Below the pieces are notes generated by a model, which saw only the letters and a program-made list of their open reading frames with translations, did no database searches and had not been told where the DNA came from. Of a stretch of DNA of 42,248 nt, positions 1 through 42,248 are shown in pieces. Numbering within the stretch: the first letter of the stretch is position 1; every line of letters starts with the position of its first letter. The position numbers and the translations under genes are program-made. This DNA is from Oscillospiraceae bacterium. GTDB lineage: Bacteria; Bacillota; Clostridia; Oscillospirales; Oscillospiraceae. The DNA is taken from positions 1 through 42,248 of the forward strand of contig JAFQZN010000001.1 in assembly GCA_017405865.1 (NCBI GenBank), written 5' to 3'.

Positions 1-13
1 TTGCTTCGCAAGG

Positions 14-135
14 ATTTTGACTTACTGCGCAACTCACGACCTACCGTACCTATGTACGCCGACGGTCGTGAGTTGCTTGTCTTCCGAACTTTTTGACAGC
101 CTGTCAGCGTGTCGAAAAGGGTTTTTCGACACGCT
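14..135 (-). repeat. Structured interspersed repeat, copy A
   Basis: On the minus strand this 122-base stretch aligns without gaps to 19692-19813 on the plus strand, with 16 mismatches by hand count. It contains a 13-bp hairpin (arms 109-121 and about 123-135 region, AGCGTGTCGAAAA with its complement), a constant spacer, and a 13-bp stem at 28-41 and 64-76 that encloses a smaller stem (45-49 with 54-58). Most mismatches to the other copy fall in the two nested stems and are compensated on the opposite arm. It lies directly downstream of the terminator of the neighbouring minus-strand gene. The outer limit to the left is uncertain because the window begins there. Confidence 0.8.
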
Positions 136-166
136 GAAAAAGCACCTGCCGCAGCAGGTGCTTTTC
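136..166 (-). terminator. Rho-independent terminator of the zinc-ribbon/BIG2 gene
   Basis: Perfect 9-bp stem AGCACCTGC/GCAGGTGCT (141-149 and 154-162) with a 4-base loop. On the minus strand it is preceded by AAAA and followed by TTTTT, just beyond the stop of the gene ending at 177. Confidence 0.8.
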
Positions 167-176
167 TCATATTCTT

Positions 177-1574
177 TTATCTTTCGTAAGTGAGAATCTC
201 GTCGTCGAAGTAGACCCAGAGCTCGCCGTACTCCACAATATAGTAGAAGTACATATCCTCTCCGTCTTCAAATACGTACAGATAATCGCCTTCCTCATCG
301 GTATACCAGTATTCCCAGCTGGTTGCCTCGAAGGTTTCGTCGTTGAGGGTCATCACTGCGGTACGGTCGTCCTTGAAGGTGAGCGTGCTGCTCACGCCGG
401 TACCGAGGTATTCGTCTGCAGGGACATCCTCGCCGAGGTCGGCGTCCCATACGTAGGTCAGATGCCAATCGCCGAGAATGAGCTTCTCATACTCCGTCAG
501 CTCGGTCGGTGTCGGCGTGATCGGTTCGGTCGGATCGGTCGGCTCGGTTGCGGCGGAGACGTCCACGGTGCAGCTTTCGGTGACGCCGTTGGAGGTGGTG
601 GCGATGATCTCGCAGCTGCCCTCGCCGACAGCAAACACGACGCCGCCCGCAACGGTCGCGACGGAGCTGTCGCTCGACGTCCAGATGACGGCCTTGTCGC
701 TTGCCTCCTCGGGGTAGACGTCCGCCGTCAGGGTGAACTTCTCGCCGACGGTCAGGTCGATCCAGTATTCGTTCAGCCAGATGGAGCTCGGCTCAACGAC
801 GACCGTGACGGTGCAGGACGCGCTCTTGCCGTTGGAGGTGGTGGCGGTGATGATGCAGGTGCCTGCTTCCCAGCCGGTCACGCTTCCGTTCCAGACGGTC
901 GCAATGTCCTCGTCGCTGGACGTCCAGGTGACGCTCTTATTAAACGCACTGCCGGGGCTGACCTCCGCCGTCAGCTCGATCGTTTCAAAGTAGCCGACCG
1001 TAGCTGTCTCCGCAGACAGGGTCACGGAGGACGGGGAGAAGACGAAGAAGTACAGCAGGACCAAAGCGGCGATCAGCACGGCTGCGCCTGCGCACAGGCC
1101 GATGATCAGGCCGGTCTTTTTCTTCTTCGGCGCGGGAGCGGGCGCTGCTGCATAGGCAGGCGCGCCGTAGGGGGGCGCTGCATACTGCGGCGCGGCAGGC
1201 GGCACGGGCGCTGCCTTCGGGGCGTAATTGGGAACGTTCTGCGGATAGCTCGGCGCCTGCGGATAGACGGGCGACACGGGCGCGGTGGGCGCCTGATAGG
1301 CGGGCGCAGCGGGAGCAGCAGGCGCTTCGTAAACAGGAGCAGCAGGCGCTTCGTAAACAGGAGCAGCGGGCGCTTCGTAAACAGGAGCAGCAGGTTCAGC
1401 GGGTGCTTCGTAGACGGGTGCAGCAGGCGCTTCGAAAACGGGCGCGGCAGGAGCCTCCTGCGGGACTTCGATCGGCGCTTCTTTCACAGGCTCCGGCAGC
1501 TTATTGCCGCAGTTCTGACAGAACTTTTCGCCGGGTGCGTAGGGGGCGCCGCAGACGGGACATTTGTTATCCAT
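177..1574 (-). CDS. Zinc-ribbon membrane protein with two extracellular BIG2 domains
   Basis: 465 residues from ATG 1574, chosen because GGGAGG lies about 9 bases upstream; the frame stays open further upstream but without a ribosome site. The N-terminus is a zinc ribbon (CPVCG at 5-9, CQNCG at 19-23), followed by a Pro/Ala-rich stretch (about 30-150) built on repeats of APVYEAPA. KKKK and one membrane helix (about 154-179) follow, then two bacterial Ig-like BIG2 domains (about 184-260 and 263-340), a Thr/Pro linker and an acidic C-terminal domain with no family I recognise. The charge pattern suggests the zinc ribbon is cytoplasmic and the BIG2 part outside. It has its own promoter (1650-1678) and terminator. 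The architecture recurs in Clostridia; the function is unknown, perhaps envelope sensing (inference). Confidence 0.85.
   Translation of the reverse strand: MDNKCPVCGAPYAPGEKFCQNCGNKLPEPVKEAPIEVPQEAPAAPVFEAPAAPVYEAPAEPAAPVYEAPAAPVYEAPAAPVYEAPAAPAAPAYQAPTAPVSPVYPQAPSYPQNVPNYAPKAAPVPPAAPQYAAPPYGAPAYAAAPAPAPKKKKTGLIIGLCAGAAVLIAALVLLYFFVFSPSSVTLSAETATVGYFETIELTAEVSPGSAFNKSVTWTSSDEDIATVWNGSVTGWEAGTCIITATTSNGKSASCTVTVVVEPSSIWLNEYWIDLTVGEKFTLTADVYPEEASDKAVIWTSSDSSVATVAGGVVFAVGEGSCEIIATTSNGVTESCTVDVSAATEPTDPTEPITPTPTELTEYEKLILGDWHLTYVWDADLGEDVPADEYLGTGVSSTLTFKDDRTAVMTLNDETFEATSWEYWYTDEEGDYLYVFEDGEDMYFYYIVEYGELWVYFDDEILTYER
1319..1390 (-). repeat. 24-bp tandem repeat within a coding region
   Basis: Three near-identical 24-base units (1319-1342, 1343-1366, 1367-1390), each encoding one APVYEAPA-type octapeptide of the Pro/Ala linker. 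More degenerate units flank them to about 1450. The in-frame unit length means copy-number change would lengthen the linker without a frameshift. Confidence 0.85.
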
Positions 1575-1649
1575 ACTTATCTTTCCTCCCTCTGTTGATG
1601 GATGACGGTTCAGAAAACGCAGATGACGTCGTTTTCCCTTCTGATTTCC

Positions 1650-1678
1650 AGTATAAGGGTATTCTTCAACTCTGTCAA
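1650..1678 (-). promoter_or_regulatory. Sigma-A type promoter of the zinc-ribbon/BIG2 gene
   Basis: On the minus strand TTGACA (1673-1678) is separated by exactly 17 bases from TATACT (1650-1655). It lies about 75 bases upstream of ATG 1574, and the -35 box abuts the U-tract of the preceding operon's terminator. Confidence 0.75.
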
Positions 1679-1724
1679 GAAAAAACAGGCGCACCGCCGA
1701 AGAAAAAGCAGCTTCGGCGGTGCG
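1678..1724 (-). terminator. Terminator of the gpmI-to-deacetylase operon
   Basis: 13-bp stem CGCACCGCCGAAG/CTTCGGCGGTGCG (1690-1702 and 1712-1724). On the minus strand it is followed by CCTGTTTTTT. It starts a few bases after the deacetylase stop codon. Confidence 0.85.
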
Positions 1725-1729
1725 GTTTT

Positions 1730-3022
1730 CTACTTTTGGAAGGCGCGCAGGACGGCACGGCGGGAGAAGTCCTCCGGCATGGCGGTGAAGAGGGCGGCTG
1801 CATCCTTCAGAAGCTCCGCGTTCAAAGGCGTGTTTTCCTTCGCATGCTTCGGCAGCAGACCCTGTTCCCTGCACCACGCCATCGCCCCGCTGTAGCGCGA
1901 GCGGTAGGCGCGGCTTCCGGCGAGCAGACGGCGCAGGCGCTCGTCCACGGCGGCCTCACGCGGCGCGGCGAGCATGGCAAATTCACCGCAGGTCATGGGC
2001 TTGTCGGGCTGGAGGGTGTTGTTGGAATAGGCGACCGCGTGGGTCTTCGCCAGCGCGCGGAACGTCTCAAAATCGGGATCGTCCGCGCCGACGTCGGCAA
2101 AGGGGGAGCGGTCGAGCAGCTCCTGCACCGTGACGACGCGGTAGCCCGCGTTCGTCAACAGCTCCAGCTGCCTGCGCAGGCCGACGGCGACCGGCGTACG
2201 AAGCCCCATGTTATAGCCGTCCTTCTGGAAGATGATCTGCCCGCAGAAGGAATCGGGATCCTCTTCTAACTTCTTCTGCAGCGGCAGCACCATCTCGTCC
2301 ACCTCGGCCTCAAAGGGCGATTCGCTCTTCGACGGCAGCCAGCCCGCGCCGTCAAAGGAGGCGGCCAGATACTGATAGCCCATTTTCTCGTAGGCGTCGT
2401 AGGAGGTGAATACGCCGTCGATGCGGTCGACGTAGTGCGGCGGACGGCTCATGCACATCGAATAGCCGTACTGACCGCGCAGGAGGCGATCCAGCGCGGT
2501 CAGATCGTCCAGCACCCTGTCCAGACTGCCGAGCGTGTGGCGCTTGCCGTAGACAAAGGACTTTTTGCCGAACAGAACGTGGCGGTAGCCGTGGTTCGTG
2601 ATCTGATGCCCCTCGCGGATGATGCGCTCCATGAGCTGCGGACAGCTGACCGCGCCGCCCCTGCCGTCGCACTCGAAGGCGGGGTAGTGGTCGAAGGCGA
2701 CGCCGCCCCATGCGGGCGTTCCGACCGCGCCCTTGACGTCGGGGTAGTTCTCCGCCGTCGTGCCGACGACGTCGAAGGTCCCCTTGGCGTTGAATTCGTC
2801 CAAAACGTCCAGCAGCACGTCCGTCAAGGCTCTGCCGCCGAACAGATCGGGTGCGGCGGGAAGGTCCATCGGGCCGTCGTCGAAGGTCATGGCGCAGACG
2901 CGCTCGTTCGTCTTGACCCGTTCGATCCTGCGGCAGTAGCCGACGTGGGTTTTCGGCTCCGGCAGCAGGACGGATTTCGCGAATTTCTTGACTTTTTTAC
3001 CGATTCTGACAAAGGTACTCAT
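1730..3022 (-). CDS. Polysaccharide deacetylase (NodB fold) family protein
   Basis: 430 residues from ATG 3022, whose ATG overlaps the stop of the upstream PHP gene as ATGA and is preceded by AAAGGGG. The NodB-type metal site is recognisable: TFDDGP near residue 48 and an H-x3-H motif (NHGYRH) about 100 residues later, the pattern for divalent-metal deacetylases of carbohydrate esterase family 4. No signal peptide or membrane helix is evident; the N-terminus is basic (KKVKKFAKS), so secretion is unclear. The C-terminal 130 residues are not assigned. It is the last gene of a six-gene operon and is probably translationally coupled to the PHP and ATP-grasp genes. The substrate is unknown; peptidoglycan or a capsular sugar are family precedents. 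Confidence 0.8.
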   Translation of the reverse strand: MSTFVRIGKKVKKFAKSVLLPEPKTHVGYCRRIERVKTNERVCAMTFDDGPMDLPAAPDLFGGRALTDVLLDVLDEFNAKGTFDVVGTTAENYPDVKGAVGTPAWGGVAFDHYPAFECDGRGGAVSCPQLMERIIREGHQITNHGYRHVLFGKKSFVYGKRHTLGSLDRVLDDLTALDRLLRGQYGYSMCMSRPPHYVDRIDGVFTSYDAYEKMGYQYLAASFDGAGWLPSKSESPFEAEVDEMVLPLQKKLEEDPDSFCGQIIFQKDGYNMGLRTPVAVGLRRQLELLTNAGYRVVTVQELLDRSPFADVGADDPDFETFRALAKTHAVAYSNNTLQPDKPMTCGEFAMLAAPREAAVDERLRRLLAGSRAYRSRYSGAMAWCREQGLLPKHAKENTPLNAELLKDAAALFTAMPEDFSRRAVLRAFQK

Positions 3023-3789
3023 TGGAAAACCCCTTTCACCGCGCGCAGCAGGCATAGACCCGCGTAGGCGCACCAATTCAGGTAAGATTTCAGGCCGGCG
3101 TGATTCTTTTGCAGATGCGTCAGGCGGCTCTGCGCCAGCGCCGTGTGACGGCATTTGCCGCAGCCGTAGGAAGCGGGAGCCTGCAGCGCGGCGCGCAAGG
3201 CCTCGGCGGTCAGCTCCGCTGCCTCTACCTCGACGTAGGCCCCGCCGATCTCGCGGAGGGTATGCGCGTCGCTTCCGGCGGTCATCAGAACGGGCCTGGA
3301 AAAGCGCTCGGCTGCCTCTCGGGCGAGAAGGTTCGCGTTTTTGCGCTTCTTCGTTGCGCGGCTGTTGAAGATTTCGATGCCGTCCAGCAGCGCTTCGTTT
3401 GCTGCGATCCGCGCGGAGATCTCCTCCACGCTGCGCTGCGTCAGCTCATACGGGTGGGCAAGGACGCAAACGCCGCCTGCGGCGCGGATCGCTTCGGCCG
3501 CGTCGGAGAAGCGGACGCGCCCCGTCTCCTCGCCCGGAACGCAGACGGGCTTCTGCAGGAACAGCCCCAAAAGATGCCCTGCCTCCGTGGAGTATTCCAC
3601 GGACGGGATCAGCAGCACTCCGCCACGCAGTGGCCGGTCAAAGACCTCCTGCGGCGCGCAGCGGTTGTGATCGCACACGGCGATGGCGTCGATGTGCTTT
3701 TTTTCTGCGATCCGCACGGCGTCCGCGATCGTAACGCGGCTGTCCGGCGAATGCTCGGTGTGCAGATGCAGGTCAAGCCGGTAGATCAT
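3019..3789 (-). CDS. PHP-domain phosphoesterase
   Basis: 256 residues from ATG 3789, with AAGGAGG upstream and an ATGA overlap with the ATP-grasp gene. The PHP metal-binding motifs are intact: HLHTEHSPDS at residues 8-17, AVCDHN near residue 40, LAHPYEL in the middle and AGSDAHT towards the C-terminus. The PHP family includes histidinol phosphatases and nucleases such as RNase AM. This short, standalone type with SRATKKR before the last motif is usually annotated only as a PHP-domain protein. Its ATGA coupling to an ATP-grasp ligase and a deacetylase suggests all three act on one substrate (inference). Confidence 0.85.
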   Translation of the reverse strand: MIYRLDLHLHTEHSPDSRVTIADAVRIAEKKHIDAIAVCDHNRCAPQEVFDRPLRGGVLLIPSVEYSTEAGHLLGLFLQKPVCVPGEETGRVRFSDAAEAIRAAGGVCVLAHPYELTQRSVEEISARIAANEALLDGIEIFNSRATKKRKNANLLAREAAERFSRPVLMTAGSDAHTLREIGGAYVEVEAAELTAEALRAALQAPASYGCGKCRHTALAQSRLTHLQKNHAGLKSYLNWCAYAGLCLLRAVKGVFQ

Positions 3790-4913
3790 ACGCCGCCTCC
3801 TTTCCCGCGCACGGTCAGATAGAGATAGCGCCAGAAGGGGGCTTGATCCGTAAAGCGGAAGAGCGCCTCCTTGGCACGGAAGACGTCCAGAAGACCGCTG
3901 CCGACGTCTCTCCAGCGGCGCGCCTTCAGGCAGGACAGCCACGCGAGGGTGTCGTTCAGCACGAAGCGCATCCGCCTGTCGCGCCGGAAGCTGCGATCCG
4001 GCACAGAGAAGACCTCGCCCGCCGCAGCGCGGACGTAGTCCTCTGCAAAGCGGCTGCCGGAGGCCTCGGTCAGCGGGAAGCTGCCCCAGATGCGCGGATT
4101 GATCTCCAGCACGCGGCCGCCCTTGAATTCGACCATTGCGATGCCGGTGAAGTCGAGCGCCTGCAGCAGGCGCACGGCGTATTCTTCCAGCGTTTCATCG
4201 TAAAAGCTCACACAGCAGGCGGACGGGCCGCCGCTGATCGGGTATTCGCGGATGCGCTTATGCCCCATCACGCAGACGGGCCGGTGCGCCCGGTCCATCA
4301 CGAGGCAAAGACCGCAGCCGTCGCCCGTGACGCGCTCCTGCACGACGGGGGAGGGGTCGTAAGCGGACATTTTGCGGTACGCCGTAAGAAATTCTTCCTC
4401 GTTTTCCGCAGAAGCATACCGCTGCTCGGCGTGAAGCCCGAGCTTTTCGCCGCAGCGCGGCTTGAGAAAGACCGGCCAGCGCGGCGGCAACTTTCCGTCC
4501 GTGCAGTCAAATTCCTCCGGCACGGGGACGCCGATGGAGCGCGCGGTATCCGCGACGGTGCGCTTGTCGTTGGCGGCGTCCAGCGTTTCCGGCGGAGAGA
4601 CGAGAAAATCGCAGACGGGTTCAAATTCCGCCGCATGCGTTGAGAGCATGGCGAGGGTGTCTGCGCCGATCGGGAAGAGCACGGGGCGCTCGTATTCTTT
4701 GCACAGCGCGAGCAGACGCTCCGCATAGTCCTCGTCCTTGACAGAGCCCTCCAGCGTGACGCAGCGGCTGACGAAGCGGGAGGAGAAGGCGGCGGGCCGT
4801 TTCGGCGATTCGTGCGCCGTCTGCACGGCGACGACCTCGCAGCCCGCCTTCCGTAACGGACGAATGACCGCCAATGCCGTGCGGTATCGAACGTCAGTCA
4901 CGATCACGGTCAT
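3786..4913 (-). CDS. ATP-grasp ligase (carbamoyl-phosphate-synthase-like / PylC-like)
   Basis: 375 residues. ATG 4913 is preferred to the in-frame GTG at 4922, because AAGGAG lies 8 bases before the ATG but runs into the GTG. The N-terminus is a Rossmann-like preATP-grasp region (VIVTDVRYRTAL). WPVFLKPRCGEKLG is a nucleotide-binding segment, and the metal-binding end of the ATP-grasp fold is seen as AMVEFKGGRVLEINPRIWGS. Enzymes of this fold join a carboxylate to an amine or thiol through an acyl-phosphate. The substrate is unknown. It is the first of three coupled genes (ATP-grasp, PHP, deacetylase) downstream of fakA, the gap to fakA being 23 bases. A role in cell-surface or lipid-linked glycan modification is possible but inferred from context only. 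Confidence 0.8.
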   Translation of the reverse strand: MTVIVTDVRYRTALAVIRPLRKAGCEVVAVQTAHESPKRPAAFSSRFVSRCVTLEGSVKDEDYAERLLALCKEYERPVLFPIGADTLAMLSTHAAEFEPVCDFLVSPPETLDAANDKRTVADTARSIGVPVPEEFDCTDGKLPPRWPVFLKPRCGEKLGLHAEQRYASAENEEEFLTAYRKMSAYDPSPVVQERVTGDGCGLCLVMDRAHRPVCVMGHKRIREYPISGGPSACCVSFYDETLEEYAVRLLQALDFTGIAMVEFKGGRVLEINPRIWGSFPLTEASGSRFAEDYVRAAAGEVFSVPDRSFRRDRRMRFVLNDTLAWLSCLKARRWRDVGSGLLDVFRAKEALFRFTDQAPFWRYLYLTVRGKGGGV

Positions 4914-4936
4914 AGCGGTCACTCCTTTTTCATGTA

Positions 4937-6619
4937 TTATTGCGATTCGGCGGAGATCAGGTAGTAATAAACCGGCTGGCCGCCGTTGATGACGGAAACC
5001 TCGGCGTCCGGGCAGCGGTCGGTGAAGATCGCGGCGGCGGCGGAGGCCTGATCCTCGGAAATATCCGCACCGTAGTAGACGGTGATGAATTCGCTGCCTT
5101 CCTCCTTGAGCTTGTCCGCAAGCGCGCCCAGCAGCTTTTCTACGTCGGTGTCGCTGCCGAAGAGCGTGTTGCCGTACAGCGCCAGATACTCGCCGGCGTG
5201 AATGTCATATCCGTCAAAGTCGGAGTCGCGCGCGGCGTAGGTCACTTGGATCGTGGTGACGTGCTGCATCGCCATCTTCATCGTTGCGACGATGTCCTCC
5301 TCGCTCGCCTCGGGGTCAAACATCAGCAGAGCGGAGATGCCCTGCGGGACGGTCTTGGAGGGAATGACGACGACCTTTTTCTCGGTCAGCGGCACGGTCT
5401 GCTCGGCGGCCATGATGATGTTCTTGTTGTTCGGGAAGACAAAGACGACCTCGGACGGGGTGGCGTTGATCTTTTCCAGAATGTCCTGCGTGGAGGGATT
5501 CATGGTCTGGCCGCCCTCGATGATGTTGTCCGCGCCCAGCTCGCGGAAGACGGAGGCAAGACCTGCGCCTGCGCAGACCGCGACGACGCCGTACTTCTTT
5601 TCCGGCGCGGCGACGCCCTGCGGCTCACCGGCTTCCAGCTCTGCTTCCACTTCCTCCAGATCGTCGGTGCTGCGCACCTTTCTGCCTGCGGCGAGATCGT
5701 CGTGCTGCATCTGCATGTTCTCGATCTTCGCCAGCTCCAGCGTGCCGTACTTCTGCGCGCGGATCAGCGCAGCGCCGGGGATGTTCGTATGGACGTGGAC
5801 CTTGAACGACTCGTCGTCCTCGCCGATCACGATGCTGTCGCCGATCGTGTCCAGATAGCGGCGCAGCGGGGAAAGGTCGATATCCTCCTTCGCCTTGCGG
5901 ACGATGAAGACCGTGTCATAGGCAAAGGTGATGTCCTCGGTGTCAAAGTCAGTGAAATCCGCCTGCTCCTTGACAGCGGCAGCGGCGGGCGCGGCTTCGA
6001 TCTTTTCGCCCCGGCAGACCGCCAGCATCGCCTCCAGCACGTGCAGCCAGCCCTTGCCGCCGGCGTCCACGACGCCCGCCTTTTCCAGCACGGGGTTCTG
6101 GTGGACCGTCTGCGCCAGCGCGCTCTCTGCCGAGGCGCAGGCGGCGGCGAGGACGGATTCAAAAGCGCTGTCCTGCTCGGCTGCGGCGAAGGCGTCCTCC
6201 GCAGACACGCGCGCCACGGTCAGGATCGTGCCCTCGGTGGGCTTCATAACTGCCTTGTAAGCGGCGTCCACGCCGCCCTGCAGGGCGACGGCAAGCTGCG
6301 CGCCGTCGCATTCCTCCATGCCCTTGAGACTCTTGGAGATGCCGCGCAGCAGCAGCGACAGGATGACGCCGGAGTTGCCTCTTGCGCCGCGCAGCATCGC
6401 CGAAGCGGCAGTGTCCGCAACCTTTGTCAGCGTCGCGCCCTTGAGCTTGCGCAGCTCTTGGGCGGCGGTGCCGAGGGTCATGCTCATGTTAGTGCCGGTG
6501 TCGCCGTCAGGGACGGGGAATACGTTCAGCTCGTTGATCTGCTGCTTATGCTTTTCCACTACGGCGGCGGCGCCGATCAGCATTTCCTGCAGCGCCTGCC
6601 CGTCGATTGTCGTTCTCAA
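4937..6619 (-). CDS. fakA: Fatty acid kinase subunit FakA / YloV (DAK2 domain)
   Basis: 560 residues from a TTG start at 6619, supported by AGGTGG upstream and by the conserved family opening (TIDGQ then EMLI). The N-terminal DAK2 kinase domain carries the nucleotide/Mg site NVFPVPDGDTGTNM at 32-45. The middle and C-terminal regions match the DegV-like half typical of YloV proteins. In other Firmicutes FakA phosphorylates fatty acids presented by FakB (DegV) proteins, feeding PlsX/PlsY phospholipid synthesis. No FakB gene is in this window. It lies 17 bases after the Asp23-family gene, the widespread yloU-yloV order, which strengthens the call. Confidence 0.92.
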   Translation of the reverse strand: MRTTIDGQALQEMLIGAAAVVEKHKQQINELNVFPVPDGDTGTNMSMTLGTAAQELRKLKGATLTKVADTAASAMLRGARGNSGVILSLLLRGISKSLKGMEECDGAQLAVALQGGVDAAYKAVMKPTEGTILTVARVSAEDAFAAAEQDSAFESVLAAACASAESALAQTVHQNPVLEKAGVVDAGGKGWLHVLEAMLAVCRGEKIEAAPAAAAVKEQADFTDFDTEDITFAYDTVFIVRKAKEDIDLSPLRRYLDTIGDSIVIGEDDESFKVHVHTNIPGAALIRAQKYGTLELAKIENMQMQHDDLAAGRKVRSTDDLEEVEAELEAGEPQGVAAPEKKYGVVAVCAGAGLASVFRELGADNIIEGGQTMNPSTQDILEKINATPSEVVFVFPNNKNIIMAAEQTVPLTEKKVVVIPSKTVPQGISALLMFDPEASEEDIVATMKMAMQHVTTIQVTYAARDSDFDGYDIHAGEYLALYGNTLFGSDTDVEKLLGALADKLKEEGSEFITVYYGADISEDQASAAAAIFTDRCPDAEVSVINGGQPVYYYLISAESQ

Positions 6620-6636
6620 TATCGGCCACCTGCCTT

Positions 6637-6990
6637 TCAGTCGATCATCATGGAGTCAACGATCACGTTGACGTCCCTGACCTCGGTTTCCGTCTGCTGG
6701 GAGACCATGTAGCGCACCTCGGAGACGATCGAGCTGCCCAGCGCGGGAATGTTCACGCCCTGGTCGATCATGATGTGCAGGTCGATGGAGAGCGTGCCGT
6801 CCTCGTTCACGTTCACGAGCACGCCCTTTGCCATGGATTCGCGGCGCAGCAGGTGCACGAGACCGTCCGTCACGGAGCGGATCGCCATGCCCTTGACACC
6901 GAAGCAGTTGGTCGCGGCGTTGCCCGCAATCTTGGTAAAGACGGAATTGCTGACAGCGATGCTGCCCAGTTCGTTTTCACGGCGGATCAT
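6637..6990 (-). CDS. Asp23/Gls24 family envelope stress protein (YloU-like)
   Basis: 117 residues from ATG 6990 with AAGGAGG upstream. The Asp23 family pattern is clear: GSIAVSNSVFTKIAGNAA early, then a beta-rich core with LSIDLHIMIDQGVNIPALG and a VNVIVDSMMID end. YloU-type proteins are small cytoplasmic proteins nearly always encoded next to yloV/fakA; the related Asp23 is membrane-associated and tied to the cell-envelope stress response. It sits 12 bases after gpmI and 17 bases before fakA in one operon. Confidence 0.92.
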   Translation of the reverse strand: MIRRENELGSIAVSNSVFTKIAGNAATNCFGVKGMAIRSVTDGLVHLLRRESMAKGVLVNVNEDGTLSIDLHIMIDQGVNIPALGSSIVSEVRYMVSQQTETEVRDVNVIVDSMMID

Positions 6991-7002
6991 AAGCTTACCT
7001 CC

Positions 7003-8568
7003 TTAAATCATGCTGGCTTCCCAGCAGTCGGGCGCGGTCAGGCCCAGCAGGGTCGCAACGGTGGGCGCGACGTTTGCAAGACCGAATTTGCCGTCCTTCA
7101 ATGTGTATTTCGTGTCCTTATCGTAGACAATAAAGGGAACGGGGTTCAGACTGTGCGCGGTGCGGATCGTGGTCTTGCCCTTTTTGGTTTCCGTCATCTG
7201 GTCGGCGTTGCCGTGGTCGGCGGTGACAAGAACGGTGTAGCCGAGGCGGTCCGCCGCCTCCAGAATGCGGCGGACGCTCTCATCCACGCACTCCATCGCG
7301 GTGACGACGGCCTCCATGACGCCGGTGTGGCCGACCATGTCGCCGTTGGGGAAGTTGCAGCGCAGGAAGTCATACTTTCCGGACTCCATCGCCGCGATCA
7401 TGTGATCGGTGATCTCCCTGGACTTCATCGCGGGCGCCAGCTCAAAGGGAATGACGTCCGAGGGGATCTCCTCGTAGGTCTCCAGGGCTTCATCGACCTT
7501 GCCGGAGCGGTTGCCGTTCCAGAAGTAGGTCACATGGCCGTATTTCTGTGTCTCGGACAGAGCGTATTCACGGATGCCGTTAGCGCACAAAAGCTCGGTC
7601 AGCGTGTTCTTGATGACGGGCGGCTGCACCAGATAGTGCGTCGGGATGTGCAGATCGCCGTCGTATTCGAGCATGCCGGCGAAGTGGACGCCCGTGTAGT
7701 CGCCGCGGTCAAATTTGTCGAAGTCCTTGCGGTCAAAGGCAAGGGAGATCTCCTGGGCGCGGTCGCCCCGGAAGTTATACAGCACGACGCTGTCGCCGTT
7801 TGCGATCTTGGCGACCGGCGCGCCGTTCTCCGCAATGACGAAGGCGGGCAGATCCTGGTCGATGCAGCCGAGCTCCTCGCGGTAGGTCTCGATCGCCTCC
7901 TTCGCGGAGGAAAACTGCCGTCCGATGCCCTGCACGTGGGTTCTCCAGCCTTCCTCGACCATCGCCCAGTTGGCTTCATAGCGGTCCATGGTGATCTTCA
8001 TTCTGCCGCCGCCGGAGGCGATGCGGTAGTCGCAGCCATCCGTGCGAAGCTCCGCAAGCACGTCCTCGAGCTGCTTGACGTAGTCCAGCGCAGAGGTGGC
8101 GGGCACGTCGCGGCCGTCCAGCAGGATATGGCAGTAGACCTTCTTCACGCCCTCGGCCTTGGCCTGCCGGAGCAGGGCGATCAGGTGGCTGATGTTGGAA
8201 TGCACGTTGCCGTCGGAGAGCAGACCGAGGAAGTGGAACGCCTTGCCGCTTTCAACGCAGTTGGAGACGAGCTCCTTCCACGTGTTCGATGCGAACAGCG
8301 CGCCGTTCTCGATGGATTCACCGACCAGCTTTGCGCCCTGCGAATAGACCTGCCCGCAGCCGAGCGCGTTGTGACCGACCTCGGAGTTGCCCATGTCGTC
8401 GTCGCTGGGCAGACCCACCGCCGTGCCGTGCGCCTTCAGCCAGGTGTAGGGGCAGGTATCGAAAAGACGGTCGAGGGTGGGAGTCTTTGCGACCGCCACA
8501 GCGTCGCCGCTGCCGCCGTCGCCCTTGCCTACGCCGTCCATAATAATGAGTACAACGGGTTTCTTCAC
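7003..8568 (-). CDS. gpmI: 2,3-bisphosphoglycerate-independent phosphoglycerate mutase
   Basis: 521 residues from a GTG start at 8568, with GGAGGT 9 bases upstream. It interconverts 3- and 2-phosphoglycerate in glycolysis using two metal ions and a phosphoserine. Motifs seen are the metal ligand Asp in IMDGVG (residue 11), the catalytic serine in MGNSEVGH (Ser 62), LDGRDVPA, NFRGDRAQE, GDMVGHTG and VTADHGNAD. The length fits the family. The N-terminal Gly-rich stretch after DGVG is a little unlike the usual DGWG form. It heads the six-gene operon and has its own promoter at 8603-8631. Confidence 0.95.
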   Translation of the reverse strand: MKKPVVLIIMDGVGKGDGGSGDAVAVAKTPTLDRLFDTCPYTWLKAHGTAVGLPSDDDMGNSEVGHNALGCGQVYSQGAKLVGESIENGALFASNTWKELVSNCVESGKAFHFLGLLSDGNVHSNISHLIALLRQAKAEGVKKVYCHILLDGRDVPATSALDYVKQLEDVLAELRTDGCDYRIASGGGRMKITMDRYEANWAMVEEGWRTHVQGIGRQFSSAKEAIETYREELGCIDQDLPAFVIAENGAPVAKIANGDSVVLYNFRGDRAQEISLAFDRKDFDKFDRGDYTGVHFAGMLEYDGDLHIPTHYLVQPPVIKNTLTELLCANGIREYALSETQKYGHVTYFWNGNRSGKVDEALETYEEIPSDVIPFELAPAMKSREITDHMIAAMESGKYDFLRCNFPNGDMVGHTGVMEAVVTAMECVDESVRRILEAADRLGYTVLVTADHGNADQMTETKKGKTTIRTAHSLNPVPFIVYDKDTKYTLKDGKFGLANVAPTVATLLGLTAPDCWEASMI

Positions 8569-8602
8569 GTCCGATATACCTCCATTCTAATTTCTGTGCT
8601 AT

Positions 8603-8631
8603 ATTTTACTACATTTTCTACGATAATACAA
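8603..8631 (-). promoter_or_regulatory. Promoter of the gpmI operon
   Basis: Minus strand TTGTAT (8626-8631), 17-base spacer, TAAAAT (8603-8608), about 35 bases upstream of the GTG start. Confidence 0.6.
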
Positions 8632-8642
8632 TTACTAATTTA

Positions 8643-8677
8643 TAAAAAAACAGCCCTGCAGAAGATCCTGCAGGGCT
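8643..8677 (-). terminator. Terminator of the 311-residue membrane protein gene
   Basis: Perfect 10-bp stem AGCCCTGCAG/CTGCAGGGCT (8652-8661 and 8668-8677) with a 6-base loop. On the minus strand it is followed by GTTTTTTT. Confidence 0.9.
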
Positions 8678-8686
8678 TTCTTACGC

Positions 8687-9622
8687 TTATTTCAGAATTA
8701 TGATACTGGTGTCGGCGGTTTCCCGGCGCGTCCGCGCCAGAAGACCGAAGACACCCAGACCGGCAAACAGCAGACCGAGCAGGAAATCCTTCAAGATGGC
8801 GCTGCGCACATCGCTCTGCTGGAGGATCAGCCGAAACATTTCCAGAGAGGAGATCTGGGTGATGCCCTCCTCGTGCATTGCCTTGACGCACGCGATATAC
8901 TCGCCGAACATGGTGCCGATGAAAACACAGAGCAGGATTACGACGATCAGGATCGCCAGCTTGCCCTTGCCCTGCTTGCCCTTGAGCAGATTGTAGCCCT
9001 TCTCGGCGAACAGACCGATCAAAAAGCCGATGATGCCGGCGATGATATTGAAGTACATCACGGCGCCCCAGATCAGCGCGCCGAGCAGGCCGCCGAGCAG
9101 CGCGCCGACAAAGCCGCGCAGGTAGCTGCCGGTCAGCTCCTCCTTGGCGCGTTCCTCGCCGCTGCGGATGGCGTCGGCCTTTGAGCGCAGACAGCTTTCG
9201 TGCGTGTAAAGCGGCAGACCGTCAATGACAGCCCAGATACCGCTGCCGGAGGTCTGCATGCCGCAGTGCGAGCAGACGTCCGCCTCCATGCCGAGCTGCG
9301 GCAGCTGCGGCAGCAGCCAGTCGATAAATTCCCCGATCAGCGTCATCGTGCCCATCTTGTCGGTGAAAACGAAGAGGAGCCGGTCGTCCCGGTATTCTCT
9401 GGTCTGGATGCGGTAGCGGGTCACGGCGTCGCTGCCGTTGAGCATCGCGTCAAAGGCCGCCTGCTGCGTCTCGTCGGCGAAGCGGGTGAAGAGGAACATC
9501 CGCTTGATGTTCGGGCCGTCGTCCAGCGCAACGCGGTAGCCATGCAGCGTGCCGTAGGCAAAGCCGCCGTCCGTCTTCAGCCCGTGCTCCGACGCGTATT
9601 TTTTGAGCGGGATTCCGATCAT
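8687..9622 (-). CDS. Uncharacterised multi-pass membrane protein with Cys/His cluster
   Basis: 311 residues from ATG 9622 (GGAGGTG 8 bases upstream). I do not recognise the family. Residues 1-115 form a soluble alpha/beta domain. A possible metal site follows (CSHC at 117-120, then H141 and C144). Gly/Ala-rich membrane helices come next at about 169-190, 192-208, 222-240 and 280-297. The first two helices are glycine-zipper-like (GALLGGLLGALIWG). The gene is monocistronic, with a clear promoter and terminator, between gpmI and rpsT. A cytoplasmic sensing domain attached to a membrane bundle is a plausible reading; the function is unknown. Confidence 0.75.
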   Translation of the reverse strand: MIGIPLKKYASEHGLKTDGGFAYGTLHGYRVALDDGPNIKRMFLFTRFADETQQAAFDAMLNGSDAVTRYRIQTREYRDDRLLFVFTDKMGTMTLIGEFIDWLLPQLPQLGMEADVCSHCGMQTSGSGIWAVIDGLPLYTHESCLRSKADAIRSGEERAKEELTGSYLRGFVGALLGGLLGALIWGAVMYFNIIAGIIGFLIGLFAEKGYNLLKGKQGKGKLAILIVVILLCVFIGTMFGEYIACVKAMHEEGITQISSLEMFRLILQQSDVRSAILKDFLLGLLFAGLGVFGLLARTRRETADTSIIILK

Positions 9623-9651
9623 AGAAAAAACACCTCCGTGCGTTTTTCTGC

Positions 9652-9680
9652 ATTGTATCATTACAGAAGGGAAAAGTCAA
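9652..9680 (-). promoter_or_regulatory. Promoter of the 311-residue membrane protein gene
   Basis: Minus strand TTGACT (9675-9680), 17-base spacer, TACAAT (9652-9657), 30 bases upstream of the start codon. Confidence 0.7.
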
Positions 9681-9689
9681 ACGGCAGCG

Positions 9690-9725
9690 AAAAAAAAGCA
9701 AAAGCCTGACGGAAAACCGTCAGGC
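9690..9725 (-). terminator. Terminator of rpsT
   Basis: 9-bp stem GCCTGACGG/CCGTCAGGC (9704-9712 and 9717-9725) with a 4-base loop, followed on the minus strand by TTTTGCTTTTTTT. Confidence 0.9.
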
Positions 9726-9746
9726 GGAATATCATCCTGAATTTGC

Positions 9747-10007
9747 TTACATTGCGTTCTTCTTCAAGGTCATGCTGCTCTTCTTGCGGGCGGCATTGTT
9801 CTTGTGAAGAATTCCCTTGGTCACAGCCTTGTCAACAGCGACGACTGCTGCAGTGTATGCAGTAGCGGCCTCTGCCTTGTCACCGGAAGCGACAGCGGCG
9901 TCGAACTTCTTGATGGTGGTCTTCAGAGCAGACTTCTCCATCCGGTTTCTCTCGTTGGCAATGCGGGACAGGGAAACTCTCTTCTTCGCAGACTTGATGT
10001 TGGGCAT
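9747..10007 (-). CDS. rpsT: 30S ribosomal protein S20
   Basis: 86 residues from ATG 10007, with GAGGAGG 8 bases upstream; an in-frame GTG at 10016 overlaps the ribosome site and is rejected. It shows the standard S20 opening MPNIKSAKKRV, a conserved basic helix (ANERNRMEKSALKT) and the KGILHKNNAARKKS segment near the C-terminus. S20 binds 16S rRNA in the body of the small subunit. Monocistronic with its own promoter and terminator, as is common for rpsT. Confidence 0.97.
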   Translation of the reverse strand: MPNIKSAKKRVSLSRIANERNRMEKSALKTTIKKFDAAVASGDKAEAATAYTAAVVAVDKAVTKGILHKNNAARKKSSMTLKKNAM

Positions 10008-10069
10008 GAATTGCACCTCCTCGTACGGTACTATCTATGAAAACCGTTCTTTTTTTCACGCAAGTATAA

Positions 10070-10098
10070 ATTATAGCGGGGAAAGTCAATAAAATCAA
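10070..10098 (-). promoter_or_regulatory. Promoter of rpsT
   Basis: Minus strand TTGATT (10093-10098), 17-base spacer, TATAAT (10070-10075), about 60 bases upstream of the start codon. Confidence 0.7.
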
Positions 10099-10099
10099 T

Positions 10100-10699
10100 A
10101 GTTTTTTTGCAAAAGTGAAAATTTTTTTTGCTGCGGCGCAGAGCGGTGTTTCACAGGTGCGGCGAGACGCGCAAAATGGGTGGGGAAGTTGCACAATGCC
10201 GTAAAAGTGCGGAAAAGTGATTATGTAAACTCAACATACAGCGCATTCATATATTTCCGCAGGGGGCGGACTGTGCAAAAACCTGTGCATACTGTGCAGA
10301 ACTCTTGATTTTCAAGGAAAATTTTGCGCCGCGATCGCGGTTGGGCATGAAATCTACGCTGAATATTTGCATAGTGAAAAGACATGCACAGGTTGCGATA
10401 ATTGCGCTGATTTCCGCATAATTTTACATTATGTAAACCTTTCTTTGCGGTTATCCGTCGAAAAAGTTGGATTTCTCTGTCTTCCGATCGAAGATTTGCG
10501 GCAATTTCAGGCGACATTTCGGGTGCGTTTCCGGAATCGTCCGTCGAAGTGACGAAATCTTACAAATTCTGCAAACCGGGCAGGATTCGACACCGTGCGC
10601 GCAGTCGATCCGACTGTCTCGATCCTTGCGGCAGTACGCGGGAATGAAAACCGATTCTTGGGAAATACTGAAGGATACACAGACAACAGGAGGAAGACA
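10100..10699. other. 600-base non-coding region between rpsT and sigG
   Basis: No convincing gene on either strand. It contains CTGTGCA three times (10271, 10283, 10292) and once reversed (10385). An 11-bp inverted repeat AACCTGTGCAT/ATGCACAGGTT lies at 10280-10290 and 10384-10394. A palindrome TTTACAT-T-ATGTAAA lies at 10423-10437, and the 10-mer TTATGTAAAC occurs at 10221 and 10429. TGAATA at 10360 followed 17 bases later by CATGCAC loosely resembles a forespore sigma promoter, but the -10 match is poor. The region is probably regulatory for sigG. Confidence 0.5.
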
Positions 10700-11479
10700 A
10701 TGCAGGGAAAGGTTGAGATCTGCGGCGTCAATACGGCGCGGCTGAAAACGCTGAAAAATGAGGAAATGGTGGATCTGCTCCGCCTGTCGCAGCAGGGCGA
10801 CGAGACTGCGCGGCAGCAGCTCATCGAGGGCAATCTGCGGCTGGTGCTGTCGGTAATCCAGAAATTTCTCGGCAGGGGAGAGAACCCGGACGATCTGTTT
10901 CAGGTCGGCTGCGTGGGACTGCTAAAGGCGATCCGACGCTTTGACACGAGCCTGAACGTACGCTTTTCCACCTACGGGGTGCCGATGATCGAGGGCGAGG
11001 TAAAGCGGTATCTGCGGGACAACAGCAGCATCCGCGTGTCGCGCAGTGTGCGCGATACGGCCTACCGCGTCCTGCAGTGCAAGGAGGCGATGCTCGCCGA
11101 GGGCGTCCACGAGCCGTCGCTGGAGGAGATCGCCGGGCGGCTGGAGCTGCCGGTGGAGGCCGTCTCCAACGCGATGGACGCGATTGCCGCGCCGGTGTCG
11201 CTTTACGATCCGGTCTACTCCGACGGCGGCGACCCGCTGACGGTGATGGATCAGGTGCGCGACACGAAGAACACGGATGAAAAATGGCTCGAGCGCATCG
11301 CCCTGCGCGAGGCGATCTCCGGGCTCAATCCGCGCGAAAAGCGCATCCTGGCGCTGCGGTTCTTTGACGGCAAGACGCAGATGGAGGTCGCCGCCCTCGT
11401 CGGCATCTCCCAAGCCCAAGTCTCGCGTCTGGAGAAGAACGCCATCACCACCTTGCGCAAGGCCATCTGCGTGTCGTGA
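10700..11479 (+). CDS. sigG: RNA polymerase sporulation sigma factor SigG
   Basis: 259 residues from ATG 10700 with AGGAGG upstream. It shows the SigG-specific opening (KVEICGVNTARLK), the sigma region 2 core (NLRLVLSVIQKF, DDLFQVGCVGLLKAI), RYLRDNSSIRVSRS, the GGDPLTVMDQ segment, and a region 4 helix-turn-helix (KTQMEVAALVGISQAQVSRLEK). SigG drives late forespore transcription after engulfment, so the organism is expected to form endospores. Usually spoIIGA and sigE precede sigG in Bacillus and many Clostridia; here sigG stands alone, behind a long non-coding leader. A strong terminator follows. Confidence 0.95.
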   Translation: MQGKVEICGVNTARLKTLKNEEMVDLLRLSQQGDETARQQLIEGNLRLVLSVIQKFLGRGENPDDLFQVGCVGLLKAIRRFDTSLNVRFSTYGVPMIEGEVKRYLRDNSSIRVSRSVRDTAYRVLQCKEAMLAEGVHEPSLEEIAGRLELPVEAVSNAMDAIAAPVSLYDPVYSDGGDPLTVMDQVRDTKNTDEKWLERIALREAISGLNPREKRILALRFFDGKTQMEVAALVGISQAQVSRLEKNAITTLRKAICVS

Positions 11480-11552
11480 GGGCGCGTGCCCCCTTTGCAG
11501 GGGAAACGAAAGATGAAAAGAAACAGCCTTGTCATACTACACGGTTTTTTCG

Positions 11553-11592
11553 GCAAGTATTTTGTCACTTCCGACAAAATACTTGCTTTTTT
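11553..11592 (+). terminator. Terminator of sigG
   Basis: Perfect 14-bp stem GCAAGTATTTTGTC/GACAAAATACTTGC (11553-11566 and 11573-11586), followed by TTTTTT. Confidence 0.92.
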
Positions 11593-11602
11593 CTGTTTTC
11601 GG

Positions 11603-11631
11603 TTGACGAACGGGTGGGAATTCGCTATATT
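11603..11631 (+). promoter_or_regulatory. Promoter of hppA
   Basis: TTGACG (11603-11608), 17-base spacer, TATATT (11626-11631), immediately after the sigG terminator and about 65 bases before the hppA start. Confidence 0.75.
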
Positions 11632-11696
11632 ATTAGATGTACAATGCGGAAGATTCGGATTATCTTTCGCAACATCGAAAAAAGGAGCAATCGGCA

Positions 11697-13817
<2,121 letters not shown>

Positions 13818-13823
13818 TCATAC

Positions 13824-13852
13824 AGGAGGCAGGAAACCCGGCCTCCTTTTTA
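13824..13852 (+). terminator. Terminator of hppA
   Basis: 7-bp stem AGGAGGC/GCCTCCT (13824-13830 and 13841-13847), followed by TTTTT. Confidence 0.75.
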
Positions 13853-13917
13853 AGGATACTGTATAATTTGCTGGATACAGGACATATCCTCATAAAAAAC
13901 GAAATGGAGAATCCCAT

Positions 13918-15666
13918 ATGCAAGTGATATTAGCCGCACTGGAGCTGATCGGCGGTCTTGCGTTCTTCCTCTACGGCATGCACGTCATGTCGGGCGGTCT
14001 GGGCAAGATGGCGGGCGGCTCTCTGGAACGTTCCTTGAGAAAAGCAACGTCAAATCCCCTCCTCGGCATGGGTCTGGGCGCGGGCATCACCATCGCGATC
14101 CAGTCCTCCTCCGCCATGACGGTCATGCTGGTCGGCCTTGTCAACTCCGGGCTGATGCTGTTCGACCAGACAATCAACGTCATCATGGGCTCCAACATCG
14201 GCACGACCGTGACGAGCTGGATCCTGACCCTGACGGGCGTTGAGGGCGGCGGCTGGATGGAGCTTCTGAAGCCGAAGAACTTCTCGCCGATCGTTGCGAT
14301 CATCGGCGCGGTCCTGATCTTGATGTCCAAGAAGACAAAGCGGCAGGACCTCGGCAAGATCATGGTGGGCTTCGCCGTTCTGATGTACGGCATGACCTTT
14401 ATGAGCGACGCGATGGACGGACTGAAGGACAATCCCTCCTTCCAGTCGATGCTCGTCGCGTTCGACAATCCGCTCGTCGCGGTGCTGGCGTCCACACTGT
14501 TCACCGGCATTATCCAGTCCTCTGCGGCGACCATCGGTATCGTGCAGGCGCTGACGGTGACGGGACTCATCACCTACGGCAACGCGATCCCGCTGGTGCT
14601 CGGCGCGAACATCGGCACCTGCGCGACGGCGCTGCTGTCCTCCGTGGGCGTCACCAGGGAGGCGAAGAAGGTCTCCGTGGTGCATATCATCATCAAGCTG
14701 ATCGGCGCGGCGGTCTTTATGATCGGCTTCTTCATCGCCGACACGGCGTTCGATCTGCACTTCCTTGAGGATAATCCCGGCAGACCCGGCGTCGCGCTGG
14801 TCCACACGGTGTTCAATGTGGCGAATACCGCCCTGCTGTTCCCGTTCCAGAAGCAGCTCGTGAAAATGACCAACTTCTTCGTCCGCTCGTCCAAAAAGGA
14901 GGGCGTCGGCGCCTTCCTCGACGAACGTCTGATCAGCACGCCCTCCATCGCCGTCAACGAGGCGATGGTGCAGACAAAGAATATGGCGGAGCTGGCGCAG
15001 AAGACGCTGGAGGTATCGCTGGAGCTGTTCCACCACTTTGACGAAAAGGCGGCGGAGCAGATCATGACGGACGAGGGCGATCTGGATAACTATGAAGACA
15101 AGCTCGGATCGTTCTTGGTCAAGCTCTCCAGCCGCGCGCTGTCCGACCACGACTCGCGGCAGGTGTCGCTGATGCTGCACACGATCGGCGACTTTGAGCG
15201 TCTGGGCGACCATGCGGTGAACCTGCTCAAGTCGGCGCGCGAGATCAAGGACAAGGAGATCGTCTTCTCCGAGGACGCGCAGGCGGAGATCCGCAACATG
15301 ACCGACGCGCTGAACGAGATCCTGTCGCTGACCGTCCGCGCCTTCCGCGAGTCCGACCGCATGCAGGCGATCCACGTCGAGCCGCTGGAGCAGGTCATCG
15401 ACGTCTTGATCGCGCGCTCGAAGAGCAAGCACATCGAGCGTCTGCAGCTCGGCAAATGCACGATCCAGACGGGCTTCGTCCTGTCCGACCTTCTGACCAA
15501 CTACGAGCGTATCTCCGACCACTGCTCGAATATCGCCGTCGCGCTGATCGAGACGGGCATCGGCAGCTTCGATACGCACGCCTACCTTAACGACATCAAG
15601 ACCGGCGGCAGCCGTGACTTCGTCGACGACTACAAGCGCTTCGCCGAAAAGTACGGCATTGCGTAA
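13918..15666 (+). CDS. Na+/phosphate cotransporter family protein with PhoU-like domain
   Basis: 582 residues from ATG 13918 with GGAGA 7 bases upstream. It has two inverted Na/Pi-cotransporter halves marked by the family's QSSS motif (QSSSAMT at 62-68) and its partner QSSAAT (from 200), each within helical hairpins, and GSNIGTTVTSW and GANIGTCATAL segments. From about residue 340 a soluble helical PhoU-like domain follows (SRALSDHDSRQVSLMLHTIG, ERISDHCSNIAVALIE). This is the standard prokaryotic NptA/YjbB-type layout. It probably moves phosphate with sodium; direction (uptake or export) cannot be told. Located after the pyrophosphatase, but a terminator separates them. Confidence 0.92.
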   Translation: MQVILAALELIGGLAFFLYGMHVMSGGLGKMAGGSLERSLRKATSNPLLGMGLGAGITIAIQSSSAMTVMLVGLVNSGLMLFDQTINVIMGSNIGTTVTSWILTLTGVEGGGWMELLKPKNFSPIVAIIGAVLILMSKKTKRQDLGKIMVGFAVLMYGMTFMSDAMDGLKDNPSFQSMLVAFDNPLVAVLASTLFTGIIQSSAATIGIVQALTVTGLITYGNAIPLVLGANIGTCATALLSSVGVTREAKKVSVVHIIIKLIGAAVFMIGFFIADTAFDLHFLEDNPGRPGVALVHTVFNVANTALLFPFQKQLVKMTNFFVRSSKKEGVGAFLDERLISTPSIAVNEAMVQTKNMAELAQKTLEVSLELFHHFDEKAAEQIMTDEGDLDNYEDKLGSFLVKLSSRALSDHDSRQVSLMLHTIGDFERLGDHAVNLLKSAREIKDKEIVFSEDAQAEIRNMTDALNEILSLTVRAFRESDRMQAIHVEPLEQVIDVLIARSKSKHIERLQLGKCTIQTGFVLSDLLTNYERISDHCSNIAVALIETGIGSFDTHAYLNDIKTGGSRDFVDDYKRFAEKYGIA

Positions 15667-15684
15667 TAGAATCGAAAATTGCGG

Positions 15685-15722
15685 CCGCGGCGTGGTTTTC
15701 CCACGCCGCGGATGTTTTTTTT
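15685..15722 (+). terminator. Terminator of the Na/Pi cotransporter gene
   Basis: 11-bp stem CCGCGGCGTGG/CCACGCCGCGG (15685-15695 and 15701-15711) followed by TTTTTTTT from 15715. Confidence 0.92.
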
Positions 15723-15736
15723 CGTGCTTCGCTCCG

Positions 15737-15766
15737 CGTCATTGCCCGGCTTGTCCGGGCAATCTG
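15737..15766 (-). repeat. Palindromic interspersed repeat (GATTGCC..CAATGAC type), copy 1
   Basis: On the minus strand it reads CAGATTGCC, a short hairpin, then GGGCAATGACG. The 9-bp stem ATTGCCCGG/CCGGGCAAT is perfect. It shares its frame with the copies at 15826 and 19851 but differs in the inner stem. Confidence 0.65.
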
Positions 15767-15825
15767 TCCGTAGCAGTGAGGGACACTTTTTCGTATAACG
15801 GTACAAATGCCATACCTGCGACGGA

Positions 15826-15864
15826 CGGATTCCCACGGCTGACCTTGTCAGCCGGGGAATGACA
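15826..15864 (+). repeat. Palindromic interspersed repeat, copy 2
   Basis: GATTCCCACGG, inner stem GGCTGAC/GTCAGCC, then GGGGAATGACA. The rest of the intergenic stretch 15723-15970 between the Na/Pi gene and pckA shows no gene; it holds copies 1 and 2 in opposite orientation. Confidence 0.65.
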
Positions 15865-15973
15865 AACTTGGTAGGCTTCCAACAATACGAGCAGTTCCCA
15901 CCCTGCGGCGGAGCGCCTTTTTATGTTTTTTGATAATATTTGCAAAAATGGGATAGCTATTTGTATCGGGTTG

Positions 15974-15982
15974 TGATATAAT
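15974..15982 (+). promoter_or_regulatory. Extended -10 promoter of pckA
   Basis: TGATATAAT (15974-15982) is an extended -10 box; no good -35 is present. The leader to ATG 16063 contains a small stem AGCCGC/GCGGCT (16025-16040) just before the ribosome site. Confidence 0.65.
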
Positions 15983-16062
15983 GTATTTGGTGAACATTGG
16001 AATTTCACCGAGTCGTATTCAATAAGCCGCTGCTGCGGCTGCATATTTCAGGAGGAAACACT

Positions 16063-17652
16063 ATGGAAACCTACGGCATCGAAAAGATGGGCATTCTCGG
16101 CCCGAAAGCGGTTTACCGCAATCTCGGTCCTGCGCAGTTGACCGAAGCAGCGCTCCGCCGCGGCGAAGGCAAGCTGAGCAACACCGGCGCTCTGGTCGTC
16201 ACGACCGGCAAGTACACCGGCCGTTCGCCTAATGATAAGTTCATCGTTGATACACCGGCTGTCCATGACGACATCGCATGGGGCAAGGTCAACCGCCCGA
16301 TCTCCAGAGAGCGCTTTGAGGCGATCAAGGGCAAGATGGCAGCCTATATGCAGGGTCGCGAGGTTTTCGTTTTTGACGGCTATGCCGGCGCGGACAAGAA
16401 GCACACCAAGAAGTTCCGCATCATCAACGAGCTGGCGTCCCAGAACCTGTTCATCCATCAGCTCTTGATCCGTCCGACGGCGGAGGAGCTGAAGGACTAC
16501 GGCGAGCCGGACTACACCGTGTTCTGCGCGCCCGGCTTCAAGTGCGATCCGAAGGTCGAGGGCATCAACAGCGAGGCGGCGATCATCATCGACTACGAGG
16601 CGCACGAGATCATCATCTGCGGCTCTGCTTATGCAGGCGAGATCAAGAAGAGCGTCTTCTCCACGATGAACTTCGTTCTGACCAAGGAAAACATCCTGCC
16701 GATGCACTGCTCGGCGAACATGGACCCGGAAACCCATGAGACGGCTGTATTCTTCGGTCTGTCCGGCACCGGCAAGACCACCCTGTCCGCTGACCCGAAC
16801 CGCAAGCTGATCGGCGACGACGAGCACGGCTGGGCGGACGACGGCATCTTCAACCTCGAGGGCGGCTGCTACGCCAAGTGCATCAACCTCAAGGAAGAGA
16901 ACGAGCCCGAGATCTATCACGCGATCCGCTTCGGCGCGCTGGTCGAGAACGTCATCATGGACGAGGAAACCCGCGAGTTCGACTTCGACGACGGCAGCCT
17001 GACCGAAAACACCCGCGTCGGCTACCCCGTCAACTATATCTCCAATGCGGCGATCCCCGGCGTCGGCGGCATTCCGAAGGTCGTCATTTTCCTGACGGCG
17101 GACGCCTTCGGCGTCCTGCCTCCGATCTCCCGTCTGGATGAGAACGCGGCAATGTACCACTTCGTCACCGGCTTCACCTCCAAGCTCGCCGGTACCGAGC
17201 GCGGTGTCACCGAGCCGCAGCCGACCTTCTCCACCCTGTTCGGTGAGCCCTTCATGCCGATGGATCCGTCCGTCTACGCCGAGATGCTCGGCAAGCGCAT
17301 CCGTGAGAGCGGCGCGAAGGTCTACCTCGTCAACACCGGCTGGGCTGGCGGCTCCGCTGCCTCCGGCGCAAAGCGCATGAAGCTGGCTTACACCCGCGCG
17401 ATGGTCACCGCCGCGCTGAACGGCAGCTTTGACAACGTCGAATTCAAGCACCATGACGTCTTCAACGTCGACTATCCGACCTCCTGCCCGAACGTTCCCG
17501 ACGAGATGCTCGACGCGCGCGGCCTCTGGGCGGACAAGGAAGCCTACGACGCGCAGGCGAATAAGCTGGCGACCATGTTCTCCGACAACTTCGCCAAGAA
17601 GTACCCGAACATGCCCGCGCACATCGCCGCCGCCGGTCCGAAGGCGAAGTAA
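16063..17652 (+). CDS. pckA: Phosphoenolpyruvate carboxykinase (ATP)
   Basis: 529 residues from ATG 16063 with AGGAGG upstream. It interconverts oxaloacetate and phosphoenolpyruvate with ATP/ADP. Family motifs seen are TGKYTGRSPNDKFIVD, the kinase P-loop GLSGTGKT (232-239) followed by LIGDDEHGW (metal site), GGCYAKCINL, TRVGYPV and a C-terminal NTGWAGG segment. Length is typical of the ATP-dependent type. In anaerobic Clostridia it may run in the carboxylating direction (inference). Monocistronic with extended -10 promoter and strong terminator. Confidence 0.97.
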   Translation: METYGIEKMGILGPKAVYRNLGPAQLTEAALRRGEGKLSNTGALVVTTGKYTGRSPNDKFIVDTPAVHDDIAWGKVNRPISRERFEAIKGKMAAYMQGREVFVFDGYAGADKKHTKKFRIINELASQNLFIHQLLIRPTAEELKDYGEPDYTVFCAPGFKCDPKVEGINSEAAIIIDYEAHEIIICGSAYAGEIKKSVFSTMNFVLTKENILPMHCSANMDPETHETAVFFGLSGTGKTTLSADPNRKLIGDDEHGWADDGIFNLEGGCYAKCINLKEENEPEIYHAIRFGALVENVIMDEETREFDFDDGSLTENTRVGYPVNYISNAAIPGVGGIPKVVIFLTADAFGVLPPISRLDENAAMYHFVTGFTSKLAGTERGVTEPQPTFSTLFGEPFMPMDPSVYAEMLGKRIRESGAKVYLVNTGWAGGSAASGAKRMKLAYTRAMVTAALNGSFDNVEFKHHDVFNVDYPTSCPNVPDEMLDARGLWADKEAYDAQANKLATMFSDNFAKKYPNMPAHIAAAGPKAK

Positions 17653-17660
17653 TCTAATAA

Positions 17661-17704
17661 AAAAAAGCAACTGCCATCTCGCCTCACGGGATGGCAGTTT
17701 TTTT
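17661..17704. terminator. Bidirectional terminator between pckA and the anti-sigma gene
   Basis: 10-bp stem AACTGCCATC/GATGGCAGTT (17669-17678 and 17690-17699), with TTTTTTT after it on the plus strand and an A-run before it that serves the convergent minus-strand gene. Confidence 0.85.
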
Positions 17705-17744
17705 GCAAACAGCAAATGCATGCGAAGTCGCGTATCGCGGCAGG

Positions 17745-18992
17745 TTACCGCTGTGCGGGGATGGAATCAAGGATGCGGAGCAGGAGGGTCTTTTCCGGCA
17801 GACCGCCGACGGCGATCACGCAGCTGTTTCCGCTCCATGCGCCGCGCCAGTTTCCCATGTTCGTAAACAGGTAGAACCGCCTGCCGTTCGACACGTACTG
17901 CTCCGGCTTGGCGTCGTCCATCTGCAGCTCGAGCCCGCCGAGCGCATCCGCGTCTGCGTATTGCGTGATCTCCACATTGAGGTAGCTGTCGACGGATTCG
18001 TATACCGCAACGATCCCGTCGCTGATCTCGTTTTGGAGCCGTTCAACGGTAAGGAGCAGGTATTCCTCCGGGATCCACAGCGGCGCAAGGGCGGTCGGGA
18101 TGCCCACCGCTTCCAGCGCCGTCTGTATCTCGTTTCCCGTCTGACGGTACTGCGCGGACGGCGGCTCGAATTCGATGATCATTCCGTGGCTGTTCGGGTC
18201 GGCGGGATAGGCGAGGTCATCAACGACGTCATTGAACACCCAGCCGCCGGCAGCGGCGTCATACTCTACCGTGACGATCCACTCTGGTTCGCCTTCCCAT
18301 TCGCAGGTCGGCTCGCCGCTTGCCCAGTATGCAGAGATCCATGAGGCGGAAGCGTTCAGCTCACTGCCGATCGGGCGATCCTCGCCGTCGACGAAGAAGT
18401 AATCCGTGCTGTTTTCCGCTCTTCTTGCGCCGATCATAAAGATCGTATCCTGCCTCTGGCTTGACAGCTCGGCAGTTACGTATTTGAATTCCTCCTCGCT
18501 GTCAAAGCGCACCAGATAGCCGCCCTCATTTTTTGCGTATTCCTGCGCTTCCGCCCAAGAGTACATGCCATGCACAAATAAGTAGGTGTGTCCCTGCGGG
18601 TCGTACTGTGAAGACGGCGGCTCGATCAGCGGCAGTTCGTTCTTCTCTGTATTGCCGAAGCGGAACACCTCGCCGGTCCAGCTTGCGATGGAGCCGAACA
18701 CGTCGACGCCTGCCGCCTGCACGCCGAGCAGGGTGAGGAAGAGGGCGGCGACGATCGCGGCGGCGATCCCTGCCGCTTTCAGGGCGCGCCGTCTGCCGGA
18801 CGTCTGCACCTTCCTGCTGTCGCGGATGATTTCACGGCAGAGCGCGTCCAGCGCAGGGTCGACGGCGGCGCCGTCTTCTGCCTGTTCGTATTCGCGCAGC
18901 GTCTGCGCGCCGAGCGCTTCGGCGTAGTCGTCCATCAGCTGCGCCAAAACGGCGTTGTCCTCCTGCGGCGTCATCGGTCGGTCATGTTCCAC
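17745..18992 (-). CDS. Membrane anti-sigma-like protein with C-type-lectin-like and DUF4367-like domains
   Basis: 415 residues from GTG 18992: GGAGG lies 9 bases upstream, whereas the later ATG 18974 has none. The order is a cytoplasmic acidic helical region (1-65), one membrane helix (about 71-93), then an external C-type-lectin-like domain (about 134-276). The lectin pattern shows as YSWAEAQEYAKNEGGYLVRF, MIGARR, WASGEP, and GWVFNDV followed by IIEFE. A C-terminal region resembling DUF4367 (about 298-413) follows, a domain often found outside in Firmicute anti-sigma proteins. The start lies inside the last 11 bases of the sigma gene, so the pair is translationally coupled. Role inferred: hold the sigma factor until an external ligand is sensed. 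No disulfide cysteines of animal lectins are kept. Confidence 0.75.
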   Translation of the reverse strand: MEHDRPMTPQEDNAVLAQLMDDYAEALGAQTLREYEQAEDGAAVDPALDALCREIIRDSRKVQTSGRRRALKAAGIAAAIVAALFLTLLGVQAAGVDVFGSIASWTGEVFRFGNTEKNELPLIEPPSSQYDPQGHTYLFVHGMYSWAEAQEYAKNEGGYLVRFDSEEEFKYVTAELSSQRQDTIFMIGARRAENSTDYFFVDGEDRPIGSELNASASWISAYWASGEPTCEWEGEPEWIVTVEYDAAAGGWVFNDVVDDLAYPADPNSHGMIIEFEPPSAQYRQTGNEIQTALEAVGIPTALAPLWIPEEYLLLTVERLQNEISDGIVAVYESVDSYLNVEITQYADADALGGLELQMDDAKPEQYVSNGRRFYLFTNMGNWRGAWSGNSCVIAVGGLPEKTLLLRILDSIPAQR

Positions 18993-19539
18993 GGTGCTTC
19001 GCCTCCGTTTCCTTCAAAAGCTTCGCTGCGCGCTTGCGGACGCGGCTGAGAATGGCGCGGACGCTGTCCGGCTTGCAGTGCAGCTGCTGCGCCAGCTGCT
19101 CGGCGGAGCAACCCTCCAGATACCACGCCTCCAGGATCCTGCGGTCATTCGGGTCGAGCGTGTCCATCAGATGCATGACGTCCAGCCGGGCGTCCGCATC
19201 AAGCCGCGCGGCCTCTCCGAGGGCGTCCGCCGCCTGTTCCTCCACAGTCTCGTACGGGACGGTAAGGATGCGGCGCTCTCTGTTTGCGTAGTTGTAGTAT
19301 GTCCTTCTGACAGTTAAAACAATATAGGCGGCGGTTTTGCAGCGGTTTAGGGAGGAAACCGTCTGAATATTTCTCATCAGGGCGATCAGACTGTCCTGCA
19401 TGACCTCCTCCGTTTCCTCCGGAATGGAGGTCAACTGGCGGACGGTATACAGCATCAGCCCTTTATAGGCTTGGTATAGCTCGGTGACCGCCTGCTTCTG
19501 TGCTTCGGAAAGCGGCGGAATCTCTTTCTTTTTTCGCAC
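18982..19539 (-). CDS. ECF-type RNA polymerase sigma factor
   Basis: 185 residues from GTG 19539, with AAGGAG 9 bases upstream. It has a sigma region 2 pattern (LYQAYKGLMLYTVRQL, EETEEVMQDSLIALMRNI), a short linker, and region 4 helix-turn-helix (DPNDRRILEAWYLEGCSAEQLAQQLHC cut at two halves, then SVRAILSRVRKRA). It recruits RNA polymerase to a small regulon, presumably including its own operon. It overlaps the downstream membrane anti-sigma-like gene by 11 bases. A TATAAT at 19575-19580 (minus strand) could be its -10 box, but the -35 is unclear. Confidence 0.85.
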   Translation of the reverse strand: MRKKKEIPPLSEAQKQAVTELYQAYKGLMLYTVRQLTSIPEETEEVMQDSLIALMRNIQTVSSLNRCKTAAYIVLTVRRTYYNYANRERRILTVPYETVEEQAADALGEAARLDADARLDVMHLMDTLDPNDRRILEAWYLEGCSAEQLAQQLHCKPDSVRAILSRVRKRAAKLLKETEAKHRGT

Positions 19540-19660
19540 GAGGCTATGCTCCTTCGATTCATACTTCCTTTCCCATTATAGCCAAGCCGCCGCCATATTT
19601 CCACAAGTTTATTTTTCCGCAAAGTGTTTCAAAACCCGCAGAATTATTGTCATTATAAAG

Positions 19661-19690
19661 AACGCAGCAGCGGTTTCCACTGCTGCGTTT
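19661..19690. repeat. Direct repeat of a hairpin flanking the repeat-rich insert (left)
   Basis: This 30-base hairpin starting AACGCAGCAGCGG is repeated at 19946-19975 with one mismatch. The right copy is a perfect palindrome; the left copy has one unpaired change. The 255 bases between them hold the structured repeat copy B and palindromic repeat copy 3, and no gene. Confidence 0.8.
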
Positions 19691-19691
19691 G

Positions 19692-19813
19692 AGCGTGTCG
19701 AAAAACCCTTTTCGACACGCTCGCAGGCTGTCAAAAAGTTCGGAAGACAAGCAACTTGCACTCGTAGGCGTATATAGATACGGTAGAGTGCAAGTTGCGC
19801 AGTAAGTCGAAAT
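19692..19813 (+). repeat. Structured interspersed repeat, copy B
   Basis: 122 bases matching 14-135 in reverse orientation. In order: 13-bp stem AGCGTGTCGAAAA with its complement (19692-19721), conserved spacer, 13-bp stem (19751-19763 and 19786-19798), inner stem CGTAT/ATACG around the loop ATAG, and a conserved tail. Five pairs of the outer stem and one of the inner stem differ from copy A but still pair. It lies between the sigma operon and the L,D-transpeptidase gene. Confidence 0.85.
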
Positions 19814-19850
19814 ATTCAAAAAAATCTACCTCTTCCTAAACCTATAGGGA

Positions 19851-19888
19851 CAGATTGCCACGGGTGCTGGCGCACCCTCGCAATGACA
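19851..19888 (+). repeat. Palindromic interspersed repeat, copy 3
   Basis: CAGATTGCCACGG opening and GCAATGACA end as in the copies near 15.8 kb, with inner stem GGGTGC/GCACCC. Confidence 0.65.
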
Positions 19889-19945
19889 GGCGCGGTGGAA
19901 TACGATGCTCTATTTCGACGGTTACGGACTCTTTTGACAGTCTGA

Positions 19946-19975
19946 AACGCAGCAGCGGTTTCCGCTGCTGCGTTT
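19946..19975 (-). terminator. Hairpin after the L,D-transpeptidase gene; right copy of the direct repeat
   Basis: Perfect stem-loop (AACGCAGCAGCGG, TTT loop, complement) starting 10 bases after the gene's stop on the minus strand. The following U-tract is only TTT, so termination may be weak. It is repeated at 19661-19690. Confidence 0.6.
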
Positions 19976-19984
19976 GTGATTCTG

Positions 19985-21940
19985 TCAATATACTACGACG
20001 GTGGTGCCGAGGGGGAGCGTCTCCATAAAGTTGCTGTCTGCAAACGACATGCGGATGCAGCCGTGGGACATCGGATAGCCCAGCGTCCCGTCAAAAATCG
20101 AGCCGTCATAGTTGTAGAGGATGGAATGGAACCCGATATCGCCGTTAAACAGCGTGACGTTGGTGACGTAGTAATTGTCGAAATTCCAGTGGTCGCCGGA
20201 CAGGTAGATCTCGTAGATGCCCTCCGGCGTGGGGCAGTTGTTCGCGCCGCTGGAGCAGGGGAAGGTCTTGTAGACCTTCCAGTTTTCCTTCTCGCCGGTA
20301 AAGACGATGACCTTCTGCGTGTAGCGGCTGACCCATACGAGGTAATTCGTCTTGCTGGAATAGCCCTTCAGATCGACGAAGCCCTCCTTGGTGGCGTCGG
20401 AGTAGTCGAGGCTGCCGTTGGTCGCACCGGGAGGATCGTCGGGAATGTAGCAGTCCCAGCGCGGCACCCAGCCGCGCGTGCCGTCCGTGCAGGCGACGTA
20501 GAACCACGTGCCGGCGGGGTGGAAGAGGTTATAGACGATCGTGCCCTTCGGCAGACTGCGGATCCAGCCGCCGCCGCCCTGATAGGAGTACAGGTCGGTA
20601 TCCTTCTCCACCGTGCAGGGAACCATCTGCGTCTTGACGGTGGAGAGCGCGTTGTCGTGTTCCTTCACGTAGGTCTGATACCACGTGTCGTCGAGCCTGT
20701 CGCAGGGGAGGGTGATATCGAAGTTGCCTGCGTTGATCGTGATGAGCGCGGCAGAGCCGGTGCCGTCCACGGTGACGTATTTGCCGTTGACGTCGATGGA
20801 CTCCGCCTTGCCGTCGTTGACCGTCAGGTGGGTATTGGCATAGCAGGTGACCTTGCCGGGGTTGCCGGTCACGGTGAGATGACCCGCGCGCAGCTCCGTC
20901 GTGCTGTAGTCGCCGACGGCGCTCTGCGTGCCGTCCATACTGACGAGCATCGCGGCGTTGCCGTAGAAGCTGCAGCCCGCGCCCCAGAGGTAGACCTCGG
21001 ACGCCTTGCCGTTGATCCTGCCGCTCAGAGGCGCACAGATCAGACGGGTGGCTTTCAGACCGCTGAGGTCGGCGTTGGTATCCTTGCCGGTGCGCAGCAT
21101 CACGCTGTCGGTCACGGACCAGTCGAAGGCGACGATCTTGGGGTCGATCGCCTGCCCGATGATCAGTGTGCCGTCGAGCCGCAATGCGCCGGGCAGCGGC
21201 TCGCTGCCGCGGTAGAGAACCCAGCCGGAGGCGGGAATGTCGGCGGGGGAGTCGGCGATGCAGTCGAAGAGATTGAACAGCAGCTGCGCGACCTCGGCGC
21301 GGGTGATGGAGTTCTGCGGGCCGAAGGAGCCGTCGTCATAGCCGTTGGCGAGCCCCTGCAACTTCATCGCGCTCAAAGCGTCGCGCGCCCAAGAGGAAAC
21401 GTCGCTGCCGTCGGTGAAGTCTTTGTACCTCTCGCGGTTGAGAGAGGTGATGCCGAAGGCGCGGGACAGAACGACGATCGCCTGCTCGCGGGTGATGGGA
21501 GCGTTGGGCTGCATCGAGGTGGCGGAAACGCCGCCAAAGATGCCTGCGTTGACCGCGCAGGACAGCTCCGTGCAGTACCACGCAGCGGGATCGACGTCCT
21601 GATAGGCACTCAAGTCGCAGGGCTCGGACGCGCCGAGCAGACGCACCAGCACGGCTGCCATCTCCGCGCGGGTGATGTTCGCCTGCGGGTTGAGATTGTG
21701 GTTTTCGTCGCCGGCAAGCACGCCGTTCTCCACGGCGAAGACCAGCGCCGGACGGCTCCAGTCGTTGGGGTATTCGTACTGGAATTCCGTCGGCTCGGTC
21801 GGCTCCGTTGCCTCCGTCGCTGCGCTTGCCTCCGATGCGCCGGGGACGATGGGCAGCTCGTTTTCTGCAAAGACCGCAATGCTCAAAAGCACGCACAGCG
21901 CCAGCAGTGCGGTCAGAACGATCAGTAATCTCTTTTTCAT
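19985..21940 (-). CDS. Secreted SLH-domain L,D-transpeptidase
   Basis: 651 residues from ATG 21940 (AGAGGAA upstream; the earlier in-frame TTG is rejected). A signal peptide (1-25) is followed by a Thr/Glu/Pro linker and three S-layer homology modules (about 56-115, 116-175, 176-230, with ITRAE/ITREQ motifs). A beta-rich middle region (240-410) follows, then an SH3-like segment (about 440-500, GTWFYVACTDGTRGWV) and a YkuD catalytic domain ending in SHGCIRM (Ser625-His626-Gly627-Cys628), with His605 upstream. YkuD enzymes make or exchange 3-3 peptidoglycan crosslinks or attach proteins. SLH modules would hold it on secondary wall polymer. It follows the M18 peptidase by 11 bases, so the two are probably cotranscribed. 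Confidence 0.92.
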   Translation of the reverse strand: MKKRLLIVLTALLALCVLLSIAVFAENELPIVPGASEASAATEATEPTEPTEFQYEYPNDWSRPALVFAVENGVLAGDENHNLNPQANITRAEMAAVLVRLLGASEPCDLSAYQDVDPAAWYCTELSCAVNAGIFGGVSATSMQPNAPITREQAIVVLSRAFGITSLNRERYKDFTDGSDVSSWARDALSAMKLQGLANGYDDGSFGPQNSITRAEVAQLLFNLFDCIADSPADIPASGWVLYRGSEPLPGALRLDGTLIIGQAIDPKIVAFDWSVTDSVMLRTGKDTNADLSGLKATRLICAPLSGRINGKASEVYLWGAGCSFYGNAAMLVSMDGTQSAVGDYSTTELRAGHLTVTGNPGKVTCYANTHLTVNDGKAESIDVNGKYVTVDGTGSAALITINAGNFDITLPCDRLDDTWYQTYVKEHDNALSTVKTQMVPCTVEKDTDLYSYQGGGGWIRSLPKGTIVYNLFHPAGTWFYVACTDGTRGWVPRWDCYIPDDPPGATNGSLDYSDATKEGFVDLKGYSSKTNYLVWVSRYTQKVIVFTGEKENWKVYKTFPCSSGANNCPTPEGIYEIYLSGDHWNFDNYYVTNVTLFNGDIGFHSILYNYDGSIFDGTLGYPMSHGCIRMSFADSNFMETLPLGTTVVVY

Positions 21941-21951
21941 ATGGGTTCCTC

Positions 21952-23223
21952 TCAATCTTCGTTAAAAAATGCTTCGCAAAGGCGGCAGAGTGCCTCTTGA
22001 TCCCGTGCGCCCATCGTCTCGCGGGCGGAGTGCATGGCAAGGATCGGAACGCCGACGTCCGCAGCCGGCATCGCCAGCAGCGCCGACGCCATCGAGCCGA
22101 CAGTGCTTCCGCCGGGCAGGTCCGCGCGGTTCATATAGGACTGCAGGGGAATGCCGTGCTTTTCGCACAGTGAGCGGATCACCGCGCAGGTCGCCGCATC
22201 GGAGGAATAGCGCGGCGAGCGCTTGAGCGCGACGCCGCCGTTCAGAACGGGGGCGTTGGACGGGTCGGCAAACTCCATGTGGTTCGGGTGCGCGGCGTGC
22301 GCCACGTCGCACGAGAGAAGAAAGCCCCCTGTGCAGGCGTCGAGGAAAGCGGCGCGATCCATGCCGAGCGCCAGCGCAAGCTTTTCCAGCACAATCTGCA
22401 GCATTGCGCTGTCCGCACCGTGGCGGGTGTTGCTGCCGATCTCCTCGTTGTCGTAGAGGACGGCGACGCTGATCTCCTTGCCGTTCGACCGGCACAGTCC
22501 GGACAGACAGGCATGCACGCTCGTCAGATTGTCCAGCCGGGGCGCAGACAGGAGGTCGCGCTCGAAGCCGACCGTCTGCGGCGGTTCGTCACAGTAGACG
22601 TACAGCTCGAAAGACAGCACGTCCTGCGTCGGAACAGACAGCCTTTCCGCCAGCTTCCCAAGAAGATAGCCGTTTTTGCTCCAGCCCTCCTCCACGGTGC
22701 GGCAGAGCGGCAGCATATCGACGTTCACCTTCGTGGCAACGCCCTTGTTGACCTCGCGGTTCATATGGATGGCGAGGTTCGGAATGGTCAGCAACGGCTC
22801 GTCCCACGAAACGAGTCGGAGCTCCGGCTGCATGGGATCGTCCGTCCGCACGGCGGCGATCCCCGCCAGAGAGAGCGGGCGATCCAACCACGTGTTTAGA
22901 ATCGCGCCGCCGTAGGGCTCCACGGAGAGCTTGCAGCAGCCGCCGGAAATCTGCTCCGGCGCCGGCTTGACGCGCAGGCACGGCCAGTCGGTATGCGCGG
23001 CGGCGATGCGGAAGCGCTCCGCCTGCTGACCCACCGTGAAGGCGACCAGCGCCGTGCCGTGCGGCACATAGTATTTTCCGCCGCGCTCCACGGGAAAGCG
23101 CCCGTGCAGCGGAAGCTCTGCAAAGCCCTGCTCGCGCAGGTGTTGCGCCGCTGCGGCGACGGTATGATAGGGAGAGACGCCGCTTTCCAGCCAGCGGCAA
23201 AGCTCCGCAGAAAAATCGGACAT
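21952..23223 (-). CDS. M18 family aminopeptidase
   Basis: 423 residues from ATG 23223 with AGGAGG upstream. The dinuclear zinc aminopeptidase motifs are present: HTDWP (His77), RLDNLTS, LYDNEEIGS, SCDVAHAAHPNH and a late MHSARE. M18 enzymes are cytoplasmic and remove N-terminal residues, acidic ones in the best-known members; substrate preference cannot be read here. The gene has a good promoter (23259-23287) and is followed after 11 bases by the L,D-transpeptidase gene. No functional link between the two is obvious. Confidence 0.93.
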   Translation of the reverse strand: MSDFSAELCRWLESGVSPYHTVAAAAQHLREQGFAELPLHGRFPVERGGKYYVPHGTALVAFTVGQQAERFRIAAAHTDWPCLRVKPAPEQISGGCCKLSVEPYGGAILNTWLDRPLSLAGIAAVRTDDPMQPELRLVSWDEPLLTIPNLAIHMNREVNKGVATKVNVDMLPLCRTVEEGWSKNGYLLGKLAERLSVPTQDVLSFELYVYCDEPPQTVGFERDLLSAPRLDNLTSVHACLSGLCRSNGKEISVAVLYDNEEIGSNTRHGADSAMLQIVLEKLALALGMDRAAFLDACTGGFLLSCDVAHAAHPNHMEFADPSNAPVLNGGVALKRSPRYSSDAATCAVIRSLCEKHGIPLQSYMNRADLPGGSTVGSMASALLAMPAADVGVPILAMHSARETMGARDQEALCRLCEAFFNED

Positions 23224-23258
23224 GGCGATCCTCCTGATCCGAACGCATTATTAGAGTT

Positions 23259-23287
23259 AGTATAGCATATATTTTTTACGGACGCAA
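23259..23287 (-). promoter_or_regulatory. Promoter of the M18 peptidase/L,D-transpeptidase operon
   Basis: Minus strand TTGCGT (23282-23287), 17-base spacer, TATACT (23259-23264) with an extended TG before it. Confidence 0.7.
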
Positions 23288-23386
23288 CGCGGAAAAACCG
23301 ATTTTTCCGCAATTCCGCCAGTTTTTTCTGCGGACGCGGTTTTTGTGCAAAAAAATAAAAATAGTATAGGAAAACGCGGAAATCTG

Positions 23387-23395
23387 TGATATAAT
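23387..23395 (+). promoter_or_regulatory. Extended -10 promoter of the SPFH/TPM operon
   Basis: TGATATAAT (23387-23395), no clear -35, 38 bases before the start codon. The same TGTGATATAAT string is used upstream of pckA. Confidence 0.6.
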
Positions 23396-23432
23396 ATCAG
23401 CGGCTATATATACACCGAAAGGAGAACAAACT

Positions 23433-24752
23433 ATGGGACTTATCAAAGCAGGACTCGGCGCATTGGGCGGCGTACTGGCTGACCAGTGGAAGGAATTTTT
23501 CTATTGTGAGGCGCTGGATAAGGACGTGCTTGTGGTCAAGGGTCAGAAGCGCATCGGCAACCGTTCCTCCAACACGAAGGGCAGCGACAATATCATCTCC
23601 AACGGCTCCGGCATTGCGGTTGCCGACGGTCAGTGCATGATCATTGTCGAGCAGGGCAAGATCGTTGAGGTCTGCGCGGAGCCCGGCGAATTTACATACG
23701 ATACCTCCTCCGAGCCGAGCATCTTCACCGGCAAGCTGGGCGACAGCATCAAGGAGACCTTCAAGCTCATCGGCAGACGGTTCACCTACGGCGGCGACAC
23801 CGGCAAGGATCAGCGCGTGTACTACTTCAACACCAAGGAGATCCTCGACAACAAGTACGGCACCGCTACCCCGATCCCGTTCCGCGTCACCATCGACGAG
23901 CGGCTGAACTACAAGCTCTCCGTCGACCTGCGCTGCAACGGCGTCTATTCCTACCGCATCAGTGACCCCCTGCTGTTCTACACGAACGTCTGCGGCAACG
24001 TGGCGTCCGAGTACCGCCGCAGTGAGATCGACGGCATGCTCAAGGGCGAGCTTTTGAGCGCGCTGCAGCCGGCGCTGGCAAAGATCTCCGCAAATAAGAT
24101 CATGTACTATGAGCTTCCCGCGCACACCGAGGAGATCTCCCAGGCGCTCAACGAGGTCTTGAGCGAGCAGTGGAGAGGTCGCCGCGGCATCGAGGTCGTT
24201 TCCTTCACCGTCAACTCCGTTTCCGTCCCCGAGGATCAGCGCAAGAAGATCACCGAGTGGGAAGAAAACGCGATGTCTACCGACGTTTCTACCGCCGCTG
24301 CCCGTATGGTCGGCGCACAGAGCGACTCCATGCGTGCGGCTGCGTCCAATCCCAACGGCGCGATGACGGGCTTCATGGGCATGGGCATGGCGCAGGGTCT
24401 GGGCGGCGCGACCGCGCAGAACCTCTACGCGATGGCGGCGCAGCAGCAGGCAGCTGCTCCTGCAGCCCCCGCTCCCGCCGCTCCCGCAGCCGGCTGGAAG
24501 TGCGCCTGCGGCGCGGTCAACACCGGCAAGTTCTGCGCAGAGTGCGGCGCGCCGAAGCCCGCTGAAGGCTGGACGTGCAAGTGCGGCGCGGTCAACAAGG
24601 GCAAGTTCTGCGCCGAGTGCGGCAGCCCGAAGCCTGCCGGCGAGCCGCTGTACAAGTGCGACAAGTGCGGCTGGGAGCCGGAGGATCCGCGTCACCCGCC
24701 GAAGTTCTGCCCGGAGTGCGGCGACCCCTTTGACGATAAGGACGTTCGTTAA
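23433..24752 (+). CDS. SPFH-domain protein with C-terminal zinc ribbons (YdjI-like)
   Basis: 439 residues from ATG 23433 with AAAGGAG upstream. There is no signal peptide. An SPFH/band-7-like domain spans about 20-285 (DVLVVKGQKR, RVTIDERLNYKLSVDLRCNGVYSYRISDP split by strands, GIEVVSFTVNSVSVPED). A Met/Gly-rich and Ala/Pro linker follows, then three CxxC-type zinc ribbons (354-372, 380-397, 407-430). This is the domain order of Bacillus subtilis YdjI and the group once called virion-core-like proteins. In Bacillus it is encoded with YdjG (zinc ribbon membrane protein) and YdjH (TPM protein), which link PspA to the membrane. The same trio follows here. Confidence 0.88.
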   Translation: MGLIKAGLGALGGVLADQWKEFFYCEALDKDVLVVKGQKRIGNRSSNTKGSDNIISNGSGIAVADGQCMIIVEQGKIVEVCAEPGEFTYDTSSEPSIFTGKLGDSIKETFKLIGRRFTYGGDTGKDQRVYYFNTKEILDNKYGTATPIPFRVTIDERLNYKLSVDLRCNGVYSYRISDPLLFYTNVCGNVASEYRRSEIDGMLKGELLSALQPALAKISANKIMYYELPAHTEEISQALNEVLSEQWRGRRGIEVVSFTVNSVSVPEDQRKKITEWEENAMSTDVSTAAARMVGAQSDSMRAAASNPNGAMTGFMGMGMAQGLGGATAQNLYAMAAQQQAAAPAAPAPAAPAAGWKCACGAVNTGKFCAECGAPKPAEGWTCKCGAVNKGKFCAECGSPKPAGEPLYKCDKCGWEPEDPRHPPKFCPECGDPFDDKDVR

Positions 24753-24760
24753 TTCTGCTT

Positions 24761-24788
24761 GGTCTGGCATCCATCCGGATGCCAGACC
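24761..24788 (+). other. Intercistronic stem-loop without U-tract
   Basis: Perfect 12-bp stem GGTCTGGCATCC/GGATGCCAGACC with a 4-base loop between the SPFH gene and the next gene. No T-run follows, so it may slow 3' exonucleases or mark processing rather than terminate. Confidence 0.6.
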
Positions 24789-24809
24789 GTAATCTAATGA
24801 GGTTATTTC

Positions 24810-25901
24810 ATGGCAACGATTCTTCAGTATAAATGTCCCTGCTGCGACGGCAAGATCGAATTCGACAGCAGCTTGCAGCAGATGAAATGCCCTTTCTGCG
24901 AGACGACCTTCGACGTCAGCACCCTGCAGGATTATGACGAGATCCTCAACCAGCAGGCGCCGCAGGAGGAAATGCACTGGGATACGGACGCAGGCTCCGA
25001 ATGGGGACAGAACGAGTACATGGGCGTGTTCGCCTGCACCTCCTGCGGCGGTGAGCTCATGACGAACGAGACGACGGCGGCGACGAGCTGCCCCTTCTGC
25101 GGCAACCCCGTTGTGCTGACCGGCCGCCTGTCCGGCGATCTGAAGCCGGATTTCGTCATCCCCTTCAAGCTGGACAAGGAAGCGGCAAAGGCAGCGCTGA
25201 AGGCGCATATCAGCTCCAAAAAGCTGGTACCGAAGCTCTTCCGCAGCGACAGCCATCTCGACGAGATCAAGGGCGTCTACGTCCCGTTCTGGCTCTTTGA
25301 CGCCGACGCCGACGCAAACATCGAATACCGCGCCACCCGCATCCGCGCCTGGAGCGACACGCGCTACAACTACACAGAGACGAGCCATTTCGCCCTGCTG
25401 CGCGCTGGCTCGATCAGCTTCGACCGCGTCCCCGTGGACGGATCGAGCAAGATGGCGGACGATCTGATGGAGTCCATCGAGCCGTTCGATTTTTCGCAGG
25501 CGGTGCCGTTCCAGTCGGCGTATCTGTCGGGCTTCCTGGCAGACCGCTACGACGTCACGGCGGAGGACAGCGTGGCGCGCGCCAACGAGCGCGTGAAGCG
25601 CAGCACCGAGGAGGCGTTTGCGCGGACGGCGACCGGCTATTCGTCCGTCACGGCGAAGAACAGCAATATCAGCCTCTCCAACGGCAAGGCAAAGTACGCG
25701 CTCTACCCTGTGTGGCTCCTGCAGACGAGCTGGCAGGGGAACAACTACCTGTTCGCAATGAACGGGCAGACGGGCAAGATGGTCGGCGATCTGCCGATGG
25801 ACAAGGGCGCCTACTGGCGCTGGTGGGCGCTGTGGGCGGCGATCCTCGGCGCGCTGGCGTTCGGCGCGCTGCTGCTCCTGCGCCTGCTGGAGATCATATA
25901 G
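24810..25901 (+). CDS. Zinc-ribbon membrane-anchored protein (YdjG-like)
   Basis: 363 residues from ATG 24810 with TGAGG upstream. Two N-terminal zinc ribbons are visible (CPCCDG with CPFC, about 9-30; CTSCGG with CPFCGNP, about 75-98). A middle domain follows (PFKLDKEAAKAALKAHIS, GVYVPFWLFDADADANIEY, LYPVWLLQTSWQGNNYLFAMNGQTGKMVGD in separate blocks), then one C-terminal membrane helix (about 335-360). The layout matches the YdjG type. It lies between the SPFH and TPM genes. It is probably a cytoplasmic domain tethered to the membrane, acting in one envelope-stress complex with both neighbours (family knowledge plus context). Confidence 0.83.
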   Translation: MATILQYKCPCCDGKIEFDSSLQQMKCPFCETTFDVSTLQDYDEILNQQAPQEEMHWDTDAGSEWGQNEYMGVFACTSCGGELMTNETTAATSCPFCGNPVVLTGRLSGDLKPDFVIPFKLDKEAAKAALKAHISSKKLVPKLFRSDSHLDEIKGVYVPFWLFDADADANIEYRATRIRAWSDTRYNYTETSHFALLRAGSISFDRVPVDGSSKMADDLMESIEPFDFSQAVPFQSAYLSGFLADRYDVTAEDSVARANERVKRSTEEAFARTATGYSSVTAKNSNISLSNGKAKYALYPVWLLQTSWQGNNYLFAMNGQTGKMVGDLPMDKGAYWRWWALWAAILGALAFGALLLLRLLEII

Positions 25902-25913
25902 GAGGGGACAGGT

Positions 25914-27134
25914 ATGAAAAAACGACTGATTTCTCTCCTGTTCGTCCTCGCGCTGTGCGTTTTGACGATCCTGCCTGCCTTTGCTTCGTCCGAGGGCTTC
26001 GTCTTTGACCTCTGCGACGCGATCAGCGATCCCGCCGTCCTCTCCGACGAGGCGGAGGAGATCTATCACCAGAGCGGCGTCGCCCTGTATTTCATCATCA
26101 CCGAAGACCTGAATGGCATGGAGGCTGCGGATTTCGTGACGGCGTTTGCGCAGGAGCACGGCTTCTATGAAAACAGCGTCATCCTGCTGGACGAACCCGC
26201 GTCTTATTATATCCGCGCCACCGGCTCTGTAAAGCTGCGGCTTTCCGATGACGAGCTGAACGCGATGATGCAGGCCTATGAGGACGAGACGACTTACACG
26301 GGCGGCATCCGCGCGTATCATGCTCTTGGGCTTGCCTATATGAACACGGCGCTGACGCTCTTGTCGGGCGATTCGTCCGAGGCGACTGATGAAGGCACGG
26401 CAGCGACCGAAAACGCAGTGACCGTTCCCGGCGGGGAAGAGACGTCCGCCCACTCCAAGCGGCTGGTCGACGACGGCGAGCTGCTGACGGCGGCGCAGGA
26501 GGCTGCAATCGCCCAACGGCTCGACGAGGTCAGCGAAAAGCGTCAGCTTGATCTCGTCATCGTCACCCAGAAGACGCTCGGCGGCAAGAACAGGGTCGCC
26601 TTCGCCGACGACTATTTCGACTACAACGGCTATGGCTTCGGCGACGATCACGACGGCATCCTGCTGCTCTACTGCCCGAACGAGGGTGTGCGCTATATCA
26701 GCACGACCGGCGACGCCATCGAGATTTTTGAAGGCGATCATTTTACCGAGCTGACGGGCGAGATCATTCCGTATTTCGACCGGGGCGATTATAAGGGCGC
26801 GTTCCTTGCCTTTGCCGACGCCTGCGACGACATCATCGGCTCGGCGCGCGCGTTCCCGTGGGGTATGCTGGTGATCGCGCTCCTGATCGGCGCGGTGCTG
26901 TCCTGGCTGATCCCGATGAGCTCGATGAAGGGCAAGCTGAAATCCGTCCGCTCGCAGGTGGCGGCGTCCGACTACGTCCGTGCAGGCAGCATGAGCCTGA
27001 CGCAGAATCGCGACGTCTTCCTGTTTGCCAACGTCACGAAGACGCCGATCCCGAGAGATACGTCTTCTCGCGGCGGGGGCGGCGGAACGCATGTCGGCTC
27101 CTCCGGCACAAGCCACGGCGGCGGCAGCTTCTGA
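25914..27134 (+). CDS. TPM-domain membrane protein (YdjH-like), two TPM domains
   Basis: 406 residues from ATG 25914 with GGAGGGG upstream, 12 bases after the previous gene. A signal peptide (cleavage after PAFA, about 24) is followed by a first degenerate TPM domain (about 28-150) and a second, better one (about 180-310: LVDDGELLTAAQEAAIAQRL, LDLVIVTQKTLGG, DHDGILLLYC). A membrane helix (about 315-338), a basic segment and a Gly/Ser/His tail ending HGGGSF complete it. The Gly-rich tail is typical of TPM proteins. It is probably the extracytoplasmic partner of the SPFH and zinc-ribbon proteins. Confidence 0.85.
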   Translation: MKKRLISLLFVLALCVLTILPAFASSEGFVFDLCDAISDPAVLSDEAEEIYHQSGVALYFIITEDLNGMEAADFVTAFAQEHGFYENSVILLDEPASYYIRATGSVKLRLSDDELNAMMQAYEDETTYTGGIRAYHALGLAYMNTALTLLSGDSSEATDEGTAATENAVTVPGGEETSAHSKRLVDDGELLTAAQEAAIAQRLDEVSEKRQLDLVIVTQKTLGGKNRVAFADDYFDYNGYGFGDDHDGILLLYCPNEGVRYISTTGDAIEIFEGDHFTELTGEIIPYFDRGDYKGAFLAFADACDDIIGSARAFPWGMLVIALLIGAVLSWLIPMSSMKGKLKSVRSQVAASDYVRAGSMSLTQNRDVFLFANVTKTPIPRDTSSRGGGGGTHVGSSGTSHGGGSF

Positions 27135-27147
27135 AAGAGGTAACGAT

Positions 27148-27636
27148 ATGGAACAGGTATTTCAATTCTCCGCGATCCCCGCGAGCGTCGCGCAGCTGCA
27201 GGCGCTCCCCGAGGCGGCGCTGACGTCTCCGTTTCAGACGGCGGCACTGACCGCCCTCGCGCTTTGCCGCTATGAGACGGATCCTGCGGCGACGGTTGAG
27301 CTGCTGAATTTCCTCAAGGGACCGCAGCCAATGTCGCCCTTCCAGATCCAATTCCTGCGCGACCGGCTGGCGGGCAAGGGCTACGTGGCGCGTTCCTATT
27401 TTGCAGGAACGTCGCCCGCGAATAACTACACGCCCTCGCTGCCGTACACCGTGACGGTCTTTGACGGTCCGTATTCCTATCAGCAGGACGGCTACGCCAA
27501 GCTGATGCTCCGCTCCTCCGGCGCGGACAGTCCGCGAGAGATCATGCTGCGCTCCAAGAGCGGGCAGTGGTTCCTCTGGGAAAACTATCTGCTGCCCGAC
27601 ATCCGCGTCCCTGCGGCGCTCGACCCGTGGGCATGA
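27148..27636 (+). CDS. Uncharacterised 162-residue protein of the SPFH/TPM operon
   Basis: From ATG 27148 (AGAGGTAACGAT before it), 13 bases after the TPM gene. I do not recognise the family with certainty. There is no signal peptide or membrane helix. The N-terminal half is helical (SVAQLQALPEAALTSPFQTA) and mentions multiples of a short helical hairpin. The second half is beta-rich (TPSLPYTVTVFDGPYSYQQD) and ends in WFLWENYLLPDIRVPAA. The latter resembles small cytoplasmic proteins often found near SPFH/zinc-ribbon genes. Its stop overlaps the next start as ATGA. Confidence 0.7.
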   Translation: MEQVFQFSAIPASVAQLQALPEAALTSPFQTAALTALALCRYETDPAATVELLNFLKGPQPMSPFQIQFLRDRLAGKGYVARSYFAGTSPANNYTPSLPYTVTVFDGPYSYQQDGYAKLMLRSSGADSPREIMLRSKSGQWFLWENYLLPDIRVPAALDPWA

Positions 27637-27971
27637 GAACGGCACGACGGATCGCCGCGCTCCTGCTCGCGCTTGCGCTCGCAGCGGGCCTGGCGGCTTG
27701 CGCAGCCTCGCCCTCCGGCACCTACACCGCCGTGCGCGTCGTCAAGAACGGCACGGAGGCAACTGCCGGAGCGCTTTCGGACAGCGGCGCACTGATCAGC
27801 ATCACCTTTGACTCCGACGGCACCGGCGTGCTGCGCTTCAACGCGGCGAGCGAGCCGTTCCGGTGGAGCGGCACGACCATGACCTCACAGGAGGGCGATA
27901 CGATCGACTTCCGCTTCGACGGAACGACCGTCACGCTCGAGCGCGGAGACACGCTGATCGAATTTCAATAA
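27633..27971 (+). CDS. Small lipoprotein
   Basis: 112 residues from ATG 27633, which overlaps the preceding stop as ATGA. It has a basic start (MRTARR), a hydrophobic stretch and a lipobox LAAC at about 20-23, so it is probably lipid-anchored outside. The short mature part is beta-rich (TFDSDGTGVLRFN, FRWSGTTMTSQEGDTIDFRF), resembling small lipocalin-like domains of Clostridia. It is the last gene of the SPFH/TPM operon before a terminator. Confidence 0.75.
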   Translation: MRTARRIAALLLALALAAGLAACAASPSGTYTAVRVVKNGTEATAGALSDSGALISITFDSDGTGVLRFNAASEPFRWSGTTMTSQEGDTIDFRFDGTTVTLERGDTLIEFQ

Positions 27972-27976
27972 CTCCA

Positions 27977-28021
27977 ACGGGAGGCGAAAGTCAGAAATGC
28001 CTGCGCCTCCCGTATCTTTTT
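27977..28021 (+). terminator. Terminator of the SPFH/TPM operon
   Basis: 10-bp stem ACGGGAGGCG/CGCCTCCCGT (27977-27986 and 28004-28013), followed by ATCTTTTT. Confidence 0.85.
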
Positions 28022-28031
28022 GAAAAAAACC

Positions 28032-28060
28032 TTGACAATCCAAAACCCGTGTGTTAATAT
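28032..28060 (+). promoter_or_regulatory. Promoter of the tRNA operon
   Basis: TTGACA (28032-28037), exactly 17 bases, TAATAT (28055-28060), 27 bases before the first tRNA. Confidence 0.85.
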
Positions 28061-28086
28061 CTTATGGCTGATGCTGAACTCGACGT

Positions 28087-28161
28087 GCGGGTGTAGTATA
28101 ACGGCTAGTACAACAGCCTTCCAAGCTGTGGGCGTGGGTTCGATTCCCATCACTCGCTCCA
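28087..28161 (+). tRNA. tRNA-Gly (TCC)
   Basis: Cloverleaf with acceptor GCGGGTG/CACTCGC, anticodon loop CTTCCAA on a 5-bp stem (28113-28129), T-loop GGTTCGATTCC and encoded CCA. Confidence 0.95.
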
Positions 28162-28165
28162 ATAC

Positions 28166-28242
28166 GCGCCAGTAGCTCATCCGGATAGAGCAACTGCCTT
28201 CTAAGCAGTAGGTGGGGGGTTCGAGTCCCTTCTGGCGTACCA
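28166..28242 (+). tRNA. tRNA-Arg (TCT)
   Basis: Acceptor GCGCCAG/CTGGCGT (first pair G-U), anticodon loop CTTCTAA, T-loop GGTTCGAGTCC, encoded CCA. Its last 14 bases and the following 47 are repeated at 28407. Confidence 0.94.
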
Positions 28243-28289
28243 GTTGATATGTATATCAGCGAAGATGCAGACTTCTAAAAATCTGCAAA
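28229..28289 (+). repeat. Direct repeat covering the tRNA-Arg 3' end, copy 1
   Basis: 61 bases matching 28407-28467 with two mismatches (offset 178). It starts in the tRNA T-stem and runs past the CCA into a downstream hairpin (GCAGA..TCTGC). Confidence 0.9.
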
Positions 28290-28406
28290 GCAAAACGACA
28301 GATGTTGCCGGTACGCCTGCCAATCAGGCGTCGCCTAACGGCTCGCCTTCTTGGGAAGGGACTTGCGGCGCAGAAAAAATGCCACCGGCATCTTTTCTGC
28401 TTGCAA

Positions 28407-28467
28407 CTTCTGGCGTACCAGTTGATATGTATATCAGCAAAGATGCAGACTTCTGAAAATCTGCAAA
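28407..28467 (+). repeat. Direct repeat of the tRNA-Arg 3' end, copy 2
   Basis: Second copy, carrying CTTCTGGCGTACCA without the rest of a tRNA. The interval 28290-28406 and the stretch to 28512 hold no gene. They contain hairpins, including GCAGAAATGC/GCATTTCTGC at about 28470-28499 and a longer one near 28366-28400. Confidence 0.9.
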
Positions 28468-28512
28468 ACGCAGAAATGCGCCACAACAGCATTTCTGCGA
28501 GGGAAGAAATAC

Positions 28513-28590
28513 GGTGGGTGTAGCGTAGTTGGTTAACGCGTCAGATTGTGGCTCTGAAGACCGTGGGTTCGAGTCCCATCACTCACCCCA
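28513..28590 (+). tRNA. tRNA-His (GTG)
   Basis: Acceptor GTGGGTG/CACTCAC with the extra 5' G opposite C73 typical of tRNA-His, anticodon GTG in loop TTGTGGC, encoded CCA. Confidence 0.95.
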
Positions 28591-28618
28591 TTTCCCCCAT
28601 CCTTGGCACGGACCGTAT

Positions 28619-28693
28619 TGGGATGTCGCCAAGTGGTAAGGCACCAGACTTTGACTCTGGCATTCGTAGGTTCGAGTCCTGCCATCCCAGCCA
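28619..28693 (+). tRNA. tRNA-Gln (TTG)
   Basis: Acceptor TGGGATG/CATCCCA, anticodon TTG in loop CTTTGAC, T-loop GGTTCGAGTCC, encoded CCA. Confidence 0.95.
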
Positions 28694-28735
28694 TGTCGGA
28701 GCAAGGCCGTGCTTTGCTCCGATTCTTTTATTTTT

Positions 28736-28811
28736 GACCCGCTAGCTCAGCAGGCAGAGCAATTGCCTTTTAAGCAATGGGTCGGGAGTTCGAATCTCCC
28801 GCGGGTCACCA
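28736..28811 (+). tRNA. tRNA-Lys (TTT)
   Basis: Acceptor GACCCGC/GCGGGTC, anticodon TTT in loop CTTTTAA, T-loop AGTTCGAATCT, encoded CCA. Last tRNA of the operon. Confidence 0.95.
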
Positions 28812-28815
28812 CGCG

Positions 28816-28865
28816 AAAATAATCCGAACTTGTTTCCATTGCGAAACGGGTTCGGATTATTTTTA
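28816..28865 (+). terminator. Terminator of the tRNA operon
   Basis: 14-bp stem AAAATAATCCGAAC/GTTCGGATTATTTT (28816-28829 and 28850-28863), ending in a T-run. Confidence 0.88.
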
Positions 28866-28972
28866 TATTTCGACTATGACGAGGAATACCGCAGACAGAA
28901 GCACACGAAACGGACGAGAAAAGTAAGGGAAACTACCCAAAACAAGACACAACAAACAAGGAGGTAAATCAA

Positions 28973-29221
28973 ATGGAACGGAAGATCAAACGCTGCGAAT
29001 TCAATCTGGACGCCAACTGCGTAGATGTCAAGTTCTCGGACGGAACGATGCTCGCCATCGACTGCGAAGCCGTCGAGGAACTCTATGACATCAGCATCGC
29101 CAACCGCTCCGAACTGGATTGGCTGATCTACAACAATCCGTTGGAGTACGCATACCACGTTCTCAACGGCAGCGTTCCCCAATACCTAAAGGGCAATCAC
29201 GAACATCGATTGATGGATTGA
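28973..29221 (+). CDS. Small DUF6061-like protein
   Basis: 82 residues from ATG 28973 with AGGAGG 8 bases upstream. The pattern, a start with NLDANCVDVKFSDGTMLAIDCEAVE and then RSELDWLIYNNPLEYA in the middle, matches from memory a family of small Clostridial proteins named DUF6061, often found in or near mobile elements; the name is unverified. There is no signal peptide or membrane helix. It stands alone between the tRNA operon and its own terminator. The function is unknown. Confidence 0.7.
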   Translation: MERKIKRCEFNLDANCVDVKFSDGTMLAIDCEAVEELYDISIANRSELDWLIYNNPLEYAYHVLNGSVPQYLKGNHEHRLMD

Positions 29222-29235
29222 GCGAGAAAAATCGG

Positions 29236-29267
29236 GCGGGGTATGGTTCACATACCCCGCCTCTTTT
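29236..29267 (+). terminator. Terminator of the DUF6061-like gene
   Basis: 10-bp stem GCGGGGTATG/CATACCCCGC (29236-29245 and 29251-29260), 5-base loop, then CTCTTTT. Confidence 0.85.
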
Positions 29268-29271
29268 GCGC

Positions 29272-29480
29272 TCAGCCGTCCTGACGGCCTTGCGCCTGCT
29301 TCCATTCCGCAAACTCCCGCTGACCTTCTTCGCTCTCATAGAAAGCAAGGATGTCCGGCAGGAACAGCCGCGCGATTTCTTCGAGCACCTGCTGCGGAAT
29401 TTCGGCTTTTTCAGGTTCGCTCCGGTTTAAGGTGTTGGCGTTGCCTCACCTCTTCGGGAAGCACGGTTGTTCTCCATCAT
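29272..29480 (-). pseudogene. Frameshifted small gene of mobile-element type
   Basis: On the minus strand GGAGG precedes ATGATG at 29480/29477, but that frame stops after 17 codons (MMENNRASRRGEATPTP). A different frame continues directly with a protein-like stretch ending about 50 codons later: SEPEKAEIPQQVLEEIAR, then LFLPDILAFYESEEGQREF, then a stop at 29272. It has no start codon of its own. The second part resembles small acidic helical proteins of Clostridial conjugative elements (from memory). A single indel would join the two, so this is read as a broken gene. Confidence 0.5.
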
Positions 29481-29562
29481 AATGCCTCCAAGATTTGATG
29501 TAACGAACGGCATCGGCGGCGTTTTTATCTACGGAGCTCTTCCATAAATAGTTTATCATACA

Positions 29563-29576
29563 AGAACGTACGTTTG
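29563..29576. promoter_or_regulatory. LexA-like (SOS) box
   Basis: AGAACGTACGTTTG around a perfect AACGTACGTT palindrome, close to the Gram-positive LexA consensus CGAAC-N4-GTTCG. It lies about 85 bases upstream of the frameshifted minus-strand gene. The surrounding non-coding stretch 29481-29740 shows no gene. Confidence 0.45.
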
Positions 29577-29757
29577 CAATAACTTTTTTTCATAATCTCT
29601 GTTTCTGCGGGGAGACCTTGATGATAAACGATCAAGAGGTGATTTGAAGACAGCACAAAGCACCGTTTTGAAATGGGTGTGTTTGCTTAAAGTCAGACCA
29701 AAGCAGTGATAAATAGCATTTTACTGTTCATCCTTTATAAGCCGGGAAAAAGAATGG

Positions 29758-29786
29758 TTGCAAAGCAACCCCGGCTACAGTATAAT
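29758..29786 (+). promoter_or_regulatory. Promoter of the two-component system, overlapped by inverted repeats
   Basis: TTGCAA (29758-29763), 17-base spacer, TATAAT (29781-29786). The -35 lies inside nested inverted repeats, GGTTGC/GCAACC (29756-29761 and 29765-29770) and GCCGGG/CCCGGC (29741-29746 and 29770-29775), a possible operator. Confidence 0.6.
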
Positions 29787-29855
29787 ACTTCATTATATAA
29801 GGTCCTGCCAATTTGTGTGCGATGGGACGTGATGAGTTGGAAAGGAGCAATGCGA

Positions 29856-31187
29856 ATGACATCGGAGGCCATACTGTCGATTTTTAATACCCTATGGTAC
29901 GGCGTTTATGCCACTGCGCTCTGCATCCTGCTGCAGCGACGGTTTGGCTGGCTTGCGACCATACTCAGCTTTGTGGGAGTTTATGCAGTTTTTCTTACCT
30001 ACGGGTTATTCTTTGAGTTTTCCGTGGACAACGCAGAACGCGCCGCATCTGCCCTGCGCCTCCTCTTAATGATGTTTATGTATTTCGTTCCTGCGATCTT
30101 TCTGTTCCGGGAAAAGTGGTACAAGAGTCTGTTCACCGGCGGCGTTTGCTTTGCGATGCAGCTGGTGGCGGATCTCCTCAGCGCAACGCTGCTGATCCCG
30201 CACGAGCAGCTCCGGAGCGGAAGTATGGCGGATCTGCCGCCGAACCTAGTGATCGTCCTGGAGCTTCTTACCACGGCGCTCATTTTGTTCCTTACCGCTT
30301 TGTTTGTCATACTGATGCGGAACCGCACATTTCGGCTTGCGCCGACAGAATGGATCCTGTTCTGCATCTTCCCCGTCAGCCAGATCGTGCTGCTGGGCGG
30401 CTGGCAGTTCGTTTCCATGTCAGAATTGAACACGAACCGGGTGCTTGTCATGTCCATCGGAATGGGGCTGAGCGTTGCAGCGGACGGCTTTCTGTTTTTT
30501 GCTGTCCGGGGCATGGCGCAAAGAAGAAGCCTCACGATGCAGAAGGAACTGCTGGAGCAACAGGTGGAGCTGCAGAAAAAGCACTATGCCGCGCTTACAG
30601 ATCAGTACGAGGATATGCGCCGGATGCGTCACGATATTGCCAACCACCTTGAGACGATGAAGGCGCTGCTCGAGTGCGGCGAATACGCGGAGGCGTCCAG
30701 CTATACGGAAAACGCTGCAGGCTGGTTCCGCTACCGTTCCCGCGTCGGGACCTGCGAAAACCCGATAGTGGATGCGTTTCTTATGGCGAAGCTGGAGGAG
30801 CTCAAGCAGCAGGGCTGCACGCCGGAGATCCGTATTGCAGTGCCGCGGGAGCTGCCGATTGCCAATGTGGATATCATTGCGGCCTTCGGAAATCTGCTGG
30901 ACAATGTTGCAGAGGCCTGTGCGGAGAGTGGGGAGGGGCAGTTCACTTTGACTGCGGCGGTCAACCACGGCTTCCTGACCATCCGCACGGACAATCCCGT
31001 CGGGGAGAAAAAACAGCCGCACAGCCGCCGCATTCGGGAGCTTCCGCGCGGTATTGGGCATCAGATTCTGTCCGATTTGGCGGAAAAGTACGACGGCAGC
31101 TTCCGCGCCGGAGAGGAAAACGGCGTCTATACGGCGACCCTGAGCTTGAACACGGAGGTTCATCATGCTGCAGATCGCAATTTGTGA
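29856..31187 (+). CDS. GHKL-type sensor histidine kinase (AgrC-like)
   Basis: 443 residues from ATG 29856, 8 bases after AAGGAG; the ATG at 29850 is too close to that site. About six membrane helices fill residues 1-220, with no large external domain. A coiled-coil (MQKELLEQQVELQKKHYAAL) follows, then the HPK10-type phosphoacceptor box RRMRHDIANHLETM (His259), the N-box GNLLDNVAEAC and the G-box GIGHQILSDLAEKYDG. This is the family of AgrC and other peptide-sensing kinases. No AgrB or AgrD homologue is nearby, so the signal is unknown. Its 3' end overlaps the regulator gene by 23 bases. Confidence 0.88.
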   Translation: MTSEAILSIFNTLWYGVYATALCILLQRRFGWLATILSFVGVYAVFLTYGLFFEFSVDNAERAASALRLLLMMFMYFVPAIFLFREKWYKSLFTGGVCFAMQLVADLLSATLLIPHEQLRSGSMADLPPNLVIVLELLTTALILFLTALFVILMRNRTFRLAPTEWILFCIFPVSQIVLLGGWQFVSMSELNTNRVLVMSIGMGLSVAADGFLFFAVRGMAQRRSLTMQKELLEQQVELQKKHYAALTDQYEDMRRMRHDIANHLETMKALLECGEYAEASSYTENAAGWFRYRSRVGTCENPIVDAFLMAKLEELKQQGCTPEIRIAVPRELPIANVDIIAAFGNLLDNVAEACAESGEGQFTLTAAVNHGFLTIRTDNPVGEKKQPHSRRIRELPRGIGHQILSDLAEKYDGSFRAGEENGVYTATLSLNTEVHHAADRNL

Positions 31188-31875
31188 GGACGAAAAGGAG
31201 CAGGCGCTCTGGGCGGAAAAACTGATCCTGTCCGGTGTTCCTGAGCTGCACCCGCAGGTGCGCAGCTTCCCCTCCGCGGAGGATATGCTTTGCGCCGTTC
31301 GGGAGCAGTATCATCCCCGCGTGGCGGTGCTCGATATTGAGTTAGGCGGAGAGGACGGCATTTCCCTTGCGAGAACGCTCAACACGCTGCTTCCGGATTG
31401 CTCCATCATCTATTTGACTGCATTTTTGCAGTACGCTCCCGAGGTCTATTCTACCAGACATACCTATTATGTTATGAAGCAGGACGCTCCGGAACGTCTG
31501 GGCACGGCGATCCGAAAGGCAATGGAGGAGCAGGCGCAGGACGACACGCTCTGCTTCCGAACGGAAGGCGGTCTGCGCTTTGCGCGCTGCCGAGACATTC
31601 TCTATCTGGAACGGGTGCTGCACAAGACGATCATCCGACTGCAGCACGAGGAATGCGCAACGACCGCGTCACCCGCTGAACTGCTTGGCAGGGGAAACAA
31701 CCGATTCCTGCGCTGCCATCAGAGCTTTTGGGTAAATCTGGATTATATCCGCTCTATGCGCAGTGAAAGCTTCGTGCTGACCGACGGTACCGTGCTTCCC
31801 ATTTCCCGCACCTACCGTAAAAGCGTTCGTGAGCAGCTCTTTTCTAAGCTATCCTCTGAGTTGAAGAATACATAA
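31165..31875 (+). CDS. LytTR-family response regulator (AgrA-like)
   Basis: 236 residues from ATG 31165 with GGAGG 6 bases upstream. The receiver domain (1-120) has the acidic pair CEDE and the phosphoacceptor Asp57 in AVLDIELGGEDG. The C-terminal LytTR DNA-binding domain (about 130-235) shows GRGNNRFLRCHQSFWVNLDYI and LPISRTYRKSVREQL. It is partner of the kinase it overlaps. Regulators of this class often control secreted hydrolases, toxins or bacteriocins, so the downstream secreted-protein cluster is a possible target (inference). Confidence 0.9.
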   Translation: MLQIAICEDEKEQALWAEKLILSGVPELHPQVRSFPSAEDMLCAVREQYHPRVAVLDIELGGEDGISLARTLNTLLPDCSIIYLTAFLQYAPEVYSTRHTYYVMKQDAPERLGTAIRKAMEEQAQDDTLCFRTEGGLRFARCRDILYLERVLHKTIIRLQHEECATTASPAELLGRGNNRFLRCHQSFWVNLDYIRSMRSESFVLTDGTVLPISRTYRKSVREQLFSKLSSELKNT

Positions 31876-31891
31876 TGAACCGATCATGCGT

Positions 31892-31930
31892 AACCGCGCT
31901 GCCGTTTAACGGCAGCGCGGTTCCATTTTG
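31892..31930 (+). terminator. Terminator of the two-component system
   Basis: 13-bp stem AACCGCGCTGCCG/CGGCAGCGCGGTT (31892-31904 and 31910-31922), followed by CCATTTTG; the U-tract is short. Confidence 0.75.
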
Positions 31931-32051
31931 TGCAAATTATGCTGGAAAAACGGTCGAATATGCAGGTCGTATTGCCTGAAGTCCGCAGGACAGATAGAAT
32001 GGCATTGTGGATCCGGCAAGCACTTCCGCCGCTTTACGGATGCAATCGGTA

Positions 32052-32372
32052 TTATCGCTCCAGCGATTCCTTCACGCTCTGCAGAATCTTAAGCAGCAAC
32101 GCTGCATTTGCTTCAGAGCAATCTCGCAAAAGCGCAGAGAGCTTCGCCTGTGTACCGCCCGGAGCTTCCTGCCCATAGATCAGCGCATCAGTTCCCGTAC
32201 GCAGCGCATCCGCCAGTGCGACCAGTACCGGAAGACTTAACTTTGTGTTGCCGGTCTCAATGTGACTCATATGCGTGAGGGAAATGTTGATGCGCTCTGC
32301 AAGTTGCTCTTGTGAGAGCCCAAGCGCCTTTCTCCGCGCCCGGATGCGCTGCCCGATCACATAGTAATCCAT
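32052..32372 (-). CDS. XRE-family transcriptional regulator
   Basis: 106 residues from ATG 32372 with AGGTGA upstream. The N-terminal helix-turn-helix of the Cro/CI type is clear (IGQRIRARRKALGLSQEQLA, then INISLTHMSHIETGNTKLSL). A short helical C-terminus (about 75-106) may dimerise. It is divergent from the cohesin-protein gene, and a perfect palindrome lies just upstream of its own start (32386-32401). It probably regulates itself and perhaps the divergent gene (inference). Confidence 0.87.
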   Translation of the reverse strand: MDYYVIGQRIRARRKALGLSQEQLAERINISLTHMSHIETGNTKLSLPVLVALADALRTGTDALIYGQEAPGGTQAKLSALLRDCSEANAALLLKILQSVKESLER

Positions 32373-32385
32373 ATTAAATCACCTA

Positions 32386-32401
32386 TTATTATCTATAATA
32401 A
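32386..32401. promoter_or_regulatory. Palindrome in the XRE/cohesin-protein divergent region
   Basis: TTATTAT-CT-ATAATAA, a perfect 7-bp inverted repeat 14 bases before the XRE start; candidate operator. Confidence 0.45.
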
Positions 32402-32409
32402 AAATCTAC

Positions 32410-32438
32410 TTGAATTATAGAGACAATTCTGATAGTAT
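32410..32438 (+). promoter_or_regulatory. Possible promoter of the cohesin-protein gene
   Basis: TTGAAT (32410-32415), 17-base spacer, TAGTAT (32433-32438), about 70 bases before the start. The region is very AT-rich, so chance matches are likely. Confidence 0.4.
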
Positions 32439-32505
32439 AAAATAAACTGTATAGGCGATTTTTTGCTTATACAATTTAATTATATAACTAATGGGGGAAA
32501 AGCGA

Positions 32506-35500
32506 ATGATGAAACGGAGAATCCTATCTAGTCTGTTAGCGCTGTGTATAGTAGCGTCTCTGCTTGCCGGATTGGTTTGCCCTGTTGTTTCTGCCGTGGC
32601 TGAAACACGCGGAATGACAGGCAGTCAACTGGAGAGCCAAATTAGAAGCGTATATAAGGATGCTTTAGCTAGAGCGAGGAAGGTCAATTCAGATATTGGA
32701 AGAAAAATTGACGCAAATAACAGCTTCAGCGGCTACTGTGCGACTTATGTAAAATGGCAGATAAAGCTCTTGGGAATTGATCCTTCGCCGGCAAGCGGAC
32801 ATGGCAAAGATATGTTCGACAATTATAAGAACAAAAGCCAGTCATCTGGCGGCAAATATATTGCAGCTTATTCTGCAGCATCTTACGGAAACTTGAAAAC
32901 GATTCTTAACTTGATTACCGATAATGGAACGAAGAACGTTTACAATATTCTGATTGGATTTCAGCAATACACGGGGAATAAGGATGGAAGGACCTATGGT
33001 CACACGACGTTTATTCACGGGATTGTGAATGGAATGGTATACTCCTCTGAGTCTTTTTCTGGTAAGTTTGGTACAAGCAGCACAATTTCAGAAGGGGACC
33101 CGATTGTTCTATCTATCTCGAATTATTTTTCGGCATATCCTGCGAGCAAATACTACCTAGATGGTGTAATTGTGTTTTCTGATCAGCCGAACTATACGCT
33201 GTACTGTCACAACAACTACAGCGGGAAAAACTATCTGTACGGCACAGATTTCAGCGGATCGCTGAATTCCGACATCATCTATTCGCGCGATACAAGCGTG
33301 ACGACGGTCAGCACGGATCAGACGACACAGCATAACGGCAACAGTTCACTGAAAATTGTGAATACCTCTGCAGGCTCCTCGGGAAAGGATTTGGCAATTG
33401 CCACACTGACCAATGACCGAGCAGCAAACGGATGGATCGGCGACAGCAAACAAATGACACTGAGCTTTTGGGCAAAAGCATCTAACCCGAATACGGGGAT
33501 CTATTTTCGCTGGGGATACGGAAGCTACAACGGTGTGACACTTTCACAGGATTGGGCTTACTATTCAATTCCTATGAATAGAACTACTACCTACGGAAAG
33601 GACATGCATCCCTATGTTGACCGGGCGGGCACGGTTTGGATCACGGAAATGCAGTTAGAGGATGGGACAGAGGCGACTGCTTTTGCTCCGGAAAGTGTCA
33701 GAATAAATTACGAAAAAACAGTACAGACATCGGGACAAAACTACCAGCTTCCGTCCGTAGCTCCTTCACGCGAAGGGTATTCATTTGCAGGGTGGTATAC
33801 TGCGAAAAACGGAGGGACACAGATTACTTCACAGACTACAGTGCAGGATGGTAATCTCATCGTTTATGCACGTTGGATTCCGGATGCCTGTCAGCATGAG
33901 TACGCTCTTGATTATGAGACTCCTGCTACTTGTGAGGAGAACGGCGAGAGACATTTCGTTTGCAGCCTTTGCGGAGAAAACTATAGTGTACTAATTGCGG
34001 CGCTGGGACATCAATATCAAAGCAGTCTCCAGCCGGCTACCTGCGTGGATTACGGCGTGACGACCTACACCTGCACGGTCTGCGGCTACAGCTATTCCGA
34101 GACGGAGGATGATGAGTACAGCGAATGGAGCATCTCCTATCCTGCCGGTGCGAACAATAACGCCGTTGAGTCTGCTACCGGCTACCGTTACAGATTGCTG
34201 GAAACGACTACCGGTTCGGGATCACAAATGGAGGGGTGGACCGGCGCCGGGAGCGAATGGATTCAGACAGACGGCGGATCAGTCCAATACGTTGCTTCCT
34301 GGCCTGCAGGATTCAACACGAACAACGCGTATTATTCACAATATCACAATACGCCGGTGACTGAAAGCGAGACGGAAACCCAAAAAACATCGGTTGATTC
34401 GGACAATGTGATTGGTTATCTCTACTGGCACTGGTGCCGAAACTCCTACACGAGTGGTCCGATCGACCGCCTTGTGGCAGATCAGTGTGAAGGAGAATTT
34501 ACCGGGTTCCATTGCTTCTTCAGCACAACGTCGCCGTCCTCGTTGACAATGGACAGCTCGGGAACGGTATACAAGTATGCAAACGCAAACTGCTGTACAG
34601 ACACTTGGTGGTATTTTGCGCTGCCTGTCCGGCAGCAGGACTACCAAATGTTAGAAAAGCTGTATCACTTTGAGCGTTGGTCGGAGTGGTCCGACTGGGA
34701 CACGGAGGTAATCGAGGAAACTGCGACCTGCGACGTCGAAACTGCAACGATTTACCGCTATGCAACAAGCCTTCTCGAAGGACATCAATGGGGAGAATGG
34801 ACGGTAGTTACAGAGCCCACTTGCACGGTTGACGGACAAAGAAGCAGAACTTGCACCGTTTGCGGTGAGACGGAGACGGAAGCGATCCCTGCTGCGCATA
34901 ACTGGGATGAGAATGAACAGTTCTGTACCGTTTGCGGCGCTCTAAACCCGGATTATATCGCGCTTTGTGTTGCGCCTGCTTCCGGTACGGTTCAGCCCGG
35001 CGAGAGCGTGACGGTCCCCGTGTCCATTACGGATAATACCGGCTTTGCGGGCTTCACTTTCATTATTACCTGCGACGAGGGCCTGACCATTACAAACATC
35101 ACGAAGGGTGCTTTACTGAGCACGTCTGAAAGCGGCAGTTTTACCAAAAACATTGAAAGCGGGAAAGTAACCTGGTATGACGTCGAGAATCTGACGAATG
35201 ACGGCGTGCTGTTCAATCTGGTGCTTACGCTCTCCGCCAATGCAGAGCCGGGCGAATATGGAATAACGATCGCCCTGAAAGACAGTCAGCCTACGAATTT
35301 TGTGGATTATCTGAGCCAGGCAGTTCCCATTCGCTTCACTGCAGGCAAGGTCGTATACAACGACCATACCCATTCTTATACCGCAGTAACGACGTCTCCG
35401 ACCTGTACGGAAGCAGGCGCGATCATCTATACCTGCGAATGCGGCGATACGTACAGCGAAACGCTGGAACCGCTCGGACATCTTCAAGGGGAAGCGACAG

Positions 35501-37158
35501 AAGAAGTTACGACGCCTGCAACCTGCACGACTGCAGGAAGCGGCTACGCGGTCGTATATTGTGAGCGCTGCAATATCGAACTGAGCAGAGAAGCGATCGT
35601 GCTGCCGGCGTTAGGCCACGATTATGTTGAAACGGTTTTGATTCCCGTTACCTGTACGGAAGACGGCGCGTCCCAGTTTACCTGCAGCCGATGCGGCGAC
35701 AGTTACACGCAGATTATTCCGGCGCTTGGTCATATATTTGAAGACGAGGTACTGATTCCGGCGACCTGTACGGAAGAAGGCGCGATTCTGCGCACGTGTT
35801 CGAGGTGTAATTATCAAACGACAGAGTTTGTTGCGCCGCTTGGACATAATTATGCAGAAGAAGTGCTGATTGCGGCAACCTGCACGGACGACGGTGCATC
35901 GCAGTTTACCTGCAGCAGATGCGGCGATACCAAAACGGAAGTAACACCTGCGCTCGGACATCTGCTTGAACGGACTGTGACCGAGCCGACCTGCGAGGAA
36001 GACGGATCGATCGTTGAAACTTGCTCGAGGTGTGGTTACACGCATACGGAGGCTCTGCCTGCATTGGGACACGACTATGTAGGAACGATTCTTCTGGAAC
36101 CGACCTGCACGACGCGCGGCGTGATTCGTTATAGCTGCTCGCGCTGCAGCAGTCAGTATTCCGAGTTTATTCCCGCCGGTCACGATTTGAGCTATACCGA
36201 TAACGGAAACGGCACGCATACCGCTTCCTGTTCTCGCTGTGATTACAGCGTGACTGAGGAGCACAGCTACATCAACGGTACCTGCGTCTGCGGAGCGAGT
36301 GAACTTGTTCCGGAGATCAAGTCCGCCTCCTTGCTTCTTAACGAGGATATCGATATCATCTATTCTGTTCAGATTCCGGAAGGTTTCACTGACCCATATC
36401 TGGTCGTCAATGGAGCCCGGATCACGGACTCCTTTGTACAGAATGACAGACTGTGCTTTGTATATACAGGCATTACGCCTCAATGCATGGGGGACAGCAT
36501 TACGGCGGTTCTCCATGCCAGCCGTAACGGCAAGGAGGTAACTGATACTGTAGCAAACTATAGCGTGAAACAGTATTGCATCAACCAGTTGGCGAATCAT
36601 CCGGAGGATACCGTGCTGAAGACCCTGCTGGCTGACCTGTTGTGTTACGGCGCAGCTGCACAGCAGTATACCAATTACAGAACTGACAGCCTTGTTACTA
36701 CCGGATTGGATCTGACGCCTTCTGCGTTCGGTGGGATTTCCAACAAGACTGCGTCCTTCACCGGCACGGCAGACATGACAGTGGACTGGATCGGCGCAGG
36801 ACTGATCCTCGGAAATAGTGTTTCAATGCGGTTGACCTTTACGGCGGAAAATATCCAAAACCTGAGTGTAACGGTTGCTATCAATGGCAGAGAAGAAGCG
36901 TTCAACTCTGAGGATTTCAACAGTGCAGGAGACGGGAAATACTACATAGACTTTTGCGGTATTGAGGCCAACGAGTTTGACGATGCCGTTACTGCAAGCT
37001 TCAGCTGCGGCGGCAAGAGTGTCGGCAGAGTGCTGAGTTACACCGTTAACGCTTACGTCTGCTCTACGCAGAACAGCGACAACGCAAGTTTGCAGACCTT
37101 GGTAAAAGCACTGTACAACTATGGCGTTTCTGCCCTGGCTTACGCTGAAAGCCAGTGA
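32506..37158 (+). CDS. Large secreted protein: amidase-like domain, cysteine-rich repeats and a cohesin module
   Basis: 1550 residues from ATG 32506, with GGGGG 8 bases upstream. A signal peptide (about 1-32) leads into a Cys/His amidase-like domain (about 45-225; Cys78 in SGYCATYVKWQ, His166/His171 in YGHTTFIHG), reading like a CHAP or NlpC-type hydrolase. A carbohydrate-binding-like beta domain (about 225-398) and an InlB-type repeat (REGYSFAGWYTAKNGGTQI, about 399-458) follow. Next are cysteine-rich repeats, a Trp-rich domain (about 535-760, ending RWSEWSDWDTE), one more repeat, and then a cohesin module (about 819-945: ESVTVPVSITDNTGFAGFTF, GEYGITIALKD). Eight tandem cysteine repeats (about 955-1265) and a C-terminal 280-residue domain of unknown type close the protein. 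No dockerin, LPxTG or SLH is seen. It is probably the scaffold for the three dockerin proteins downstream. Confidence 0.85.
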   Translation: MMKRRILSSLLALCIVASLLAGLVCPVVSAVAETRGMTGSQLESQIRSVYKDALARARKVNSDIGRKIDANNSFSGYCATYVKWQIKLLGIDPSPASGHGKDMFDNYKNKSQSSGGKYIAAYSAASYGNLKTILNLITDNGTKNVYNILIGFQQYTGNKDGRTYGHTTFIHGIVNGMVYSSESFSGKFGTSSTISEGDPIVLSISNYFSAYPASKYYLDGVIVFSDQPNYTLYCHNNYSGKNYLYGTDFSGSLNSDIIYSRDTSVTTVSTDQTTQHNGNSSLKIVNTSAGSSGKDLAIATLTNDRAANGWIGDSKQMTLSFWAKASNPNTGIYFRWGYGSYNGVTLSQDWAYYSIPMNRTTTYGKDMHPYVDRAGTVWITEMQLEDGTEATAFAPESVRINYEKTVQTSGQNYQLPSVAPSREGYSFAGWYTAKNGGTQITSQTTVQDGNLIVYARWIPDACQHEYALDYETPATCEENGERHFVCSLCGENYSVLIAALGHQYQSSLQPATCVDYGVTTYTCTVCGYSYSETEDDEYSEWSISYPAGANNNAVESATGYRYRLLETTTGSGSQMEGWTGAGSEWIQTDGGSVQYVASWPAGFNTNNAYYSQYHNTPVTESETETQKTSVDSDNVIGYLYWHWCRNSYTSGPIDRLVADQCEGEFTGFHCFFSTTSPSSLTMDSSGTVYKYANANCCTDTWWYFALPVRQQDYQMLEKLYHFERWSEWSDWDTEVIEETATCDVETATIYRYATSLLEGHQWGEWTVVTEPTCTVDGQRSRTCTVCGETETEAIPAAHNWDENEQFCTVCGALNPDYIALCVAPASGTVQPGESVTVPVSITDNTGFAGFTFIITCDEGLTITNITKGALLSTSESGSFTKNIESGKVTWYDVENLTNDGVLFNLVLTLSANAEPGEYGITIALKDSQPTNFVDYLSQAVPIRFTAGKVVYNDHTHSYTAVTTSPTCTEAGAIIYTCECGDTYSETLEPLGHLQGEATEEVTTPATCTTAGSGYAVVYCERCNIELSREAIVLPALGHDYVETVLIPVTCTEDGASQFTCSRCGDSYTQIIPALGHIFEDEVLIPATCTEEGAILRTCSRCNYQTTEFVAPLGHNYAEEVLIAATCTDDGASQFTCSRCGDTKTEVTPALGHLLERTVTEPTCEEDGSIVETCSRCGYTHTEALPALGHDYVGTILLEPTCTTRGVIRYSCSRCSSQYSEFIPAGHDLSYTDNGNGTHTASCSRCDYSVTEEHSYINGTCVCGASELVPEIKSASLLLNEDIDIIYSVQIPEGFTDPYLVVNGARITDSFVQNDRLCFVYTGITPQCMGDSITAVLHASRNGKEVTDTVANYSVKQYCINQLANHPEDTVLKTLLADLLCYGAAAQQYTNYRTDSLVTTGLDLTPSAFGGISNKTASFTGTADMTVDWIGAGLILGNSVSMRLTFTAENIQNLSVTVAINGREEAFNSEDFNSAGDGKYYIDFCGIEANEFDDAVTASFSCGGKSVGRVLSYTVNAYVCSTQNSDNASLQTLVKALYNYGVSALAYAESQ
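35368..36301 (+). repeat. Tandem repeats encoding about 38-residue cysteine-rich units
   Basis: About eight diverged units in the cohesin protein, each with the frame TCTxxG, then CSRCG, then PALGH. The same unit occurs three and a half times in each of the three dockerin proteins. DNA copies are diverged, so this is an old protein-level repeat rather than a recent expansion. Confidence 0.85.
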
Positions 37159-37163
37159 CAATG

Positions 37164-37191
37164 TTGGCAGCACGCGATAGCGTGCTGCCAA
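37164..37191 (+). other. Intercistronic stem-loop without U-tract
   Basis: Perfect 12-bp stem TTGGCAGCACGC/GCGTGCTGCCAA with GATA loop, 5 bases after the cohesin gene. No T-run follows. It may stabilise the upstream message or mark a processing site. Confidence 0.65.
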
Positions 37192-37236
37192 CCAAAACCA
37201 GACGATCCTGCTGCGATGATAAAGAGGAAATGGGAA

Positions 37237-38400
37237 ATGAAGAAAAGACTGCTGGTTTTCATCCTTGTAGTGTTATTGCTGTTACCGCTCCTGCCGACAA
37301 CAGAGGTTGTCGCAGCTGATAGGATTGTAATGACTGCTTCAGAATTTATATCCTGCCTGCAGAGAGCGCTTGCAAGAAATACTACCTATAATAACAGTTA
37401 TCCGTACAATCTTGGCTATTATGACGGTTCAACGATTTCCTGGGATTGTTGGAATCTGGGGAAAAGCATCATTTGGACAGCGGGTTCCATTGTAGACAAC
37501 TATACAGTCGGTACGCACGCACGCGTAGATACAAGCTGCGGACTTGGGGATTGGACCGGGCTTACAATCATTCAGAAAGCGCCGAACTGTAATGGCGACT
37601 TTACAAACCTGATCCCCGGTGAATGGCTCTATATGGATGGTCATACCGGATACTATATCGGAAACGGACAGGTAATCGAATGCACGACAGGCTGGGGCGC
37701 GAATTGTGTTACACAGTCCCAGATCAGTACCACCGGCGCCAGATCAAGGAACGGTGTGAGAGGCGGCACTTGGCTGTACCACGGTATGGTGCCTTGGATT
37801 GACTATTCTGAGTTTTTGCACCAACACAGCTATACGGTGTCAGTTACGCTTGCGCCGGGATGCCTGACAACCGGCGTGCGTACATACACGTGCAACTGCG
37901 GCGCTTCCTATACGGAAACCATTGCGGCGCTGGGTCATAAATGGAGCGCGTGGACAACTATGACCGCTTCGACGTGTACTGCCGCAGGCGTCAGTGTGAG
38001 AAGCTGCAGCCGCTGCGGGCAGCAGGAAACGCAGTCCCTTCCGATCGTTGACCACCAATATGTACTCCAGACGATCCAGCCGACTTGTACGGAGAACGGG
38101 TACGATCTTCATACCTGCTCCGTGTGCGGCGACGCCTATGAGGACAGCGTTATCCCTGCAACAGGTCATAACTATGTCAGATGCGTTTGCACCCTGTGCG
38201 GTGCAATTGACCCGTCGCTGCAAAGCGGCGATATGAATCTGGACGGTCAGATAACTTCAGCAGATGCCGTCTTGTTGGCAAGATATCTGATCAACTTGGC
38301 GGAATTGAACGAAGCACAACTGTCGGCAGCGGATCTGAACAACGACGGTGTGATTACTTCTGCGGACACCGTGTTGCTGGCACAGTATCTGCTGCAGTAA
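37237..38400 (+). CDS. Secreted dockerin protein with NlpC/P60-like hydrolase domain
   Basis: 387 residues from ATG 37237 (AGAGGAAATGGG before it; the earlier in-frame ATG 37216 has no ribosome site). A signal peptide (about 1-27) is followed by an NlpC/P60-like cysteine hydrolase domain (about 30-190; Cys71 in ISWDCWNLGKS, His136 in MDGHTGYYIGNGQVIE). Three and a half cysteine-rich repeats (about 197-320) follow, then a type I dockerin (about 331-387). The dockerin has two Ca-binding loops, DMNLDGQITSAD and DLNNDGVITSAD, each with Ser-Ala at positions 10-11. Substrate inferred: peptidoglycan stem peptides. It follows the cohesin gene in the same direction. Confidence 0.85.
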   Translation: MKKRLLVFILVVLLLLPLLPTTEVVAADRIVMTASEFISCLQRALARNTTYNNSYPYNLGYYDGSTISWDCWNLGKSIIWTAGSIVDNYTVGTHARVDTSCGLGDWTGLTIIQKAPNCNGDFTNLIPGEWLYMDGHTGYYIGNGQVIECTTGWGANCVTQSQISTTGARSRNGVRGGTWLYHGMVPWIDYSEFLHQHSYTVSVTLAPGCLTTGVRTYTCNCGASYTETIAALGHKWSAWTTMTASTCTAAGVSVRSCSRCGQQETQSLPIVDHQYVLQTIQPTCTENGYDLHTCSVCGDAYEDSVIPATGHNYVRCVCTLCGAIDPSLQSGDMNLDGQITSADAVLLARYLINLAELNEAQLSAADLNNDGVITSADTVLLAQYLLQ

Positions 38401-38473
38401 TCTAAAGCTTTACACAACGCTTTTTTACGATACTGGTAAACAGTTTCCAAAAGCAGAGAATACATTCTATTAA

Positions 38474-40546
38474 ATGGAAAGAAAAAACAAAATTGTGAAA
38501 AAACGAAGAACAATTTGCTGCTTCGTGATAATAGTTGCACTGCTTTTGACACCCGTTTTCGCTTTTGAAGGGGCGCTGCCGGAAGCAACAAACGAAGCAT
38601 ATAAAGAGAGATTTGAGATCGGCGCAGAGCCGGGAGAAATGATTTCTTTCGGCGGAATTGCCGTGAACTCGGAATATGGGCTTTTCACGACGAATGATAA
38701 CGAAGGCATTTGCCTTAACGGCAACGATTTTCTGCCGGATAAGGCTGCCCGGCTGAATTACCTCGGTGGGAACTTGTATTATATCTCGGACGGATGTGCC
38801 TATCGGTTTGATCTGAACAGCAACGAAAAGACCTTTGTTTTTTCGGAAGAAGAAAGCATTCGCCAGTTCTATGTGGTAAATGGTGAGGATTTTTGGTACC
38901 TTACTGACAGCGGAATCTATCTATACAAGAACGGCGAACAAAATGAGGTATTGGCGAATGATAAACTATTTGGATTTACGCCGACGCCTTTCGGATTAGT
39001 ATACGCTGAAGGAGATCTGTTTGACTACAGCATATTTGCTGGAGAGCGCTTGCTTGCGGAGCATTCTTCCTCGTTCTCGGTGGATTTTGAATTATGCGGC
39101 GGAAGCATTTTGTTTGAAACAGACGGCAGTAGTTTTTACATCACTTTGGAAGATGCTTTCTCCGGTTCCGGCATACCGCAGGAATACCGGGGATATGCCG
39201 TTGTTGATGCAGACGAACTTTTCAGCGGATTAACGGAACCTGATGAAGAAGGCTCGCAATCAACAGTAAAAAGGACTGCGCAGAAAAGTTATAGAAAGAC
39301 GCTTTCTACCGGCGTGCAGAATATTGTCCGCCGCGCTTATCAGATGACCAATATCCGTTGGACACCCCAAAAGAATATTACCGGATGGGACGGCGGGCTT
39401 ACGTATTACGCAGGACGTACATATACAGGATTACCGTATGGACAGCCGGTTGACGCCAGTTATGTTCCTTGGACGACGTCTTTACCGCAGTTTGTTTCCT
39501 ACGTGAACGATCCGAACAGTAAAATGTATACATCCTATGCCTCGTATAATTGCCGCGCGCCGTATTATTCCGTTGATTGCAGCGCCTTCGTCAGTTGGGC
39601 CTGGAATCTCGGTTCAAGGCAAACGACGGCTACAATGCACAACTATGCGACACTGATCAGCAGCAGTTCCTACGCGAATATGCAGGTTGCCGATTGCTTC
39701 TGCAAAGCAGGAAGCCACGTGGTTCTTGTTACGGATATGACGTATGATGCAAATGGCGTTATTAACGGCGTTGAGATTTCTGAGGCAACAGTCAACGCCG
39801 GTACGAATTACTGCTGCCAGAAAACGTGGTATGGCACCGGGTACAGTCAGTCCCTCTCTAAAATGCAGTCGAAGTATCTCGGAGACGGATATATTCTCTA
39901 CCGTTCCAATACGAGGGAGAACGTATCCTATACGCACTACAGCGTCGTCGTGTTAGACGATGATGTACACAGCGATGTTCTGACTTCAGGCACCCCGGCG
40001 ACCTGCATAAATGCCGGACAGAATGTCTATACGTGCTCTGTCTGCGGACGGAGCAGAACAGAGACGATACCTGCGACGGGTCATTCTTTTGGCGACTGGG
40101 TGGTAACAGTACAAGCGAATTGTATTATGACAGGATTGGAGACAAGAACCTGCATTGCCTGCGGCGCGCAGGAGACGAGAACGCTCCCGGCAGGCGGGCA
40201 TAGTTATTTGGTTACTACCGTTGCCCCGAACTGCACGCAGGAAGGGTATGATCTTCATAACTGCGCGTACTGCGGCGATCAATACACAGATAACGTCATA
40301 CCTGCCGCAGGACACAGGTTCTCTGCCGGAATCTGCACTGTTTGCGGCGCAGTGGATGAATCAATTCCAAAAGGCGACGTCAATTTGGACGGTATCGTAT
40401 CCTCTGCCGATGCTGTGCTGCTTGCGCGCTATCTTGTTGATGCAGCGCAGATCAGCGAGGCACAGAGCTTTGCTGCAGATTTGAACAACGATAATCTCAT
40501 TACTTCTGCAGATGCTGTGTTGTTAGCACGACTGTTAGTCGCATAA
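38474..40546 (+). CDS. Secreted dockerin protein with NlpC/P60-like domain and propeller-like N-terminus
   Basis: 690 residues from ATG 38474, the only start that keeps the signal peptide (about 1-30), although the ribosome site is weak. Residues 50-260 form short beta repeats (GGNLYYISDG, EDFWYLTDSGIYLYKNGE) resembling DUF5050-type propeller blades. Residues about 275-485 are an NlpC/P60-like hydrolase (Cys369 in YSVDCSAFVSWAWNLG, His415 in KAGSHVVLVTDM). Three and a half cysteine-rich repeats follow (about 500-628), then a type I dockerin (634-690; loops DVNLDGIVSSAD and DLNNDNLITSAD). It is third in the secreted cluster, 73 bases after the previous gene. Confidence 0.85.
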   Translation: MERKNKIVKKRRTICCFVIIVALLLTPVFAFEGALPEATNEAYKERFEIGAEPGEMISFGGIAVNSEYGLFTTNDNEGICLNGNDFLPDKAARLNYLGGNLYYISDGCAYRFDLNSNEKTFVFSEEESIRQFYVVNGEDFWYLTDSGIYLYKNGEQNEVLANDKLFGFTPTPFGLVYAEGDLFDYSIFAGERLLAEHSSSFSVDFELCGGSILFETDGSSFYITLEDAFSGSGIPQEYRGYAVVDADELFSGLTEPDEEGSQSTVKRTAQKSYRKTLSTGVQNIVRRAYQMTNIRWTPQKNITGWDGGLTYYAGRTYTGLPYGQPVDASYVPWTTSLPQFVSYVNDPNSKMYTSYASYNCRAPYYSVDCSAFVSWAWNLGSRQTTATMHNYATLISSSSYANMQVADCFCKAGSHVVLVTDMTYDANGVINGVEISEATVNAGTNYCCQKTWYGTGYSQSLSKMQSKYLGDGYILYRSNTRENVSYTHYSVVVLDDDVHSDVLTSGTPATCINAGQNVYTCSVCGRSRTETIPATGHSFGDWVVTVQANCIMTGLETRTCIACGAQETRTLPAGGHSYLVTTVAPNCTQEGYDLHNCAYCGDQYTDNVIPAAGHRFSAGICTVCGAVDESIPKGDVNLDGIVSSADAVLLARYLVDAAQISEAQSFAADLNNDNLITSADAVLLARLLVA

Positions 40547-40565
40547 AGAAAGAGAGTTACATGAT

Positions 40566-41843
40566 ATGAGAAAGAGCATAATACGAATACTAATTGTAAT
40601 GCTGCTTGCTGCATTTGCTTTTAGCATCGTCGCGTCGGCGGTGAGCACGTCGGATTTGCGGGCTACTACTCCGGTTTATCGCGGCATTGACGTCAGTCAC
40701 CATCAAGGAAGAATAGACTGGAATACAGTTGCAACTCAAATTGACTTCGTGATCTTGCGTTGTGGCTATGGCGACGATTCTACATCCTACGATGATACCC
40801 AGTGGGCGCGAAATGTATCCGAATGCGAGCGCCTGGGGATTCCATACGGTGTGTATCTTTATTCTTATGCGTCATCAGACGCAGAAGCGCAAAGTGAGGC
40901 AGAACACGCGCTTCGGCTTTTGGCAGGGCATTCGCCCCAACTGCCGGTATACTTAGATTTGGAAGATAAAGTCATCGCCAATAATTGCTCTAATGCTGAT
41001 ATTCTTCGTCAAGCGACGATTTTCTGCAACCGTTTGCAGGCGGCGGGCTATTCTGTCGGAATATACGCAAACAAGAACTGGTGGACAACGAAGCTGACAA
41101 ATTCGGCTTATGATCAGTGGAGCAGATGGATTGCTATCTGGGGGGCCAGTTCGCCAGCATATGACAAGGCATATGATATTTGGCAGTATTCGAGCACCGG
41201 CAGTGTCTCCGGGATTTCCGGCAATGTCGATATGGACTATTGGTATGGCGAACTTCCGACGCATCAGCACAGCTATACGTCGTCTGTCACGCAGGAGCCA
41301 AGTTGCTTGACTACGGGTGCGCGCACATATGTGTGCAGCTGCGGCGCGTCCTATACTGAAACGATTGCAGCACTTGGGCATGATTGGAGCGAGTGGACAG
41401 CCACAAACTTACCGACCTGCACTGCTGAAGGCGTTAATATGAGAAGCTGCAGTCGCTGTGGTCAGCAGGAAACGCAGACAATTACGATGACGGAGCACCA
41501 ATATACGGTCCAAACGATACCGCCTGCCTGCACAGAAGATGGATATGATCTTTACACGTGTTCCGTGTGCGGCGACACCTATACAGACAGCGTTGTACCT
41601 GCAACAGGGCATAGCTTTGTCAGTGGTATTTGCTCCATATGCGAAGCGATTGATCCAACAATCCAAGATGGCGATATTAATCTGGATGGGCAGATCACTT
41701 CAGCTGATACCGTAATGCTGGCGAGATTTATAGTTGATCTGGCAGAGCTGAACCAGGCACAAATGGAAGCAGCAGATATGAATAATGATGGCGTTATTAC
41801 ATCGGCAGATATTGTAATCCTGGCGCAGCAATTAACACATTAA
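40566..41843 (+). CDS. Secreted dockerin protein with GH25 muramidase domain
   Basis: 425 residues from ATG 40566. A signal peptide (about 1-25) precedes a GH25 lysozyme domain (about 37-228). The domain opens with GIDVSHHQGRIDW (Asp42) and has the catalytic pair in VYLDLED (Asp131, Glu133), and ends GNVDMDYWYG. GH25 enzymes cut the N-acetylmuramic acid to N-acetylglucosamine bond of peptidoglycan. Three and a half cysteine-rich repeats (about 233-361) and a type I dockerin (369-425; loops DINLDGQITSAD and DMNNDGVITSAD) follow. The repeats and dockerin closely resemble those of the 37.2 kb gene, suggesting duplication and swapping of the catalytic domain. It lies 19 bases after the previous gene and is last in the cluster, before a strong terminator. 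Confidence 0.92.
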   Translation: MRKSIIRILIVMLLAAFAFSIVASAVSTSDLRATTPVYRGIDVSHHQGRIDWNTVATQIDFVILRCGYGDDSTSYDDTQWARNVSECERLGIPYGVYLYSYASSDAEAQSEAEHALRLLAGHSPQLPVYLDLEDKVIANNCSNADILRQATIFCNRLQAAGYSVGIYANKNWWTTKLTNSAYDQWSRWIAIWGASSPAYDKAYDIWQYSSTGSVSGISGNVDMDYWYGELPTHQHSYTSSVTQEPSCLTTGARTYVCSCGASYTETIAALGHDWSEWTATNLPTCTAEGVNMRSCSRCGQQETQTITMTEHQYTVQTIPPACTEDGYDLYTCSVCGDTYTDSVVPATGHSFVSGICSICEAIDPTIQDGDINLDGQITSADTVMLARFIVDLAELNQAQMEAADMNNDGVITSADIVILAQQLTH

Positions 41844-41973
41844 ACAAAATGCTGTATCAATTATTATCTTTATAAAAGACCGGAATTCTGAAATGTCGCA
41901 GCCTGTCTGGGTAATGTCAATTCTGACATAACGTTCTTCTGCTCAGAGCTTCGTTCTTCACATTCCGTCTTTT

Positions 41974-42010
41974 CGGGGGATCGGGTATTTATCCGATCCC
42001 CCGCTTTTTT
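41974..42010 (+). terminator. Terminator of the dockerin gene cluster
   Basis: 11-bp stem CGGGGGATCGG/CCGATCCCCCG (41974-41984 and 41993-42003), followed by CTTTTTT. Confidence 0.9.
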
Positions 42011-42153
42011 AATAATAGTACAATCCATTTTTTGTTTACGATTCTGAATAGTCTTTACTATCGAAAAAGGAAGCGAGTGCAGGAGATTTGTTCGCGTTAT
42101 CGAAAAGTTGGATAAGGTACAATAAATTGCGCAAATTCAAAAATGGATAGAAA

Positions 42154-42182
42154 TAGACATAGTTTGCAAACTCTGGTAGAAT
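42154..42182 (+). promoter_or_regulatory. Transposase promoter
   Basis: TAGACA (42154-42159), 17-base spacer, TAGAAT (42177-42182), 40 bases before the transposase start. Confidence 0.55.
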
Positions 42183-42221
42183 GAAGTTACGACACAAACA
42201 TTCGAAAGGAGCAAACAAACT

Positions 42222-42248
42222 ATGTCCGAGAAGATTATACACCTGAAT
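42222..42248 (+). CDS. IS256-family transposase, first nine codons only
   Basis: ATG 42222 with AAAGGAG upstream opens MSEKIIHLN and runs off the window. IS256-family transposases commonly begin with a similar MS.KIIQLNE string, and the inverted-repeat-like sequence upstream agrees. With nine residues the family call rests mostly on context. Confidence 0.55.

Follow-up and report, generated by a model that had tools for sequence, protein, structure and literature searches.

Four genes lie in a row on the + strand between positions 32491 and 41843 of the window (the whole stretch of DNA analysed here, 42,248 nucleotides), encoding one cohesin protein (P1) and three dockerin proteins (P2, P3 and P4). 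This arrangement, already described in the first-pass annotation, was confirmed by the open reading frames and by Pfam matches above cut-offs. The genes are separated by 57, 73 and 19 nt (P1-P2, P2-P3 and P3-P4, respectively), and a terminator-like hairpin of 13 pairs lies 3' of P4 (41974-42003, + strand). Divergently from P1, an Xre-type HTH regulator with HTH_3/HTH_31 matches (32052-32372, - strand) is a possible local regulator; inspection by eye upstream of P1 revealed no LytTR binding site.

P1 (32491-37158, 1555 aa; the second in-frame ATG, at 32506, is an equally plausible start) is a putative anchoring scaffoldin. It comprises an N-terminal CHAP-like domain (32593-33195, from an alignment and a CHAP match under the cut-off), a Listeria-Bacteroides repeat (Flg_new, 33718-33870, Pfam 46.1 bits), a cohesin domain (34987-35271), a C-terminal run of Cys-rich repeats (35371-36180), three further Cys-rich repeats (around 33895-34107 and 34783-34899) and a C-terminal domain (36451-37155) that is a common protein tail in the genus. 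P2 (37216-38400, 394 aa, with a start at 37237 favoured by a ribosome-binding-like sequence seen by eye) combines an NlpC/P60 catalytic domain of a type common in phages (37306-37815) with Cys-rich repeats and a dockerin (38227-38394). P3 (38474-40546, 690 aa) carries an N-terminal domain, an NlpC/P60-like catalytic domain (39260-39913), Cys-rich repeats and a dockerin (40370-40537), and P4 (40566-41843, 425 aa) a GH25 muramidase domain (40686-41216, from Pfam and alignment), Cys-rich repeats and a dockerin (41670-41834). All these features are on the + strand. The genus tail is absent from P2-P4, whose C-termini are the dockerins, and signal peptides judged by eye suggest that the four proteins are secreted.

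The P1 cohesin (PF00963, residues 833-927) scored 37.3 bits in the search of P1 and 43.6 bits in the search of the assembly (curated cut-off 24.1), and the type I dockerins (PF00404) of P2, P3 and P4, with two duplicated calcium loops each, scored 47.8, 42.9 and 42.4 bits, all over the curated cut-off. A search of the whole assembly (2.08 Mb, 92% complete) detected three dockerins and one cohesin, all inside the 9.3 kb of P1-P4; since the assembly is only 92% complete, a further copy elsewhere may have been missed. The clustering of the sole detected cohesin and dockerins in one operon is well beyond chance. The calcium positions D-x-N-x-D are kept in all six dockerin repeats, and SA and AR/AQ occupy, again in six of six, what we take, after the type I dockerin literature, to be the recognition positions. 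Between P3 and P2 the dockerin is more conserved (66%) than the Cys-rich part (44%), as it is between P3 and P4 (57% and 44%), with a smaller contrast between P2 and P4 (71% and 69%); the likeness among the dockerins may come from tail duplication alone.

Full-length P1-P3 gave no Pfam match for NlpC/P60-like or Cys/His amidase-like domains at E ≤ 10. We compared the P2 and P3 families by hhalign with 26 NlpC/P60 domains chosen via the motif around the catalytic Cys, and obtained 97% over 88 columns for P2, with catalytic Cys and His aligned, and 95% over 48 columns for P3, covering the Cys half only; the maximum among 50 column shuffles each was 15.4% (P2) and 2.0% (P3). The P2 domain also matched CwlO structures (E 0.002), and in an alignment search 177 of 208 viral-contig stretches matching the pattern were relatives of its family; with P2 as a single sequence, no viral contig and one of 50,697 phage records (28%) matched. 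PF00877 was matched by 6 of 22 P3-family members (best 1.6e-4), P3 itself being unmatched; Cys and His are invariant in 22/22 aligned P3-type domains, and an AF2 model of the P3 domain made without an alignment had a pLDDT of 31. By these profiles, the catalytic domains of P2 and P3 look like true NlpC/P60 members, that of P3 over its Cys half only. The P4 GH25 domain scored 94.2 bits, over the Pfam cut-off, with the catalytic DxE motif intact as DLE, and P4 matched a PHROG endolysin family at 2.2e-52; in PHROGs, P3 was without a match and P1 and P2 had none better than 0.016. Thus, of the catalytic domains first assigned, GH25 in P4 and NlpC/P60 in P2 were upheld by profiles, and that of P3 in part. 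The Cys/His amidase-like domain proposed for P1 had the weakest result: Cys, His and Glu are invariant across four aligned sequences of its type, but the CHAP match (E 0.0031, 18.4 bits) fell below the 26-bit cut-off, CHAP was matched by two of four family members and hhalign gave no match to NlpC/P60, and we tentatively call the domain CHAP-like only. Viral relatives of P3 and of the P1 N-terminal domain were searched for and none was found. Glycoside hydrolases for plant fibre were absent from the Pfam matches of P1-P4, in agreement with the first-pass annotation.

The GC3 of the four genes (49-57%, against 81-86%) is compositionally foreign, and the set was probably acquired. Among 300 family genomes, relatives (own genome included) numbered 14 for the P2 domain, 31 for P3 and 4 for the P1 N-terminal domain; no dockerin was found on domains of these types in the stretches around the best relatives, which in some cases extended only 1.5 kb past the match and for P3 covered the best cases rather than all 31. 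A dockerin-bearing version of P3 was seen in one of 17 genus genomes. Among the matches listed in the GH25 search of the 300 family genomes, those reaching the dockerin part all came from the own genome. Scanning the genome contigs with the P2 tail gave at least 20 loci; 19 of those listed reach the dockerin, and among the listed matches one (L088) showed the Cys-rich part only and another (L090) the dockerin and part of the Cys-rich region. Across the order, 167 of 394 genomes matched the dockerin-protein tails, most of the matches listed being the Cys-rich part without dockerin, and in seven genomes with dockerin-reaching matches our own HMMs found no catalytic domains of the P1 (N-terminal), P2, P3 or P4 types. 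The same four-gene order was not found elsewhere in the genomes searched (the 300 family genomes and the order-wide tail search). Among the dockerin ORFs of those seven genomes, several contain BspA-like repeats and one resembles a transglutaminase when inspected by eye.

The two P3 domains also occur, joined to GH25 and a P1-type C-terminal domain, in a single-chain protein of 5 of 17 genus genomes, own genome included (L132-L135, L264). The fusion of both P3 domains to GH25 recurs in four chains of another genus (L136, L137, L269, L270), that is, in nine chains altogether, and P3- and P4-type enzymes are thus naturally coupled. The P3 catalytic domain is 66-68% identical to that of the own-genome single chain, and P3 lies closest by path to the genus single chains, with weak tree support. 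In the GH25 tree, P4 groups with the SLH-anchored GH25 of genome G190 (88/81, not strong) and not with the single chains, which argues for a mosaic operon rather than a simple split paralogue. An origin of P1-P4 as a mere split of the native single chain was therefore rejected in its simple form, the operon GC3, 26-34 points under that of the paralogue, also standing against it. The C-terminal domain as a tie between P1 and the single chain was likewise weakened, since it proved to be a widespread tail of large genus proteins (at most 3 residues from the stop in 17/20) and not peculiar to the single chain.

We propose that P1-P4 probably form a cohesin-dockerin complex of peptidoglycan hydrolases. 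The first-pass annotation had suggested such a wall-cutting complex, and its logic is sustained by the only detected cargo being wall hydrolases and by the natural P3-GH25 fusion. P1, combining its single cohesin with a CHAP-like domain and the genus tail, would be an adaptor or anchoring scaffoldin, presumably kept at or near the cell surface by that tail, and P2, P3 and P4 would dock on it through dockerins sharing recognition residues. Because P1 has a single cohesin, only one of P2, P3 and P4 could be docked on it at any moment, and glycan and peptide cleavage by the whole set in one particle is not supported in the form first suggested. P1-enzyme pairs of different kinds would then coexist and cleave stem peptides and glycan strands next to one another, and the CHAP-like domain of P1 and one docked enzyme could act together in one particle. 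The docked set would then be a non-covalent counterpart of the native single chain (P3-type domains, GH25 and tail).

Given the foreign composition and the presence in one of 17 genomes, an accessory role directed at other bacteria's walls or at wall debris seems more likely to us than essential remodelling of the own wall, and we give action on the walls of other bacteria a little under an even chance. Our fuller reading, held about as tentatively, is a dedicated, acquired four-gene "lyticome" (a cohesin-dockerin complex for bacterial lysis; PMC6403190), with wall cutting as its sole job, in which the parts of a covalent hydrolase may have been made exchangeable and presented by one surface protein. 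An alternative on target, not on the complex itself, is that the complex forms but serves the own wall (cell separation, turnover or mother-cell lysis): the native single chain adjoins two SLH proteins, the GH25 nearest to P4 by the tree has three SLH domains and P1 bears a tail common in the genus. The foreign, rarely found genes speak against it, as do the intact single chain and two ordinary NlpC/P60 matches that the genome keeps and that make the operon probably dispensable for housekeeping; we consider an own-wall role unlikely.

More doubtful still is a reading in which the P1 cohesin-like domain serves as an orphan beta-sandwich for adhesion or structure, the dockerins have another binding partner or just stabilise the enzymes, and P1-P4 are merely co-secreted wall hydrolases. 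In a comparison of 20 loci, the cohesin nearest to that of P1 (38% identical over 132 aa) belongs to a 5'-nucleotidase-like SLH protein of a genome, G001, in which no dockerin was found, so the presence of a cohesin domain here does not guarantee dockerin binding. Moreover, in two genomes (G003 and G008) a dockerin is present but no cohesin was detected, and the structural matches of the predicted P1 cohesin model to cohesins were tied with unrelated beta-sandwiches. Against this stand the location in one operon of the single cohesin and the three dockerins detected, and best solved-structure sequence matches to cellulosomal cohesins, albeit with weak E-values (0.0012 and 0.0027). Cohesin-dockerin gene neighbours also recur in the order: among 14 relatives with at least one cohesin and 1-3 dockerins each, 11 have both within 4 kb on one contig (12/15 including the own genome), a neighbourhood thus usual in this group. 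A reading in which proteins or other amides are the substrates of the cysteine domains, with P4 alone cutting walls, is improbable: the partial or weak family matches of P3 and P1 and the lack of detectable protease activity in a crystallised NlpC/P60 module from a dockerin protein of Ruminococcus flavefaciens (available part of PMC3573020) speak for it, the P2 family in viral contigs and the nine P3-GH25 chains against it.

Consistently with cellulosomes of Clostridia and Ruminococcus, type I dockerins are borne here by enzymes and the cohesin by a partner protein, in adjoining genes and within one genome. In contrast to the cellulosome, whose scaffoldin has several cohesins and whose cargo acts on plant cell walls, P1 contains a single cohesin, the only one detected in the assembly (92% complete), and P2-P4 bear NlpC/P60-type or GH25 domains; as for the high-affinity calcium-dependent binding of cellulosomes, the calcium ligands are conserved in sequence in 6/6 repeats. 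Known targets of cohesin-dockerin sets are plant fibre, starch and, more recently, mucin; if our reading is true, P1-P4 would extend the principle to bacterial walls. Such sets likewise act on non-plant substrates in the mucinolysome of Limousia (PMC12997984) and, as proposed, in the planctosome (PMC6461901); these substrates are, however, mucin glycans and polypeptides, and the mucinolysome has more components. The first-pass annotation knew of no precedent, and this was correct in part: no cohesin-dockerin operon with only peptidoglycan hydrolases was found in the literature searched, mostly outside subscription journals and partly in excerpt, but the lyticome idea and single dockerin-borne hydrolases are already in print. 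The gene content of P1-P4 fits the lyticome, going by the genes, in using cohesin-dockerin logic for wall-cutting enzymes; as cited in the available text, that was one activity inside a cellulosome (PMC6403190), whereas all detected dockerin cargo here is wall-hydrolase-like. In Ruminococcus albus, our column reading of Table 3 of PMC4081043 gives a dockerin-bearing GH25 in SY3 and GH73 in 7, 8 and SY3, where 7 and SY3 have a single cohesin protein and 8 has none; these wall-cutting glycosidases are single enzymes amid mostly plant-fibre dockerin sets, and the available part of that source describes no wall-hydrolase operon. RflaF_05439 of R. flavefaciens FD-1 (PDB 4EZY) similarly places two NlpC/P60 modules on an X-dockerin protein, reported, as then unpublished, to bind the anchoring cohesin ScaE, but it belongs to a cellulosome with >220 dockerin proteins and its activity was undetected (available part of PMC3573020). 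A likeness in domain make-up is also seen in the genus single chains, which combine NlpC/P60-like and GH25 domains, Cys-rich repeats and a C-terminal tail, differing in being covalent, with no cohesin or dockerin found in any of the five. If our reading is true, the lyticome idea would gain a small testable case of four genes, one cohesin and three dockerins, for which the covalent counterpart in the same genome would be a built-in control.

Reading of the ORFs and Pfam searches bore out the first-pass annotation of four consecutive genes (P1-P4; read here as forward strand, 32491-41843), in which a cohesin protein (P1) precedes three dockerin proteins with NlpC/P60-like (P2), NlpC/P60-like (P3) and GH25 (P4) catalytic domains, a set proposed to form a complex that may cut cell walls. 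The successive intergenic gaps are 57, 73 and 19 nt; a strong hairpin that lacks a T run lies in the first (about 37164-37191), a terminator-like hairpin lies 3' of P4 (41974-42003), and the contig ends 405 nt beyond P4. All four N-termini are signal-peptide-like by eye, Pfam found no SLH domain in P1-P4, and neither an LPXTG motif nor a C-terminal membrane span was seen on visual inspection. A protein combining SLH and L,D-transpeptidase (YkuD) domains is encoded at 19985-21955 on the reverse strand, which suggests that this host anchors proteins via SLH. Upstream of the operon and on its strand, a GHKL-type sensor kinase and a LytTR response regulator in an AgrC/AgrA-like layout (29706-31875) have their own terminator-like hairpin (31892-31922).

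P4 is a GH25 protein (Pfam, 94.2 bits) with an intact DxE motif, and it matches the endolysin family phrog_291 at 2.2e-52. In hhalign, P2 reached 97% against 26 NLPC_P60 domains taken from relatives and chosen by a motif around the Cys, with Cys and His aligned, and its profile matched CwlO structures at 0.002. P2 relatives were encoded by 177 of 208 pattern-matching viral-contig stretches (80 of the 177 were kept); single-sequence searches returned one phage record in one search and no viral relative in a second. P3 itself had no Pfam match to its catalytic domain, NLPC_P60 being matched by 6 of 22 family members; the family reached 95% in hhalign, around the Cys, and its Cys and His are invariant in the 22 sequences. 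Column-shuffled controls (50 each) gave at most 15.4% for P2 and 2.0% for P3. The N-terminal domain of P1 scored 18.4 bits for CHAP, under the cut-off, with Cys, His and Glu invariant across 4 sequences, and did not match NlpC/P60 (1%, less than its best shuffle).

All six dockerin repeats share the calcium ligands, and carry SA and AR/AQ at what we take to be the recognition positions. The tail of P2 shares 50% identity with that of P3 and 69% with that of P4; the P3 dockerin is closer to the other two dockerins than the P3 Cys-rich part is to theirs, and between P2 and P4 the two parts differ little in identity. A search of 394 genomes of the order gave matches to similar Cys-rich repeats in 167 (L310-L340). 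Two results count against reading the set as a cohesin-dockerin complex: the P1 cohesin model has middling confidence, with cohesin matches tied with other beta-sandwiches, and a cohesin 38% identical to P1's occurs in a genome (G001) in which no dockerin was detected. That cohesin lies on a 5'-nucleotidase-like protein with LRR, Cys-rich repeats and SLH domains (L062:5180-12049). Since each P1 has one cohesin it would hold one enzyme, and the predicted docking is a pair, the P1 CHAP-like domain plus one of the three enzymes, unless P1 oligomerises.

P1, and none of P2-P4, carries a C-terminal domain (its last 235 residues) that has no PDB match and is related to sequences in 16 of 240 family genomes. 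Among 20 fetched relatives the stop codon lies within 3 residues of the domain in 17 and 22 residues away in one, and two extend past the fetched slice. We infer a role in surface retention or sorting, and consider the domain a candidate new sorting tail. It recurs on at least 11 ORFs in each of four genomes of the genus (G000, G001, G010, G011; L341-L375), the G010 copies being only 25-28% identical.

The own assembly (2.08 Mb, 83 contigs, 92% complete) holds three dockerins and, even at E<=10, one cohesin, all within the operon. Cohesins occurred in 25 and dockerins in 31 of 60 genomes, own genome counted. Fourteen relatives carry one or more cohesins together with 1-3 dockerins; in 11 of them a cohesin and a dockerin lie no more than 4 kb apart on one contig, the exceptions being G029, G059 and G058 (for G058, one of three dockerins is among the matches listed); the cohesins of G058 and G016 score under Pfam's cut-off. 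Small cohesin-dockerin neighbourhoods thus characterise this order; the present set is a larger case, with wall hydrolases as its predicted cargo. Cohesin and dockerin genes adjoin at seven loci of order relatives (L054, L058, L059, L063, L067, L068, L070), with varied cargo where recognised. Among the dockerin proteins elsewhere in the genus are a subtilase (G015) and two that carry PG_binding_1 domains (L055:2766-8069 in G005; L061:8137-9624 in G008); the G008 protein also shows, by eye, an HExxH-like motif.

When proteins that are separate in one case are naturally fused in another, this is classically taken to show that they work together. A copy of the P3 catalytic domain, 66-68% identical, lies in a 1906-residue protein of the same genome (L132) that joins the P3 N-terminal and catalytic domains, GH25, Cys-rich repeats and the P1 tail domain, an order repeated in G001, G003, G011 and G007 (5 of 17 genus genomes, own included). 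The P3 N-terminal and catalytic domains followed by GH25, but not by the P1 tail, occur in one other genus (g119; L136, L137, L269, L270), and in L138 with the pieces split over two frames; our own HMMs detected neither a cohesin nor a dockerin in any of the chains. The fusion supports a coupling of P3- and P4-type enzymes. By path, the genus single chains are nearest in the P3 tree, with weak support; the P4 GH25 groups with a GH25-SLH protein of G190 (88/81). The operon set is a mosaic.

GC3 is 55, 57, 51 and 49% in P1-P4, against 81-86% in four other window genes and 83% in the single-chain paralogue, with intermediate values in the two-component genes (67-68%) and an HTH gene (60%). GC is 46-53% over 32-42 kb versus 54-64% over 1-28 kb, the change starting around a five-tRNA array (Gly, Arg, His, Gln, Lys; 28087-28811); no exact border was found. 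The simplest reading is that the operon was acquired from a lower-GC relative. Two 61-nt direct repeats, 97% alike (28229-28289 and 28407-28467), lie between genes of the array.

PMC6403190 refers to wall hydrolases that bear dockerins and to the lysozyme activity of the R. champanellensis cellulosome, and puts forward the term "lyticome". On our reading of Table 3 in PMC4081043, R. albus SY3 has a single GH25 with a dockerin, and R. albus 7, 8 and SY3 each have a single GH73 with a dockerin; the R. flavefaciens GH25-GH25 architecture is given there without Doc. No activity was seen for a dockerin-borne NlpC/P60 module (PMC3573020), and the B. cellulosolvens GH25 is termed non-cellulosomal (PMC6507058). 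PMC12997984 reports a set that degrades mucin, as well as the joint occurrence of cohesin and dockerin in 4333 of 289,232 genomes from the human gut; a peptide-degrading set has been proposed (PMC6461901). A cohesin-dockerin set with wall-hydrolase cargo only was not found in the literature searched; its parts and the idea are already known.
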